A DNA stretch of 48,397 nt from Propionibacteriales bacterium (GTDB lineage Bacteria > Actinomycetota > Actinomycetes > Propionibacteriales > Nocardioidaceae). Shown piece after piece: positions 1 to 48,397 of the stretch. Where the stretch lies: contig WHTJ01000024.1 of assembly GCA_009377795.1 (NCBI GenBank), positions 1 through 48,397 on the forward strand, read 5' to 3'. The first letter of the stretch is position 1, and every line of letters begins with the position of its first letter. A model generated the notes under the pieces. The model was not told the DNA's origin. It saw nothing but the letters and a program-made list of their open reading frames with translations, and searched no databases. The translations under genes and the position numbers were made by a program.

Positions 1-51
1 AGATCTGACCGTTTCCGGCGCGGGGTGATCGAGCACACGCGAATCTGATTT

Positions 52-495
52 GTGACGACCACGGAGGCCCCGCCCCCCGCATCGGATGAGGCGATCCTCG
101 TCGCGCTGATGCAGCTGGGCAGGCAGATGCGGCGCCTACACCACGGGGACGACCTGGAGATCGGCGCACTGCCGGTCCTCCACGTTCTCGGCCGCACCAC
201 GACCCTGCGACTGTCGGATCTGGCTGCCAAGCTCGAGCTCGACGCCTCCACCATCAGCCGGCACATCCGCCAGCTGGAGGACCGCGGCTTCGTTCAGCGC
301 ACAGACGACCCCGATGATCGACGGGCCACCCGCCTCGCTCTCACCGACGAGGGCCGGAAGAAGTGCCAGAAGGCGATGGAGTGCCGTCGTACCCGCGTCA
401 ACGAGGCGCTGGAGGACTGGTCGAAGTCCGACCGCGCCGACCTGCAGCGGCTGCTCATCCGGTTCGCCGACGATCTCGCCACCCGGACCACCTGA
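52..495 (+). CDS. MarR family transcriptional regulator
   Basis: A 147-residue winged helix-turn-helix protein of usual MarR length. The recognition region is LSDLAAKLELDASTISRHI (about residues 54-72), and the wing carries the conserved DPDDRR acidic-basic motif followed by LTDEGR. MarR dimers normally bind palindromic operators beside their own gene and release on binding a small phenolic or drug-like ligand. It lies 70 bp upstream of a multidrug exporter on the same strand, so local control of that exporter is the natural inference. The GTG start at 52 has no good ribosome site in the 51 bases available, so translation may be leaderless or the start may be misplaced. Confidence 0.9.
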   Translation: MTTTEAPPPASDEAILVALMQLGRQMRRLHHGDDLEIGALPVLHVLGRTTTLRLSDLAAKLELDASTISRHIRQLEDRGFVQRTDDPDDRRATRLALTDEGRKKCQKAMECRRTRVNEALEDWSKSDRADLQRLLIRFADDLATRTT

Positions 496-510
496 CGTCC
501 CGCCCAGACA

Positions 511-552
511 ACACCGCACCGAGAACACACCGCACCCAGCGAACACCGCACC
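511..552 (+). repeat. Three direct repeats at exact 16-bp spacing
   Basis: The decamer ACACCGCACC occurs at 511-520, 527-536 and 543-552, so the starts are exactly 16 bp apart. The copies fill the gap between the MarR gene and the exporter and end just before the exporter ribosome site (AGAAGG at 557-562). It could be an array of regulator sites or a translational leader; the sequence does not decide. Confidence 0.6.
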
Positions 553-565
553 CGAGAGAAGGCAG

Positions 566-2173
566 ATGTCCGACAGCACCTCCAACCCGGCGCAGCAGCC
601 GACCCGGCCGGGCGGCCAGTCCGGCTATCTGAGCCACCGGCAGGTCCTGGTGGTGATGGGCGGGCTGATGTCCGGGCTGTTCCTGGCCGCCCTCGACCAG
701 ACCATCGTGGCGACCGCCCTACCCAGGATCACCAGCGACCTCGGCGGACTGGACAAGCTCTCCTGGGTGGTCACGACGTACCTCCTGACCTCCACCGCCT
801 CGACCCCGCTGTGGGGCAAGCTCTCCGACCTCTACGGCCGGCGGCTGATCTTCCAGGCGGCGATCGGCATCTTCGTGCTCGGGTCACTGCTCACCGGCGC
901 GGCCCAGAGCATGGGGGAGCTGATCGCCTTTCGCGCCGTCCAGGGCCTCGGTGGCGGCGGCCTGATCGCGCTCGCCATGGCGACCATCGGCGACATCGTT
1001 CCGCCGCGCGAGCGTGGTCGCTACAGCGGCTACATGGGCGCGGTCTTCGGCCTCTCCAGCGTCGTCGGGCCGTTGCTCGGCGGCTGGTTCGCCGACGGCC
1101 CGGGCTGGCGGTGGATCTTCTTCATCAACGTGCCGATCGGTATCGCCGCGCTCGCCGTGACCTCGGTCGCGCTGAAGATCCCGCACGTACGCCGGGAGCA
1201 CTCCATCGACTACCCCGGCGCGGCGGCGATCGTGGCCGGGGTCAGCAGCCTGCTGCTGTTCGTCGCCTGGAACGGGCCGGAGCGTGGATGGCTCTCCGGC
1301 ACCTCGCTTCTTCTGGTGGCGCTCGGCCTCGCCTGCGTCCTCGCGTTCGTCTGGATCGAGTCGCGGGCGAGTGAGCCGATCATCCCGCTGGCGCTGTTCC
1401 GCAACAGCGTCTTCAGTACGGCGAATCTGTACGCCTTCCTGATGGGTTTGGCGATGTTCGGCTCGATCGTCTTCATCCCGCTCTACCTGCAGGTCGTCGA
1501 CGGCATGAGCCCGACCGAGTCCGGTCTCGGGCTGATTCCCCTGGTGATGGGCATCCTCACCACGGTGACCGGGTCCGGTCAGCTGATGACCAAGACCGGC
1601 CGTTACAAGGTGTTCCCGATCCTGGGGGCGTCGATCGTCGTGGCAGCCATGTTCCTGCTGTCCCGGCTCGGCACCGATACGCCGTACTGGTACGCCGGGC
1701 TGTCCATGTACCTCATGGGCGCCGGACTCGGGCTGGGGATGCAGGTCATCCTGACCGCGGTTCAGAACGCCGTACCGCATGAGCACATGGGCACCGCCAG
1801 CAGCTCGGTGATCTTCTTCCGGCAGATGGGCGGCGCCTTCGGCACCGCACTGTTCGGCGCGATCCTGTCCACGAGACTCGCGCACCATCTCGCGGACACG
1901 CTTCCGGCCGGGCAGGCGCCGACCGGGGACATGACCAACAGCGCGGACGCGATCGAGGCGTTGCCGGAACCGATCCACGGCATCGTGGTGGACGGCTTCG
2001 CGGACTCGTTGAACGATGTGTTCCTGAGCGCGGTCCCGGTGGCGGCGGTCGCGCTGCTGGCGTCGTTGTTCATCAAGGAGATCCGGTTGCGCAGCCGGTA
2101 CGACGGACAAGGCGGCGGATCGTCGGCCGAGTCGGCGGACGAACCGGAGGCGGCTCGCACGCCCGCCACCTAG
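566..2173 (+). CDS. MFS multidrug exporter, DHA2 (14-TM) family
   Basis: A 535-residue inner-membrane transporter that should exchange drugs or other hydrophobic compounds for protons. The first helix carries LDQTIVATALP, the family D1 motif. Motif A is GKLSDLYGRR and motif C is around GPLLGGWFAD. Fourteen hydrophobic segments can be counted by eye, matching EmrB/QacA-type pumps. The frame is open further upstream to 314, but that part overlaps the MarR gene; ATG 566 has AGAAGG 4 bases upstream and begins a typical disordered N-terminus. The stop overlaps the convergent serpin gene by 4 bases. The substrate cannot be told. Confidence 0.9.
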   Translation: MSDSTSNPAQQPTRPGGQSGYLSHRQVLVVMGGLMSGLFLAALDQTIVATALPRITSDLGGLDKLSWVVTTYLLTSTASTPLWGKLSDLYGRRLIFQAAIGIFVLGSLLTGAAQSMGELIAFRAVQGLGGGGLIALAMATIGDIVPPRERGRYSGYMGAVFGLSSVVGPLLGGWFADGPGWRWIFFINVPIGIAALAVTSVALKIPHVRREHSIDYPGAAAIVAGVSSLLLFVAWNGPERGWLSGTSLLLVALGLACVLAFVWIESRASEPIIPLALFRNSVFSTANLYAFLMGLAMFGSIVFIPLYLQVVDGMSPTESGLGLIPLVMGILTTVTGSGQLMTKTGRYKVFPILGASIVVAAMFLLSRLGTDTPYWYAGLSMYLMGAGLGLGMQVILTAVQNAVPHEHMGTASSSVIFFRQMGGAFGTALFGAILSTRLAHHLADTLPAGQAPTGDMTNSADAIEALPEPIHGIVVDGFADSLNDVFLSAVPVAAVALLASLFIKEIRLRSRYDGQGGGSSAESADEPEAARTPAT

Positions 2174-3330
2174 GCGGACGGATCGCCGACCACGCCCTCG
2201 AACAGGGGGGCGCCGCTCGGGTCGTGCGTGATCACGAACGCGAACGGATGATCGGCCGCGAACTCCACCGGATCCCTCGGCACGGTCAACGACACCCTCA
2301 TCGCTATGCCGGTGACGGCGGCCGCCTCGGTGCCCTCCTCGTCCACGGTGATCACGGCACGGTGCCGCACCTGGTCGATCGAGAGCGACACATCGGAGAC
2401 ACCGGGGAACTCGGCGGCTCCGGTGAACGCCCTCGTCATCCCCATGGCCTGTAGAGCCGCGTTCAGCGGCATGTCGGATTCGAAATCCCACCTCGGCAGC
2501 GAGAGCTTGACGAACACCGGGCGCGCCGACTCGGCCGCGCTCGCCAGCGTCGCGGGATCGAGCAGGTCGAGTGGGTCGCCGCCCGCGTCGGGCAGCAGCA
2601 CCCACATGGACAGCTCGCCACCCCGGTACGGCAGCCGCACCGCCGACCAGCCGTCACCGTCTGCGTGGTCGAACAACGTCGTCTGGTGCATGTGCGGGAC
2701 GTCGACGAGACCGCCGTCCGCTCGGTGGAACTCCTCGTCCCCCGTGGCGTAGGGGCTGAACTGGTGCACCCACCTGGCCTTGAGGTAGATCGCGTTCGCG
2801 AGGACCAGCATCGTCGCGGGACTCAGCCGGTCGAACAGCTTCTTGATCCGGTCGCGGGTCTCCCGGCGTACCCAGTCGTCGATGACCGCCGTGGCATCAC
2901 CGCTCATGAAGGCGACCGCACGGACACCCGCTCCGAAGTCGCGGGCAAGCGCGTCGAGGAACGGCTCCTTGAGCGCGAAGCCCTCCTGCACGAACAGCGA
3001 GTTGGCCACCGACAGCTCCGGAGCGTCCTCACCGGTCGCCATCCACTGGTCGGTCAGGAAGTTGTACGCCGGACCGAGGCCGTTCGCCGGGAAGCCGAGG
3101 ACGTCGTCGATCTGCTCGGCGGTCTCGCCCTCGGCGCCGGGACGCAGCATCGCGAACGCCGTACCGATGCTGGCCGACGACACCACGGCGTTGCCGTCGC
3201 GGAGCAGCTCGGGATGCTCGGCCAGGAGCGCGTGCCCGAAGCTCCGCATGCCCTCGACGGCCGCGTTCGCCGACGTGGTCTCGCGCGGTGTCTCGCGCTG
3301 GACATCGCTCGCGATCAGCTGCTCTGTCAT
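2170..3330 (-). CDS. Serpin family protease inhibitor
   Basis: A 386-residue protein of full serpin length with no signal peptide, so it is probably cytoplasmic. The fold is marked by NSLFVQ (about residue 107), the LANAIYLKARW strand (about 174) and the C-terminal DHPFAFVI. The reactive-loop hinge EEGTEAAAVTG lies at about 331-341. It has Glu-Glu-Gly at P17-P15, Thr at P14 and small residues at P12-P10, the pattern of inhibitory serpins. Counting on places P1 near Ser347, but that could be off by one. Bacterial serpins trap serine or cysteine proteases as covalent complexes. The target is unknown and no protease gene is adjacent. GGGGTGG precedes the ATG, and an inverted repeat lies 52-89 bp upstream. 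Confidence 0.9.
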   Translation of the reverse strand: MTEQLIASDVQRETPRETTSANAAVEGMRSFGHALLAEHPELLRDGNAVVSSASIGTAFAMLRPGAEGETAEQIDDVLGFPANGLGPAYNFLTDQWMATGEDAPELSVANSLFVQEGFALKEPFLDALARDFGAGVRAVAFMSGDATAVIDDWVRRETRDRIKKLFDRLSPATMLVLANAIYLKARWVHQFSPYATGDEEFHRADGGLVDVPHMHQTTLFDHADGDGWSAVRLPYRGGELSMWVLLPDAGGDPLDLLDPATLASAAESARPVFVKLSLPRWDFESDMPLNAALQAMGMTRAFTGAAEFPGVSDVSLSIDQVRHRAVITVDEEGTEAAAVTGIAMRVSLTVPRDPVEFAADHPFAFVITHDPSGAPLFEGVVGDPSA

Positions 3331-3381
3331 CGGTTCACCACCCCACGATCACGATGGTACGTCGCCTTGCCGGGTCGGACA

Positions 3382-3419
3382 TTGCAATCTCGGCGCGACA
3401 TATCGTCTCGAGATTGCAA
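3382..3419. promoter_or_regulatory. Operator-like inverted repeat upstream of the serpin
   Basis: Perfect 11-bp arms TTGCAATCTCG (3382-3392) and CGAGATTGCAA (3409-3419) are separated by 16 bp. Each arm also contains the self-complementary TTGCAA. The element sits 52-89 bp upstream of the serpin start in a non-coding gap and is locally AT-rich. The shape suits a dimeric repressor such as a TetR or PadR protein; no such regulator is adjacent. Confidence 0.55.
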
Positions 3420-3483
3420 ATCTGGCCTTCGGCCACCCGGCATCCAGGGCGGACGTCGCGGAGGCGACCAGCACTCCCGCCAT

Positions 3484-3510
3484 CTGACCGAGCCGCTGTC
3501 GAGCGGTCAG
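3484..3510 (-). terminator. Hairpin at the end of the flavin operon
   Basis: CTGACCG (3484-3490) pairs with CGGTCAG (3504-3510), and an alternative inner stem CCGCT/AGCGG is possible. It overlaps the stop codon of the FMN reductase read on the minus strand and may end that operon. There is no T tract, so the call is weak. Confidence 0.3.
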
Positions 3511-4160
3511 TCCTCGACCGCGCCGTCGATCCCGTCGCCCTGGGCTGGGTGACTGCCGGCGCGGAGAAGCCGCTCCATCTCCGAGACTTCTTCGGCGAAG
3601 GTGTCGCGTCGCTGGCGTGGGCCGCAGGATCGCAGCAGCCGCACGAAGTCAGCTGCTGCTCTCGTGATGCGGTCACCGAGAGCGGATCCCTGTTGAGCAC
3701 CGAAGTCGTCGGTTGCCGCGTATATCCCGGTTGGGGAGACGACCGCGTGCAGGTAGGAGAACATCGGCCGCAGGGCGTGCTCCAGGACCAGGGAGTGCCG
3801 CTCGGTTCCACCGGTGGCGGCGATGAGCACGGGCATTTCGGAGAGGGTCTCCTCCGGTATCACGTCGAAGAAGGACTTGAACAGGCCGTTGAACGAGGCG
3901 TTGAAGGCGGGCGTGACGGCGATGAGGCCGTCCGCGGCGGCGAGTGTGTCGAAGGCCGCCTCCAGCGACGAGGATGGGAAGCCGGTCAGCATCGCGTCCA
4001 TGATGGGTCGGCCAAGCGGCCGGAGCTCGATGACCGTTGAGCTGGCCGGGATCTGCGCAGCTGCCAGCTCGTGGCGGACGGCTGCGTCGATTCGGTCGGC
4101 AAGCAGACGGGTGGAGGAAGGCTCCCGCAGTCCGCCGCTGACGATCGCCAGCTTGGTCAT
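3507..4160 (-). CDS. NADPH-dependent FMN reductase (CE1759 family)
   Basis: A 217-residue flavodoxin-like reductase that supplies reduced FMN to a partner monooxygenase. The N-terminus reads MTKLAIVSGGLREPSSTR, the phosphate-binding loop after strand 1, and VTPAFNASFNGLFKSFFD (about residues 82-99) is the family flavin-contact region. Its start overlaps the stop of the upstream luciferase-like gene as ATGA, so the two are translationally coupled. This reductase/oxidase pair is a recurring actinobacterial unit (CE1759/CE1758 families). The physiological substrate of such pairs is not established. Confidence 0.88.
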   Translation of the reverse strand: MTKLAIVSGGLREPSSTRLLADRIDAAVRHELAAAQIPASSTVIELRPLGRPIMDAMLTGFPSSSLEAAFDTLAAADGLIAVTPAFNASFNGLFKSFFDVIPEETLSEMPVLIAATGGTERHSLVLEHALRPMFSYLHAVVSPTGIYAATDDFGAQQGSALGDRITRAAADFVRLLRSCGPRQRRDTFAEEVSEMERLLRAGSHPAQGDGIDGAVED

Positions 4161-5281
4161 CCTTCGCTCTCCTCTGTTCGCCGCGTGGTGGGCTCGGACC
4201 CTTCCCGAGTGTCAACGAGTGCCTCGTGCGTCGGAGCATCGGGAATGTGCGTCGGCCGGCCGACCTCGAACTCCTTGCGCAGGACCGGCACGACCTCCTC
4301 GCCGAGGATGTCCAACTGCTCCAGCGCCGTCTTCAACGGCAGGCCGGCGTGGTCGATCAAGAACAGTTGCCGTTGGTAGTCGCCGACGTAGTCCCGGAAG
4401 CCCAGCGTGCGTTCGATGACCTGTTGCGGAGAGCCCACGGTCAACGGGGTCTGGGAGGTGAACTCCTCCAGTGACGGACCGTGTCCATACACCGGGGCGT
4501 TGTCGAAGTACGGCCGGAACTCTCGTACCGCATCCTGGGCGTTCTTCCGCATGAATACCTGGCCGCCCAGGCCGACGATTGCCTCGTCAGCGTTTCCGTG
4601 GCCGTGATGTTGGAACCGCTGACGGTAGAGGCGCACCATCCGTTCTGTGTGCGATGGGGGCCAGAAGATGTGGTTGGCGAAGAAGCCGTCGCCGTAGTAG
4701 GCCGCCAGTTCCGCGACCTCGGGGGTGCGGATCGAACCGTGCCACACGAACGGAGGGACGTTGTCCAGGGGGCGAGGCGCCAGAGTGAAGCCTTGCAGGG
4801 GGGTTCGGAATCGGCCTTGCCAGTCGACGACCTCCTCGCGCCACAACCGCCGCAACAGTGCGTAGTGCTCCACCGTCAACGGCACTGCCTCCCGAATGTC
4901 CTGCCCGAACCATGGATACACCGGGCCGGTGTTGCCCCGGCCGAGCATCAGGTCCGCACGGCCACCGGACAGGTGCTGCAACACGCTGAAGTCCTCGGCA
5001 ATCTTGACCGGATCGTTCGTCGTGATCAGCGTGGTCGACGTCGACAGGATGAGGTGCTCGGTCTGCGCGGCGATATAACCCAAAAGCGTGGTCGGGGAGG
5101 ACGGCACGAACGGCGGATTGTGATGCTCGCCGGTGGCGAACACATCGAGGCCGACCTCTTCGGCCTTGAGCGCGATGGCCACCGTCGCCTGGATCCGCTC
5201 CGCCTCGGTAGGAGTCGATCCGGTGGTCGGATCAGTGGTCACGTCCCCAACCGAGAAGATCCCGAACTGCATCCCCGACAT
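4157..5281 (-). CDS. LLM class flavin-dependent oxidoreductase (CE1758 family)
   Basis: A 374-residue bacterial-luciferase-like TIM-barrel monooxygenase that would use FMNH2 and oxygen. It has the typical FGIFSVGD opening, the ATGEHHNPPF segment, and LSTSTTLITTNDPVKIAEDFSVLQHLSGGR, the family strand-helix around residues 76-105. It is first in a two-gene operon with the FMN reductase, overlapping it by 4 bases. Two in-frame Met codons occur (residues 1 and 4); GGAAGG lies about 10 bases before the first. Upstream at 5298-5321 the near-palindrome GAGTACAC...GTGTCACTC could be a control site. An HxlR-type regulator remnant lies 360 bp upstream. Confidence 0.88.
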   Translation of the reverse strand: MSGMQFGIFSVGDVTTDPTTGSTPTEAERIQATVAIALKAEEVGLDVFATGEHHNPPFVPSSPTTLLGYIAAQTEHLILSTSTTLITTNDPVKIAEDFSVLQHLSGGRADLMLGRGNTGPVYPWFGQDIREAVPLTVEHYALLRRLWREEVVDWQGRFRTPLQGFTLAPRPLDNVPPFVWHGSIRTPEVAELAAYYGDGFFANHIFWPPSHTERMVRLYRQRFQHHGHGNADEAIVGLGGQVFMRKNAQDAVREFRPYFDNAPVYGHGPSLEEFTSQTPLTVGSPQQVIERTLGFRDYVGDYQRQLFLIDHAGLPLKTALEQLDILGEEVVPVLRKEFEVGRPTHIPDAPTHEALVDTREGSEPTTRRTEESEG

Positions 5282-5369
5282 GGAACATCACCCTTCCGAG
5301 TACACGTACACAGTGTCACTCATCGGCAAGACCACCGACCAGCCCAAGGTCCCGACGGGTTGCGGTCGG

Positions 5370-5660
5370 TCAGGCTGCTTCGTCCTCGAAGTACGTGCCC
5401 GGCGCCCCCAGCGTGGCGGCTAGGTTGAGAGCCGGGCCTCGTCGTGTCGGGAACCACGTTGCAGTGTGCGTGCGAGCAGCAGAGCGGCATAAGCGTCGGT
5501 GGGATCCTCGGCGAGGAGCCGCCGGGCGGCGGCCTCCGTCCGGCCGAGCTGGGCCGAGTGGTAGTAGCAACGGGCAAGCAGCATGCGCACGCCGGTCAGC
5601 CCGTGGTCGGGCCCGCCGGACGTGTCCTCTGCATCGCTGAGCAGCTGCTCCAGGGCGCCA
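5370..5660 (-). pseudogene. Remnant of a short tetratricopeptide-repeat protein
   Basis: Read on the minus strand, the segment gives MLLARCYYHSAQLGR then RRLLAEDPTDAYAALLLART, unmistakable TPR helices of a family common in actinomycetes. After DEAR the frame shifts. One extra CT in a CTCT run at about 5428-5431 sends it to a stop, while the alternative frame continues LNLAATLGAPGTYFEDEAA to a stop at 5370. The N-terminal part cannot be traced securely beyond about 5660, where an HxlR remnant begins on the other strand. This is either a decayed gene or a sequencing error combined with a rearrangement. Confidence 0.6.
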
Positions 5661-5886
5661 GCCGGTTCGCCGAGATCCGCGCGCAGCTGCCCGGCATCAC
5701 CGACGCCGTGCTGCCACCCGGCTGCGTGAGCTGTGCGCGCTCGGTCTAGCCACCCGGGAGGTCTCGCAGGGCTCCCCGGTGCGGGTGGACTACCGGCTGA
5801 CCGCGGCCGGGCGCGACCTCAAGCCGGTCCTTGCCGCGATCGAAAGGTATGGCGTCAAGCATCAAGCCCTGCTGAACAAGGCCTGA
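5641..5886 (+). pseudogene. C-terminal remnant of an HxlR-family regulator
   Basis: The plus strand reads LLQGASRFAEIRAQLPGITDAVL, the HxlR helix-turn-helix. After an apparent one-base deletion near 5714 it continues TRLRELCALGLATREV and VRVDYRLTAAGRDLKPVL to a stop at 5886. The wing and C-terminal helix are well preserved. The first 30-40 residues, including the usual N-terminal Cys-Pro segment, are missing because TPR-derived sequence on the opposite strand occupies that place. It may once have regulated the flavin operon 360 bp away. It is unlikely to be functional. Confidence 0.6.
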
Positions 5887-5937
5887 CCGCGTCGTACGGG
5901 CATGACGTCAGCACCACCTCGTGATGTGGACATGCAG

Positions 5938-6186
5938 CTACCCGAGGTAGCCCTCGACCTGTTCGCCCGGCCGCGCGGACGCGGCATCCGGATCTTGCCC
6001 TGCGTCTCGCAGGGCGCGGCGCTGTCGCAACAGATCCCAGCAGCGGTCAAGCTCCACCTCCAGAGCCTGTAGTCGCTGCTGCTCAGCGTCGCCGTCGAGC
6101 TCGTCGTTCTCACGGCGCGTCCGCAGTTGGTGCTCTTCCTCGACCAGGGCATGTATGCGCCCCAGCACGTCCTCATCGGACGCCAT
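5938..6186 (-). CDS. DUF2630 family protein
   Basis: An 82-residue, highly charged helical protein. The family signature LEVELDRCWDLLRQRRALRDAG is clear in its second half, and the end EQVEGYLG is also typical. The frame is open 13 codons further upstream, but ATG 6186 has GGAGGAGG 7 bases ahead and gives the standard family N-terminus MASDEDVLGRIHAL. The function of DUF2630 is unknown; the predicted pair of helices suggests a small dimer. It stands alone, with the decayed genes downstream and a terminator-like hairpin upstream. Confidence 0.85.
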   Translation of the reverse strand: MASDEDVLGRIHALVEEEHQLRTRRENDELDGDAEQQRLQALEVELDRCWDLLRQRRALRDAGQDPDAASARPGEQVEGYLG

Positions 6187-6316
6187 AGCCGAGCCTCCTC
6201 CCTCACACGCGGATAGACATCCCAAGAAGGCGACGGTATCTCGCCACGCAATGGGGCACTAGGGCTCCTCGTTGCGGCTCGCCAACCCACGAACCGGCAT
6301 CGTTACACGGCAACTG

Positions 6317-6349
6317 CCGGAATCGGTCGTGATTTTGTCCCGATTCCGG
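6317..6349 (-). terminator. Terminator-like hairpin after the hydantoinase gene
   Basis: Perfect 10-bp arms CCGGAATCGG (6317-6326) and CCGATTCCGG (6340-6349) flank a 13-base loop. It lies 37 bases past the hydantoinase stop on the minus strand. There is no clear U tract, as is common for actinomycete terminators. Confidence 0.55.
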
Positions 6350-6385
6350 TGACAGTCATCGAGTAACGACGTTCGCGCAGGTCGG

Positions 6386-9300
6386 CTAGGCGGGACCGTA
6401 ACCGCCGCCCCCGGGGGTCTCGACCACGAGCACGTCGCCGGGCTCGACCTCGGCCGAGTCGCATCCGGCCAGCTCCACGACCTCTCCGTTCGCGCGTTCC
6501 ACGCGGTTGCGCCCGAGGGTGCCGGGCTCTCCGCCGGCCAGTCCGTACGCCGCCACCCGGCGATGCCCGGACAGGATCCCCACGGTCACCGGCTCGCGGA
6601 AGCGTAACCGGCGTACGGCGCCGTCGCCACCGCGCCACCTACCGGCGCCACCGCTGCCCCGGCGGACCGTAAAACTCTCCACGAAAACAGGAAAACGGAA
6701 CTCCAAGACCTCGGGATCGGTCAGCCTGGAGTTGGTCATGTGGGTCTGCACCCCGGGAGCGCCGTCGAAGCCGTCGCCCGCGCCAGAACCCGACCCCACG
6801 GTCTCGTAGTACTGATGCCGGTCGTTGCCGAACGTCACGTTGTTCATCGTCCCGGATCCCTCGGCCTGCACTCCGAGTGCGGCGTACAGGGCGCCGGTGA
6901 CCGCCTGCGAGGTCTCCACGTTGCCGGCCACGACGGCCGCGGGGTATGCCGGTGCGAGCATCGAGCCCTCGGGTACGACGATGTTCAGCGGACGAAGACA
7001 ACCGTCGTTCAGCGGGATGTCGTCTGCCACCAGGGTCCGGAAGACGTAGAGCGCGGCCGCGGTCGTGACCGAGCGCGGCGCGTTGAAGTTGGTGTCCAGC
7101 TGCGGCGACGACCCGGTGAAGTCGATGGTCGCGGACCGGTGCTCCCGGTCGACGGTGATCCGGACGTCGATCATCGCGCCGCTGTCCATCTCGTACTGAT
7201 AGGCACCGTCGTCGAGCGCGTCGATGACCCGGCGTACCGCCTCCTCGCCGTTGTCCTGCACATGCCCCATGTACGCCTGCACCACGTCGAGGCCGAAGTG
7301 GTCGATCATCTTGTGGACCTCTTCGACCCCCTTGGTGTTGGCCGCGATCTGCGCGCGAAGATCCGCGAGATTGGTCGTGGGGTTTCTCGAGGGGTACGCC
7401 GCTTCGGTCAACGCGCGAAGGGTTTCCTGTTCACGGAACCGGCCCTCACGTCCCGGTCCGGCGCCCTCGACCAGCAGCCAGTTGTCGAACAGGATGCCCT
7501 CTTCGTGCACCTCGCGGCTGAACGCCGGCATCGACCCCGGAGTCAGCCCGCCGATCTCGGCGTGATGGCCGCGCGACGCCACGTAGAACAGGATGGTCTC
7601 ACCGGCCTCGTCGAAGACCGGCGTGACCACCGTGACGTCCGGTAGGTGCGTCCCGCCGTGGTAGGGGTCGTTGATGGCGTAGACGTCTCCAGGGGTCATC
7701 CGGCCCCGGTTGCGCCGGATGACCTCCTGGACGCTGGTGCCCATCGAACCCAGGTGCACCGGCATGTGCGGCGCGTTGGCGATCAGGCTGCCCTCGGGGT
7801 CGAACAGCGCGCAGGAGAAATCGAGCCGCTCCTTGATGTTCACCGACTGCGCGGTCGACTCCAGGCGCGCCCCCATCTGCTCGGCAATCGACATGAAGAG
7901 GTTGTTGAAGACCTCCAGCATCACCGGGTCGACCTCCGTGCCGACATCGACCGCTCCGGCCCGCGCGCGCACCCGCTCGATGAGCAGATGGCCGTGTTCC
8001 GTCACGGTCGCCCGCCAGCCGTCCTCGACGACGGTCGTCGCATTGGCCTCCGCCACGATCGCCGGGCCCTCGATCTCGTCTCCGGTACGGAGCCGCTCCC
8101 GCTCGCACAGCGGCGCGTCCCGCCAAGCCCCACCCGAGTAGAGCCGAACGGTCTCCGGCGACCCGTCGGGCGTCGCGCCCGACGTAGCGACCGTAGTGCC
8201 GAGTTCGGCCTGCTCCGTAAGACCGACCGCCTCGACCGAGACCGCTTCGACTGTCAGAGGCCGATTCATGAGGAAGGAGTACGTACGCCGGTACACCGCC
8301 TCGAACTCCGCGGTCATGCTCTCCGGATCGTCGAGCAGCACGGGTACGACGGTGTCGGTGCCGTCGTACCGCAGATGCGCCCGCCGCGTGACCCGGATCC
8401 GGGACTCCGGCACGTCCTCCTCCAGCAGCTCCCGGCGGGCGGCCGCCTCGATCGAGCCGACGGTCTCCCGCAGCCGGTCCATCGCCGCCGGCTCGAGCCG
8501 GACCTCGACCGACTGCTCGCGCATCGCGATGGTGTCGGCCAGCCCGATGCCCAGCGCCGACAGCACACCGGCCATCGGCGGTACGAGGACGGTGCGGATC
8601 CCGAGCGAGTCCGCGACCGCGCATGCGTGCTGGCCTCCGGCGCCGCCGAACGTCGTGAGGGCGTACTCGGTCACGTCGTGGCCCTTCTGGACCGAGATCC
8701 GCTTCACGGCGTTGGCCATGTTGGCGACCGCGATCTCCAGGTAGCCCTCGGCGACTTCCTCGGGGGTGCGCCGGTCGCCGGTGCGTTCGGCGATTTCGCT
8801 CGCGAGGGTGCCGAATTTCCGGCGTACGACGTCGACGTCGAGCGGCTGGTCGCCGTCCGGACCGAAGACTCGCGGGAAGTACGCCGGCTGGATCCGCCCG
8901 AGCATCGCGTTGGCGTCGGTCACCGCGAGCGGCCCGCCGTTCCGGTAGCAGGCGGGCCCGGGATCGGCCCCGGCCGACTCCGGACCGACACGGTAACGAC
9001 TGCCGTCGAAGTGCAGGATCGAACCGCCGCCGGCGGCGACCGTGTGGATGTCCAGCATCGGCGCGCGCAGCCGGACGCCCGCGACCTGGGTCTGGAAGAC
9101 CCGGTCGTACTCCCCGGCGTAGTGCGAGACGTCGGTCGACGTACCACCCATGTCGAAGCCGATGACCTTGTCGAGACCCGCGAGCGCGGACATCCGGACC
9201 ATGCCGACGATGCCGCCCGCCGGCCCGGAGAGGATCGCGTCCTTGCCGCGGAAGTGCCGGGCCTCGGCCAGACCGCCGTTGGACTGCATGAACATCAGGC

Positions 9301-10003
9301 GTACGCCGGCCAGCTCGGCGGCGACGTGGTCGACGTAGCGCCCGAGGATCGGGGAGAGGTAGGCGTCGACCACGGTGGTGTCGCCGCGCGGTACCAGCTT
9401 CATCAGCGGGCTGGCCTCACTGGAGAGGGACACCTGGGTGAAGCCGATTCGCTTTGCGAGCTTGCCGATCTCGCGTTCGTGAGCGGGGTAGAGGTGACTG
9501 TGCATGCAGAGCACGGCGACCGACCGGATGCCCTCGTCGTACACCTCATCCAGGTCGGTTGCGAGCCGGTCGAGGTCGGGGGGCCGGAGTACGTCGCCCT
9601 CCGCGGTCATCCGCTCGTCGACCTCGATGACGCGCGTGTGCAACAGCTCCGGCAGCACGATGTTGCGTTCGAAGATCCGTGGCCGGTTCTGGTACGCGAT
9701 CCGCAGCGCGTCGCCGAATCCGCGGGTCACGACCAACGCCGTGGGCTCGCCCTTGCGTTCGAGCAGCGCGTTGGTGGCCACCGTGGTGCCCATCCGGACG
9801 GCGTTGACCCGCTCGGCCGGGACCTCGTCCTGGGGACCGAGGTCGAGCAGCTCGCGAATCGCGGCGACCGCGGCGTCCTCGTACCGGCCGGGGTTCTCGG
9901 ACAGCAGCTTGTGCGTGACGAGGGTCCCGTCCGGTCGGCGGGCCACCACATCGGTGAAGGTCCCGCCCCGGTCGATCCAGAACTCCCATCCGTGATCGGT
10001 CAT
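6386..10003 (-). CDS. Fused hydantoinase A/B (5-oxoprolinase family)
   Basis: A 1205-residue protein joining both halves of the ATP-dependent hydantoinase/5-oxoprolinase family. It begins [13 protein letters not shown] (hydantoinase A N-terminal domain). The ASKHA-type core [10 protein letters not shown] lies near 295 and the Gly-rich segment AAGGGSI near 330. From about residue 690 ([20 protein letters not shown]) to the end it is a complete hydantoinase B domain, closing with ETPGGGGYG. Bacterial forms are often two genes (hyuA, hyuB), while the fused form resembles eukaryotic 5-oxoprolinase. It should open a lactam ring such as 5-oxoproline or a hydantoin at the cost of ATP; sequence alone cannot choose. 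ATG 10003 gives the family N-terminus; an in-frame ATG at 10021 is the alternative. Confidence 0.9.
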
Positions 10004-10112
10004 GGATCCATCTTCGGCCATCGGCACGCCGAGCTGCATCGACGTTCGCGTTTGCGAGGCCGCGGCGGGACGACACCTCACGGTTGTCGCGTGCGAGCAT
10101 CCATCTCTGCGC

Positions 10113-10188
10113 ATTGGGTCGGGAGACGGTGGTCGATTGCGTGGTTCGGGCGCCGGCTCTGTGTATTGGTCGGAAGACGGTGGTGGAT
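10113..10188. repeat. Imperfect 25-bp direct repeat upstream of the hydantoinase
   Basis: Positions 10113-10137 and 10165-10188 share about 22 of 25 positions around the core AGACGGTGGT. Both lie in the 191-bp gap between the methyltransferase stop and the hydantoinase start, 110-185 bp upstream of the latter. They could be paired regulator sites or a local duplication. Confidence 0.5.
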
Positions 10189-10194
10189 CCGCGG

Positions 10195-11004
10195 TCAGGT
10201 GAAGTCGATCAGCAGGCCGTCGTCGAGCGGCGGATCCTGATCCCGACGGTAGTTGGCGAGGCCGCTGACCCGGCCGCGATAGCAGTCGGTGCGGTACGGC
10301 AGCACCATCCCGTCGCGCCCGCGGCCGTAGCCGTCGTACAGCTCCCCGACCTCGGCGAGCAGCTTCTGGCGGCGGTCCTCTGGCATGTCGATGACGTACG
10401 AGCGGGACGACACCAGCCCGAGCAGACCGTCGCGGTCGATCTGTTGCCAATGCCGGAACGTCTTCTTCTCCACGCCCTCGAACAGGCCGGACTCCTCCAG
10501 CGTGCCCGCCGGGTCCGCCTCGTGGTCCTGCGGCTCCCGGCTGCCCATCAGCCGGCCCAGCCGGCGTACCCACGGCACGGACTCGTCCCGGTAATTCGAA
10601 AGCAACCCGATCACCCCGGCCGCCCTGAGCACCCGGGCGATCTCAGGGAGCGCCTTCTCGGCGTCGAACCACTGGAACGCCTGCCCCGCGAGCACCAGGT
10701 CGACCGAGGACGACGCCAGCGGGATCTGCTCGGCGCTGGCCTGGATCATCGGCGGTGTCGGGATCCGGGTCCGCAGCAGCCGGAGCATGGGTTTGGACGG
10801 CTCGGATGCGACGACCCGATGCCCCTGCTTGAGCAGGGTCGAGGTGAGCTTACCGGTGCCGGCGCCGAGCTCGAGGATCTTCGACGGGTTCGTGCCCACC
10901 AGCCACCGCACGGCGTCCTCCGGGTAGTCCGGTCGGGTGCGCTCGTAGACCGCGGCGGCGCCACCGAAGGCCTTGGCCCAGCGCTCGTGCTGGCTGTTGT
11001 CCAT
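10195..11004 (-). CDS. Class I SAM-dependent methyltransferase
   Basis: A 269-residue methyltransferase of the UbiE/type-11 fold. Motif I is [12 protein letters not shown] (residues 43-54), the acidic strand-2 residue is in [10 protein letters not shown], and the post-I motif is [13 protein letters not shown], the usual LxxxAxHW-like stretch. The opening [25 protein letters not shown] is typical of this actinobacterial subgroup. The frame is open another 32 codons upstream, but ATG 11004 gives the conserved N-terminus. Substrate unknown. It is divergent from the Fic-like gene with 113 bp between them. Confidence 0.85.
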
Positions 11005-11117
11005 CGTCGCGAGACTACCAACGCCGGCCGGGAATCGGCCGGATCGTGTGCCGACGCGGGGTCCGGGCCGTGACCAACACGGCCCGGGGATTACCAACAC
11101 GGCCTAGGGTTCGGGGC

Positions 11118-11816
11118 GTGGTTGAACAGGATTCGTTCGCGGCGGTGGCCGAGTTGGAGGGCGTGCCGTCGGCGCTCGCCGCCGCGCGGGACGCCATCGA
11201 CGCCGTACTGCGGGATCGGGGACTTCGGCGTACCGGCCCGGACCTGACGGCGGAATCCCTGCTGCGCGGTGCGCGCGCATCGGCACAGCTGGAGGAGGCG
11301 GACGAGGTCGAGGCCGGTGTGATCCGACTCTCCACCGAGCTGCTCGGGCTGGTGCCGGTGTGGCGCCGCGCGCCGTTGCAGGCGCTGGCCCGGATGCACA
11401 CGCTCGCGGCGCGTGGCGCGGTCGACGACGCGCGGCTCGGCCGGCCGGTTCGAGGGGCCGGGCGGCTAGCCGAGCTGGCGTCCCGGCTGACGGCTCCGAC
11501 CGAGGGACCGGCGCTGGCCGTCGCGGCCGTCGTGCACGCGGAGATCGCGGCAGTGGGAGCGTTTCCCGGGTACGACGGGGTGCTCGCGCGTGCGGCCGAG
11601 CGGCTGGTGCTGGTCGAGCGGGGCGTCGACCCGGCATCGGTCACCACTCCCGAGGCCGGCCATCTGGCGCTCCGGTCGGCGTACGCCGGGAGCCTGGAGC
11701 GGTACCGGCAGGGCGCACCGGACGCCGTACGCCGGTGGCTGCTGCATTGCGCGGACGCGTACCCGAAGGGCGCCGAGCTCTCGCCACTGGTCCACCCGGC
11801 CGAGCCGGCGGAGTAG
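11118..11816 (+). CDS. Degenerate Fic-fold protein (Rv3662c-like)
   Basis: A 232-residue protein at the position of Rv3662c in mycobacteria. The segment HAEIAAVGAFPGYDGVLAR (about residues 137-155) resembles the Fic motif HxFx(D/E)GNGRxxR, with His, Phe, Asp-Gly and Arg present but the GNGR core lost. ASAQLEEAD (about 53-61) resembles the (S/T)xxxE(G/N) inhibitory helix. AMP-transfer activity is therefore doubtful. Homologues are often labelled only as oxidoreductase or hypothetical. A TAGGGT hexamer ends 7 bases before the GTG start, so the message may be leaderless. The gene converges on the RNA gene that follows. Confidence 0.7.
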   Translation: MVEQDSFAAVAELEGVPSALAAARDAIDAVLRDRGLRRTGPDLTAESLLRGARASAQLEEADEVEAGVIRLSTELLGLVPVWRRAPLQALARMHTLAARGAVDDARLGRPVRGAGRLAELASRLTAPTEGPALAVAAVVHAEIAAVGAFPGYDGVLARAAERLVLVERGVDPASVTTPEAGHLALRSAYAGSLERYRQGAPDAVRRWLLHCADAYPKGAELSPLVHPAEPAE

Positions 11817-11833
11817 AACCCACCCCACGTACC

Positions 11834-11862
11834 GGCGGCGCTCTCGCACGGAGAACGCCGCC
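11834..11862. terminator. Bidirectional terminator hairpin
   Basis: GGCGGCGCTCTC (11834-11845) and GAGAACGCCGCC (11851-11862) form a 12-bp stem with one mismatch and a 5-base loop. It is 17 bases past the Fic-like stop. On the minus strand it lies at the 3-prime end of the proposed 6S-like RNA. Confidence 0.65.
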
Positions 11863-12000
11863 GTCAACACGTCAGCCCGGGGCTACCAAGCGTGCACCGC
11901 TTGATCATCGAACCGGGCAAGCCCGGAAGCGATTGCCCTGTAGGAAGGGTTGGTCGCCGCGTGGGTACCCCGGCTGCCGTGCAGGTCAATCAGTTACTGA
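11834..12000 (-). ncRNA. Putative 6S-like RNA (Ms1/MTS2823/scr3559 family)
   Basis: The gap lies between the HAD phosphatase and the Rv3662c-like gene. This is where mycobacteria encode Ms1 (MTS2823) and Streptomyces encodes scr3559, and those RNAs bind RNA polymerase. The minus-strand sequence folds into a rod. Plus-strand positions 11868-11887 (CACG, CAGCC, CCCC, TACC) pair with 11964-11981 (GGTA, GGGG or CCCC, GGCTG, CGTG in order) through about 17 base pairs with three small bulges. Inside are a GCGA/TCGC plus CCCT/AGGG hairpin and a CCGGGC-GCCCGG hairpin. A possible -10 TACAAA (12011-12006) and weak -35 TTCCCT would start the RNA near 12000. Strand follows synteny with Rv3661; the ends are approximate. 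Confidence 0.6.
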
Positions 12001-12098
12001 TCCCCTTTGTACGCCGCATATCTGTGAAAGGGAAGGTCTACCGGCGAGTTGCCCGCAACCCGCCTGGAAGTGCACTCGGGGTCAGGCGCCGACCGGGA

Positions 12099-12908
12099 TC
12101 AGCGCCTGTGGTCGCGGCGGCGTGCGGCCAGGTAGACCGCGCCCGCCGCGGCCGCGCCGGCACCGATCGCGACCCCGGCCATCGTGGCCTTGCTGGCCCG
12201 GAGGGGCACCTGTTTGCGCAGCTCGACGGGTTTGCTGAAGTCGAGAACCGGCCAGCCGCGCTCCGCGGCCTCGGCGCGCAGCTGCTTGTCGGGGTTGACG
12301 GCGTACGGATGCCCGACCGCTTCGAGCATCGGCCGGTCGGTCGAGGAGTCGGAGTACGCGAACGAGCGGCTCAGGTCGTACCCCTCGCGCTCGGCCAGCT
12401 CGCGGATCGCGAGCGCCTTGTTCTCGGCGTACGCGTAGTACTCGATCTCCCCGGTGTATCGACCGTCCTCGATGACTATCCGGGTCGCGATCACCCGGTC
12501 GGCGCCGAGCATCTCCCCGATCGGCTCCACCACCTCGACGCCGGAGGACGACACGATCACGACGTCCCGTCCGACGATGTGGTGCTCCTCGATCAGCTGG
12601 ACCGCCTCGGTGTAGACCAGCGGATCGACGACGTGATGGAGGGTCTCGGCCACGATGTCCTTGACCGTCTGGACGTCCCAACCGGCGCACAGGGCGGACA
12701 GGTACTCCCGCATCCGCTCCATCTGGTCGTGGTCCGCGCCGCCGACAAGGTAGACGAACTGCGCGTAGCTGCTCCGGAGCACGGAGCGACGGTTGATCAG
12801 CCCGCCTTGGTAGAACGGCCTGCTGAACGCGAGAGTGCTAGACTTGGCAATGACCGTTTTGTCCAGATCGAAGAACGCGGCGCTGCGCGCGATGGAGGTG
12901 CGATCCAC
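12099..12908 (-). CDS. HAD-IB family phosphatase (Rv3661-like)
   Basis: A 269-residue HAD hydrolase. Motif I is FFDLDKT (nucleophile Asp14, acid Asp16), motif II is in VIVSSSG, and motif III is YSDSSTDRPML, the subclass IB pattern shared with phosphoserine phosphatase. The C-terminus has a hydrophobic helix MAGVAIGAGAAAAGAVYLAA followed by Arg residues, so the protein is probably membrane-anchored. The conserved family start is the GTG at 12908; the frame is open further upstream but crosses non-coding sequence. It lies between the 6S-like and 6C RNA genes, as in mycobacteria and Streptomyces, where relatives are linked to differentiation. The substrate is not defined. Confidence 0.85.
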   Translation of the reverse strand: MDRTSIARSAAFFDLDKTVIAKSSTLAFSRPFYQGGLINRRSVLRSSYAQFVYLVGGADHDQMERMREYLSALCAGWDVQTVKDIVAETLHHVVDPLVYTEAVQLIEEHHIVGRDVVIVSSSGVEVVEPIGEMLGADRVIATRIVIEDGRYTGEIEYYAYAENKALAIRELAEREGYDLSRSFAYSDSSTDRPMLEAVGHPYAVNPDKQLRAEAAERGWPVLDFSKPVELRKQVPLRASKATMAGVAIGAGAAAAGAVYLAARRRDHRR

Positions 12909-13072
12909 GGCCTCAGGATAGGCGGTCCGGCCAGCGGAACAGGGTAAGACGGGCCCGGTGAACCTGGCCGGTGGGTTGGGACAAATTTCTCGTAAGTTTC
13001 GCCCGCCGAGTTGACGACATGGGGTACTAGCGGTGCACCATGGTGTAGTCCCAGTTGAGGGGGGTTTGAACC

Positions 13073-13192
13073 CCGTCTCAGCGGGAACACACAAAGCACC
13101 AGCGGCCTCCCCCCGCCGCTGGCATGGTCTGGCCCCTCCCCCCCGGGCCAGACCTGAGACGGCCCCCGGTCACCCCCCCGCCGGGGGTCGTC
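13073..13192 (+). ncRNA. 6C small RNA (B11/scr3558 family)
   Basis: The defining 6C structure is present. Stem CCAGCGGC/GCCGCTGG (13099-13106, 13115-13122) has loop CTCCCCCC. A perfect 10-bp stem GGTCTGGCCC/GGGCCAGACC (13126-13135, 13145-13154) has loop CTCCCCCCC. A third 12-bp stem (13158-13169 with 13181-13192, one G-U) has loop TCACCCCCCCG and probably terminates transcription. CCGTCTCAG (13073-13081) is complementary to CTGAGACGG (13154-13162) and could close the two 6C hairpins. The mycobacterial homologue B11 lies in the same place and regulates mRNAs through its C-rich loops. The rest of the 12909-13340 gap holds an AT-richer patch (12980-13000) and the palindrome GGGGTTTGAACCCC (13061-13074); I could not fix a promoter. 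Confidence 0.88.
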
Positions 13193-13340
13193 GTCTGTCC
13201 GGGGTCGGTCCGGTCCCGGCTTGGCCCTCGCCGGCCGGTGTGCGCCGGGTTTCATCCCCAGCCCGCGGGACTCGCTGGTTTGTACCCAGGCCGGGTCTCG
13301 AGAGGTACGGCGGCGGGGTGCGGTCCGTCATCGTCGCGGC

Positions 13341-14445
13341 ATGCGACACACCGACGGATCCGTGCCGCGGCCGCTGTTCGTGACCGCGGACGAACACCTG
13401 CTCGACGAACTGCTCCGGCTGGCCGCGGCCGCCGGCGTCACGCCCGAGGTCGCACCGGACCCGGCCCGGTGCCCGCGACCGGTGGTGGTCGGCGTCCCTG
13501 GTGATCGTGGGGCCGGACGCGGTGGCCGCCGTGGCGGTCGGCGGGTTGCCGCGACGCCCTGGCGTACTCGTGGTCACCGCACGGGCACCCGATGCCACCG
13601 TGTGGCAGAGCGGGGTCGAGGCCGGCGCGGAGGCCGTCCTCGAGTTACCGGTGGGCGGGTCGCAGATCACCGAGCGGCTCGCGGACAGCCTGGACGACCG
13701 CGGGCGTACCGGCGTGACGGTCGCGGTCGTCGGCGGGTGCGGTGGCGCGGGAGCCTCGACCCTCGTCGCCGGTCTGGGCGTCGCCGCCAGCCGGGCGGGT
13801 GTCGAGGCGCTCGTGGTCGACGGCGATCCGCTCGGCGGGGGTCTCGACCTCGCACTGGGCAGCGAGTCGGTGGGCGGGGACCGCTGGCCCGCGCTGGTCG
13901 GGATCTCTGGGCGGGTGAGCGCGCAGTCGCTGCGCATGGCCCTGCCGATGGTTAGCCCGTCCTCCCGGATGGCCGCGCTGTCGTTGCTCTCGTGGGACCG
14001 CGGCGATCCGCAGGCCGTCCCGCCGGACGCGATCCGCGAGGTGGTCGCCGCCGGCGAACGCGGGCACGATCTGGTGATCGTCGATCTTCCCCGCTGGGTC
14101 GATCCGGCCGGCGAGCAGGTGCTGATCAAGGCGGACGTGACCCTGCTCGTCGTACCGGCGGAGGTGCGTGCGGTCGCGGCGGCCGGCCGGGTGGCGGCCC
14201 GGGTGCGGGCGATGGCCGCCGCGCTGGAGGTTGTTGTACGCGGCCCGGGCCCGGCCGGTCTGACCGGGGCTCATGTGGCAGAGGCCCTGCAGTTGCCGCT
14301 GGCGGTCGAGATGCGGTCCGATCGGCGGGTCGCCTCCGCCCTCGACCTGGGTTACGGGCCGTGGCGCCTGCGCCGGGGTCCGCTGGCGCAGGCGTGCGAC
14401 GTGGTGCTCGCCCGCCAGGGGCTCGTACGCGAGGAGGTCGCCTGA
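13341..14445 (+). CDS. ssd: Ssd/CpaE-like septum-site ATPase (TadZ), frameshifted
   Basis: A MinD-like ATPase that heads Tad loci and positions the apparatus; mycobacterial Ssd (Rv3660c) affects septation. The N-terminal part reads PLFVTADEHLLDELLRLAAAAG and runs to DPAR in one frame. The continuation ARDRWWSASLVIVGPDAV is in the next frame, from 13471. One extra base (t13470) explains this; the second frame has no start codon before its upstream stop at 13381. The rest is intact to 14445. It includes GGCGGAGAST, a P-loop lacking the usual Lys as in mycobacterial Ssd, and VVDGDPLGGGLDLALG. The start is ATG 13341 or GTG 13362. The shift may be a sequencing error, a real null allele or recoding. 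The stop overlaps tadA by one base. Confidence 0.8.
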
Positions 14446-15614
14446 TGAATCCGGCCGCAGAGAAGACGCTCCTGGTCGACACCGTGCGGACCCAGCTCGC
14501 CTTGGAGGGCGCCGAGCCCACGCCCGCGAGGGTCGCGGAGGCGTTGCGTTCGAAGGGGAGGGTGTTGGGCGACGCCGCGGTCCTCGACGTGGTGGACGCC
14601 CTTCGTCGCGACGCGCTGGGGGCCGGTCCGCTGGAGCCCCTGTTGCGCGAGCCAGGGGTCACTGACGTCGTGGTCAACGGGCCCGAGGCGGTGTACGTCG
14701 ATCGCGGGTCCGGGCTGGAGCCCGTGCCGCTGCGTTTCCCCGACGACGGCGCGGTTCGCCGACTCGCGCAGCGGCTGGCCGCGGCTGGCGGCCGGCGCTT
14801 GGACGACGCGACGCCGTACGTCGACACCCGGCTGCCCGACGGATGCCGGTTCCACGCCGTACTCTCCCCGATCGCGCAACCCGGCACCTGCCTGTCGCTC
14901 CGGGTGCCCGCACGGCGTGCCTTTGCCTGTGCCGAGCTGGTCGAAGCCGGGACCTTCCCGGCGGAGGGTCTGCAGCTGTTGCGGGCCATGGTGAGCGCGC
15001 GGGCGGCGTTCGTGGTCACCGGGGCGACCGGCAGCGGCAAGACGACGGTGCTGTCGTCGTTGCTCTCGCTGGTGCCCGAGGAGGACCGGATGGTTCTTGT
15101 CGAGGACACCGCCGAGCTGGCTCCCCAGCATCCGCATGTCGTGTCGCTGGAGGCTCGGCCGCCGAATGTCGAGGGCGCCGGGGAGATCACCCTGCGCCAT
15201 CTGGTGCGCCAGGCGCTGCGGATGCGGCCCGACCGGCTGGTCGTCGGCGAGGTTCGCGGCGCCGAGGTGGTCGACCTGCTGGCGGCGCTCAACACCGGCC
15301 ATCGGGGCGGGTGCGGCACGGTGCACGCCAACTCCGCGGGTGACGTGCCCGCGCGACTGGAGGCGCTGGCGGTGGCGGCCGGCCTGTCGCGCGAGGCGGC
15401 GCACTCCCAGATCGGTGCCGCGTTGCAGGCGGTGGTCCACATGGTGCGGGACCCGGACGGCAGGCGCAGAGTGGCGCAGGTCGCCACGCTGGAGCGCGAC
15501 GGCGGCGGCCGAGTAGAGGCGGTTGTGGCGGTGACGTTCGGCCGTGACGACTCCGTCCGCACCGGTCCGGGCGGGCGGCGGCTGGAGCGGATCCTGCATC
15601 CGGGTCCGGGATGA
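14445..15614 (+). CDS. tadA: Tad secretion ATPase TadA/CpaF
   Basis: A 389-residue type II/IV secretion ATPase that powers Flp pilus assembly at the cytoplasmic face. Walker A is GATGSGKTT (about residues 190-198), the Asp box is LVEDTAEL, and the Walker B/His box region is RLVVGEVRGAE followed by TGHRGGCGTVHANS. The N-terminal domain DPL..PGVTDVVVNGPEAVYVDR is typical of CpaF. It overlaps ssd by one base (TGATG) and tadB by four (ATGA). In mycobacteria the equivalent is Rv3659c. Confidence 0.93.
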   Translation: MNPAAEKTLLVDTVRTQLALEGAEPTPARVAEALRSKGRVLGDAAVLDVVDALRRDALGAGPLEPLLREPGVTDVVVNGPEAVYVDRGSGLEPVPLRFPDDGAVRRLAQRLAAAGGRRLDDATPYVDTRLPDGCRFHAVLSPIAQPGTCLSLRVPARRAFACAELVEAGTFPAEGLQLLRAMVSARAAFVVTGATGSGKTTVLSSLLSLVPEEDRMVLVEDTAELAPQHPHVVSLEARPPNVEGAGEITLRHLVRQALRMRPDRLVVGEVRGAEVVDLLAALNTGHRGGCGTVHANSAGDVPARLEALAVAAGLSREAAHSQIGAALQAVVHMVRDPDGRRRVAQVATLERDGGGRVEAVVAVTFGRDDSVRTGPGGRRLERILHPGPG

Positions 15615-16459
15615 CCGGCTCGGTGGTGCTGGTGCTCGTTGCACTCGCGGTGGCGTTGGCGGTGCCCCCTCATCCGCGGTTCGTGCTGGCGACCCGGCTC
15701 GGGATCCGCTCTCCGGATGGCAGGGCGGCAGGGTGGGCTGGGGTGGTTCGGAGTGCGAGGTGGCGAGCCGGGCTAGTGGCGCCGGGTATCGCGGTCGGCT
15801 TGCTGGTGGCCGGTGTTGGCGGGCTTCTGCTGGCGGCGACGGTGACCGGCGTCGCTCTCGGCCTCCTGCGGTTGCGTTCCGCCGCGGTCAGGCGCCGGGA
15901 AGGTCGACGAACGCGCGCACGGGTGGTCGAGGCGTGCGATGCGCTCGCCGCCGAGATGCGTGCCGGGCAGCCGACCCACGCGGCATTGACTCGGGTCGCC
16001 GCGACGCACCCCGAGCTGGCCGGGGCGGTGCGTACGTCCATGCTCGGCGCGGACGTTCCGGCCGCCTTGCGGCGCGCGGCGTCGGCGCCGGGTGCGGGTG
16101 GCCTGGGCATGGTGGCGGCCGCCTGGCAGGTGGCCGCAGGTTCCGGGGCCGGGCTGACCCTGGCGCTGGAACGGACCGCGGAGTCGCTACGTGCCGAGGA
16201 GGCGACCGCGCGCCAGGTCAGCGCTGCGCTGGCGCCACCGCGTGCGACGGCGCGGCTGCTTGCCGTGCTTCCGGTTCTCGGATTGGCGCTCGGGTCGGGC
16301 CTGGGCGGGGACCCGATCGGCTTCCTGTTCGGGTCGCTGGTGGGCAACGGCTGTCTCGCGCTGGGGTGTGGCCTGGCGCTCGCCGGGGTCGGATGGGTGG
16401 AAGGCCTGGCGGCGAGGGCGGAGGCGGGAGCGGCGAGTGCCGATGAGGCGGGCGCATGA
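15611..16459 (+). CDS. tadB: Tad platform protein TadB
   Basis: A 282-residue membrane protein with the type II secretion F domain (about residues 100-230). Its hallmark is the amphipathic EACDALAAEMRAGQPTHAAL helix-turn and the AWQVAAGSGAGLTLALERTAESLR segment. Hydrophobic segments lie at the N-terminus, near 50-75, and in a pair after 210. With TadC it forms the inner-membrane platform that the TadA ATPase acts on. It is translationally coupled at both ends through ATGA overlaps. Confidence 0.88.
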   Translation: MTGSVVLVLVALAVALAVPPHPRFVLATRLGIRSPDGRAAGWAGVVRSARWRAGLVAPGIAVGLLVAGVGGLLLAATVTGVALGLLRLRSAAVRRREGRRTRARVVEACDALAAEMRAGQPTHAALTRVAATHPELAGAVRTSMLGADVPAALRRAASAPGAGGLGMVAAAWQVAAGSGAGLTLALERTAESLRAEEATARQVSAALAPPRATARLLAVLPVLGLALGSGLGGDPIGFLFGSLVGNGCLALGCGLALAGVGWVEGLAARAEAGAASADEAGA

Positions 16460-17184
16460 CCGCGATGGTTTCGGCTCTGCTCACTGGGGTCTCGCTCGCG
16501 CTGGCGTTGCCGAGTACCTCCCGGGCCCGTCTCGAACGGGTCGTCGCGAGGGCTCCGGACGGTGACGCGTCGCGGCGGGGGTCGAGGGTCTCTCCCGCGG
16601 TCGTCGCCGCCCTGTCGGCCGCGGTGGGGTCCGCGGTCCTGGTCGGCGGCCTGCTGGGGCTGGTGGTCGGCGCGGTGGCGGGCGTCATCGTCCTACGGGT
16701 GGTGTCTCGCCTGGAGCCTGCGGACGTACGCCGTCGGCGCGCGGAGCTTGAAGCGGCGCTGCCCGGTGCCGTCGACCTGGTCGGCGCGTGCCTGTCGGTC
16801 GGGCGTCCACCTGGCCTGAGCGTGCAGGCGGTGGCGCGCGCCGTAGGCGGGCCGCTGGGCGCGGAGCTTGAGGTGATCGCATCCCGGCTGGCCCTCGGCG
16901 CCGACCCGGTCACGGTCTGGCATGAGTCGGCCTGGGTCGAGCCGCTGGCGCCGTTGTGCCGGACGATGGCGCGGTCGATCGAGACCGGTGCCCCGATGGC
17001 CGAGGGCCTGCACCGGCTGGCCGACGATCTGCGGCGTCGTGAGCGGGCGAACGCCGAGCAGCGTGCGGCCTCCGTCGGCGTGCGGGCCGCGGCCCCGTTG
17101 GGGTTGTGCTTTCTCCCGGCGTTCCTGCTGATCGGCATCGTCCCCACGATCGTCGGTGCGTTCTCCGCGATGTCGTGGGGCTAG
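16456..17184 (+). CDS. tadC: Tad platform protein TadC
   Basis: A 242-residue membrane protein, partner of TadB, with a type II secretion F domain. It has ALPGAVDLVGACLSVGRPPGLSVQAVAR (about residues 96-123) and CRTMARSIETGAPMAEGLHRLADDLR, the two half-motifs of the domain, and hydrophobic segments at about 44-75 and the C-terminus. It overlaps tadB by 4 bases. A 175-bp gap follows before the pilin-like genes, so those may have their own promoter. Confidence 0.87.
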   Translation: MTAMVSALLTGVSLALALPSTSRARLERVVARAPDGDASRRGSRVSPAVVAALSAAVGSAVLVGGLLGLVVGAVAGVIVLRVVSRLEPADVRRRRAELEAALPGAVDLVGACLSVGRPPGLSVQAVARAVGGPLGAELEVIASRLALGADPVTVWHESAWVEPLAPLCRTMARSIETGAPMAEGLHRLADDLRRRERANAEQRAASVGVRAAAPLGLCFLPAFLLIGIVPTIVGAFSAMSWG

Positions 17185-17359
17185 GCCAGCGGGATTGCCA
17201 ACACTGCCTAGCGAGCCGGTTTGTATCCGCAGTCCCGGGAGATCGGCCGGTTGTCCCCAGGTGAGGTTCGAGGGATTTCGCCGACGATCCGGGGAGCGGA
17301 GGCTCGGTCCCGACACATCCGGTCCCTCCGGGGCCATACCGACAGGGAGGTCACAACAA

Positions 17360-17539
17360 ATGAGGAGAGCACAGTCGTGCCGCGTGCGCGATGAGCGGGG
17401 GATGACCACCGCCGAGTACGCCGTGGGCACGATCGCGAGCGCCGGATTCGCCGGCGTACTCGTGAAACTGCTTCAGGAGCCGTGGGTTCAAGACATGCTG
17501 CGGGAGCTCTATCAGTCGACCATCGGCAAGTTCCTCTGA
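17360..17539 (+). CDS. Flp-type pilin, DUF4244
   Basis: A 59-residue protein with a Flp prepilin signature: a basic leader, Gly, then MTTAEYAVGT, giving Glu at +5 and Tyr at +6 of the predicted mature chain. A single hydrophobic helix TIASAGFAGVLVKLL follows. It is likely the structural subunit of the Tad/Flp pilus; DUF4244 is its family label. GGGAGG 9 bases ahead supports ATG 17360. No prepilin peptidase (TadV) gene is in the window, so processing must rely on an enzyme encoded elsewhere. Confidence 0.88.
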   Translation: MRRAQSCRVRDERGMTTAEYAVGTIASAGFAGVLVKLLQEPWVQDMLRELYQSTIGKFL

Positions 17540-17630
17540 GCGTTCGGCAGGCCGGGGTGTCGGGCGGCCATCCGGTCGCCCGACCGCCGGTCACGGGCGA
17601 TCCGCGTTCGGGTTGTTGAGGAGGACAGGC

Positions 17631-18026
17631 ATGATGCGAAGACGCCGCGACGTTCGGCGGCGAGGTGAGCCGGGCATGGTAACGGCCGAGACCGCCGTGG
17701 TGATGCCCGTTCTGGTGTTGATTGCCGCGATGCTGGTGTGGCTGATCGGCGTGGGAATCGCGCAGGTCCGCTGTGTCGACGCCGCTCGGGATGCCGCCCG
17801 GGCGCTCGCGCGTGACGAGCCGCGCGCGGTCGCGGCCAAGCTCGCCCGGCAGGCGGCACCGGACGGCGCCGCGGTGTCGTTCACTGAATCGACCGGAATG
17901 GTCGAGGTCGAGGTGTCCTATGCCGCGTCTCCGCCGGGAGGGTTGCTGGATGGGCTCGCGACCTGGCGGCTGGTGGCGCGGTCCGCGACTCCGACGGAGG
18001 GGTCCGATGACGTTCCGGCCTCGTAG
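17631..18026 (+). CDS. TadE-like minor pilin
   Basis: A 131-residue protein with an Arg-rich leader, then G-MVTAETAVVMPVLVLIAAML, the class III prepilin motif with Glu at +5 followed by a transmembrane helix. The rest is a small extracytoplasmic domain containing VRCVDAARDAARALARDE, characteristic of TadE family members. GAGGAG lies 6 bases before ATG 17631; ATG 17634 is an alternative. The end overlaps the next gene by 20 bases. Confidence 0.85.
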   Translation: MMRRRRDVRRRGEPGMVTAETAVVMPVLVLIAAMLVWLIGVGIAQVRCVDAARDAARALARDEPRAVAAKLARQAAPDGAAVSFTESTGMVEVEVSYAASPPGGLLDGLATWRLVARSATPTEGSDDVPAS

Positions 18027-18369
18027 GCGGATCGACCGCGATCGCGGCAGCGCCACGGTGTATGCGCTGGCACTGGTCGCCGGCCTGGTGGTGTTCTCGG
18101 TGCTCGCTCTGGGGTTCGCGGGCTTCGCGGTGACCAAGCATCGCGCCGCGGCCGCGGCCGATCTCGCGGCGCTCGCAGGTGCCGCCGGGCCGGCGGAGGG
18201 CTGTGCTCTCGCCGAGTCCACCGCGTCCCGGAACGGCGCACGGCTCACGTCCTGCGTGGTCGACGGGCCGTACGTCACGGTGAGCGTCGAGGTTTCGGCT
18301 CCGGAGGTGTTCGGCTTCAGCCCGCGGGTCCCCGCCCGTGCCCGAGCCGGGCCCGTCGGTCCGTCATGA
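18007..18369 (+). CDS. TadE/G-like secreted protein (Rv3654c-like)
   Basis: A 120-residue protein with a basic leader DRDRGSATVYALALVAGLVVFSVL, one transmembrane helix, then HRAAAAADLAALAGA, the AAD-LAALAGA signature of TadG/Rv3654c-like proteins. Two Cys residues (in EGCAL and TSCVV) may form a disulfide outside the cell. The pilin-type Glu at +5 is missing (SATVY follows the Gly), so processing by a prepilin peptidase is uncertain. GGAGGGG precedes ATG 18007, which lies inside the previous gene. Confidence 0.82.
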   Translation: MTFRPRRRIDRDRGSATVYALALVAGLVVFSVLALGFAGFAVTKHRAAAAADLAALAGAAGPAEGCALAESTASRNGARLTSCVVDGPYVTVSVEVSAPEVFGFSPRVPARARAGPVGPS

Positions 18370-18463
18370 CCCGGGACGCTCCGTGCCGTCGCCGCGGAGG
18401 ATCCTTCGGCGTACCCTGAAAGCGCCGACGTGGAAACAGAGGAAGGCCCGACGGGTGGGCGAC

Positions 18464-18679
18464 ATGGGTGAGCGCCAGGTCGTGAAGGTGTCTGTGCTGC
18501 AGGTCGAGGCCGCCCAGCTCGCGGTCAAGGTCGCGAAGAAGTTCGGCTGGGAGCCGAATCCTCTGATGGTGCGGATCGCGAACGCGAAGCCGGCCGACGA
18601 GGACGACGACGAACCCGAAGAGTCCGAACCGACCGAAGCCGAGGAGTCCGAACCGGCCGCGGAGGGTCAGTGCGACTGA
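18464..18679 (+). CDS. Small conserved acidic protein, function unknown
   Basis: A 71-residue protein. The first 45 residues (ERQVVKVSVLQVEAAQLAVKVAKKFGWEPNPLMVRIANAK) look folded, probably a helix with a short strand, and the tail is strongly acidic with repeated EESEP. I do not recognise a domain. GTG 18455 is an alternative start; ATG 18464 has GGTGGG nearby. A TACCCT hexamer at about 18412 might be a -10. The stop overlaps the convergent membrane protein gene by 13 bases. Confidence 0.65.
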   Translation: MGERQVVKVSVLQVEAAQLAVKVAKKFGWEPNPLMVRIANAKPADEDDDEPEESEPTEAEESEPAAEGQCD

Positions 18680-19035
18680 CCGCCCTCACCGTCCGGGCTG
18701 GGACCCTCCTCCCTGGACGGGTCCGCGACTCCGGAAGCGTCGGTGGCATGGTCCGCGTCCGTCGTGCTTCGGGTGTCGCTCTGCGCGATCGCCGCTCGCG
18801 CAGCTCTGAGCTCCCGTCGGTGCCGAAGCTCGCGTCGCACCCCCGTGCGCAAGAGCAACAACCCGGAGAGCAGGACGAACGAGGCGGCCGCGCCGATCCA
18901 GAAGATGCCCGCCGCGGACGTCTCGATCTCCACCGGGCCGAGGTCGAGCACCGCCGAGTCGGTGGACCCGCCGAGCACGACCGCGAGTACGACGACGATC
19001 ACCAGCGCGACGAACACCACTCCGACGATGATCAT
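18667..19035 (-). CDS. Small membrane protein, two helices
   Basis: A 122-residue protein with a first helix VGVVFVALVIVVVLAVVLGG at the very N-terminus. A linker VLDLGPVEIETSAAGIF follows, then a second helix IGAAASFVLLSGLLLL. The cytoplasmic tail is basic, coiled-coil-like (RRELRHRRELRAARAAI), and ends in an acidic low-complexity stretch. The layout resembles small LapA-like envelope proteins, but no function can be given. It overlaps the helicase stop by 4 bases (ATGA), so it is co-transcribed with the helicase. Confidence 0.75.
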   Translation of the reverse strand: MIIVGVVFVALVIVVVLAVVLGGSTDSAVLDLGPVEIETSAAGIFWIGAAASFVLLSGLLLLRTGVRRELRHRRELRAARAAIAQSDTRSTTDADHATDASGVADPSREEGPSPDGEGGQSH

Positions 19036-21539
19036 GTGGTCGCCTCGCGGTTCATCGGGTCACCTCGTGGTCGGTCGACATCGCGATCGGCTCTGGTCGC
19101 GGCTGCGGCGCCGGTCGCGGACAACAATGCGTCGAGCACCACGACCGCGCCGCCCTTGCTCAGCGGCTCGTTCCCGTTGCCGCACTTGGGCGACTGTACG
19201 CACGAGGGGCAGCCGTCGTCACACTCGCATGCGGCGATCGCGTCCCGGGTCATCGTCAACCACTCGCGGGCGTGACCGAAACCACGCTCGGCGAAACCAG
19301 CGCCGCCGGGATGGCCGTCGTACACGAAGACCGTCAGCCTGCCGGTGTCCACATGCAACGCGGTCGAGACCCCGCCGACGTCCCACCGGTCGCAGGTCGC
19401 GATCAGCGGCAACAGCCCGATCGAGGCGTGCTCGGCCGCGTGGGCCGCGCCGGGTACGTCCGCGGTGTCGAGCCCGGTGGCGGCGACCTGCTCGTCGCTC
19501 AGCGACCACCACACCGCCTTCGTCTGGAGGGTCCGCGCGGGCAGGTCCAGCGGAACCTCATCCAGCACCTCCCCGCTCCCGAGCCGCCTTCGGAGGTACG
19601 ACACCACCTGACTCGTGACCTCGACCTCGCCGAACGACAGCGTCGCCTCACCCCACTCCTCCAGCCGTTGCTCCGCCGTCACCCGGATGTCGGTCACCTC
19701 CCGCGCCCACGTGCTGTAGTCCGGCCGGTCCCGGACGACCAGCGCCGTGCCGGCCTCGGGGTCGAACGCCTGGACGACGTACGTCTCGCCCTGATGCACG
19801 TAGACCGCACCGTCGTGCACCGTGCTGTGCGACGCGGCCGCGTCGACCGTACCGAGCAGCCGGCCGGTCGACTCCTCCACGACGTCGACCGGCTCGCCCC
19901 CCGTCGACCGGATGTCCGCCAGGTCGCTCGCCCGGTCTCGCCTGATCCAGAACCATCCTCGCGGCCGGCGGCGCAACAGCCCGGCGGCCTCCAGCGCCTC
20001 GACCGCCGACCCGTCCGGATCGCCGAAAAGATCGAAATCCGCTTCCGTCAAAGGGAGTTCCTGTGCCGCAGCACACAGATGCGGGCCGAGAACGTACGGA
20101 TTTGACGGGTCGAAGACCGTGGCCTCGACCGGGCGGCCGAGCAGTGCATCGGGGTGATGCACGAGATAGGTGTCCAGCGGGTCGTCGCGCGCCACGAGCA
20201 CGCCGAGCGACCCCCGCCGGTCGCGGCCGGCCCGGCCGATCTGCTGCCACAACCCGGCCCGAGTACCCGGGAACCCGGCGACGACCACCGCGTCCAGTCC
20301 GGAGACGTCGATCCCCAGCTCCAGGGCGTTGGTCGCCGAAAGCCCCAGTAGCGAGCCCTCCTTCAGCCCTCGTTCCAGCTCGCGGCGCTCCTCCGGGAGG
20401 TAGCCGCCGCGATACGCGGCGACCCGTTTCGCGAGCGCGGCGTCGACGTCGGCGATGTGGTCCCGGGCCGCCATGGCGACGGTCTCGACACCCCGCCTCG
20501 ACCGGGCGAACGCGAGCGTACGCACCTCCGCGAGCACGAGATCGGTCAGCAGGTCGGCCGTCTCGGCGGTGGCGGTACGTCGTACCGGTGCGCCGTTCTC
20601 CCCACTCGCGGATGTCAGCGGCGGCTCCCAGAGCACCAGCGTGGTCTCCCCGCGCGGCGAGCCGTCCTCGACGACCGCGGTGACCTCGAGCCCGGTGAGC
20701 CGGGCGGCGGCCGCCTCCGGCTCGGCCACGGTCGCCGACGACAGGCAGAAGGTGGGCTCGGATCCGTAGTGCCGGCACAGCCGGCGGAGCCGCCGCACGA
20801 TCTGAGCTACATGCGAGCCGAAGACCCCTCGATAGTGATGACACTCGTCGATCACGACATAGCGCAGGCCCGCGAGGAATCGCCCCCATCGCGCGTGTCC
20901 CGGGAGTAGGGTGCGGTGCAGCATGTCCGGGTTGGTGAGGACGTACGTCGCGTAGTCTCGCGCCCAGTCGCGTTCCTCGCGGCTGCTGTCCCCGTCGTAC
21001 GTCGTCACCCGAAGCCGGGGCAGACCCAGCTCGGTCAGCTGCCGGACCTGGTCCTGTGCGAGCGCCTTGGTCGGCGAGAGATAGAGCACGTTGCTGGTCC
21101 GGCCGGACGCCCGCAGGGCGTCGCTGAGCGCGGGCATCAGATAGCCCAGCGACTTGCCGGAGGCGGTCCCGGTCGCGAGTACGACGGGCCGTCCCGAATG
21201 TGCGAGCTCCGCGGCCTCGACCTGGTGCGACCAGGGACGGACGATGCCCCGGGCCTCGAACGCGGACCGCAACGGCGGATGCACCCAGTCCGGCCAGTCG
21301 GTCGGCCGTCCGTCCCGCTTCGGCACCGTGGCCACATGGAGCAGCCGGTCCTTGCGCCCACGGGACTCGGTCAGGCTTCGCAGCAGGCCGTCGATGCTGT
21401 GCACGCGGTCCGGGCCGTCCAGGCGGTCCGGACCGTCTTGCCCGTCCGGCCCGTCTTGCCCGTCCGGCCGGTCCGGACGGCGCGCGGTCGGGTGCGGCCC
21501 CGGCGGACCGCTGTGGAGGGCTGCGTCGCGCACTGTCAT
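19032..21539 (-). CDS. DEAD/DEAH-type DNA helicase, MrfA/YprA family (DUF1998)
   Basis: An 835-residue superfamily 2 helicase. Walker A is ATGTASGKS (residues 122-130), motif II is DECH (231-234), and motif VI is QQIGRAGRDRRG. The C-terminal DUF1998 domain carries Cys at 771, 773, 777, 780 and 786, a metal-binding cluster. In Bacillus, MrfA takes part in repair of mitomycin adducts; the mycobacterial counterpart in this locus is Rv3649. ATG 21539 is chosen because codons further upstream are not conserved-looking. Residues 20-45 are a low-complexity RPDG/GQDGPD linker from an 18-bp tandem repeat. The gene is divergent from bldG with 88 bp between them. Confidence 0.9.
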   Translation of the reverse strand: MTVRDAALHSGPPGPHPTARRPDRPDGQDGPDGQDGPDRLDGPDRVHSIDGLLRSLTESRGRKDRLLHVATVPKRDGRPTDWPDWVHPPLRSAFEARGIVRPWSHQVEAAELAHSGRPVVLATGTASGKSLGYLMPALSDALRASGRTSNVLYLSPTKALAQDQVRQLTELGLPRLRVTTYDGDSSREERDWARDYATYVLTNPDMLHRTLLPGHARWGRFLAGLRYVVIDECHHYRGVFGSHVAQIVRRLRRLCRHYGSEPTFCLSSATVAEPEAAAARLTGLEVTAVVEDGSPRGETTLVLWEPPLTSASGENGAPVRRTATAETADLLTDLVLAEVRTLAFARSRRGVETVAMAARDHIADVDAALAKRVAAYRGGYLPEERRELERGLKEGSLLGLSATNALELGIDVSGLDAVVVAGFPGTRAGLWQQIGRAGRDRRGSLGVLVARDDPLDTYLVHHPDALLGRPVEATVFDPSNPYVLGPHLCAAAQELPLTEADFDLFGDPDGSAVEALEAAGLLRRRPRGWFWIRRDRASDLADIRSTGGEPVDVVEESTGRLLGTVDAAASHSTVHDGAVYVHQGETYVVQAFDPEAGTALVVRDRPDYSTWAREVTDIRVTAEQRLEEWGEATLSFGEVEVTSQVVSYLRRRLGSGEVLDEVPLDLPARTLQTKAVWWSLSDEQVAATGLDTADVPGAAHAAEHASIGLLPLIATCDRWDVGGVSTALHVDTGRLTVFVYDGHPGGAGFAERGFGHAREWLTMTRDAIAACECDDGCPSCVQSPKCGNGNEPLSKGGAVVVLDALLSATGAAAATRADRDVDRPRGDPMNREATT
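21433..21468 (-). repeat. 18-bp tandem repeat inside the helicase N-terminus
   Basis: Two perfect 18-bp copies (21433-21450 and 21451-21468) encode GQDGPD twice in frame, within a longer degenerate RPD/DGPDR stretch. Because 18 bp is six codons, copy-number change would keep the frame. Confidence 0.7.
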
Positions 21540-21627
21540 CGCACGTCCAAGTCTCCCATCTCGGCCCGTCGGCCAGCGTGGTTGAATGCGGGTGAGCCAT
21601 GGCGATGTCGACCACGCAGGAGCCGCA

Positions 21628-21969
21628 GTGGACCTGTCCCTGGACACCAGAGAGCAAGACGAACGCGTCATCATCGAGATCGGTGGCGAGATCGACGTCT
21701 ATACGGCTCCGCAACTTCGCGAACGCATCGGCGACCTCGTCGACGAGAACCATTTCAACCTGATCATCGACATGGAACGCGTCGAGTTCCTCGACTCGAC
21801 CGGTCTCGGTGTGCTGGTGGGGGGTCTCAAACGGGTCCGCGGGAACGACGGGTCGTTGCGTCTCGTCTGCACACAAGAACGGCTGCTGAAGATCCTCCGC
21901 ATCACCGGACTGACCAGAGTCTTCGCCATCTTCGAGTCGGTCGAGGCCGCGCTGGCCGCGGAGGGCTGA
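21628..21969 (+). CDS. bldG: Anti-anti-sigma factor, BldG-like (STAS domain)
   Basis: A 113-residue single STAS domain. [15 protein letters not shown] and the phosphorylatable Ser57 in [17 protein letters not shown] are near-identical to Streptomyces BldG, a regulator of development and antibiotic production. Partner switching would have an anti-sigma kinase phosphorylate Ser57. GTG 21628 with AGGAG 6 bases upstream gives the BldG N-terminus VDLSL. In Streptomyces an anti-sigma gene follows bldG; here the H+-pyrophosphatase comes directly after 211 bp, so the kinase partner must be elsewhere. Confidence 0.9.
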
Positions 21970-22122
21970 CGACTCGATCGTCGAGCGTGACGTTTCCGCC
22001 GCGACCCGCGTCACAGTCCGCGGACGTGGGCCCGAACCAGGACCCGATGTCGTGAAAGCGTTACTTACTCAGTAGACTCCGGCGCGATACGCGCTGGCCG
22101 AGCGCGGTCGAACACGACCTTC

Positions 22123-22138
22123 CCTCCCTTTCGGGAGG
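22123..22138 (+). promoter_or_regulatory. Leader hairpin before hppA
   Basis: CCTCCC (22123-22128) pairs with GGGAGG (22133-22138) across a TTTC loop, and a T5 tract follows at 22153-22157, 28 bases before the hppA start. An upstream TAGACT could be a -10. It may be an attenuator or simply an mRNA 5-prime stabilising stem. Confidence 0.35.
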
Positions 22139-22180
22139 CCTGTCGTCGCACGTTTTTGCTGCATCAACAAAGGAGAACGA

Positions 22181-24559
22181 ATGTCCGGGCCCACCCTCGC
22201 CGCAGTAGGCGATGGCTCTTTGTCGGGCGGCAACATCACCTTCGTCATCGTCGTGGCGGCGATCGCCCTGGTCGCGCTCGGGATGGCGGCGCTCTTCCGG
22301 AGCGAGGTGCTGGCCGCCAGCGAAGGCACCCCCAACATGCAGACGATCGCGCAAGGGGTGCAAGAGGGCGCCGCCGCCTACCTGGCGCGCCAGTTCAAGA
22401 CGCTGGCCATCTTCGCCGTCCTGGCGTTCGCCGTGCTCTTCGTCCTCCCGGGGGACGTGGGGGTGCGGATCGGGCGGTCTCTCTTCTTCCTGGTGGGTGC
22501 GGGTTTCTCGGCGGCCATCGGATATCTGGGCATGTGGCTCGCCGTACGGGCGAACGTACGGGTGGCTGCGGCCGCCCGGGAAGGCGGCCGCGATCCCGCG
22601 ATGAGGATCGCCTTCCGAACCGGCGGTGTGGTCGGAATGGCCACCGTCGGCCTGGGCCTCCTCGGCGCGGCCATGGTGGTGCTGATCTACAAGGGCGACG
22701 CGCCCGCCGTACTCGAGGGCTTCGGCTTCGGCGCCGCCCTGCTTGCGATGTTCATGCGTGTTGGTGGCGGTATCTTCACCAAGGCGGCCGACGTGGGTGC
22801 CGACCTGGTCGGCAAGATCGAGAAGGGCATCCCCGAGGACGACCCGCGCAACGCCGCGACCATCGCGGACAACGTCGGGGACAACGTCGGCGACTGCGCG
22901 GGCATGGCGGCCGACCTCTTCGAGTCGTACGCCGTCGTACTCGTCGCCGCCCTGATCCTGGGGCACGCCACGTTCGGTGAAGAGGGCCTGGTGTTCCCGC
23001 TGATCGTGCCGGCGATCGGCGCGTTGACCGCGATCCTCGGTGTCTACATCACCCGGCCGCGAGCCGGCGAGAGCGGCCTCACCACGATCAACCGGTCGTT
23101 CTACATCTCCGCCGGGGTCTCCGCGGTGCTGTGCACGATCGCCGCGCTGCTCTACCTCCCCGGCTCGTTCGACGAGCTGGAGGGCGGTTCGGGTGGCAGC
23201 GCCATCGAGCTGCTGTTCTCCGAGGCGTTCCAGGGTGACACCGGGCTGGACGGCAACCCGCGGGTGATCGCCATCGTCGCCGTACTGATCGGCATCGCCT
23301 TGGCCGCGGCCATCCTCGCGCTGACCGGCTACTTCACCGGCACCGAGCACCGCCCGGTCAAGGACGTCGGCAAGACCTCGCTGACCGGCCCGGCGACCGT
23401 GATCCTGTCCGGCGTGGCCATCGGCTACGAGTCGGCGGTCTACACGGCCCTGGTGATCGGCGCCGCCGTGTTCGGCGCGTACCTGCTCGGTGCCGGCTCG
23501 ATTCTCGTGGCGCTGTTCGCGGTGGCCCTTGCCGGCTGCGGGCTGCTGACCACGGTCGGGGTCATCGTGGCCATGGACACCTTCGGGCCGGTCTCCGACA
23601 ACGCCCAGGGCATCGCCGAGATGTCCGGTGAGGTGGAAGGCGAGGGCGCCAGGATCCTGACCGAGCTCGACGCGGTGGGCAATACCACCAAGGCGATCAC
23701 CAAGGGAATCGCGATCTCCACCGCCGTACTCGCGGCCACCGCGTTGTTCGGAGCGTTCACCGATGCGGTGTCCACGGCGGTCCGAGACGCCGAACCCACC
23801 GCGGATGACCTCAACGCCTCGTCGTTCCTCGACCTCTTCGGGGTGCTGAACGTCGCCGACCCGAAGAACCTCGTCGGCCTGCTGATCGGCGCCTGCGTGG
23901 TCTTCATGTTCTCCGGTCTGGCGATCAACGCCGTGGGCCGGGCGGCCGGGGCCGTGGTCTTCGAGGTACGCCGGCAGTTCCGCGACATCCCCGGGATCAT
24001 GGAGGGCACTGCCAAGCCGGAGTACGGCCGGGTGGTCGACATCTGCACCCGGGACGCGCAGCGCGAGCTGGCGACGCCCGGTCTGATGGCCATCATGACG
24101 CCGATCGCGGTCGGTTTCGGCCTGGGAGTCGGCCCACTCGGCGCATATCTCGCGGGCGCGATCAGTTCGGGCGCCCTGATGGCGGTGTTCCTGGCCAACT
24201 CCGGTGGTGCGTGGGACAACGCCAAGAAGCTGGTCGAGGACGGTAACCACGGCGGCAAGGGTTCGTCGGCGCACGAGGCGACCATCATCGGTGACACCGT
24301 CGGCGACCCGTTCAAGGACACCGCGGGTCCGGCGATCAACCCGCTGATCAAGGTGATGAACCTTGTCTCGCTGCTGATCGCTCCGGCCGTGGTCGCATTG
24401 TCGGTCGGCAAGGACGAGAACGACGTGGTCCGCATCATCATCGCGGTGGTGGCGGCGCTGATCGTCGCGGGCGCGATCGTGGTCGCGAAGCGCCGCCCGG
24501 TCACCATCGGCGACCCGGACACCGAGCCGGCTCCCGTCGAGCCCGCGCCGACCACCTGA
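22181..24559 (+). CDS. hppA: Membrane H+-translocating pyrophosphatase, K+-independent
   Basis: A 792-residue polytopic enzyme that couples hydrolysis of pyrophosphate to proton export. The substrate site GGGIFTKAADVGADLV and DNVGDNVGDCAGMAADLFESY (about residues 195-250) is intact, as are the later DNAQGIAEM and DTVGDPFKDTAGPAINPLIKV motifs. The specificity position reads GNTTKAITKG; Lys rather than Ala there marks the K+-independent proton-pumping class. AAAGGAGA 6 bases ahead of ATG 22181 is the strongest ribosome site in the window, in keeping with high expression. It follows bldG as in Streptomyces, but without the intervening anti-sigma gene. Confidence 0.96.
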   Translation: MSGPTLAAVGDGSLSGGNITFVIVVAAIALVALGMAALFRSEVLAASEGTPNMQTIAQGVQEGAAAYLARQFKTLAIFAVLAFAVLFVLPGDVGVRIGRSLFFLVGAGFSAAIGYLGMWLAVRANVRVAAAAREGGRDPAMRIAFRTGGVVGMATVGLGLLGAAMVVLIYKGDAPAVLEGFGFGAALLAMFMRVGGGIFTKAADVGADLVGKIEKGIPEDDPRNAATIADNVGDNVGDCAGMAADLFESYAVVLVAALILGHATFGEEGLVFPLIVPAIGALTAILGVYITRPRAGESGLTTINRSFYISAGVSAVLCTIAALLYLPGSFDELEGGSGGSAIELLFSEAFQGDTGLDGNPRVIAIVAVLIGIALAAAILALTGYFTGTEHRPVKDVGKTSLTGPATVILSGVAIGYESAVYTALVIGAAVFGAYLLGAGSILVALFAVALAGCGLLTTVGVIVAMDTFGPVSDNAQGIAEMSGEVEGEGARILTELDAVGNTTKAITKGIAISTAVLAATALFGAFTDAVSTAVRDAEPTADDLNASSFLDLFGVLNVADPKNLVGLLIGACVVFMFSGLAINAVGRAAGAVVFEVRRQFRDIPGIMEGTAKPEYGRVVDICTRDAQRELATPGLMAIMTPIAVGFGLGVGPLGAYLAGAISSGALMAVFLANSGGAWDNAKKLVEDGNHGGKGSSAHEATIIGDTVGDPFKDTAGPAINPLIKVMNLVSLLIAPAVVALSVGKDENDVVRIIIAVVAALIVAGAIVVAKRRPVTIGDPDTEPAPVEPAPTT

Positions 24560-24580
24560 TCGTCAGCGTCCCCGTTTTGC

Positions 24581-24629
24581 GTGGCGCGAAGTGGCTGCGA
24601 ATTGCGACTCGGCGACCATTTCGCGCCAC
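24581..24629. terminator. Terminator-like hairpin after hppA
   Basis: GTGGCGCGAAGTGG (24581-24594) pairs with CCATTTCGCGCCAC (24616-24629), a 14-bp stem with one mismatch and a 21-base loop, starting 22 bases past the hppA stop. Confidence 0.6.
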
Positions 24630-24693
24630 TCGACATAGGGCGGGCATAAACGGAGGCTTGTCCAACCCGGGTGCGCGAGTCAGGCTTTGAGCC

Positions 24694-25776
24694 ATGCGTC
24701 GGGACCCGCGCGGTGTGCGCCGCCTTCGGTACGCCGCTGCGTGCGTGGTCCTGCTGATCGCCGGGTCCGCGGCCGGCTGCCAGGCTGGCGCGGGCGACGA
24801 CGCCGGGTCTGGGGATCGGACCCCCTCGCCGACCGCGTCCGAGACCCGGTCTCCGGCTGAGTCGCCGACCGAGACCCCGACCGGAGACCGGCCCGACCCG
24901 GCGCGTACACCGGCCAGTCCGCCGAGCAGCACGACGCACACTCCACCGCCGACGTCGCCACCGGATACGGTTCCGGCGCGCTTTCGCGCGGCCAAGGCCC
25001 TGCAGACGGTTCGTAGGCTGGCCGGCGAGATCGGGCCCCGTGAGGCGACGACGTCGGCGTACCGCACCGCCGCCAGGGTGGTGGAGCGGCGCCTGCGCCG
25101 GCTCGGGTACGACGTCCGCGGTCAGCAGCTCCGGGTGCCGGAGGGCGTGTCGTGGGGTGTACCGGTGCCCGCGGGACGAACGCGGAACGTGGTCGCCACT
25201 GAGGCCGGTTTCGACGTGACCCGGCCACATCTGGTCGTCGGGGCGCATCTCGACACCGTGCCCCAGGCCCCGGGCGCCGAGGACAACGCGTCCGGTGTCG
25301 CGGTCCTGCTCGAGCTCGCCGCGATGGCGGCCGGTGCGGAGACCCGGCTGCCGGTCGTCTTCGTGGCCTTCGGCGCCGAGGAGCCGAGGGGCGAGGGTGA
25401 CGCGATGCATCACTTCGGGTCGCAGACATTGGTCCGGCGGATGTCCGAGGGGGAGCGGGCCGCGGTCCATGCGATGGTCTCGCTGGACCGCGTCGGCGTC
25501 GGCGGGGTCGTGCCGGTCTGTACGGGCGGGCTGTCGCCGCCGCTGGTGCGCGCAGCCTTGGTCGGGGCCGGGCGGGCGGTCGGCGTATCCACCCAGGTGT
25601 GCGCGGACAACCAGTCGAGCGATCACTGGTCCTTCGAGAAGGCGGGTGTTCCCGCGGCCCGGCTGGGGAGCACGCCGTACGCCGCCTATCACAGCCCGGA
25701 CGATCTCCCCGGCGTTGTACGGCAAGACCAGCTCGAACGTGTCGGCCGCCTGATGTGGGAATGGATGCGGGAGTAG
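24694..25776 (+). CDS. M28-family zinc aminopeptidase, lipoprotein
   Basis: A 360-residue lipoprotein: an Arg-rich leader, a hydrophobic stretch and lipobox SAAG-C with Cys29. A long Pro/Thr/Ser-rich spacer (about 30-95) would carry the catalytic domain away from the membrane. The M28 zinc and catalytic residues are visible: GAHLDTVP, EDNASG with the bridging Asp, AEEPRGEG with the catalytic Glu pair, an Asp in VSLDRVG, and the final His in YHSPDD. It should trim peptides at the cell surface. The gene converges on the CapA-like gene with 3 bases between the stops. Confidence 0.88.
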   Translation: MRRDPRGVRRLRYAAACVVLLIAGSAAGCQAGAGDDAGSGDRTPSPTASETRSPAESPTETPTGDRPDPARTPASPPSSTTHTPPPTSPPDTVPARFRAAKALQTVRRLAGEIGPREATTSAYRTAARVVERRLRRLGYDVRGQQLRVPEGVSWGVPVPAGRTRNVVATEAGFDVTRPHLVVGAHLDTVPQAPGAEDNASGVAVLLELAAMAAGAETRLPVVFVAFGAEEPRGEGDAMHHFGSQTLVRRMSEGERAAVHAMVSLDRVGVGGVVPVCTGGLSPPLVRAALVGAGRAVGVSTQVCADNQSSDHWSFEKAGVPAARLGSTPYAAYHSPDDLPGVVRQDQLERVGRLMWEWMRE

Positions 25777-25779
25777 CTA

Positions 25780-26901
25780 TCAGCGCACGGTGGGCGGTAC
25801 GCCGAGGTGGGCGACGATCTGACGCCCGGCCGCTCCGTGCAGGGGACGCGGAGCGAAGTCGTCACCGATGAGGTACGGCGAGAAGCGAACCGAGCGCAAT
25901 CGGGTGCCGACGAATCGCAGCTCAGCCAGGACTCCCTCTTGCGTCTCCCGGGAAAAATCCATGTCGAAAACGAAATTTCCAAGCGAGTGTACGATCAGCC
26001 GACCTCGGTGCCGCTGCACGCGCTGCACCCAGTGCGGATGCCCTCCGACGACGATGTCGGCACCGGCGTCGATCAGGGCGGCGCCGACCCGGCGCTGGTC
26101 GGGCACCGGCTCGTACGTGTACTGGTCCCCCCAGTGCGGCAGCACGATCACCACATCGGCGCGGTCACCGAGCCGGCGCACGGTGCGGGTGGCGAGGCGG
26201 AGGTCGGCGGGGTTCAGCGGCCCGGTTCGCGGCTGCATGCGTACCTGCGCGGCGCCGGGAGACGTCGGCGTCGCCGGTGGGGTCTCCCCGATGGCGTTGA
26301 ACGCGACGAAGCCGAATCGCACGCCGTTCCGTTCGATCACCACCGGGCGCCAGGCTCCGGAGCGGTTCCGCCCGGCGCCCAGCCGGGCGATCGAGCTGTT
26401 CTCGATTCGGTGCAGCGTCTGCCGCAGCGCGTGGTCGCCGTAGTCGCCGGTGTGGTTGTTGGCCAGCGACAGGACGTCGAAGCCCGCGTCCTCGAGGCCG
26501 TGGAGCACGCGAGGGTCGGCCGCGAACGAGTCGGTACCCTGTCGCGGCGCGCCTTCGTCCGACAGCGTGCTCTCCAGGTTGCCGACGGTGATGTCGGCGG
26601 CGGCCAGCCGGTCCTGCATCGGACGCAGCGGTGCGGCCGCATCGCCGGCCGCGGCGGCGGCGTCGCCCACCCGGCGCCCGAGCATGATGTCGCCGACGAT
26701 GGTCACCGAGGTCCTCGGTCGCGGCTTCAGGGTCGCTTCCGGTGTGGTGTGGGTCGGTGTGCTGACCGGTGCGGGCGGTGTGGTCGTCGCGGGGTCCGGG
26801 TCCGGTGCGCTCGATGGTTGCGTGGCGCTGCACGCTGCGATCGTCAGTGTCAGTACGGCGGCCACTCCGGCCGATGCCGTACGCCGCGAAAGCCCCACCA
26901 C
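25780..26901 (-). CDS. CapA-like metallophosphatase-fold lipoprotein
   Basis: A 373-residue lipoprotein with lipobox TIAA-C (Cys24) and a Pro/Thr-rich spacer to about residue 60. The CapA/PgsA domain follows, with GDIMLGRRV, GNLEST, SLANNHTGDYG, VVLPHWGDQY and VGGHPHWVQ, the metal-binding His/Asp/Asn pattern of the calcineurin-like fold. Relatives include the CapA protein of poly-gamma-glutamate capsule synthesis, but no cap genes are nearby. An extracytoplasmic phosphodiesterase role is only an inference. Confidence 0.85.
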   Translation of the reverse strand: MVGLSRRTASAGVAAVLTLTIAACSATQPSSAPDPDPATTTPPAPVSTPTHTTPEATLKPRPRTSVTIVGDIMLGRRVGDAAAAAGDAAAPLRPMQDRLAAADITVGNLESTLSDEGAPRQGTDSFAADPRVLHGLEDAGFDVLSLANNHTGDYGDHALRQTLHRIENSSIARLGAGRNRSGAWRPVVIERNGVRFGFVAFNAIGETPPATPTSPGAAQVRMQPRTGPLNPADLRLATRTVRRLGDRADVVIVLPHWGDQYTYEPVPDQRRVGAALIDAGADIVVGGHPHWVQRVQRHRGRLIVHSLGNFVFDMDFSRETQEGVLAELRFVGTRLRSVRFSPYLIGDDFAPRPLHGAAGRQIVAHLGVPPTVR

Positions 26902-27080
26902 GCTCCCACTCTAGGCCGCGCCGCGCGACGGCACCGGACCACAGGAAGCGGCACCCTGTGGAACATCCGGGTTGACGAACCCGTTACGGTTCACCCGGGG
27001 TTTTCTCGCCTTGCCGCGCGCGGCGTACGCCGCAAGTGTGGCATCTGCGGATACTGCGTGACAAAGGAGCACAACGGAAA

Positions 27081-29816
27081 GTGACCAGCAGCGGCTCGAG
27101 CGGCGTGACCGGCCGGCGACTCGTCATCGTCGAGTCGCCGGCGAAGGCGCGCACGATCTCGGGCTACCTCGGACGCGGCTTCACCGTCGAGTCCTCCATC
27201 GGCCACGTCCGTGACCTGCCGCAGAACGCCGCCGAGATCCCGGCGCGGTTCAAGGGCGAGCCCTGGGCCCGCCTCGGGGTGAACGTCGACGACGGCTTCG
27301 AGCCGATCTACGTCGTACCCAGTGACAAGAAGCAGCAGATCACCAAGCTCAAGCGGCTGCTGAAGGAGTCCGACGAGCTCTACCTCGCGACGGATGAGGA
27401 CCGCGAGGGTGAGGCGATCGCGTGGCACCTGCTCGAGGAGCTCAAGCCCAAGGTCCCGGTCAAGCGGATGGTGTTCCACGAGATCACCGAGCACGCGATC
27501 CAGGACGCCGTCGACAACGCGCGCGACGTCGACGAGCATCTGGTCGACGCCCAGGAGACCCGGCGCATCCTCGACCGGCTCTACGGCTACGAGGTCTCGC
27601 CGGTGCTCTGGAAGAAGGTCATGAGCGGCCTGTCGGCGGGCCGGGTGCAGTCGGTCGCGACCCGTCTCGTGGTCGACCGGGAGCGCGCGCGGATGGCGTT
27701 TCGGGTCGCGTCGTACTGGGATCTCGAAGCCAGCTTCGACGCCGGGGAGGGCCGCGAGCCGCGCACCTTCCCCGCCCGGCTGGCCGCGGTCGACGGCAGG
27801 GGGGTCGCGCAGGGTCGCGACTTCTCACCGACCGGCGAGCTCAAGAACGGCGACGCCGTCCATCTGGACGAGGAGCGGGCCGGCGCCCTGGCGAACGCGC
27901 TCGACGGCCAGACCTTCGACGTGCGGTCGGTCGAGTCCAAGCCGTACACCCGCCGTCCCTACGCACCGTTCCGGACGACCACGCTGCAGCAGGAGGCGTC
28001 CCGCAAGCTCGGGTTCGGCGCCTCACGGACCATGCAGGTGGCCCAGCGGCTCTACGAGAACGGCTTCATCACCTATATGCGCACCGACTCGGTGACCCTG
28101 TCGGAGACCGCGATCACCGCCGCCCGCAACCAGGCCCGCGAGCTGTTCGGCGCCAACTACATCCCAGACAGGCCGCGGGTCTATCAGAGCAAGGTCAAGA
28201 ACGCGCAGGAGGCGCACGAGGCGATCCGGCCGGCGGGTGAGTCGTTCCGTACGCCGCGGCAGACCGGGTTGTCCGGGGACGAGTTCCGCCTCTACGAGCT
28301 GATCTGGATGCGCACGGTCGCCTCCCAGATGAAGGACGCGCAGGGCCGATCGGTCACCGTCCGCGTCGGCGCGCACGCGACCAGCGGGGAGGACTGCGAG
28401 TTCTCGGCGTCCGGCCGGGTCATCACCTTCCATGGGTTCCTGAAGGCGTACGTCGAAGACACCGACGCGCCCGACGCCGTACGCGACGACCGCGAGACCC
28501 GGCTGCCCGACGTGGCCGAGGGTGACCAGGTCACCATCGACACGCTCGAGGCGTCCGCTCACCAGACCAAGCCGCCGGCCCGATACACGGAGGCGACGCT
28601 GGTGCGCGAGCTGGAGGAACGCGAGATCGGGCGACCGTCGACGTATGCGTCGATCATCGGCACGATCCTCGCCCGCGGGTATGTCTTCAAGCGGGGCACG
28701 GCATTGGTGCCCGCCTGGCTGGCGTTCGCCGTGATTCGCTTATTGGAGAGGCATTTCTCCCGGCTGGTCGACTACTCGTTCACCGCCAACATGGAGGACG
28801 TCCTCGACGACGTCGCGGCCGGCCGGGCGGTCGGTCCTGAGGTGCTGGCCCGGTTCTACTTCGGCGGTGGCGACCTCGAAGGGCTCAAGACGCTGGTCAC
28901 GCAGCTCGGCGAGATCGACGCCCGGGAGCTGTCCACGTTCGAGCTTACCGACGACATCGCGGTGCGGGTCGGCCGTTACGGGCCGTACGTCGAGACCGCC
29001 GACGGCACGCGGGCGAACATCCAGGAGGACCTCCCGCCGGACGAGCTCACCATCGACAAGGCCAAGGAGCTGCTGGCCAACCCGTCCGGTGCCGAGTACC
29101 CGCTCGGGTCCGATCCGCAGACCGGGCGGACGATCGTCGCCAAGAACGGCCGGTTCGGGCCCTACGTGACCGAGGTGCTCGAGGACGACGCACCCAAGGG
29201 GACGAAGCCGCGCACAGCCTCGCTGTTCAAGTCGATGAGTCTCGAGACCGTGACCCTCGATGACGCCGTGCGGCTGCTCACCCTCCCGCGAAGTCTCGGC
29301 ACCGATCCCGAGACCGAGGAGGAGATCCTCGCGGCCAACGGCAGATACGGCCCGTATTTGCGACGTGGCAAGGAATCCCGCTCGCTCGAATCCGAGGACC
29401 AACTGTTCACGATCACCCCCGACGAGGCGATCGCGCTACTGCGCGAGCCGAAGCGTCGGGGGGGCCGTACGGCGTCCGCCCCCCTGCGTGAGCTCGGCGA
29501 CGACCCCGAGACCAAGCGGCCGGTCGTGGTCAAGGACGGCCGGTTCGGCCCGTACGTCACCGACGGTGAGACCAACGCGACGTTGCGCCGGGACGACACG
29601 GTCGAAGACATCTCGTTGTTGCGGGCGGCCGAGCTGCTGGCCGAGAAGCGCGCCAAGGGCCCGACTCGGAACCGGCGTACGACGAAGAAGACCGCCGCCA
29701 AGAAGACGGCGAGGAAGTCCGCCACCAAGAAGGCGGCGAAGAAGACCGCCGCCAAGAGGACCGCGAAGAAGACCACGGCCAAGAAGACCGCCCAGAAGAA
29801 GGACGCGGGAGAGTAG
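27081..29816 (+). CDS. topA: DNA topoisomerase I
   Basis: A 911-residue type IA topoisomerase that relaxes negative supercoils. The Toprim domain opens LVIVESPAKA and has DEDREGEAIAWH. The active-site Tyr332 lies in FITYMRTDS. Instead of zinc fingers the C-terminus has four repeats, each built around a G-R-F/Y-G-P-Y motif (about residues 635-860). A Lys/Ala-rich tail follows (about 865-911), as in mycobacterial and Streptomyces enzymes, where the basic tail aids DNA binding. GTG 27081 has AAAGGAG 11 bases ahead. The 179-bp upstream gap has TTGACG at 26978 as a possible -35 and a 14-bp palindrome GCGGCGTACGCCGC near 27020. Confidence 0.97.
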   Translation: MTSSGSSGVTGRRLVIVESPAKARTISGYLGRGFTVESSIGHVRDLPQNAAEIPARFKGEPWARLGVNVDDGFEPIYVVPSDKKQQITKLKRLLKESDELYLATDEDREGEAIAWHLLEELKPKVPVKRMVFHEITEHAIQDAVDNARDVDEHLVDAQETRRILDRLYGYEVSPVLWKKVMSGLSAGRVQSVATRLVVDRERARMAFRVASYWDLEASFDAGEGREPRTFPARLAAVDGRGVAQGRDFSPTGELKNGDAVHLDEERAGALANALDGQTFDVRSVESKPYTRRPYAPFRTTTLQQEASRKLGFGASRTMQVAQRLYENGFITYMRTDSVTLSETAITAARNQARELFGANYIPDRPRVYQSKVKNAQEAHEAIRPAGESFRTPRQTGLSGDEFRLYELIWMRTVASQMKDAQGRSVTVRVGAHATSGEDCEFSASGRVITFHGFLKAYVEDTDAPDAVRDDRETRLPDVAEGDQVTIDTLEASAHQTKPPARYTEATLVRELEEREIGRPSTYASIIGTILARGYVFKRGTALVPAWLAFAVIRLLERHFSRLVDYSFTANMEDVLDDVAAGRAVGPEVLARFYFGGGDLEGLKTLVTQLGEIDARELSTFELTDDIAVRVGRYGPYVETADGTRANIQEDLPPDELTIDKAKELLANPSGAEYPLGSDPQTGRTIVAKNGRFGPYVTEVLEDDAPKGTKPRTASLFKSMSLETVTLDDAVRLLTLPRSLGTDPETEEEILAANGRYGPYLRRGKESRSLESEDQLFTITPDEAIALLREPKRRGGRTASAPLRELGDDPETKRPVVVKDGRFGPYVTDGETNATLRRDDTVEDISLLRAAELLAEKRAKGPTRNRRTTKKTAAKKTARKSATKKAAKKTAAKRTAKKTTAKKTAQKKDAGE

Positions 29817-29833
29817 GGCGCACCCGCATAGCG

Positions 29834-29864
29834 TCGCCGATCGGCGATAGCGCCCCTTTAGGCT
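29834..29864 (+). promoter_or_regulatory. Palindrome and -10 of a leaderless-looking promoter
   Basis: A perfect 14-bp palindrome TCGCCGATCGGCGA (29834-29847) lies just ahead of TAGGCT (29859-29864). The hexamer ends 6 bases before the GTG at 29871, so transcription would begin at or next to the start codon. The palindrome would overlap the -35 region, a good place for a repressor. Confidence 0.45.
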
Positions 29865-29870
29865 GATTGT

Positions 29871-31976
29871 GTGTCTCACGAGCCCACACCGGACGATCTG
29901 GTCGCGGAGCCCACGCACTCGATGATGGCCGTCCTCCGGCTGCGGGCGTTCCGGCGGCTGTGGGTCGGCCTCGGCCTGTCCAGCCTCGGCGACTGGCTCG
30001 GCCTGCTGGCGCTCACCGCCATGGCCGGAACCCTTGCCGGTGGCGGGTATGCCGCGCAGAACTTCGCGGTCGCCGGCGTGCTGCTGCTGCGGGTGCTGCC
30101 GGCCGTGGTCATGGGCCCGATCGCGGGCTATGTCGCCGACCGGCTGGACCGGCGGTGGACGCTGGTGGCCGGGGACGTCATCCGCTGCGGGCTGTTCGCG
30201 TCGATCCCCCTGGTGGGAACGCTGTGGTGGGTCTTCGTCGTGACCGTGCTCGTCGAGACGGTCAGCCTGGTGTGGCTGCCGGCCAAGGACGCCACGGTGC
30301 CGAATCTCGTACCGCGGGAGCGACTGGAGGCGGCCAACCAGCTCTCCTTCGGGACGATGTTCGGGTCCGCGCTGCCGGCCGCCGCGCTGTTCACCTTGCT
30401 GACGAAGTGGACGCAGAACCTCAACTCGCTCTTCCCGGACACCGCGATCGATCCGATCGACGTGGCGATCTACTGCAACGCGCTGAGCTACCTGGTGTCG
30501 GGCATCGTCATCGTCACCCTGCACGAGATTCCCCGGGGCTCGGCGATCGCTCCGGAGGATCACCAGAGCGTCTGGCGCACCGTCATCGAGGGCTGGGCGT
30601 ACGTCGGCCAGACCAAGTTCCTGCGCGGCCTCCTGCTGGGCATCTTCGGCGCGTTCGGCGCGGGCGGCGTGGTGATCGGCGTCGGCCGGGTCTTCGTCCG
30701 CGATCTGGAGGGCGGTGACCCGGCGTACGGCGTTCTCTTCGGCTCGATCTTCCTGGGCCTCGCACTCGGAGTGTGGGTCGGCCCGCGGATGCTGAAGGGG
30801 TTGTCGAGGCGGCGACTGTTCGGGCTGTCGCTCACGGTCGCCGGACTGCTGCTCGGCACCTTGGCTCTGGTCCCCGAGTTCGCCCTCGTCACGATTCTCA
30901 CGGTGGCGCTGGGATTCTGTGCCGGCATCACCTGGATCACCGGCTACACCCTGGTCGGCCTGGAGGTGGAGGATGCCGTCCGCGGCCGCACGTTCGCGTT
31001 CGTGAACTCCATGATCCGGCTGGTGCTCGCCCTGGTGCTGGCCACCGCGCCACTGGTCGCCGGCCTGATCGGCACACACACCCTGGAGCTGACCGAGGAG
31101 ATCAGCTGGGAGTATCACGGCGCGGCCGCTACGCTCTTCATCGCGGCGGTCATCGCGACCGCTGTCGGGGTCACCGCGTACCGTCATATGGATGATCGCC
31201 GGGGTGTGCCGCTCCATCAAGACCTCCGCAAGGCTTTCGCGGGGCCGTCGGGTCAGTACGCCGCTCGCGGGCTCTTCGTCGCTCTGGAAGGGGGCGAGGG
31301 CAGCGGCAAGTCCACCCAGGCGCGGCTGCTCGCAGAGTGGCTGGAGCGAGAGGGGTATCGCGTGGTCCTGACCCGGGAGCCCGGCGACACCAAGGTCGGT
31401 TCCACCCTGCGCGACATCGTGCTCGACCCGGCGACCGGCCACCTGTCGCCGCGCACCGAGGCTCTGCTCTACGCCGCCGACAAGGCCGAGCACGTCGACA
31501 AGGTGATCATCCCCGCGCTGGATCAGGGCGCGGTGGTGATCACCGATCGGTACGTCGACTCGACGCTGGCGTACCAGGGCGCCGGGCGGGAGCTGCTGCT
31601 GGAGGACGTCGAGCGGGTCGCCCGCTGGTCCACGGCGGAGCTGCGGCCGCACCTGACGGTCCTGCTCGACCTGCCTCCGGACCAGGGTCTCGGCCGGTTC
31701 ACCGGTCCCGACCGGCTGGAGGCCGAGCCGCTGGAGTTCCATCAGCGGGTACGCGCGTCGTACCGCACGCTCGCCTCAGCCGACGCGGAGCACTACGCCA
31801 TGATCGATGCGGCACGCCCGCCGGAGGAGATCGCCGAGTCCATCCGGCGCCGGGTGCGGCCGCTGCTGTCCGACGTCGCGCGCGGTGCTCCCGCGGCCAG
31901 ATCGGAGGCGCCCACCGCACCCGCCACGGTGCCGACGGCGACGCCGCGTGCCGATCGGGAGGGAGACGACTCGTGA
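29871..31976 (+). CDS. MFS-type membrane protein fused to thymidylate kinase
   Basis: A 701-residue fusion. Residues 1-440 are a 12-helix MFS-like transporter (FRRLWVGLGLSSLGDWLGLLAL, then VMGPIAGYVADRLDRR as motif A). Residues about 462-660 are a complete thymidylate kinase: P-loop GGEGSGKST at about 474, TREPG, ITDRYVDST and the LID-side GRFTGPDRLE. The kinase makes dTDP for DNA synthesis. The fusion is known in actinomycetes (SCO3542 in Streptomyces); what is transported, if anything, is unknown. A Pro/Ala/Thr-rich tail follows. The stop overlaps the delta-prime start by 4 bases (GTGA). Confidence 0.93.
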   Translation: MSHEPTPDDLVAEPTHSMMAVLRLRAFRRLWVGLGLSSLGDWLGLLALTAMAGTLAGGGYAAQNFAVAGVLLLRVLPAVVMGPIAGYVADRLDRRWTLVAGDVIRCGLFASIPLVGTLWWVFVVTVLVETVSLVWLPAKDATVPNLVPRERLEAANQLSFGTMFGSALPAAALFTLLTKWTQNLNSLFPDTAIDPIDVAIYCNALSYLVSGIVIVTLHEIPRGSAIAPEDHQSVWRTVIEGWAYVGQTKFLRGLLLGIFGAFGAGGVVIGVGRVFVRDLEGGDPAYGVLFGSIFLGLALGVWVGPRMLKGLSRRRLFGLSLTVAGLLLGTLALVPEFALVTILTVALGFCAGITWITGYTLVGLEVEDAVRGRTFAFVNSMIRLVLALVLATAPLVAGLIGTHTLELTEEISWEYHGAAATLFIAAVIATAVGVTAYRHMDDRRGVPLHQDLRKAFAGPSGQYAARGLFVALEGGEGSGKSTQARLLAEWLEREGYRVVLTREPGDTKVGSTLRDIVLDPATGHLSPRTEALLYAADKAEHVDKVIIPALDQGAVVITDRYVDSTLAYQGAGRELLLEDVERVARWSTAELRPHLTVLLDLPPDQGLGRFTGPDRLEAEPLEFHQRVRASYRTLASADAEHYAMIDAARPPEEIAESIRRRVRPLLSDVARGAPAARSEAPTAPATVPTATPRADREGDDS

Positions 31977-33169
31977 CCGTCGAAAATCCGCCGGTCGGCC
32001 GGCAGGGCGTGTGGGCCGACCTCGTCGGCCAGGAGCCGATCGTCGCCGTGTTGAGTATGGCGGTGGATACCGCCTCCGCGGCACTTGCCGGTGACCCGTC
32101 GGTCACGGGCATGTCGCACGCCTGGCTCTTCACCGGTCCGCCCGGCTCCGGCCGGTCCAACGCCGCCCGCGCGTACGCGGCCGCGCTGGAGTGCGAGCGC
32201 GGTGGTTGCGGGGAGTGCTCGGAGTGCCGTACGACGCTCGCGGGCTCGCACCCCGACGTGACGTTGGTACGCACCGAGCAGCTGTCGATCAAGGTCGACG
32301 AGGTCCGGGAGCTGGTCCGCAAGGCGGCGATGTCGCCGACCGGTCGCCGGTGGCAGGTGCTCGTGGTCGAGGACGCCGACCGGCTCACCGAGCAGGCCGC
32401 CGACGCGCTGCTGAAGAGTGTCGAGGAGCCCGCCGCCCGGACTATCTGGCTGTTGTGCGCGCCGACCATCGAGGACGTCGTACCCACGATCCGGTCACGG
32501 TGCCGGATGCTGTCGCTGCGGACCCCGCCCCCCGGCGCGGTCGCGGCCGTGCTGACCGAGCGGGACGGCGTACCGGAGGACGTCGCGACGTTCGCCGCGC
32601 GGGCCTCACAGGGGCACATCGGCCGGGCGCGCGCCCTGGCCGCCGACGAGGCGACCCGCAGCCGGCGCCGGGACGTGCTGGCCCTTCCGTCCCGGCTGCA
32701 CGACATCGGCGCGTGTGTCATGGCCGCGGCCCAGCTGATCGAGGCGGCGGACGAGGAGGCCGCGGCGATCGCGGACCGGCTGGACCCCGCGGAGCGGGCC
32801 GGCCTGGAACAGGCTCTGGGCGTCGGTACCCGAGGGGTACGGGTCCGGGGAGCGGCCGCCTCGCTGAAGGAGCTGGCCGACCAGCACAAGACGCGCCGCA
32901 AGCGGTTCCAGCGCGATGCGCTCGACCGCTCGCTGACCGACCTGATGTCGTTCTATCGAGACGTGCTGATGCTCCAGACCGGTTCGGGCGTCGTGCTGGT
33001 CAACGAGGAGGTGCGCCGTGATGTCGAGGCGATGGCGCATCGGGAAAGTGCGGAGAACACACTGCGCCGGATCGAGGCCATCCTGGAGTGCCGAGAGGCA
33101 TTGGAGGGCAACGTGGCGCCGCTGCTCGCGGTCGAGTCGCTGATGCTCGACCTGGCCCGGCCAGAATGA
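31973..33169 (+). CDS. holB: DNA polymerase III subunit delta-prime
   Basis: A 398-residue clamp-loader subunit. It has a RuvB/AAA-like fold with VWADLVGQE at the start, HAWLFTGPPGSGRSNAAR (P-loop 55-62, with Arg in place of the catalytic Lys) and a zinc knuckle with Cys74, 79, 82 and 85. LVVEDADRLTEQAADALLKSVEEPA and the sensor region PTIRSRC follow. The Lys-to-Arg change agrees with delta-prime being a non-ATPase stator. GTG 31973 overlaps the preceding stop and has GGGAGGGAG upstream. The order kinase, holB, protease is conserved in actinomycetes. Confidence 0.93.
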   Translation: MTVENPPVGRQGVWADLVGQEPIVAVLSMAVDTASAALAGDPSVTGMSHAWLFTGPPGSGRSNAARAYAAALECERGGCGECSECRTTLAGSHPDVTLVRTEQLSIKVDEVRELVRKAAMSPTGRRWQVLVVEDADRLTEQAADALLKSVEEPAARTIWLLCAPTIEDVVPTIRSRCRMLSLRTPPPGAVAAVLTERDGVPEDVATFAARASQGHIGRARALAADEATRSRRRDVLALPSRLHDIGACVMAAAQLIEAADEEAAAIADRLDPAERAGLEQALGVGTRGVRVRGAAASLKELADQHKTRRKRFQRDALDRSLTDLMSFYRDVLMLQTGSGVVLVNEEVRRDVEAMAHRESAENTLRRIEAILECREALEGNVAPLLAVESLMLDLARPE

Positions 33170-34704
33170 ACAAGGTCCGTCGAGTTGTCCTGGCCGGCTG
33201 GTGTGCGCTGTGCGTGGCCCTCGCCGGGTGCGACGGCCTGTCCAGTGACACCCCCGAGGCGGGGTCCACTCCCACCCCGCCCGAGCCGATGCCGCCCGCA
33301 CCGCCTGGCCTCCAGCAGTTCTACGACCAGGACGTGACGTGGGAGGAGTGCGAGGGGTCCACCGACTTCGAGTGCACGACGGTACGCGTGCCGCTCGACT
33401 ACGCCCGGCCGGACGGGCGGACCCTGGGGCTCGCCGTCTCCCGAAGGGTCGCGGACTCGGAGACCGATCGCATCGGCGCGATCCTGCTCAATCCCGGCGG
33501 CCCCGGCGGATCCGGGATCGACTTCGCGCCGGCGGCCGTGAGCCGCCTGGACGGCGAGGTGTTGAAGCAGTTCGATCTCGTGGGGTTCGATCCCCGGGGG
33601 GTCGCGCGCAGCGAGGGCCTCGACTGCCTCTCCGACGCGGAGCTCGACGAGTTCCTGGCGGTCGACCCGTCTCCCGAGAACGCCGGCGAGGTCGTCGAGC
33701 TGTTACGGTCGGCCGCCGACCTGGGCCGGCATTGCGTCGATGCCGACGCGGGGCTCGCGGCACACATGTCCACCACCGAGGTGGCGCGCGATCTCGAGGT
33801 GATCCGTTCCGTCGTCCGGTCACCGGATCTCCACTATCTCGGCACCTCCTACGGCACGTTGCTGGGCGCGACGTACGCCGACCTCTATCCGGAACGGGTC
33901 GGGCGGATGGTCTTGGACGCGGCTCTGGATCCGTCTCTCGGCCCGGTGGACACCTCGCTCATCCAGGCCAGGGGGTTCGAGACCGCCGTACGCGCGTACC
34001 TGGCCAACTGCGTGAGCCAGGACTGCCCGCTGGGTGACTCCGTCGCCGAGGCCGCCCGCGGCCTGCACGAGCTTCTGGAGGAAATCGACGAGCAACCGCT
34101 GCCGGCCGCCGGCGGGCGTGAGCTGACCGTCAGCAACGCGATCTACGGCGTCTGGCTCCCGCTGTACGTCGCCGATCTGCAGCCACAGCTGACTCAGGCG
34201 CTGGAGGCCGCCCAGGACGGCGACGGCTCCCCGCTGCTCGCGTTGTCCGACTTCTATACCGAGCGGGGTCCCGAGGGCTACCAGGGCAACACGATGGAGG
34301 CGCTGGCGGCGGTCACCTGCCTCGAGCGGGAGGGGCCCGAGCTCACCGAGGAGCGGGTACGCAAACTCCTTCCCCGATTCGAGCGCGCGTCACCGACCTT
34401 CGGCGACGTCTTCGCGTGGGGACTCCTGGGCTGTTCGGGATGGCCGGTGGAGACCAGTGATCCGATACCGGAGATCGATGCGCCCGACGCACCGCCGATT
34501 CCCGTGATCGGCGGAACCCGCGACCCGGCCACACCATACGAGTTCGCCGAGGGCCTGGCCGGCGACCTGAGGTCCGGCGTGCTGGTCACGAGGGTGGGCG
34601 ACGGGCACGGCTCGTTCGGCAGCGGAAATCAGTGCATAGCGGATCTGGTGAACCGCTTCTTCGCCGACGGCGAGGTCCCGGAGGACGGCGTCCGCTGTTC
34701 GTAG
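33166..34704 (+). CDS. Alpha/beta-hydrolase peptidase, lipoprotein (tripeptidyl aminopeptidase-like)
   Basis: A 512-residue lipoprotein with lipobox ALAG-C (Cys22) and a Pro-rich spacer. The hydrolase domain follows: CTTVRVPLDYARPDG at the start, oxyanion-hole region NPGGPGGSG, nucleophile Ser228 in GTSYGT, Asp in GGTRDPATP, and His in DGHGSFG. The TAP-like C-terminal domain and QCIADLVNRFFADGEVP ending match actinobacterial SlpD/SlpE tripeptidyl aminopeptidases, which remove N-terminal tripeptides. ATGA overlap with holB shows coupling. This is the last gene of the conserved backbone block. Confidence 0.9.
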   Translation: MNKVRRVVLAGWCALCVALAGCDGLSSDTPEAGSTPTPPEPMPPAPPGLQQFYDQDVTWEECEGSTDFECTTVRVPLDYARPDGRTLGLAVSRRVADSETDRIGAILLNPGGPGGSGIDFAPAAVSRLDGEVLKQFDLVGFDPRGVARSEGLDCLSDAELDEFLAVDPSPENAGEVVELLRSAADLGRHCVDADAGLAAHMSTTEVARDLEVIRSVVRSPDLHYLGTSYGTLLGATYADLYPERVGRMVLDAALDPSLGPVDTSLIQARGFETAVRAYLANCVSQDCPLGDSVAEAARGLHELLEEIDEQPLPAAGGRELTVSNAIYGVWLPLYVADLQPQLTQALEAAQDGDGSPLLALSDFYTERGPEGYQGNTMEALAAVTCLEREGPELTEERVRKLLPRFERASPTFGDVFAWGLLGCSGWPVETSDPIPEIDAPDAPPIPVIGGTRDPATPYEFAEGLAGDLRSGVLVTRVGDGHGSFGSGNQCIADLVNRFFADGEVPEDGVRCS

Positions 34705-34758
34705 AACTTGCGGGCGGCCGCGGTTACGTAGTTAGGTTTGGGCCCAGGACCGCGTGAA

Positions 34759-35862
34759 ATGGGAACAACAAAGATGCCGGGTCAATCGCCGACGGTTTAC
34801 GTTCATATCGGGCTGGCCAAGACCGGTACGACGTACCTGCAGGGACTGATGTGGGGCAACCGCCGACGACTGGACGGTGCCGGCGTGCGGTTGCCCGGTC
34901 AGCGCCGGAAGCAGCACCTGGCCGCCTCGTCGAGCCTGTGTGAGCAGTCGTTCGACCAGGACCTGGCGACGACCGGCCCCGCGGCCTGGGACGCGCTCGC
35001 CGACGAGGCGCGTCGCGCCCCCGCTCGCGTCGTGATCTCCCACGAGACGCTGTCGAGGGCGACCGCGGAGCAGGCCAAGCATGCGCTCGCGTCCCTGGAA
35101 CCGGCCGAGGTGCACCTGATCGTGACCATGCGGGATCTCGCCCGGCAGGTGCCCGCGCTGTGGCAGGAGCGTCTGAAGAACCGCTCGAAGATCCCGTACT
35201 CGCGCTTCCTGAAGCGGATCGCCCGCGGACCGGACCCGTTCTGGCGGGGCCAGGACGTCCTGGACGTTCTCGCCCGGTGGGGCGGTGTGCCCGCAGAGCG
35301 CGTGCACGTGGTCACGGTTCCGCGACCCGGAGCGCCGCGCGGGTTGCTCTGGACGCGCTTCGCGTCCGTGGTCGGCGTTGACCCGGCGATCGCCACCCGG
35401 GAGCCGAAACGAGCCAACGAGTCCCTGAGCGTCGCCGAGGCCGAGCTGCTGCGACGGCTGAACCCCGCACTGCGGAAGGGCACCCACGATCGGGGCACCT
35501 ACTTCCGAGTGGTCAAGCGCCACCTCGCACCCAACGTGCTGGCCGGCATGGCGCCCCAACCGCGGATCACCGTTCCAGAAGAGCACCGGGACTGGATGCG
35601 GGACCGCGCGCGGCTGATGATCGACGGTCTCGCCTCCGGAGGCTTCGATGTCGTCGGCGACCTCGCCGATCTGGAGCCGGACTTCGGCGACGCGGAGTTC
35701 GTCTCACCCGAGAGCCTGTCGGCCGAACAACTCATGGAGCTGGCCGCGCAGTGTGTCACGGCCGTGCTGGTGCAGAACAATCGGCTCCGCGCGTCCGGAC
35801 GCGACAAGTCCCCGGCGCGGCGACTCGCTAAGGTGCGCTCGGAGGCTGTCGAGGAAAGGTAG
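34759..35862 (+). CDS. Sulfotransferase-like protein 1
   Basis: A 367-residue P-loop protein of the sulfotransferase fold. The 5-prime phosphosulfate loop is HIGLAKTGTTYLQ (Lys21 to Thr25). The 3-prime phosphate region is MRDLARQVPALWQERLKN, in which Ala replaces the usual Ser. Other shared family signatures are VISHETLS, HVVTVPRPGAPRGLLWTRFA, the ANESLSVAEAELLRRLN helix and GGFDVVGDLADLEPDFGD. The tail is basic. ATG 34759 has AGGA 9 bases ahead; ATG 34774 is an alternative. First of six same-strand paralogues; the acceptor is unknown, a surface glycan being likely from context. Confidence 0.83.
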   Translation: MGTTKMPGQSPTVYVHIGLAKTGTTYLQGLMWGNRRRLDGAGVRLPGQRRKQHLAASSSLCEQSFDQDLATTGPAAWDALADEARRAPARVVISHETLSRATAEQAKHALASLEPAEVHLIVTMRDLARQVPALWQERLKNRSKIPYSRFLKRIARGPDPFWRGQDVLDVLARWGGVPAERVHVVTVPRPGAPRGLLWTRFASVVGVDPAIATREPKRANESLSVAEAELLRRLNPALRKGTHDRGTYFRVVKRHLAPNVLAGMAPQPRITVPEEHRDWMRDRARLMIDGLASGGFDVVGDLADLEPDFGDAEFVSPESLSAEQLMELAAQCVTAVLVQNNRLRASGRDKSPARRLAKVRSEAVEER

Positions 35863-35867
35863 TACGG

Positions 35868-37028
35868 ATGGCCGGTGCACCGCCCACCGTGTATGTCCAT
35901 ATCGGGCTCGCCAAGACAGGCACGACGTACCTGCAGCAGCTGATGTGGGAGAACCGCGAATCGCTGGCGAAGGCCGGGTTGCTGTATCCCGGCCGGCGCC
36001 GGACCGAGCATTTCCTCGCCGCGGTCGACCTGCGTGCGGATCCCAGTCCGCGCGCACCCGGCAGCCTGCAACCCGGGACGTGGGACGCCCTGGTCGAGGA
36101 GGCCCACTCGGCACCCGATCGGGCGGTGATCTCGCACGAATGGCTGGCCCGGGCGACCACGGCACAGGCTCAGCGGGCGGTCTCCTCCCTGGAGCCGGCC
36201 GAGGTGCATCTGATCGTGACCATGCGGGATCTGGCCCGCCTGCTTCCCGCGTTGTGGCAGGAGCTGGTGAAGAACGGGCGGGTGCTGACGTACGCCGACT
36301 TCCTCGGCAAGCTGTCCCGGGGGCTGGACCACTTCCCGGCCGGACAGAACGTGATGGGCGTCCTGTCCCGCTGGGACGCCGTACCCCCCGAGCGGGTGCA
36401 CGTGGTGACGGTGCCGAGGCCAGGCACCGACCGCGACCTGCTCTGGGAGCGGTTCGCCTTGGTCATGGGCGTCGATCCGGCGGTCGCGACCATTCCCACC
36501 GAGCGTACGAACGACTCGCTGAGCGTGGTGGAGAGCGAGTTGCTGCGCCGGTTGAACCCGGCGCTCAAGAAGCGGTTCGCCGGCCCGGCGTACTACCGAG
36601 TCGTCAAGGACCGCTTCGTGGCCGAGGTGCTGGCGGGCACCTCGCCGCACCCGCGGCTGAAGGTGCCGGTCGAGCACCGGGACTGGATGACCGAGCGCGC
36701 CCAGGAGATGATCGACGGGCTCGCGAGCGGCGGCTTCGACATCGTCGGCGACCTCGCCGACCTGAAGCCCGAGTTCGGTGATCCGGTTGTCGCGGACCCG
36801 GCCGACGTGACCGACCGGCAGCTCTGGGAGCTTGCCGCGCAGTGCCTCGTGACCGTGGTCGGGGACAACCACGACCGTCGACGGAAGGCCGGACGCGCGC
36901 GTCGGCGCCGGGTGCCGAGGGTTGCCCGGCGGCTGCCGCGGAGGGTGGCGCGCCGCCTGCCGCCGGACGTTCGTAGCCGGATGCGCTCGGGGGTACGGCG
37001 CGTGCGCGGCGCGATGAAACCCTCGTGA
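35868..37028 (+). CDS. Sulfotransferase-like protein 2
   Basis: A 386-residue paralogue of the preceding gene, 5 bases downstream, with GAGGAAAGG ahead of ATG 35868. It has HIGLAKTGTTYLQ, VISHEWLA, MRDLARLLPALWQE (Ala at the usual Ser position), TNDSLSVVESELLRRLN and GGFDIVGDLADLKPEFGD. The last 50 residues are extraordinarily rich in Arg (about half), including RVARRLPRRVARRLP. This would make a basic arm suited to acidic lipids or anionic polymers. Confidence 0.83.
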   Translation: MAGAPPTVYVHIGLAKTGTTYLQQLMWENRESLAKAGLLYPGRRRTEHFLAAVDLRADPSPRAPGSLQPGTWDALVEEAHSAPDRAVISHEWLARATTAQAQRAVSSLEPAEVHLIVTMRDLARLLPALWQELVKNGRVLTYADFLGKLSRGLDHFPAGQNVMGVLSRWDAVPPERVHVVTVPRPGTDRDLLWERFALVMGVDPAVATIPTERTNDSLSVVESELLRRLNPALKKRFAGPAYYRVVKDRFVAEVLAGTSPHPRLKVPVEHRDWMTERAQEMIDGLASGGFDIVGDLADLKPEFGDPVVADPADVTDRQLWELAAQCLVTVVGDNHDRRRKAGRARRRRVPRVARRLPRRVARRLPPDVRSRMRSGVRRVRGAMKPS

Positions 37029-37095
37029 GTTGAAACGCTCGGATATCGATCTAACATGCCTACGAGGAACCGATTGCCAGCTCAGGGGATCTCTC

Positions 37096-38181
37096 ATGAA
37101 ACGAGAGGGGCACACGCGTCGTCTCTGGATTCATATCGGCGCACCGAAAACGGGTACGACCTACCTGCAGGATTTGATCTGGAGGAACAAACCGCGCCTG
37201 GCCGCGGCCGGCGTGTACTGCCCGGGAGCCAAGCAGGCGCACCATCACCGCGCCGCGCTCGACCTGCGCCAGGCCGACGACCACGGCGCCCGCCGCCCGA
37301 ACGCGCCCGGCTCGTGGGACCGGCTGTCCGAGGAGGTCGCGGCCGGGTCCGGCGACTGCGTCATCACCTCCGAGCTGCTGGCGTGGACGCCGCGCAGGCG
37401 CACCGGCCGGGCGTTCGCGTCCTTTCCGGGGCATCAGGTCCATGTCGTGTTCACCATGCGGGACTTCGTCCGCCAGATCCCGGCGGTGTGGCAGGAGTGG
37501 GTCAAGAACCGCGGGGTGACGACGTACGAGGAGTTCGTCGAGGGTGCGTTGCGCGGTGCGGAGAACGACCGGATACACCGGCGTATGTGGCGGGCTCAGG
37601 ACCCCCGCCGGGTCCTCCGTGCCTGGGGCACGGCGATCCCCCCGGAGCAGGTGCACGTGATCACGGTCCCGCCCGCGGGCGCGCCTCCGGACGCCCTCTG
37701 GCAGCGCTTCTGTCGCGTGCTCGGCGTCGACCCGGCGGCCTTCGACACCTCGATCGAGCGGGCGAACGAGGGGCTCAACTTCCAGGAGACCGAGTTCCTC
37801 CGGCGGATCAACCTCGCGATCCCGGACCGCGTGAGCTGGGCGACGTACAACCAGATGATCAAGACCGGGATCGCACGCCACGTGCTCGGCCGCGGCGGCG
37901 CGCGGATCGCGCTTCCACCCCAGTACCTACCCGCGGTGAGGACCCGCACCGAGGAGGCCACGGCGTTCCTGCGCGAGCAGGGGTACGACGTCGTCGGCGA
38001 CCTGGCCGACCTGGACCCGCCGGCCGGTGCCGCGTCGGCATCGCAGGACGAGCCGGAGGAGCAGCTGACCCAGCTGCTGGACGAGTCGGCCGCCGCGGTG
38101 GCTCGGCTGGTGGACGAGGTCCAGCGCAGCTGGGACGACGCCGGCGCCCTGCGAGCCGGGTTGGAGGAGCTGCGCCCGTGA
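37096..38181 (+). CDS. Sulfotransferase-like protein 3
   Basis: A 361-residue member of a second subgroup with HIGAPKTGTTYLQ, HHHRAALDLRQ, VITSELLAW (Ser-Glu in place of His-Glu), MRDFVRQIPAVWQE, ANEGLNFQETEFLRRIN and GYDVVGDLADLDPP. The C-terminus lacks the Arg arm and instead forms an acidic coiled-coil-like helix (DESAAAVARLVDEVQRSW). ATG 37096 with AGGGG upstream gives the best start, although the frame is open back to 37030. Confidence 0.82.
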   Translation: MKREGHTRRLWIHIGAPKTGTTYLQDLIWRNKPRLAAAGVYCPGAKQAHHHRAALDLRQADDHGARRPNAPGSWDRLSEEVAAGSGDCVITSELLAWTPRRRTGRAFASFPGHQVHVVFTMRDFVRQIPAVWQEWVKNRGVTTYEEFVEGALRGAENDRIHRRMWRAQDPRRVLRAWGTAIPPEQVHVITVPPAGAPPDALWQRFCRVLGVDPAAFDTSIERANEGLNFQETEFLRRINLAIPDRVSWATYNQMIKTGIARHVLGRGGARIALPPQYLPAVRTRTEEATAFLREQGYDVVGDLADLDPPAGAASASQDEPEEQLTQLLDESAAAVARLVDEVQRSWDDAGALRAGLEELRP

Positions 38182-38237
38182 CGGTGTCTGATCGTGTCCG
38201 GCGGACCGCGCGGGCCCGCGGCATCTAGGATGTCTCG

Positions 38238-40643
38238 ATGGCCAGCTCAGCCGAGGCTCCGCGGTACGACGGGAAGGCGCGCCGGATCTGGATTCACGTC
38301 GGCGCGCCGAAGACCGGGACGACGTTCCTCCAGGGCGTGCTGGGCAAGAACCGGCGCAAACTGGCGGAGGCCGGCCTGCTCTATCCCGGTATCGGAGGAG
38401 CCGACCATCACAACGCGGCGCTCGATCTACGGGGCGTCTCGTTCGGCACCGTTCTGGACCCGAATGTGCGTGGCGGCTGGCGGCGTTTCGTCCGAGAGGT
38501 CAGCGAGTGGCGTCAGGACGTCGTCTTCTCCTCGGAGCTGTTGGCCTGGGCAGCACCCCAGCACGTCAACCAGGCGTTCGAGGTGTTCTCCGATCACGAG
38601 ATCCACCTGATCTTCACCATGCGCGACCTGGTGCGCCAGCTTCCCGCGGTGTGGCAGGAGTCGATCCGGAACCGCGGCCGGTTGACCTACGAGGAGTTCC
38701 TCGAGAGGGCGCTGACGCCCCGGGACGAGTCGGACGCCGGCCCGGGAGGCATGTGGTGGGGCCAGGACCCGCGGCTTGGCTTGGCGGTGTGGGCCGAGGA
38801 GCTGCCGCCGGAACGGGTCCACGTGGTCACCCTCCCGCCGTCCGGCGCGCCCCCGGACACCCTGTGGCGGCGGTTCTGCGAGGTGATCGACGTCGACCCG
38901 GCCGCCTACGACACCCGGATCGACGAGGCCAACGAGGGCCTCGGCCCGGCCGAGACCGAGCTGCTGAGGCAGCTCAACGCCGCGATCCCGGACGGCGTGA
39001 CCTGGCCGACGTACAACCACTTGGTCAAGGCCGGCGTCACCCCGAACGCACTGGCCGGACGCGGGGAGAAGGTACGGCTGCCGCCGGACAGCCTCCCGAA
39101 GGTCAAGGCCCGCACCGATGACATCGTCGGCCACCTGCGGGAGCGGGGGTTCGACGTCGTCGGCGATCTCGCGGACCTGGAACCTCCGGACGGCGGTTCC
39201 CCACGCCCGCGCCCGGATCCCCAGCAGCAGCTGGACCGGGTGATCGAGGGTACGGCGGCCGCGATGGGCGAGCTGGTGCGCCGGGTGCAGCAGGCGCGCG
39301 ACGAGGCGGCCGCTGTGCGGCAGGAGCTCGAGCGGATCCGGGATGAATCGACGGACGCGCAGTCGAGCGAGTGGGCCGAGTACCACGACTCCGAGGACCC
39401 GGACGCGCTGCGCGCGAGGTTCCCGGGCCACCCAACCCGGTCGGTGTTCGAGCCGCGTTACGATCCGGGCGCGGGACGGCATGCCGTGTTCCTCGTCCTC
39501 GGCGCACCAAAGACCGGCCTCGGTGTCGGTGGGGAGGTGCTGTGGGCATCCCGGGACGCGCTGGCCCGGCAGGGGGTTCGGCTCGCTGGCCGCGGCGCCC
39601 ACGACCAGTTCCTGGCCACCTGGGACGTACGCGACCTGATGTTCGGTCCGGAGCCGAAGGCGGCAGTGGGTGCGTGGGAGTCTTTGGCCGCCCAGGTCCG
39701 CGGCGAGCCGGGCACCTGGGTCATCGCGCACGAGCTGTTCTCCCAGGCACTGGCCAAGCAGGCACGTAGTGCCGTGGAGTCGTTGGCCCCCGCCGAGGTA
39801 CACCTCGTCTTCCTCGCCCCGAGCGTGGACCGGCAGGTTCCCGCCGAGTGGCTGGAACAGCTGCGGCTGGGCAGTAGGCAGCCGTACACGGAGTTCGTCT
39901 CCGCGATCCTGGACGACGCCGATCGGTCTCCGCACATGTCGGTCTTCTGGTCCATGCAGGACCCGTTCGACGTGCTCGACCGGTGGGGCGAGACCGTACA
40001 CCCCGAGCACGTCCACCTGGTCACCGTCCCGCACGCCGGCGTGGAGACCCGCTCGCACACGTGGGAGCGGCTGGGTGCCGTGTTCGGCGTCGATCCGGAC
40101 GAGGTGGGGTTCGAGGAGGAGAGCCGGGACGATCCGGGCGCCCTGGAGGCCGAGGTCGTACGCCGGCTCAACGTCGTGCTCCGTGATCGGGAGTGGGCGA
40201 TGGCCGGCGGTCGCCACGAGCTGGGCACGACCACGGCGGCGTACAACGAGGTGGTCCGCGACCTGGTCGTCGACGACCTGTTGGCCGCTCACCAGGAGGG
40301 CGCCGGGGTGCCGTTCCCGGCCGAGCTGGAGTCGTGGGCGATCCGGCGTGCACAGGGGATCGCCGAGGCAGCGGCCGGTCGAGGCTGGGACGTCGTCGGT
40401 GACCTCGCGGACCTGCTGCCGGCGGTGGACCTCGGCCAGGTACGCCGTCCGCTCCCGGGCGAGTCGGAGAGCGACACCGTCCGGGCGGCCATGGAGGCGC
40501 TCGCCGCGGTCACCGGCCACATCGCCGCCCGGCGTGAGCGCAGGTTGGTCCACCGGCTCAAGGCGGCGGCGGTGAAGACCGCGAACAAGACCGAGGCCAC
40601 GCGCGCGTTGCGTCGCCGGGTAGGACGCTGGCGCCGCAACTAG
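38238..40643 (+). CDS. Tandem two-domain sulfotransferase-like protein
   Basis: An 801-residue protein with two full sulfotransferase-like domains. Domain 1 (about 15-320) is close to protein 3: HVGAPKTGTTFLQ, DHHNAALDLRG, VFSSELLAW, MRDLVRQLPAVWQE. A coiled-coil linker (about 330-375) follows. Domain 2 (about 410-745) keeps the fold markers WVIAHELFS, RQVPAEWLEQL, HLVTVPHAG and GWDVVGDLADLLP. Its P-loop reads GAPKTGLGVG, losing both Thr residues, and the Arg of the 3-prime site is replaced by Pro (LAPSVDRQ). Domain 1 is presumably catalytic and domain 2 pseudo-enzymatic. TAGGAT ends 6 bases before ATG 38238, suggesting a leaderless start. Confidence 0.83.
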   Translation: MASSAEAPRYDGKARRIWIHVGAPKTGTTFLQGVLGKNRRKLAEAGLLYPGIGGADHHNAALDLRGVSFGTVLDPNVRGGWRRFVREVSEWRQDVVFSSELLAWAAPQHVNQAFEVFSDHEIHLIFTMRDLVRQLPAVWQESIRNRGRLTYEEFLERALTPRDESDAGPGGMWWGQDPRLGLAVWAEELPPERVHVVTLPPSGAPPDTLWRRFCEVIDVDPAAYDTRIDEANEGLGPAETELLRQLNAAIPDGVTWPTYNHLVKAGVTPNALAGRGEKVRLPPDSLPKVKARTDDIVGHLRERGFDVVGDLADLEPPDGGSPRPRPDPQQQLDRVIEGTAAAMGELVRRVQQARDEAAAVRQELERIRDESTDAQSSEWAEYHDSEDPDALRARFPGHPTRSVFEPRYDPGAGRHAVFLVLGAPKTGLGVGGEVLWASRDALARQGVRLAGRGAHDQFLATWDVRDLMFGPEPKAAVGAWESLAAQVRGEPGTWVIAHELFSQALAKQARSAVESLAPAEVHLVFLAPSVDRQVPAEWLEQLRLGSRQPYTEFVSAILDDADRSPHMSVFWSMQDPFDVLDRWGETVHPEHVHLVTVPHAGVETRSHTWERLGAVFGVDPDEVGFEEESRDDPGALEAEVVRRLNVVLRDREWAMAGGRHELGTTTAAYNEVVRDLVVDDLLAAHQEGAGVPFPAELESWAIRRAQGIAEAAAGRGWDVVGDLADLLPAVDLGQVRRPLPGESESDTVRAAMEALAAVTGHIAARRERRLVHRLKAAAVKTANKTEATRALRRRVGRWRRN

Positions 40644-40704
40644 CCACGGGATTTCGCGGTGGCAGCTCAGTGGCGGCTCGGCCGGTCCAGTGAATGGTTG
40701 TCGA

Positions 40705-40765
40705 AGCTCTGTAGCTGTTACATCGCGCGTAACAACGGAACAGGGGACGTGACGTCTACAGAGCT
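40705..40765. promoter_or_regulatory. Nested inverted repeats before sulfotransferase 5
   Basis: AGCTCTGTAG (40705-40714) and CTACAGAGCT (40756-40765) are perfect 10-bp arms 41 bp apart. Inside, TGTTAC (40716-40721) and GTAACA (40729-40734) form a second pair. The element lies in the 237-bp gap before the gene at 40881. The nearest promoter candidate is TATGGT near 40840 with TTGCTT 19 bp upstream of it. Confidence 0.5.
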
Positions 40766-40880
40766 CCGCGGGCCTTTCTCGTGTGCCCTCCCGCCGAGCC
40801 TGGTCGCAGGCGCTTGCTTCGGCGCCGTGACGGGCGACTATGGTGTCTCGCGCAAGAGCACGGAAAGGAATCGGGACTTC

Positions 40881-42140
40881 ATGCCGAGCCATGGGCCCAC
40901 GGTCTATCTCCACATAGGTCTTCCCAAGACCGGTACGACCCATCTGCAGAGTCTCGCCTGGCGTAACCAAAAGAAGCTGAAGGAAGCGGGCGTCGTCTAT
41001 CCGGGTCGCATGGCGCTCCACTTCCTTGCCTCGAACGATCTACGCGGCAGGGCGTTCGTCGGCGACCCGACGACCCTGCGGCCCGGTTCCTGGGATGCGA
41101 TCTCGTCGAAGGCGCGCTCGGCGCCGGATCGTGCGCTGGTGTCGCACGAAACACTGGGCTGGGCCCGCACCGAGGACGCCAAGCGGGCCATGGACTCGCT
41201 GGCGCCGGCGACGGTGCACCTGATCGTGACCGTACGCGATCTCGCCCGCCAGGTCCCTGCCGTCTGGCAGGAGCGGCTGAAGAACGGATCGACGGAGACG
41301 TATTCCACGTTCCTCAAGGCGATCTCGTCTCGTCCGGACATCAAGAGCCATCGGCGCTTCTGGCACAGCCAGGATGTCGTGGAGACCCTTTCCCGGTGGT
41401 CGATCCCCCCGCCCGAGCGCGTGCATGTGATCACCGTTCCGCCGTCCGGCTCGTCGCCCGACCTGCTGTGGGAGCGGTTCGCGTCGGTGCTCGGCGTCGA
41501 TCCGGGTGTGGCCACGAGTCCCGCGCCGCGCAACAACACCAGCCTGGGGGTCGCGGAGGCCGAGCTGCTCAGGAGGATGAACCCCATCCTGCGGGAGGGG
41601 GCGGGTAGCCAGTCGGCGTACTCGCGCGTGGTCAAGGGTCATTTCGTGGGCAACATCCTGGCCGGTTCGGACGAGGACGACCGGATCGGCATACCCCCCG
41701 AGTACCGCGACTGGGTGGTCGAGCGCGGCCAGGAGATGATCGACGGCCTCGCGCGCGGAGGTTTCGACATCGTCGGCGACCTGGCCGAGCTGAAGTCCAC
41801 CTTCCCCGACACGGAGTTCGCGGCGCCCGGCGACGTGACCCAGGCCCGGCTGCTGAAGGTCGCCGCCGAATGCGTGGCGGCCCAGGCGATGGAGACCGAC
41901 CGGCTTCGCGGGCAGGCGAAGACCCGGGGTAAGTCGCACAGTCGGCGTATGCCGGAGGCTCGCCCGCACCCGGGAGCGCCCGTGCCAGCACGACCTACGC
42001 CGGCAGCCCGGGCGGAGATCCTGGCCGCGAAGGCGCGGAGGCTGGCTGCGAAGGCGCGGACGCGGGCCGGGCGAGTACGCCGCCGGCTGGCGCTGCGCAC
42101 CCGGCTGCGTCAGCTGAACGCCGTACTCCGGCGTCGTTGA
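40881..42140 (+). CDS. Sulfotransferase-like protein 5
   Basis: A 419-residue paralogue of proteins 1 and 2 with HIGLPKTGTTHLQ, LVSHETLGW, VRDLARQVPAVWQERLKN, NNTSLGVAEAELLRRMN and GGFDIVGDLAELKSTFPD. The C-terminal 70 residues are very basic (AAKARRLAAKARTRAGRVRRR), resembling a histone-like or membrane-binding arm. The frame is open far upstream, but ATG 40881 with GGAAAGGAA about 10 bases ahead yields the family N-terminus. The stop codon lies in a 15-bp tandem repeat shared with the ribosome site of the next gene. Confidence 0.83.
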   Translation: MPSHGPTVYLHIGLPKTGTTHLQSLAWRNQKKLKEAGVVYPGRMALHFLASNDLRGRAFVGDPTTLRPGSWDAISSKARSAPDRALVSHETLGWARTEDAKRAMDSLAPATVHLIVTVRDLARQVPAVWQERLKNGSTETYSTFLKAISSRPDIKSHRRFWHSQDVVETLSRWSIPPPERVHVITVPPSGSSPDLLWERFASVLGVDPGVATSPAPRNNTSLGVAEAELLRRMNPILREGAGSQSAYSRVVKGHFVGNILAGSDEDDRIGIPPEYRDWVVERGQEMIDGLARGGFDIVGDLAELKSTFPDTEFAAPGDVTQARLLKVAAECVAAQAMETDRLRGQAKTRGKSHSRRMPEARPHPGAPVPARPTPAARAEILAAKARRLAAKARTRAGRVRRRLALRTRLRQLNAVLRRR

Positions 42141-42168
42141 CCGAGCCGATCAGGACCGAGCCGATCAG
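42139..42168 (+). repeat. Perfect 15-bp tandem duplication at a gene junction
   Basis: GACCGAGCCGATCAG occurs at 42139-42153 and again at 42154-42168 with no gap. The first copy begins within the stop codon of the gene ending at 42140, and the second runs into the AGGG ribosome site of the next start at 42172. Confidence 0.9.
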
Positions 42169-42171
42169 GGA

Positions 42172-43308
42172 ATGAGGATGCCTCTCAGAAGTCGGCCGAC
42201 GGTCTATCTCCACATCGGCCTGATCAAGACGGGGACCACCTATCTCCAGGGTGTGGTCTGGGCGAACGCCCAGCGGCTGGAGCCGGCCGGCCTGCGGTAC
42301 CCCGGTCACGGTATCGATCACTTCCACGCCTCGATCGACCTGCGCGACCAGCCGTTCCTCGGTGATCCCGCCACCCATCGTCCGAGCGCGTGGAACCGGG
42401 TCGCCGGGGAGGCCCGGTCCGCGCCGGATCGGGCGTTGATCTCGCACGAGACGTTCTCCCGTGCGACGCCGGAGCAGGTGCAGCGGGCGGTCTCGTCGCT
42501 CGCGCCGGCCGAGGTGCACCTCATCCTGACGCTTCGTGACCTGGGTCGGCAGGTCCCGGCGGTGTGGCAGGAGCGAATCAAGAACCGATCGGAGGAGTCC
42601 TATGCGCGCTTTCTCCGGGACATCACCGGCCGACCGCGCAAGCGGGGGGTGGTGCACTTCTGGCAGGGCCAGGATGTGCTGGACGTCCTCCGGCGCTGGG
42701 ATGCGATCCCACCCGAGCGGGTGCATGTGGTCACGGTCCCTTCGGCCGACTCACCCCGCGAGCTGTTGTGGGAGCGGTTCGCCTCCGTTCTCGGAGTCGA
42801 TCCCGGGCTCGCCCGTACAGCGCCGCCGCGCAGCAACGTGTCCCTCGGTGTCGAGGAGGCGGAGCTGCTTCGCCGGATCAACCCGTACCTGCGCGAGAGT
42901 GTCGGCAGCTGGTTGCGGTACGAGCGCGCGGTCAAGACCCGATTCGCGAACGACATGCTGGCCGGGTTGGCGTCCGAACCCCGGCTGGTCGTTCCGGACG
43001 AGTATCAACCGTGGCTGACCGAGCGTGCCCGAGCGATGATCGACGGTCTCAGCGACGGCGGGTTCGACATCGTCGGGGACATCGCCGACCTGGAACCAGA
43101 CTTCGGCGACCAGCCGTTCGCTGCGCCGTCGGACGTCTCCCCAGAGCGTCTTCTGGAGCTCGCGGGACGATGCGTCGCCGAGCTGATCGCGGAGAACGAC
43201 GCGCTTCAGCGCACCCTCGACCGGACTCCGCGTGCCCAGATGCAGAAGGCCGGCCGCCGACTCCGGCGCCGGGTCGACGCCGCGTTGGGGTTCTCCCGAC
43301 GTCCCTGA
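42172..43308 (+). CDS. Sulfotransferase-like protein 6
   Basis: A 378-residue paralogue of proteins 1, 2 and 5: HIGLIKTGTTYLQ, LISHETFS, LRDLGRQVPAVWQERIKN, SNVSLGVEEAELLRRIN and GGFDIVGDIADLEPDFGD. The C-terminus is Arg-rich (GRRLRRRVDAALGFSRR). It starts 31 bases after its upstream neighbour; ATG 42172 or 42178 are both possible. It is the last plus-strand member and converges on the next gene with a 20-bp gap. Confidence 0.83.
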   Translation: MRMPLRSRPTVYLHIGLIKTGTTYLQGVVWANAQRLEPAGLRYPGHGIDHFHASIDLRDQPFLGDPATHRPSAWNRVAGEARSAPDRALISHETFSRATPEQVQRAVSSLAPAEVHLILTLRDLGRQVPAVWQERIKNRSEESYARFLRDITGRPRKRGVVHFWQGQDVLDVLRRWDAIPPERVHVVTVPSADSPRELLWERFASVLGVDPGLARTAPPRSNVSLGVEEAELLRRINPYLRESVGSWLRYERAVKTRFANDMLAGLASEPRLVVPDEYQPWLTERARAMIDGLSDGGFDIVGDIADLEPDFGDQPFAAPSDVSPERLLELAGRCVAELIAENDALQRTLDRTPRAQMQKAGRRLRRRVDAALGFSRRP

Positions 43309-43328
43309 CTCAATCTCGGCGCGAGGGG

Positions 43329-44576
43329 TCAGTGGGCTCGGGCGCGCCGGAGGCGGGAACGGGCGCGGCGACCGCCGGCCCGCAACCGGCCGCGGAGAGA
43401 GCCGGATGCCGTGGAGCCGGACCCGGGGGAGCCGGACGGGAACGACGCCGCGGTCGGAGGCAGCTCGCCGAGCCGGGCGCGCAGCTCCCTCAGCTGGCGC
43501 TTCTGGCGGGCTGCGATCCGGAGCAACGCGGCGATGGTGAGCACGGCGGACGGCAGCAGCCGATCCCCGGTGAGGTCGGTCCGGGCGGTGAAGTTCTCGT
43601 GGTCCTCCGGACGCGGGATCAGCTCCTCGAGGTCGCCGCAGACGTCGTACCCACCCTTGCGCAGCTCGGTCACCATCTCGCGAGACTTGTCGAGCGCCCA
43701 CGGCATGGAGTCCGGAGGAAGCACGATCCGGTCGCTGCGTTCGGCGAGGGCCCGGTTGGCCAGGTGCAGGCGTACCAACTGGTCGTACTCCATGGCCGGG
43801 ATCCGCGGCCTCCGCTGGGCGAGCCGCCGGTTGACCCGCCGGAGCAGCTCGGCCTCCACGATGCCGAGGCCCCGGTTGGTGCGCTGGACGTCGGTGTCGT
43901 ACCGGTCGGCGTCGAGTCCGGTCACAGTGCAGAAACGCTGCCACAGGGTGTCCCCGGACGCGCCGGGTTGGGGGACGGTGACGATGTGGATGCGCTCTGC
44001 GGGTACGACGGTCGCCCACCGCCGCAGGATGAACGGCGCGTCGTGCAGTCCCCAGAACATCTCACCGAACGGCTTGGGCGCGTCGTGTCCGAGCTCGACG
44101 AGATCGCCGACGAACTGTTCGAGGGTCACGGTGTGGCGGTGCTTGAGATGCTCCTGCCAGTCGGACGTGAGCTGGCGAGCGATGTCTCTCGCGGTGAAGA
44201 TCACGTGCACCTGCGCGGGCTCGAGCGACCTCACGAGGCGCCTGATCTGGGGCTCGGTGGCGCCGCCCATGATCTCGTGGCCGAGGATCACCGTGTGGCC
44301 GGGCCAGTCGCGGGCCCGCTCGGCGATCGTGTCCCATGCCCCGGCGAAGTCGCGACGTGACGAGTCGCCCCAGCCCCGCTCTCGCAGGTCGAGCGTGGCG
44401 CGCAGATGCTCCCCGCGCTTGGTGTACGGATAGAGGATGCCGTCCTCGGCCAGGTGCTCGCGGTTCGCCCACATCACCTGCTGCACGAACGTCGTACCCG
44501 TCTTCGGCGCACCGATATGGACGAACACCCGGCGCGCGGGCGGCTCATGCGGGGTTGGTCCTTCTGGGTGAGACAT
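43329..44576 (-). CDS. Sulfotransferase-like protein 7
   Basis: A 415-residue member of a third subgroup, on the opposite strand: HIGAPKTGTTFVQQ, VILGHEIMG, ARDIARQLTSDWQEHLKH, TNRGLGIVEAELLRRVN and GGYDVCGDLEELIPRPED. It alone keeps a Ser (TSDW) where the other domains have Ala in the 3-prime phosphate region, by eye alignment. The C-terminus is Ser/Gly/Arg-rich. ATG 44576 is chosen, with AGGTGG close ahead; ATG 44579 is equally possible. It is divergent from the galactofuranosyltransferase, sharing a 215-bp promoter region. Confidence 0.82.
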   Translation of the reverse strand: MSHPEGPTPHEPPARRVFVHIGAPKTGTTFVQQVMWANREHLAEDGILYPYTKRGEHLRATLDLRERGWGDSSRRDFAGAWDTIAERARDWPGHTVILGHEIMGGATEPQIRRLVRSLEPAQVHVIFTARDIARQLTSDWQEHLKHRHTVTLEQFVGDLVELGHDAPKPFGEMFWGLHDAPFILRRWATVVPAERIHIVTVPQPGASGDTLWQRFCTVTGLDADRYDTDVQRTNRGLGIVEAELLRRVNRRLAQRRPRIPAMEYDQLVRLHLANRALAERSDRIVLPPDSMPWALDKSREMVTELRKGGYDVCGDLEELIPRPEDHENFTARTDLTGDRLLPSAVLTIAALLRIAARQKRQLRELRARLGELPPTAASFPSGSPGSGSTASGSLRGRLRAGGRRARSRLRRARAH

Positions 44577-44706
44577 CATCCACCTGGTGTCGGGTTCAAG
44601 CGCTGACCTCCAGGGTGAGAGGCTACTGCCCATGGTGACCGGACCTGTGCATCGGGCTATCAGCGCCGCGGCCGGTCTGGTAGCGTCGCAGGCTGCCGGT
44701 TTGTAC

Positions 44707-44751
44707 CGGCTGAGGCCGGTTGCGCCGGTCGTGTCGGCTGAGACCGGTTGC
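44707..44751. promoter_or_regulatory. Paired 17-bp direct repeats in a divergent promoter
   Basis: CGGCTGAGGCCGGTTGC (44707-44723) and CGGCTGAGACCGGTTGC (44735-44751) differ at one base, with starts 28 bp apart. They lie between the divergent sulfotransferase 7 and glfT2 starts, 40-85 bp upstream of glfT2. CATATT at 44773-44778 is a possible glfT2 -10. Confidence 0.55.
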
Positions 44752-44791
44752 CCAATACAACACCATCCCGCACATATTCGAAGGTGAGCCA

Positions 44792-46777
44792 GTGCGCGTC
44801 GTACAACGAACGATCATCCGCGCCGACCAGGAACTCGACGTCCGTCCGCTCTACGTCGGCGGTATGTCCGCCGTAGGAAGCACAGAGTCCGGCTCGCGTC
44901 AGTCGGGAGAGGAAGAGGCCTGGTCCGAGGACGCGGAGACGGTTTCGAACGGAGCGGGTCTGCTCGCCGGATCGGCCGGTGGGTTCGGGATCCTCTCCGA
45001 CGGTCATGCGGTCGCCCATCCCGGGCAGCGGATGACCCTCGGTACGTACTTCAACGCGTTCCCGGCGAGCTACTGGCGTCGCTGGACGAACGTCGAGGAG
45101 GTGACCCTCCGGGCCACGGTGTCCGGTCACGGCACCTTCCTCGTCTACCGCTCCACGTCCAAGGGGCATGTGCTGCGCTCCGCGTCGAAGTCGATCGACT
45201 CCGACGACCCGGTCGACGTCGAGGTCACCCTGCCGCTGAAGCCCTTCATCGACGGCGGCTGGTACTGGTTCGACGTCGAGGCCGCAGACCGTGAGATGGT
45301 CGTACACAGCGGGGAGTGGCTGGTCGAGACCGAGCGCACGACCCCGGGAACGATCACGATCGGGATCACCACGTTCAACCAGCCGACGTTCTGTGTCGAC
45401 CAGCTGGCCGCCCTGGCCAACTCACAGGAGGTGCTCGACGTACTCGACGAGATCGTCGTCGTCGACCAGGGCACGCAGCACGTTCGGGACCATGAGCTGT
45501 TCACCGCGGTGTCCAAGGTGCTCGGCGAGCGGTTGCGCGTTATCGAGCAGGGAAATCTCGGAGGCTCGGGCGGCTTCTCGCGTTCGATGATGGAGGCCGT
45601 CGACCGCGGCCAGAGCGACTACGTCCTCCTGTTCGACGACGACGTCCAATGCGAGCCCGAGGGGATCCTTCGGGCGATCGCCTTCGCAGACCTCGCCAAG
45701 ACCCCGACGGCAGTCGGCGGCCAGATGTTCAGCCTGTACGACCGGTCGGTGATGCACGCGTATGGCGAGACGGTGAAGAAGTACCGCTGGTTCTGGGGGC
45801 CGGCGCCGGAGACCGAGCACGGTCACAACTTCGCCCGCAAGTCGCTGCAGGGCACGAAGTGGCTGCACCGGCGGATCGACGTCGACTACAACGGCTGGTG
45901 GATGTGCCTGATCCCGACGTCGGTGATCCGCGAGATCGGGCTGTCGCTGCCGATGTTCATCAAGTGGGACGACGCGGAGTTCGGGCTGCGCGCCCAGGAG
46001 GCGGGGTACCCGACCGTGACGCTGCCCGGCGTCGCCGTGTGGCATGTGCCGTGGCACGAGAAGGACGACACCATCGACTGGCAGGCGTACCTCCATCGCC
46101 GCAACCGTCTCGTCGCCGCCCTGCTGCATTCGCCGTACTCGCGTGGCGGTCGCCTGGTGTGGGAGAGCTTCCAGACCCAGATCCGGCACCTGATGTCGAT
46201 GCAGTACGCCCCTGCGGAGATGGGCCTGATGGCCATCGAGGACATCCTGGACGGGCCGAACCGCATGCATCACGACGTGCTCTACCGCGTCCCCGAGGTG
46301 CGGGAGCTCCGCAAGTCGTACCCCGACTCGCAGATGAAGCCTGCGCTCGACGAGTTCCCTGCACCCAGGAGGGTCAAGCCGCCGCGCAAGGGCAAGGGCC
46401 CACAGGCGCCCGGAAACCGGGTCGCGCAGCTCAAGGCGCTGGCGTTGGGCGGTCTGCGCCAGCTGCAGCCGATCCGCTCGACCGCGGTGCGCAACCCCGA
46501 GGCGACCGTCCCGCACATGGATCTGCGGTGGTGGCTGCTCTCCCAGCTGGACAGCGCGCTGGTCTCCTCCGCCGACGGAACGTCGGCCGCCTGGTATCAG
46601 CGGGATCCCGAGCAGTTCCGTGACCTGCTCCGCCGGTCCGTGACCCTGCACGTTCGGCTGTACGAGGAGTGGCCGAAGCTGGTGAACGAGTACCAGCGGG
46701 CGTTGCCCGATCTGGTGAGTCCGGACGCGTGGCGCAAGACGTTCGAGCAGTCCATGGAGCCGGGCCCAGGCGCCTGA
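44792..46777 (+). CDS. glfT2: Polymerising galactofuranosyltransferase GlfT2-like
   Basis: A 661-residue GT-A glycosyltransferase very like mycobacterial GlfT2 (Rv3808c), which builds the galactan chain from UDP-galactofuranose. It has an N-terminal beta-sandwich (about 75-190), then the GT-A domain from TIGITTFNQPTF. The metal-binding triad is Asp282-Asp284 in LLFDDDVQ, the acceptor loop is QGNLGGSGGFSRSM, and the catalytic-base region is KWDDAEFG (Asp393-394). A following WHVPWHEKDD is conserved in GlfT2. The helical C-terminal part is also present. GTG 44792 has AAGGTGA 6 bases ahead. No glf (UDP-galactopyranose mutase) or glfT1 is in view. Its place among sulfotransferases suggests its product is their acceptor. 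Confidence 0.9.
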   Translation: MRVVQRTIIRADQELDVRPLYVGGMSAVGSTESGSRQSGEEEAWSEDAETVSNGAGLLAGSAGGFGILSDGHAVAHPGQRMTLGTYFNAFPASYWRRWTNVEEVTLRATVSGHGTFLVYRSTSKGHVLRSASKSIDSDDPVDVEVTLPLKPFIDGGWYWFDVEAADREMVVHSGEWLVETERTTPGTITIGITTFNQPTFCVDQLAALANSQEVLDVLDEIVVVDQGTQHVRDHELFTAVSKVLGERLRVIEQGNLGGSGGFSRSMMEAVDRGQSDYVLLFDDDVQCEPEGILRAIAFADLAKTPTAVGGQMFSLYDRSVMHAYGETVKKYRWFWGPAPETEHGHNFARKSLQGTKWLHRRIDVDYNGWWMCLIPTSVIREIGLSLPMFIKWDDAEFGLRAQEAGYPTVTLPGVAVWHVPWHEKDDTIDWQAYLHRRNRLVAALLHSPYSRGGRLVWESFQTQIRHLMSMQYAPAEMGLMAIEDILDGPNRMHHDVLYRVPEVRELRKSYPDSQMKPALDEFPAPRRVKPPRKGKGPQAPGNRVAQLKALALGGLRQLQPIRSTAVRNPEATVPHMDLRWWLLSQLDSALVSSADGTSAAWYQRDPEQFRDLLRRSVTLHVRLYEEWPKLVNEYQRALPDLVSPDAWRKTFEQSMEPGPGA

Positions 46778-46824
46778 CGATCCGTTTTCCAGCCGGGCTT
46801 ACAAATTCTGGCGTGTAGTCTGCG

Positions 46825-48084
46825 CTAACATTCGGGCTGCTTCTGACCGCGAAGCCGGCGAGCGGTGTTCGCGGCTTGCCAGTAGCTGCGGCGCATTCGG
46901 TGCAGCGACGGATGTTGTTCGCTGGTGTCGATCAGCATCTGCTTCAGTGGACGGGACTGTCTGCGCTGGATCTCCCCGCTCAGCCTCTGCTTGGTCCCGG
47001 CCAGCCGGTCGCGCTCTTCGGTGATCTGGCGTACGCGTTGTTCACTGGCGCGCAGCTCCAGCGTCGTACGCCGTAACCTGATCAGCAGCTCGGAGATCGT
47101 CTCCAGCGAGACGTCGAGCAGCTCGTCGTCCGGCACGGCCGCGGGGTCGCCCGCGGGCTGGTCGAGGTCCTTCGGGATCAAGTCGTCGAGATCGCCGGTG
47201 ATATGGAGATCGGAGCTCTTGAGTTCGTCGACGATCTTCTCCGACCGGCGTACGATCCACGCCCGGTACTCAGGGTTCACCGTCAGCCGGTGCGGGTCGG
47301 GGCGCTGCGACAGCAGGCTGTGCGCGAGCTCGGTCTTGATCCAGCGCGGCACTTGTCCGCGGCCCTCTTCGAGCAGGCGGGGTACGGCGTACTTGTTCAC
47401 CCGCCGTACGAGCTCGGCCTCGGCCGTTCCGAGTGACTCGTTGACGAAGACGTCGTCGGCCTCCATGTCCGATGGGTCGAAACCCACGATCGAGGCGAAC
47501 TGCTGCCATAGCAGCTCGGGATCAGAGTCCGGAGGCGGCACGACCACGAGATGGCGATGCGCGCCCGGCAGCGCGGACCAGCGTTCGAGCACCCTCGGCG
47601 GATCCTGGACCTGGCGGAACCATGTCGAGCTCGGGCCCTCGGCCATGAGGTCCTCGACGAACTCGTGGAACGGCACCCGCCAGCCGTGCTTGATGTGCTC
47701 CTGCCATTCGGCCGGGATCTGCCGCATGAGGTCGCGTGCCGCGTAGATGAGGTGCACGTCGGCGGGGGCGAGGTAGTCGAGCATGCGTTGTACGGCGGCA
47801 TCGTCGAGACCCGCGAACAGCTCGTGAGTCAACAGCGCCGTACCCGGCCAATCCCGGATCTCGGCCAGCAGCCGCTGCCATGCGGTGTTGGCGCGTGCCG
47901 GATGGCCATGCTCCTCCTCGAGCTGCCCGGTGAGGAAGAGTTTGGACTGGAAGTGCTCGATCAGCCGGCCCGGCAGGCAGATTCCCTGCTCGGCCAGTGC
48001 TGCCTGGTTCGCGAAGAGCCGTCCCTGCAGGAACGTGGACCCCGTCTTCGGCGCACCAATGTGCACATAGACGCGCTGCGCCAT
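46825..48084 (-). CDS. Sulfotransferase-like protein 8
   Basis: A 419-residue member: HIGAPKTGSTFLQ, LLTHELFAGLDD, ARDLMRQIPAEWQEHIKHG, VNESLGTAEAELVRRVN and LHITGDLDDLIPKDLDQ, closest to protein 7. From about residue 325 it has a long heptad-like helix (LLIRLRRTTLELRASEQRVRQI onward), probably a coiled coil, then a basic tail. It converges on glfT2 with a 47-bp gap. The 219 bp between its start and the tRNA gene hold no gene I can recognise. Confidence 0.82.
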   Translation of the reverse strand: MAQRVYVHIGAPKTGSTFLQGRLFANQAALAEQGICLPGRLIEHFQSKLFLTGQLEEEHGHPARANTAWQRLLAEIRDWPGTALLTHELFAGLDDAAVQRMLDYLAPADVHLIYAARDLMRQIPAEWQEHIKHGWRVPFHEFVEDLMAEGPSSTWFRQVQDPPRVLERWSALPGAHRHLVVVPPPDSDPELLWQQFASIVGFDPSDMEADDVFVNESLGTAEAELVRRVNKYAVPRLLEEGRGQVPRWIKTELAHSLLSQRPDPHRLTVNPEYRAWIVRRSEKIVDELKSSDLHITGDLDDLIPKDLDQPAGDPAAVPDDELLDVSLETISELLIRLRRTTLELRASEQRVRQITEERDRLAGTKQRLSGEIQRRQSRPLKQMLIDTSEQHPSLHRMRRSYWQAANTARRLRGQKQPEC

Positions 48085-48283
48085 GCGGTTTTACCTCATC
48101 TCGGTGGCATCTCAGGTCACAGTACGACATCCCGCGCCGACCAGGGCACCTGGTTGCACGCAGGGTGATCGTGTTGTGCGTCTCCGATTATGGCGCTCTC
48201 GGGGACATGGTGTGGGTTGTCCGCAGTACGGTATGGCGTCGCCGGTCGCGGCCGCCGGTTTCGCCTAGCCCGTCCCGGTCCTC

Positions 48284-48289
48284 TACTAT
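48284..48289 (+). promoter_or_regulatory. -10 element of the tRNA-Thr gene
   Basis: TACTAT lies 14 bases before the mature tRNA 5-prime end, a good -10 match. The -35 region is not convincing. Confidence 0.4.
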
Positions 48290-48303
48290 GGTCGCCGCAT
48301 TGC

Positions 48304-48379
48304 GCCGCCTTAGCTCAGTCGGCAGAGCGATTCACTCGTAATGAATAGGTCGTCGGTTCGAATCCGACAGGCGGCTCCA
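48304..48379 (+). tRNA. tRNA-Thr (anticodon CGU)
   Basis: A complete cloverleaf. The acceptor stem is GCCGCCT/AGGCGGC with discriminator T. The D-arm is TAGCTCAGTCGGCAGAGC, and the anticodon stem ATTCA/TGAAT carries loop CTCGTAA with anticodon CGT. The T-arm is GTCGG-TTCGAAT-CCGAC, and the CCA is encoded (48377-48379). It decodes ACG. Confidence 0.98.
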
Positions 48380-48397
48380 CCCAAAACCCCAGGTCAA

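Follow-up and report, generated by a model that had tools for sequence, protein, structure and literature searches.

A family of predicted sulfotransferases associated with GlfT2-type galactofuranosyltransferases in Nocardioidaceae and other actinobacteria

Introduction

Bacterial PAPS-dependent sulfation of glycolipids is known from the mycobacterial Stf sulfotransferases and from rhizobial NodH. These enzymes act on small glycolipids, unlike the polymer acceptor that we propose, and neither is known to be linked to GlfT2; NodH is also treated in PMC11625862. The mycobacterial galactan pathway follows the order Glf, GlfT1, GlfT2, Wzm-Wzt and LCP (PMC10951656). The wps-1 cluster of Actinoplanes missouriensis is predicted to direct synthesis of a sulfated polysaccharide and encodes two sulfotransferases, one of them of the heparan-sulfate type, along with a GT2 enzyme that groups with galactofuranosyltransferases; its authors treat sulfation of the polymer as an unproven prediction (PMC13390465). 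Like the locus described below, wps-1 is an actinobacterial cluster that pairs predicted sulfotransferases with a galactofuranosyltransferase-type enzyme; unlike it, wps-1 makes a Wzx/Wzy-dependent exopolysaccharide of the sporangium (PMC13390465). In the literature searched, from which subscription journals were mostly absent, we found neither a sulfated GlfT2 galactan described nor a link between GlfT2 and the sulfotransferase-like family analyzed here.

Results

A gene island around GlfT2

The window, that is, the whole stretch of DNA analyzed, comprises 48,397 nt of a Propionibacteriales bacterium (Nocardioidaceae; GCA_009377795.1, contig WHTJ01000024.1, positions 1 to 48,397). The island at 34774-48084 consists of eight genes for sulfotransferase-like proteins (STFs) with nine STF domains, one of them degenerate, and one GlfT2-type gene:

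STF-1, 34774..35862, + strand, 362 aa; belongs, with three other genes of the window, to a lineage-specific expansion
STF-2, 35868..37028, + strand, 386 aa; expansion member with an Arg-rich tail
STF-3, 37096..38181, + strand, 361 aa; pairs in the tree with the first domain of STF-4 as its sister (support 97)
STF-4, 38238..40643, + strand, 801 aa; contains two STF domains, of which the second spans about 39459-40643
STF-5, 40881..42140, + strand, 419 aa; expansion member with an Arg-rich tail
STF-6, 42172..43308, + strand, 378 aa; expansion member, structure predicted with pLDDT 93.2
STF-7, 43329..44579, - strand; oriented divergently to GlfT2, with 44579 and 44633 as alternative starts
GlfT2-type galactofuranosyltransferase, 44792..46777, + strand, 661 aa; start GTG 44792
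STF-8, 46825..48084, - strand, 419 aa; convergent with GlfT2

All nine frames have a start codon and a single closing stop. The nine STF domains align over their length; 27 columns are invariant, and the other domains are 34-58% identical to the first. A profile built from them recovers the same nine domains with E 1e-136 to 6e-164, a circular result. The frames and the alignment, together with the GlfT2 domain matches, confirm the first-pass annotation in its claim of eight STF genes with nine domains and GlfT2 as the only other gene. The count of nine sulfotransferase-like domains stands insofar as all nine align, but eight look intact, because in the second domain of STF-4 the P-loop keeps Lys-Thr-Gly with Leu-Gly replacing the following Thr-Thr, and Pro stands where the RD motif should have its first Arg; this domain is probably inactive.

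The island GlfT2 matches the models for the N-terminal domain, domain 3 and the GT2 core (PF17994, PF19320, PF13641), all above cut-off (E 1.9e-46 for PF19320 and 1.9e-30 for PF17994), as well as solved GlfT2 proteins (E 1e-152 to 3e-145), so that its original designation as a GlfT2-type galactofuranosyltransferase is borne out. Aligned with the 9dtp chain, it contains the active-site motifs DDD, WDD and His. Its start is most likely the GTG at 44792, behind AAGGTGAG.

The STFs resemble heparan-sulfate sulfotransferases in modeled fold and P-loop

When the STFs were searched against Pfam and NCBIfam, no model's cut-off was reached; the best among the weak Pfam matches were Sulfotransfer_1 (E 0.011; best score 15.6 bits against a cut-off of 22) and Sulfotransfer_3 (E 0.044-0.13), with none in NCBIfam. 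This outcome is a limit of the libraries rather than a mechanistic feature, and because of it the name "sulfotransferase" is based on the motifs and the fold. Searching solved structures by sequence did not identify the STFs either and gave no match to a heparan-sulfate sulfotransferase; the best PDB match, m4D2, aligned over only about 20 residues and was taken as chance.

By Z-score, the best 13 matches of the AlphaFold model of STF-6 to solved structures (15.0-13.8, 222-239 residues, 3.6-5.0 A) comprise 12 entries for heparan-sulfate sulfotransferases, the remaining one being 3rnl, a bacterial sulfotransferase. NDST1 scores 15.0 and the 3-OSTs 13.8-14.3, at least 3.4 Z ahead of the next group (SULT7A1, 10.4), whereas kinases, among the matches listed, score 9.1-9.4 over 173-176 residues. 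With Foldseek, the three matches with E < 0.001 were all to 3-OST-3. Its TM-scores were low (0.33-0.42, normalized by the length of the query), and the seventh-ranked match was a sugar kinase.

The P-loop Lys-Thr-Gly, followed by Thr or Ser, is present in 61 of the 62 alignment rows (the other has a gap), Arg122 and Trp132-Gln133 (STF-6 numbering) in all 62, and Glu93 in 61. The 3'-phosphate site of PAPS-dependent sulfotransferases has an Arg with a Ser eight residues on; eight residues after Arg122, 18 of the 62 rows have Ser and 44 have Ala. The STFs combine the sulfotransferase fold with a 5'-phosphosulfate loop carrying the Lys and hydroxyl residues (STF-4 departs from this in its second domain), and no hydrophobic stretch suggesting export was detected in these proteins. 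Their assignment as PAPS-dependent sulfotransferases of a heparan-sulfate-like class is well supported by the modeled fold and the motifs. With the NDST1 sulfotransferase domain and the 3-OST family, the STFs share the fold (Z 13.8-15.0), the P-loop and the 3'-phosphate Arg; they differ in being bacterial and apparently cytosolic, in the low identity (10-14%) with no sequence-level match, and in the frequent Ala at the Ser position. This Ala (44/62) and the low Foldseek TM-scores are observations that count against our best reading of the island.

Galactan pathway and PAPS supply

The genome encodes a second, divergent GlfT2 on contig C110, with glf, an LCP gene and a pair of Wzm/Wzt-like genes as neighbors; glf and the exporter lie there, beside this other GlfT2, and not on the island contig. 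The Wzm/Wzt-like pair scores far below the curated galactan exporter models (44.7 bits against 380 for NF050109 and 160.9 against 400 for NF050108) and, judging from these scores, is homologous to the galactan exporters without being equivalogous. The genes for PAPS synthesis, which the first-pass annotation had suggested looking for, are present, with cysC, cysD and cysN all above cut-off on contig C101. As a marker of the system, APS kinase was set aside, because it is matched in 54 of 58 relatives and so discriminates little. No Emb arabinosyltransferase (PF04602) was found in this genome and 57 relatives, with a positive control in C. glutamicum, and the polymer was therefore not filed as arabinogalactan. 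The likeness to the mycobacterial pathway consists in the GlfT2 family and the glf, exporter-like and LCP genes, and the difference in the missing Emb (58 genomes), the poor match of the Wzm/Wzt-like pair to the curated models and the presence of STFs beside GlfT2.

Co-occurrence and linkage of STFs and GlfT2

In a survey of 196 Actinomycetes genomes, with at most nine candidates scored per genome and the line for the close STF family (E 1e-100) chosen after the list was seen, this family was found in 17 genomes, all with GlfT2, that is, in 17 of 41 GlfT2-positive genomes versus 0 of 155 GlfT2-negative ones. Counted by genus, it occurs in 5 of 82, all among the 14 GlfT2-positive genera (p 7e-5). 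Distant homologs (E 1e-40 to 1e-75) are present in 23 of the 196 genomes, none with GlfT2, which limits the tie to the close family. Outside Micromonosporaceae, GlfT2 was found in 62 of 63 named STF-bearing genomes, although in eight of these 62 (Prauserella) the match is weaker (E about 1e-27), and co-occurrence, a check named beforehand, accordingly held. Within Micromonosporaceae, all 11 genomes searched carry STFs without GlfT2. One relative (G014, 85% complete) carries 14 STFs but neither GlfT2 nor glf; another (G018) has GlfT2 and no STF.

The anticipated physical linkage was also found, in several families. An STF lies within 7 kb of GlfT2 in 14 of the 27 Nocardioidaceae relatives holding both, against 1.0 expected (rows not phylogenetically independent), and the adjacency takes three contexts in this family; one relative (G023) has the linked locus H_PPase-STF-GlfT2-topA (L059/L129). 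STFs adjoin glf-glfT2 in two other families, f24 and f17, the f24 cluster also encoding a Sulfotransfer_2 protein (above cut-off) and a GlfT1-like enzyme (below cut-off), and lie within 10 kb of GlfT2 in Halopolyspora and in two MAGs, one of Streptosporangiales and one of Pseudonocardiaceae. Of 80 named STF loci, counted on stop-to-stop frames, only 7 include GlfT2 in the stretch retrieved, and for 12 GlfT2s of Nocardioidaceae that belong to classical clusters there is no STF within 7 kb.

Expansion of the STF family

The STF profile has 17 matches in the genome, nine in the island and eight on five other contigs; the family is thus not confined to the island. STF-1, STF-2, STF-5 and STF-6 form, with C42:52325, a single recent lineage-specific expansion (tree support 100), and, judging from the tree, much of the size of the island is recent tandem expansion. 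STF-7 groups (support 97) with an STF of the GlfT2-flanking run in seven relatives. The paralogs may modify several positions, as the first-pass annotation proposed, but the expansion fits dosage as well as distinct sites, so that copy number does not establish site-specific roles.

Discussion

We favor, with a probability of about 0.6, the reading that the island is a cytosolic system for PAPS-dependent sulfation of GlfT2-made galactofuranan before export. By family, Glf would make UDP-Galf, the island GlfT2 would polymerize galactan on the inner side of the membrane, and the cysC, cysD and cysN products would supply PAPS. The STFs, with their class taken from fold and motifs, would move sulfate from PAPS to galactan hydroxyls, an acceptor that we infer from linkage and co-occurrence; the polymer might finally be placed on the wall through the Wzm/Wzt-like exporter and the LCP protein. 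The core unit would be GlfT2 with a few STFs, tandemly amplified in this genome. That many relatives keep the partnership predicts sulfation of a surface sugar chain. The sulfated wall galactan envisaged in the first-pass annotation is thus partly upheld, by co-occurrence, linkage, the PAPS genes and the fold, but its acceptor is our reconstruction, and the Micromonosporaceae without GlfT2 speak against it. So do the small share of named STF loci that include GlfT2, the classical GlfT2 clusters with no STF nearby, the relatives G014 and G018 with one partner each, the 10 GlfT2-positive genomes that lack both Emb and the close STF, and the position of glf and the exporter beside the other GlfT2.

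It is less probable, though a serious contender, that the STFs are polysaccharide sulfotransferases for another glycan or a lipid-linked sugar and that the tie to GlfT2 reflects shared wall remodeling, regulation or inherited location. The Micromonosporaceae would fit such an acceptor, as would the eight STFs outside the island, one pair of which flanks a LicD-like/methyltransferase gene on contig C42, the STF pairs that sit in a metabolic locus in Nocardioides, and four loci where an STF is kept at the H_PPase or topA site and GlfT2 is absent from that site. However, in the apparent genomes of three loci (L098, L101 and L115) GlfT2 lies at another site, again with STFs beside it, and the linkage across unlike contexts and families, like the 62/63 co-occurrence, argues against such an alternative acceptor.

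We regard as very unlikely that the STFs are some other P-loop transferase or a kinase acting on sugars: the missed library cut-offs, the kinases among the lower Foldseek matches and the frequent Ala would suit such an enzyme, but the lead of the heparan-sulfate sulfotransferases over the listed kinases, in both Z and aligned length, points the other way. Equally improbable, and already disfavored, is a local tandem duplication devoid of system-level meaning, with GlfT2 there by chance. The single expansion is what this would produce, yet genes corresponding to STF-7 and to the sister group of the expansion adjoin GlfT2 in other genera, and 14 linked relatives of 27 are far above the 1.0 expected.

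Returning to sulfated galactan, sulfate is a possible outer decoration because no Emb was found, and we speculate that it supplies the decoration given by arabinan in mycobacteria. With somewhat less than even probability, a new family of heparan-sulfate-like sulfotransferases sulfates GlfT2 galactan within the cell, ahead of its export, in actinobacteria without arabinan, with sulfate in the place of arabinan, a widespread, undescribed wall chemistry. If so, a large actinobacterial group would carry sulfated galactan, with consequences for phage attachment, metal binding and wall chemotaxonomy. The STFs would then also offer sulfotransferases of bacterial origin that act on furanose polymers. 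Replacement of arabinan by sulfate is only a tendency in the genomes surveyed: among those with GlfT2, the close STF family is present in 15 of 25 that lack Emb, leaving 10 without it, versus 2 of 16 that have Emb.

Gene content and origin of the sulfotransferase-like gene island

The window spans contig C147 in full; the genome, assembled in 182 contigs, totals 4.58 Mb. The first-pass annotation had counted eight sulfotransferase-like (STF) genes with nine domains and one gene for the galactofuranan polymerase GlfT2, a count that the gene content of the island bears out, and the nine domains can be aligned along their length. Before the island come topA, a gene joining an MFS transporter to thymidylate kinase, holB and the gene of an alpha/beta hydrolase, in that order.

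2170-3330, serpin (PF00079, E 1.4e-88) in a bacterial host
6386-10573, long frame with fused hydantoinase A and B domains
15611-17184, GC-rich stretch with two T2SS F-type genes, possibly of a Tad-like pilus locus
29871-31976, MFS-type transporter joined to thymidylate kinase
34774-48084, island: STF-1 to STF-8 and GlfT2
44792-46777 (+), GlfT2 (661 aa from the most likely start), between STF-7 (-) and STF-8 (-)
48304-48379, tRNA-Thr (CGT) at the contig end, 220 bases past the last STF gene

In the second half of the two-domain, 801-aa STF-4, the P-loop is altered and the first Arg of the RD motif is missing; judging from sequence, this half is probably inactive. In a quick tree of 92 STF rows, STF-7 clusters with one STF of the GlfT2-side run in seven relatives (support 97); this STF is directly next to GlfT2 in G024, G023 and G002 and second from it in G033, G011, G001 and G026. 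STF-1, -2, -5 and -6 branch together with an STF encoded elsewhere in the same genome (C42:52325) as a separate clade (support 100); its sister group (support 80) consists of the STFs directly next to GlfT2 in G033, G011, G001 and G026. STF-3 is the sister of STF-4 domain 1 (support 97). These groupings indicate that the island arose, as far as the tree goes, by local amplification upon a conserved core.

Predicted activity of the STFs

Searches of Pfam, NCBIfam and the sequences of solved structures did not identify the STFs. We therefore rely on a structural model built from an alignment of 62 members (mean pLDDT 93.2, pTM 0.88). The top 13 structural matches by Z consist of 12 heparan-sulfate N- or 3-O-sulfotransferase entries and the bacterial sulfotransferase 3rnl (Z 13.9), the best being 8ccy (Z 15.0, 4.0 Å, 239 residues), with 1nst at 14.9 and the 3-OSTs at 13.8-14.3; the first row below these 13 is SULT7A1 (Z 10.4). 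In Foldseek, 3-OST-3 accounts for all three matches with E < 0.001; their TM-scores are low (0.33-0.35 by query length), and rank seven goes to a sugar kinase. Arg122 and Trp132-Gln133 are invariant in all 62 rows, and Glu93 is present in 61, as is the P-loop Lys-Thr-Gly (the remaining row is gapped); eight residues past Arg122, where Ser is expected, 44 of the 62 rows have Ala. The STFs are thus very probably sulfotransferases, and fold and motifs point to PAPS-dependent enzymes acting on polysaccharides, in a family for which Pfam has no model. Their 19-residue hydropathy mean peaks at 1.35, which does not suggest a membrane helix. The Arg-rich C-terminal tails of STF-2, -4, -5, -7 and -8 (17-24 Lys/Arg among the last 70 residues) possibly bind an anionic polymer or the membrane.

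Co-occurrence of STF and GlfT2

Among 196 Actinomycetes genomes, close STFs (E up to 1e-100) were detected in 17 of the 41 that encode GlfT2 vs none of the 155 that do not (Fisher 1e-13), so that the co-occurrence check proposed in the first-pass annotation gave a positive result. Because the genomes are related, the genus-level figure is fairer: close STFs occur in 5 of 82 genera, all inside the 14 GlfT2-positive ones (p 7e-5). The 37 Nocardioidaceae, including the source genome, comprise 28 with both, seven with neither (four of these carry more distant STF homologues), one with GlfT2 only (G018) and one with STF only (G014); GlfT2 matches at E 1e-7 to 5e-4 in G013, G014, G042 and G057 were not counted.

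The named STF loci (the best 80 of 374) led to 74 distinct genomes, 62 of which encode GlfT2, eight of them, all Prauserella, with a weaker match only (E about 1e-27). The 12 that lack it are one Nocardioidaceae MAG (L113) and 11 Micromonosporaceae (L087, L102, L104, L109, L112, L130, L133, L138, L141, L146 and L162), such that outside Micromonosporaceae the proportion is 62 of 63 for these best 80 loci. Accordingly, the Micromonosporaceae STFs likely use another acceptor.

Physical linkage

GlfT2 has an STF no more than 7 kb away in 14 of the 27 Nocardioidaceae relatives with both, vs 1.0 expected, and G008, where the locus is cut at a contig end, is likely a fifteenth; the linkage that the first-pass annotation proposed to look for is thus seen, in other families too. 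TopA and/or H_PPase stand alongside in eight relatives (L056-L063) and Wzm/Wzt in G003, G017 and G022 (Glf is about 8 kb off in G003 and G017). A further site is used in G006, G015 and G035. At L098, L101, L115 and L157 (the last apparently from G029), the STF is kept at the H_PPase or topA site and GlfT2 is absent there; in G035, G015 and G006, apparently the genomes of the first three loci, GlfT2 is found at a different site, with STFs again adjoining.

Three genomes of family f24 share a glf-glfT2-STF cluster with abutting or overlapping frames. Also encoded in the f24 cluster are a protein resembling GlfT1 (92.9 bits against a cut-off of 330) and one that matches Sulfotransfer_2 (31.1 bits against 22). 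Family f17 combines glf-glfT2 with a divergent STF pair. At most 10 kb separate STF and GlfT2 in Halopolyspora, in Mycolicibacterium palauense, in a Pseudonocardiaceae MAG and in a Streptosporangiales MAG that also has glf, Wzm and Wzt there; these four cases, f24 and f17 are independent instances of linkage. Against this, GlfT2 falls inside the fetched stretch at only 7 of the best 80 of 374 STF loci. In genus g6, the two are roughly 40-65 kb apart on the same contig in nine of the ten genomes with both, the exception being G005.

Both domain 3 and the N-terminal domain typical of GlfT2 are present in the window protein; residues 57-628 of its 637-aa form align with galactofuranosyltransferases of known structure, and the DDD, WDD and His motifs are in place. 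In a tree of 38 proteins, it belongs to an 18-row clade (support 100/97) with an STF within 7 kb in every row. A separate clade unites 12 GlfT2s of Nocardioidaceae that have Glf, Wzm and Wzt nearby; none of the 12 has an STF within 7 kb (one, L071, has two about 8 kb off). The source genome encodes a second, very divergent GlfT2 on C110 (L003, G000:C110:12000-31900) in a classical cluster with glf, a Wzm/Wzt-like pair, an LCP gene and galE, and, given this cluster, may make two galactans.

A candidate pathway for galactan sulfation

Glf would yield UDP-Galf and GlfT2 would polymerise the galactan, with PAPS supplied by the products of cysC, cysD and cysN on C101, each above the NCBIfam cut-off of at least one model. 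The STFs would then transfer sulfate to the galactan in the cytosol, followed by ABC export and ligation, presumably to the wall. The gene content, fold, motifs, linkage and co-occurrence behind this scheme are observed, and the activity, the acceptor, the export route and the location in the wall are inferred from them. Mycobacterial galactan is described as built at the cytoplasmic face and carried across by Wzm-Wzt (PMC10951656), so a cytosolic STF would reach the whole chain. We consider the GlfT2 product to be the main STF acceptor with a probability of about 0.65. An arabinogalactan of the mycobacterial type was rejected because the arabinosyltransferase Emb was found in none of the 58 genomes searched.

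The folds and the galactan machinery are known; their partnership is undescribed among the papers found. Actinoplanes missouriensis offers the nearest known system, its wps-1 cluster; the sulfated polysaccharide of this cluster is predicted, not proven, and the authors of that work state that such bacterial polymers are otherwise known from cyanobacteria only (PMC13390465). A review puts the number of bacterial genera at six (PMC11625862), and a sulfated capsule is reported for Cobetia marina (PMC11766843).

STFs away from GlfT2

At L021 of the source genome (G000:C42:44000-63900), a LicD-like/methyltransferase gene lies between two STFs (8326-17205; LicD 32 bits, cut-off 22.6), with putative phosphonopyruvate decarboxylase, PEP mutase-type and nucleotidyltransferase genes downstream. 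In L152, L103 and other Nocardioides loci, an STF pair adjoins putative biotin carboxylase and HMG-CoA lyase genes, a metabolic locus.
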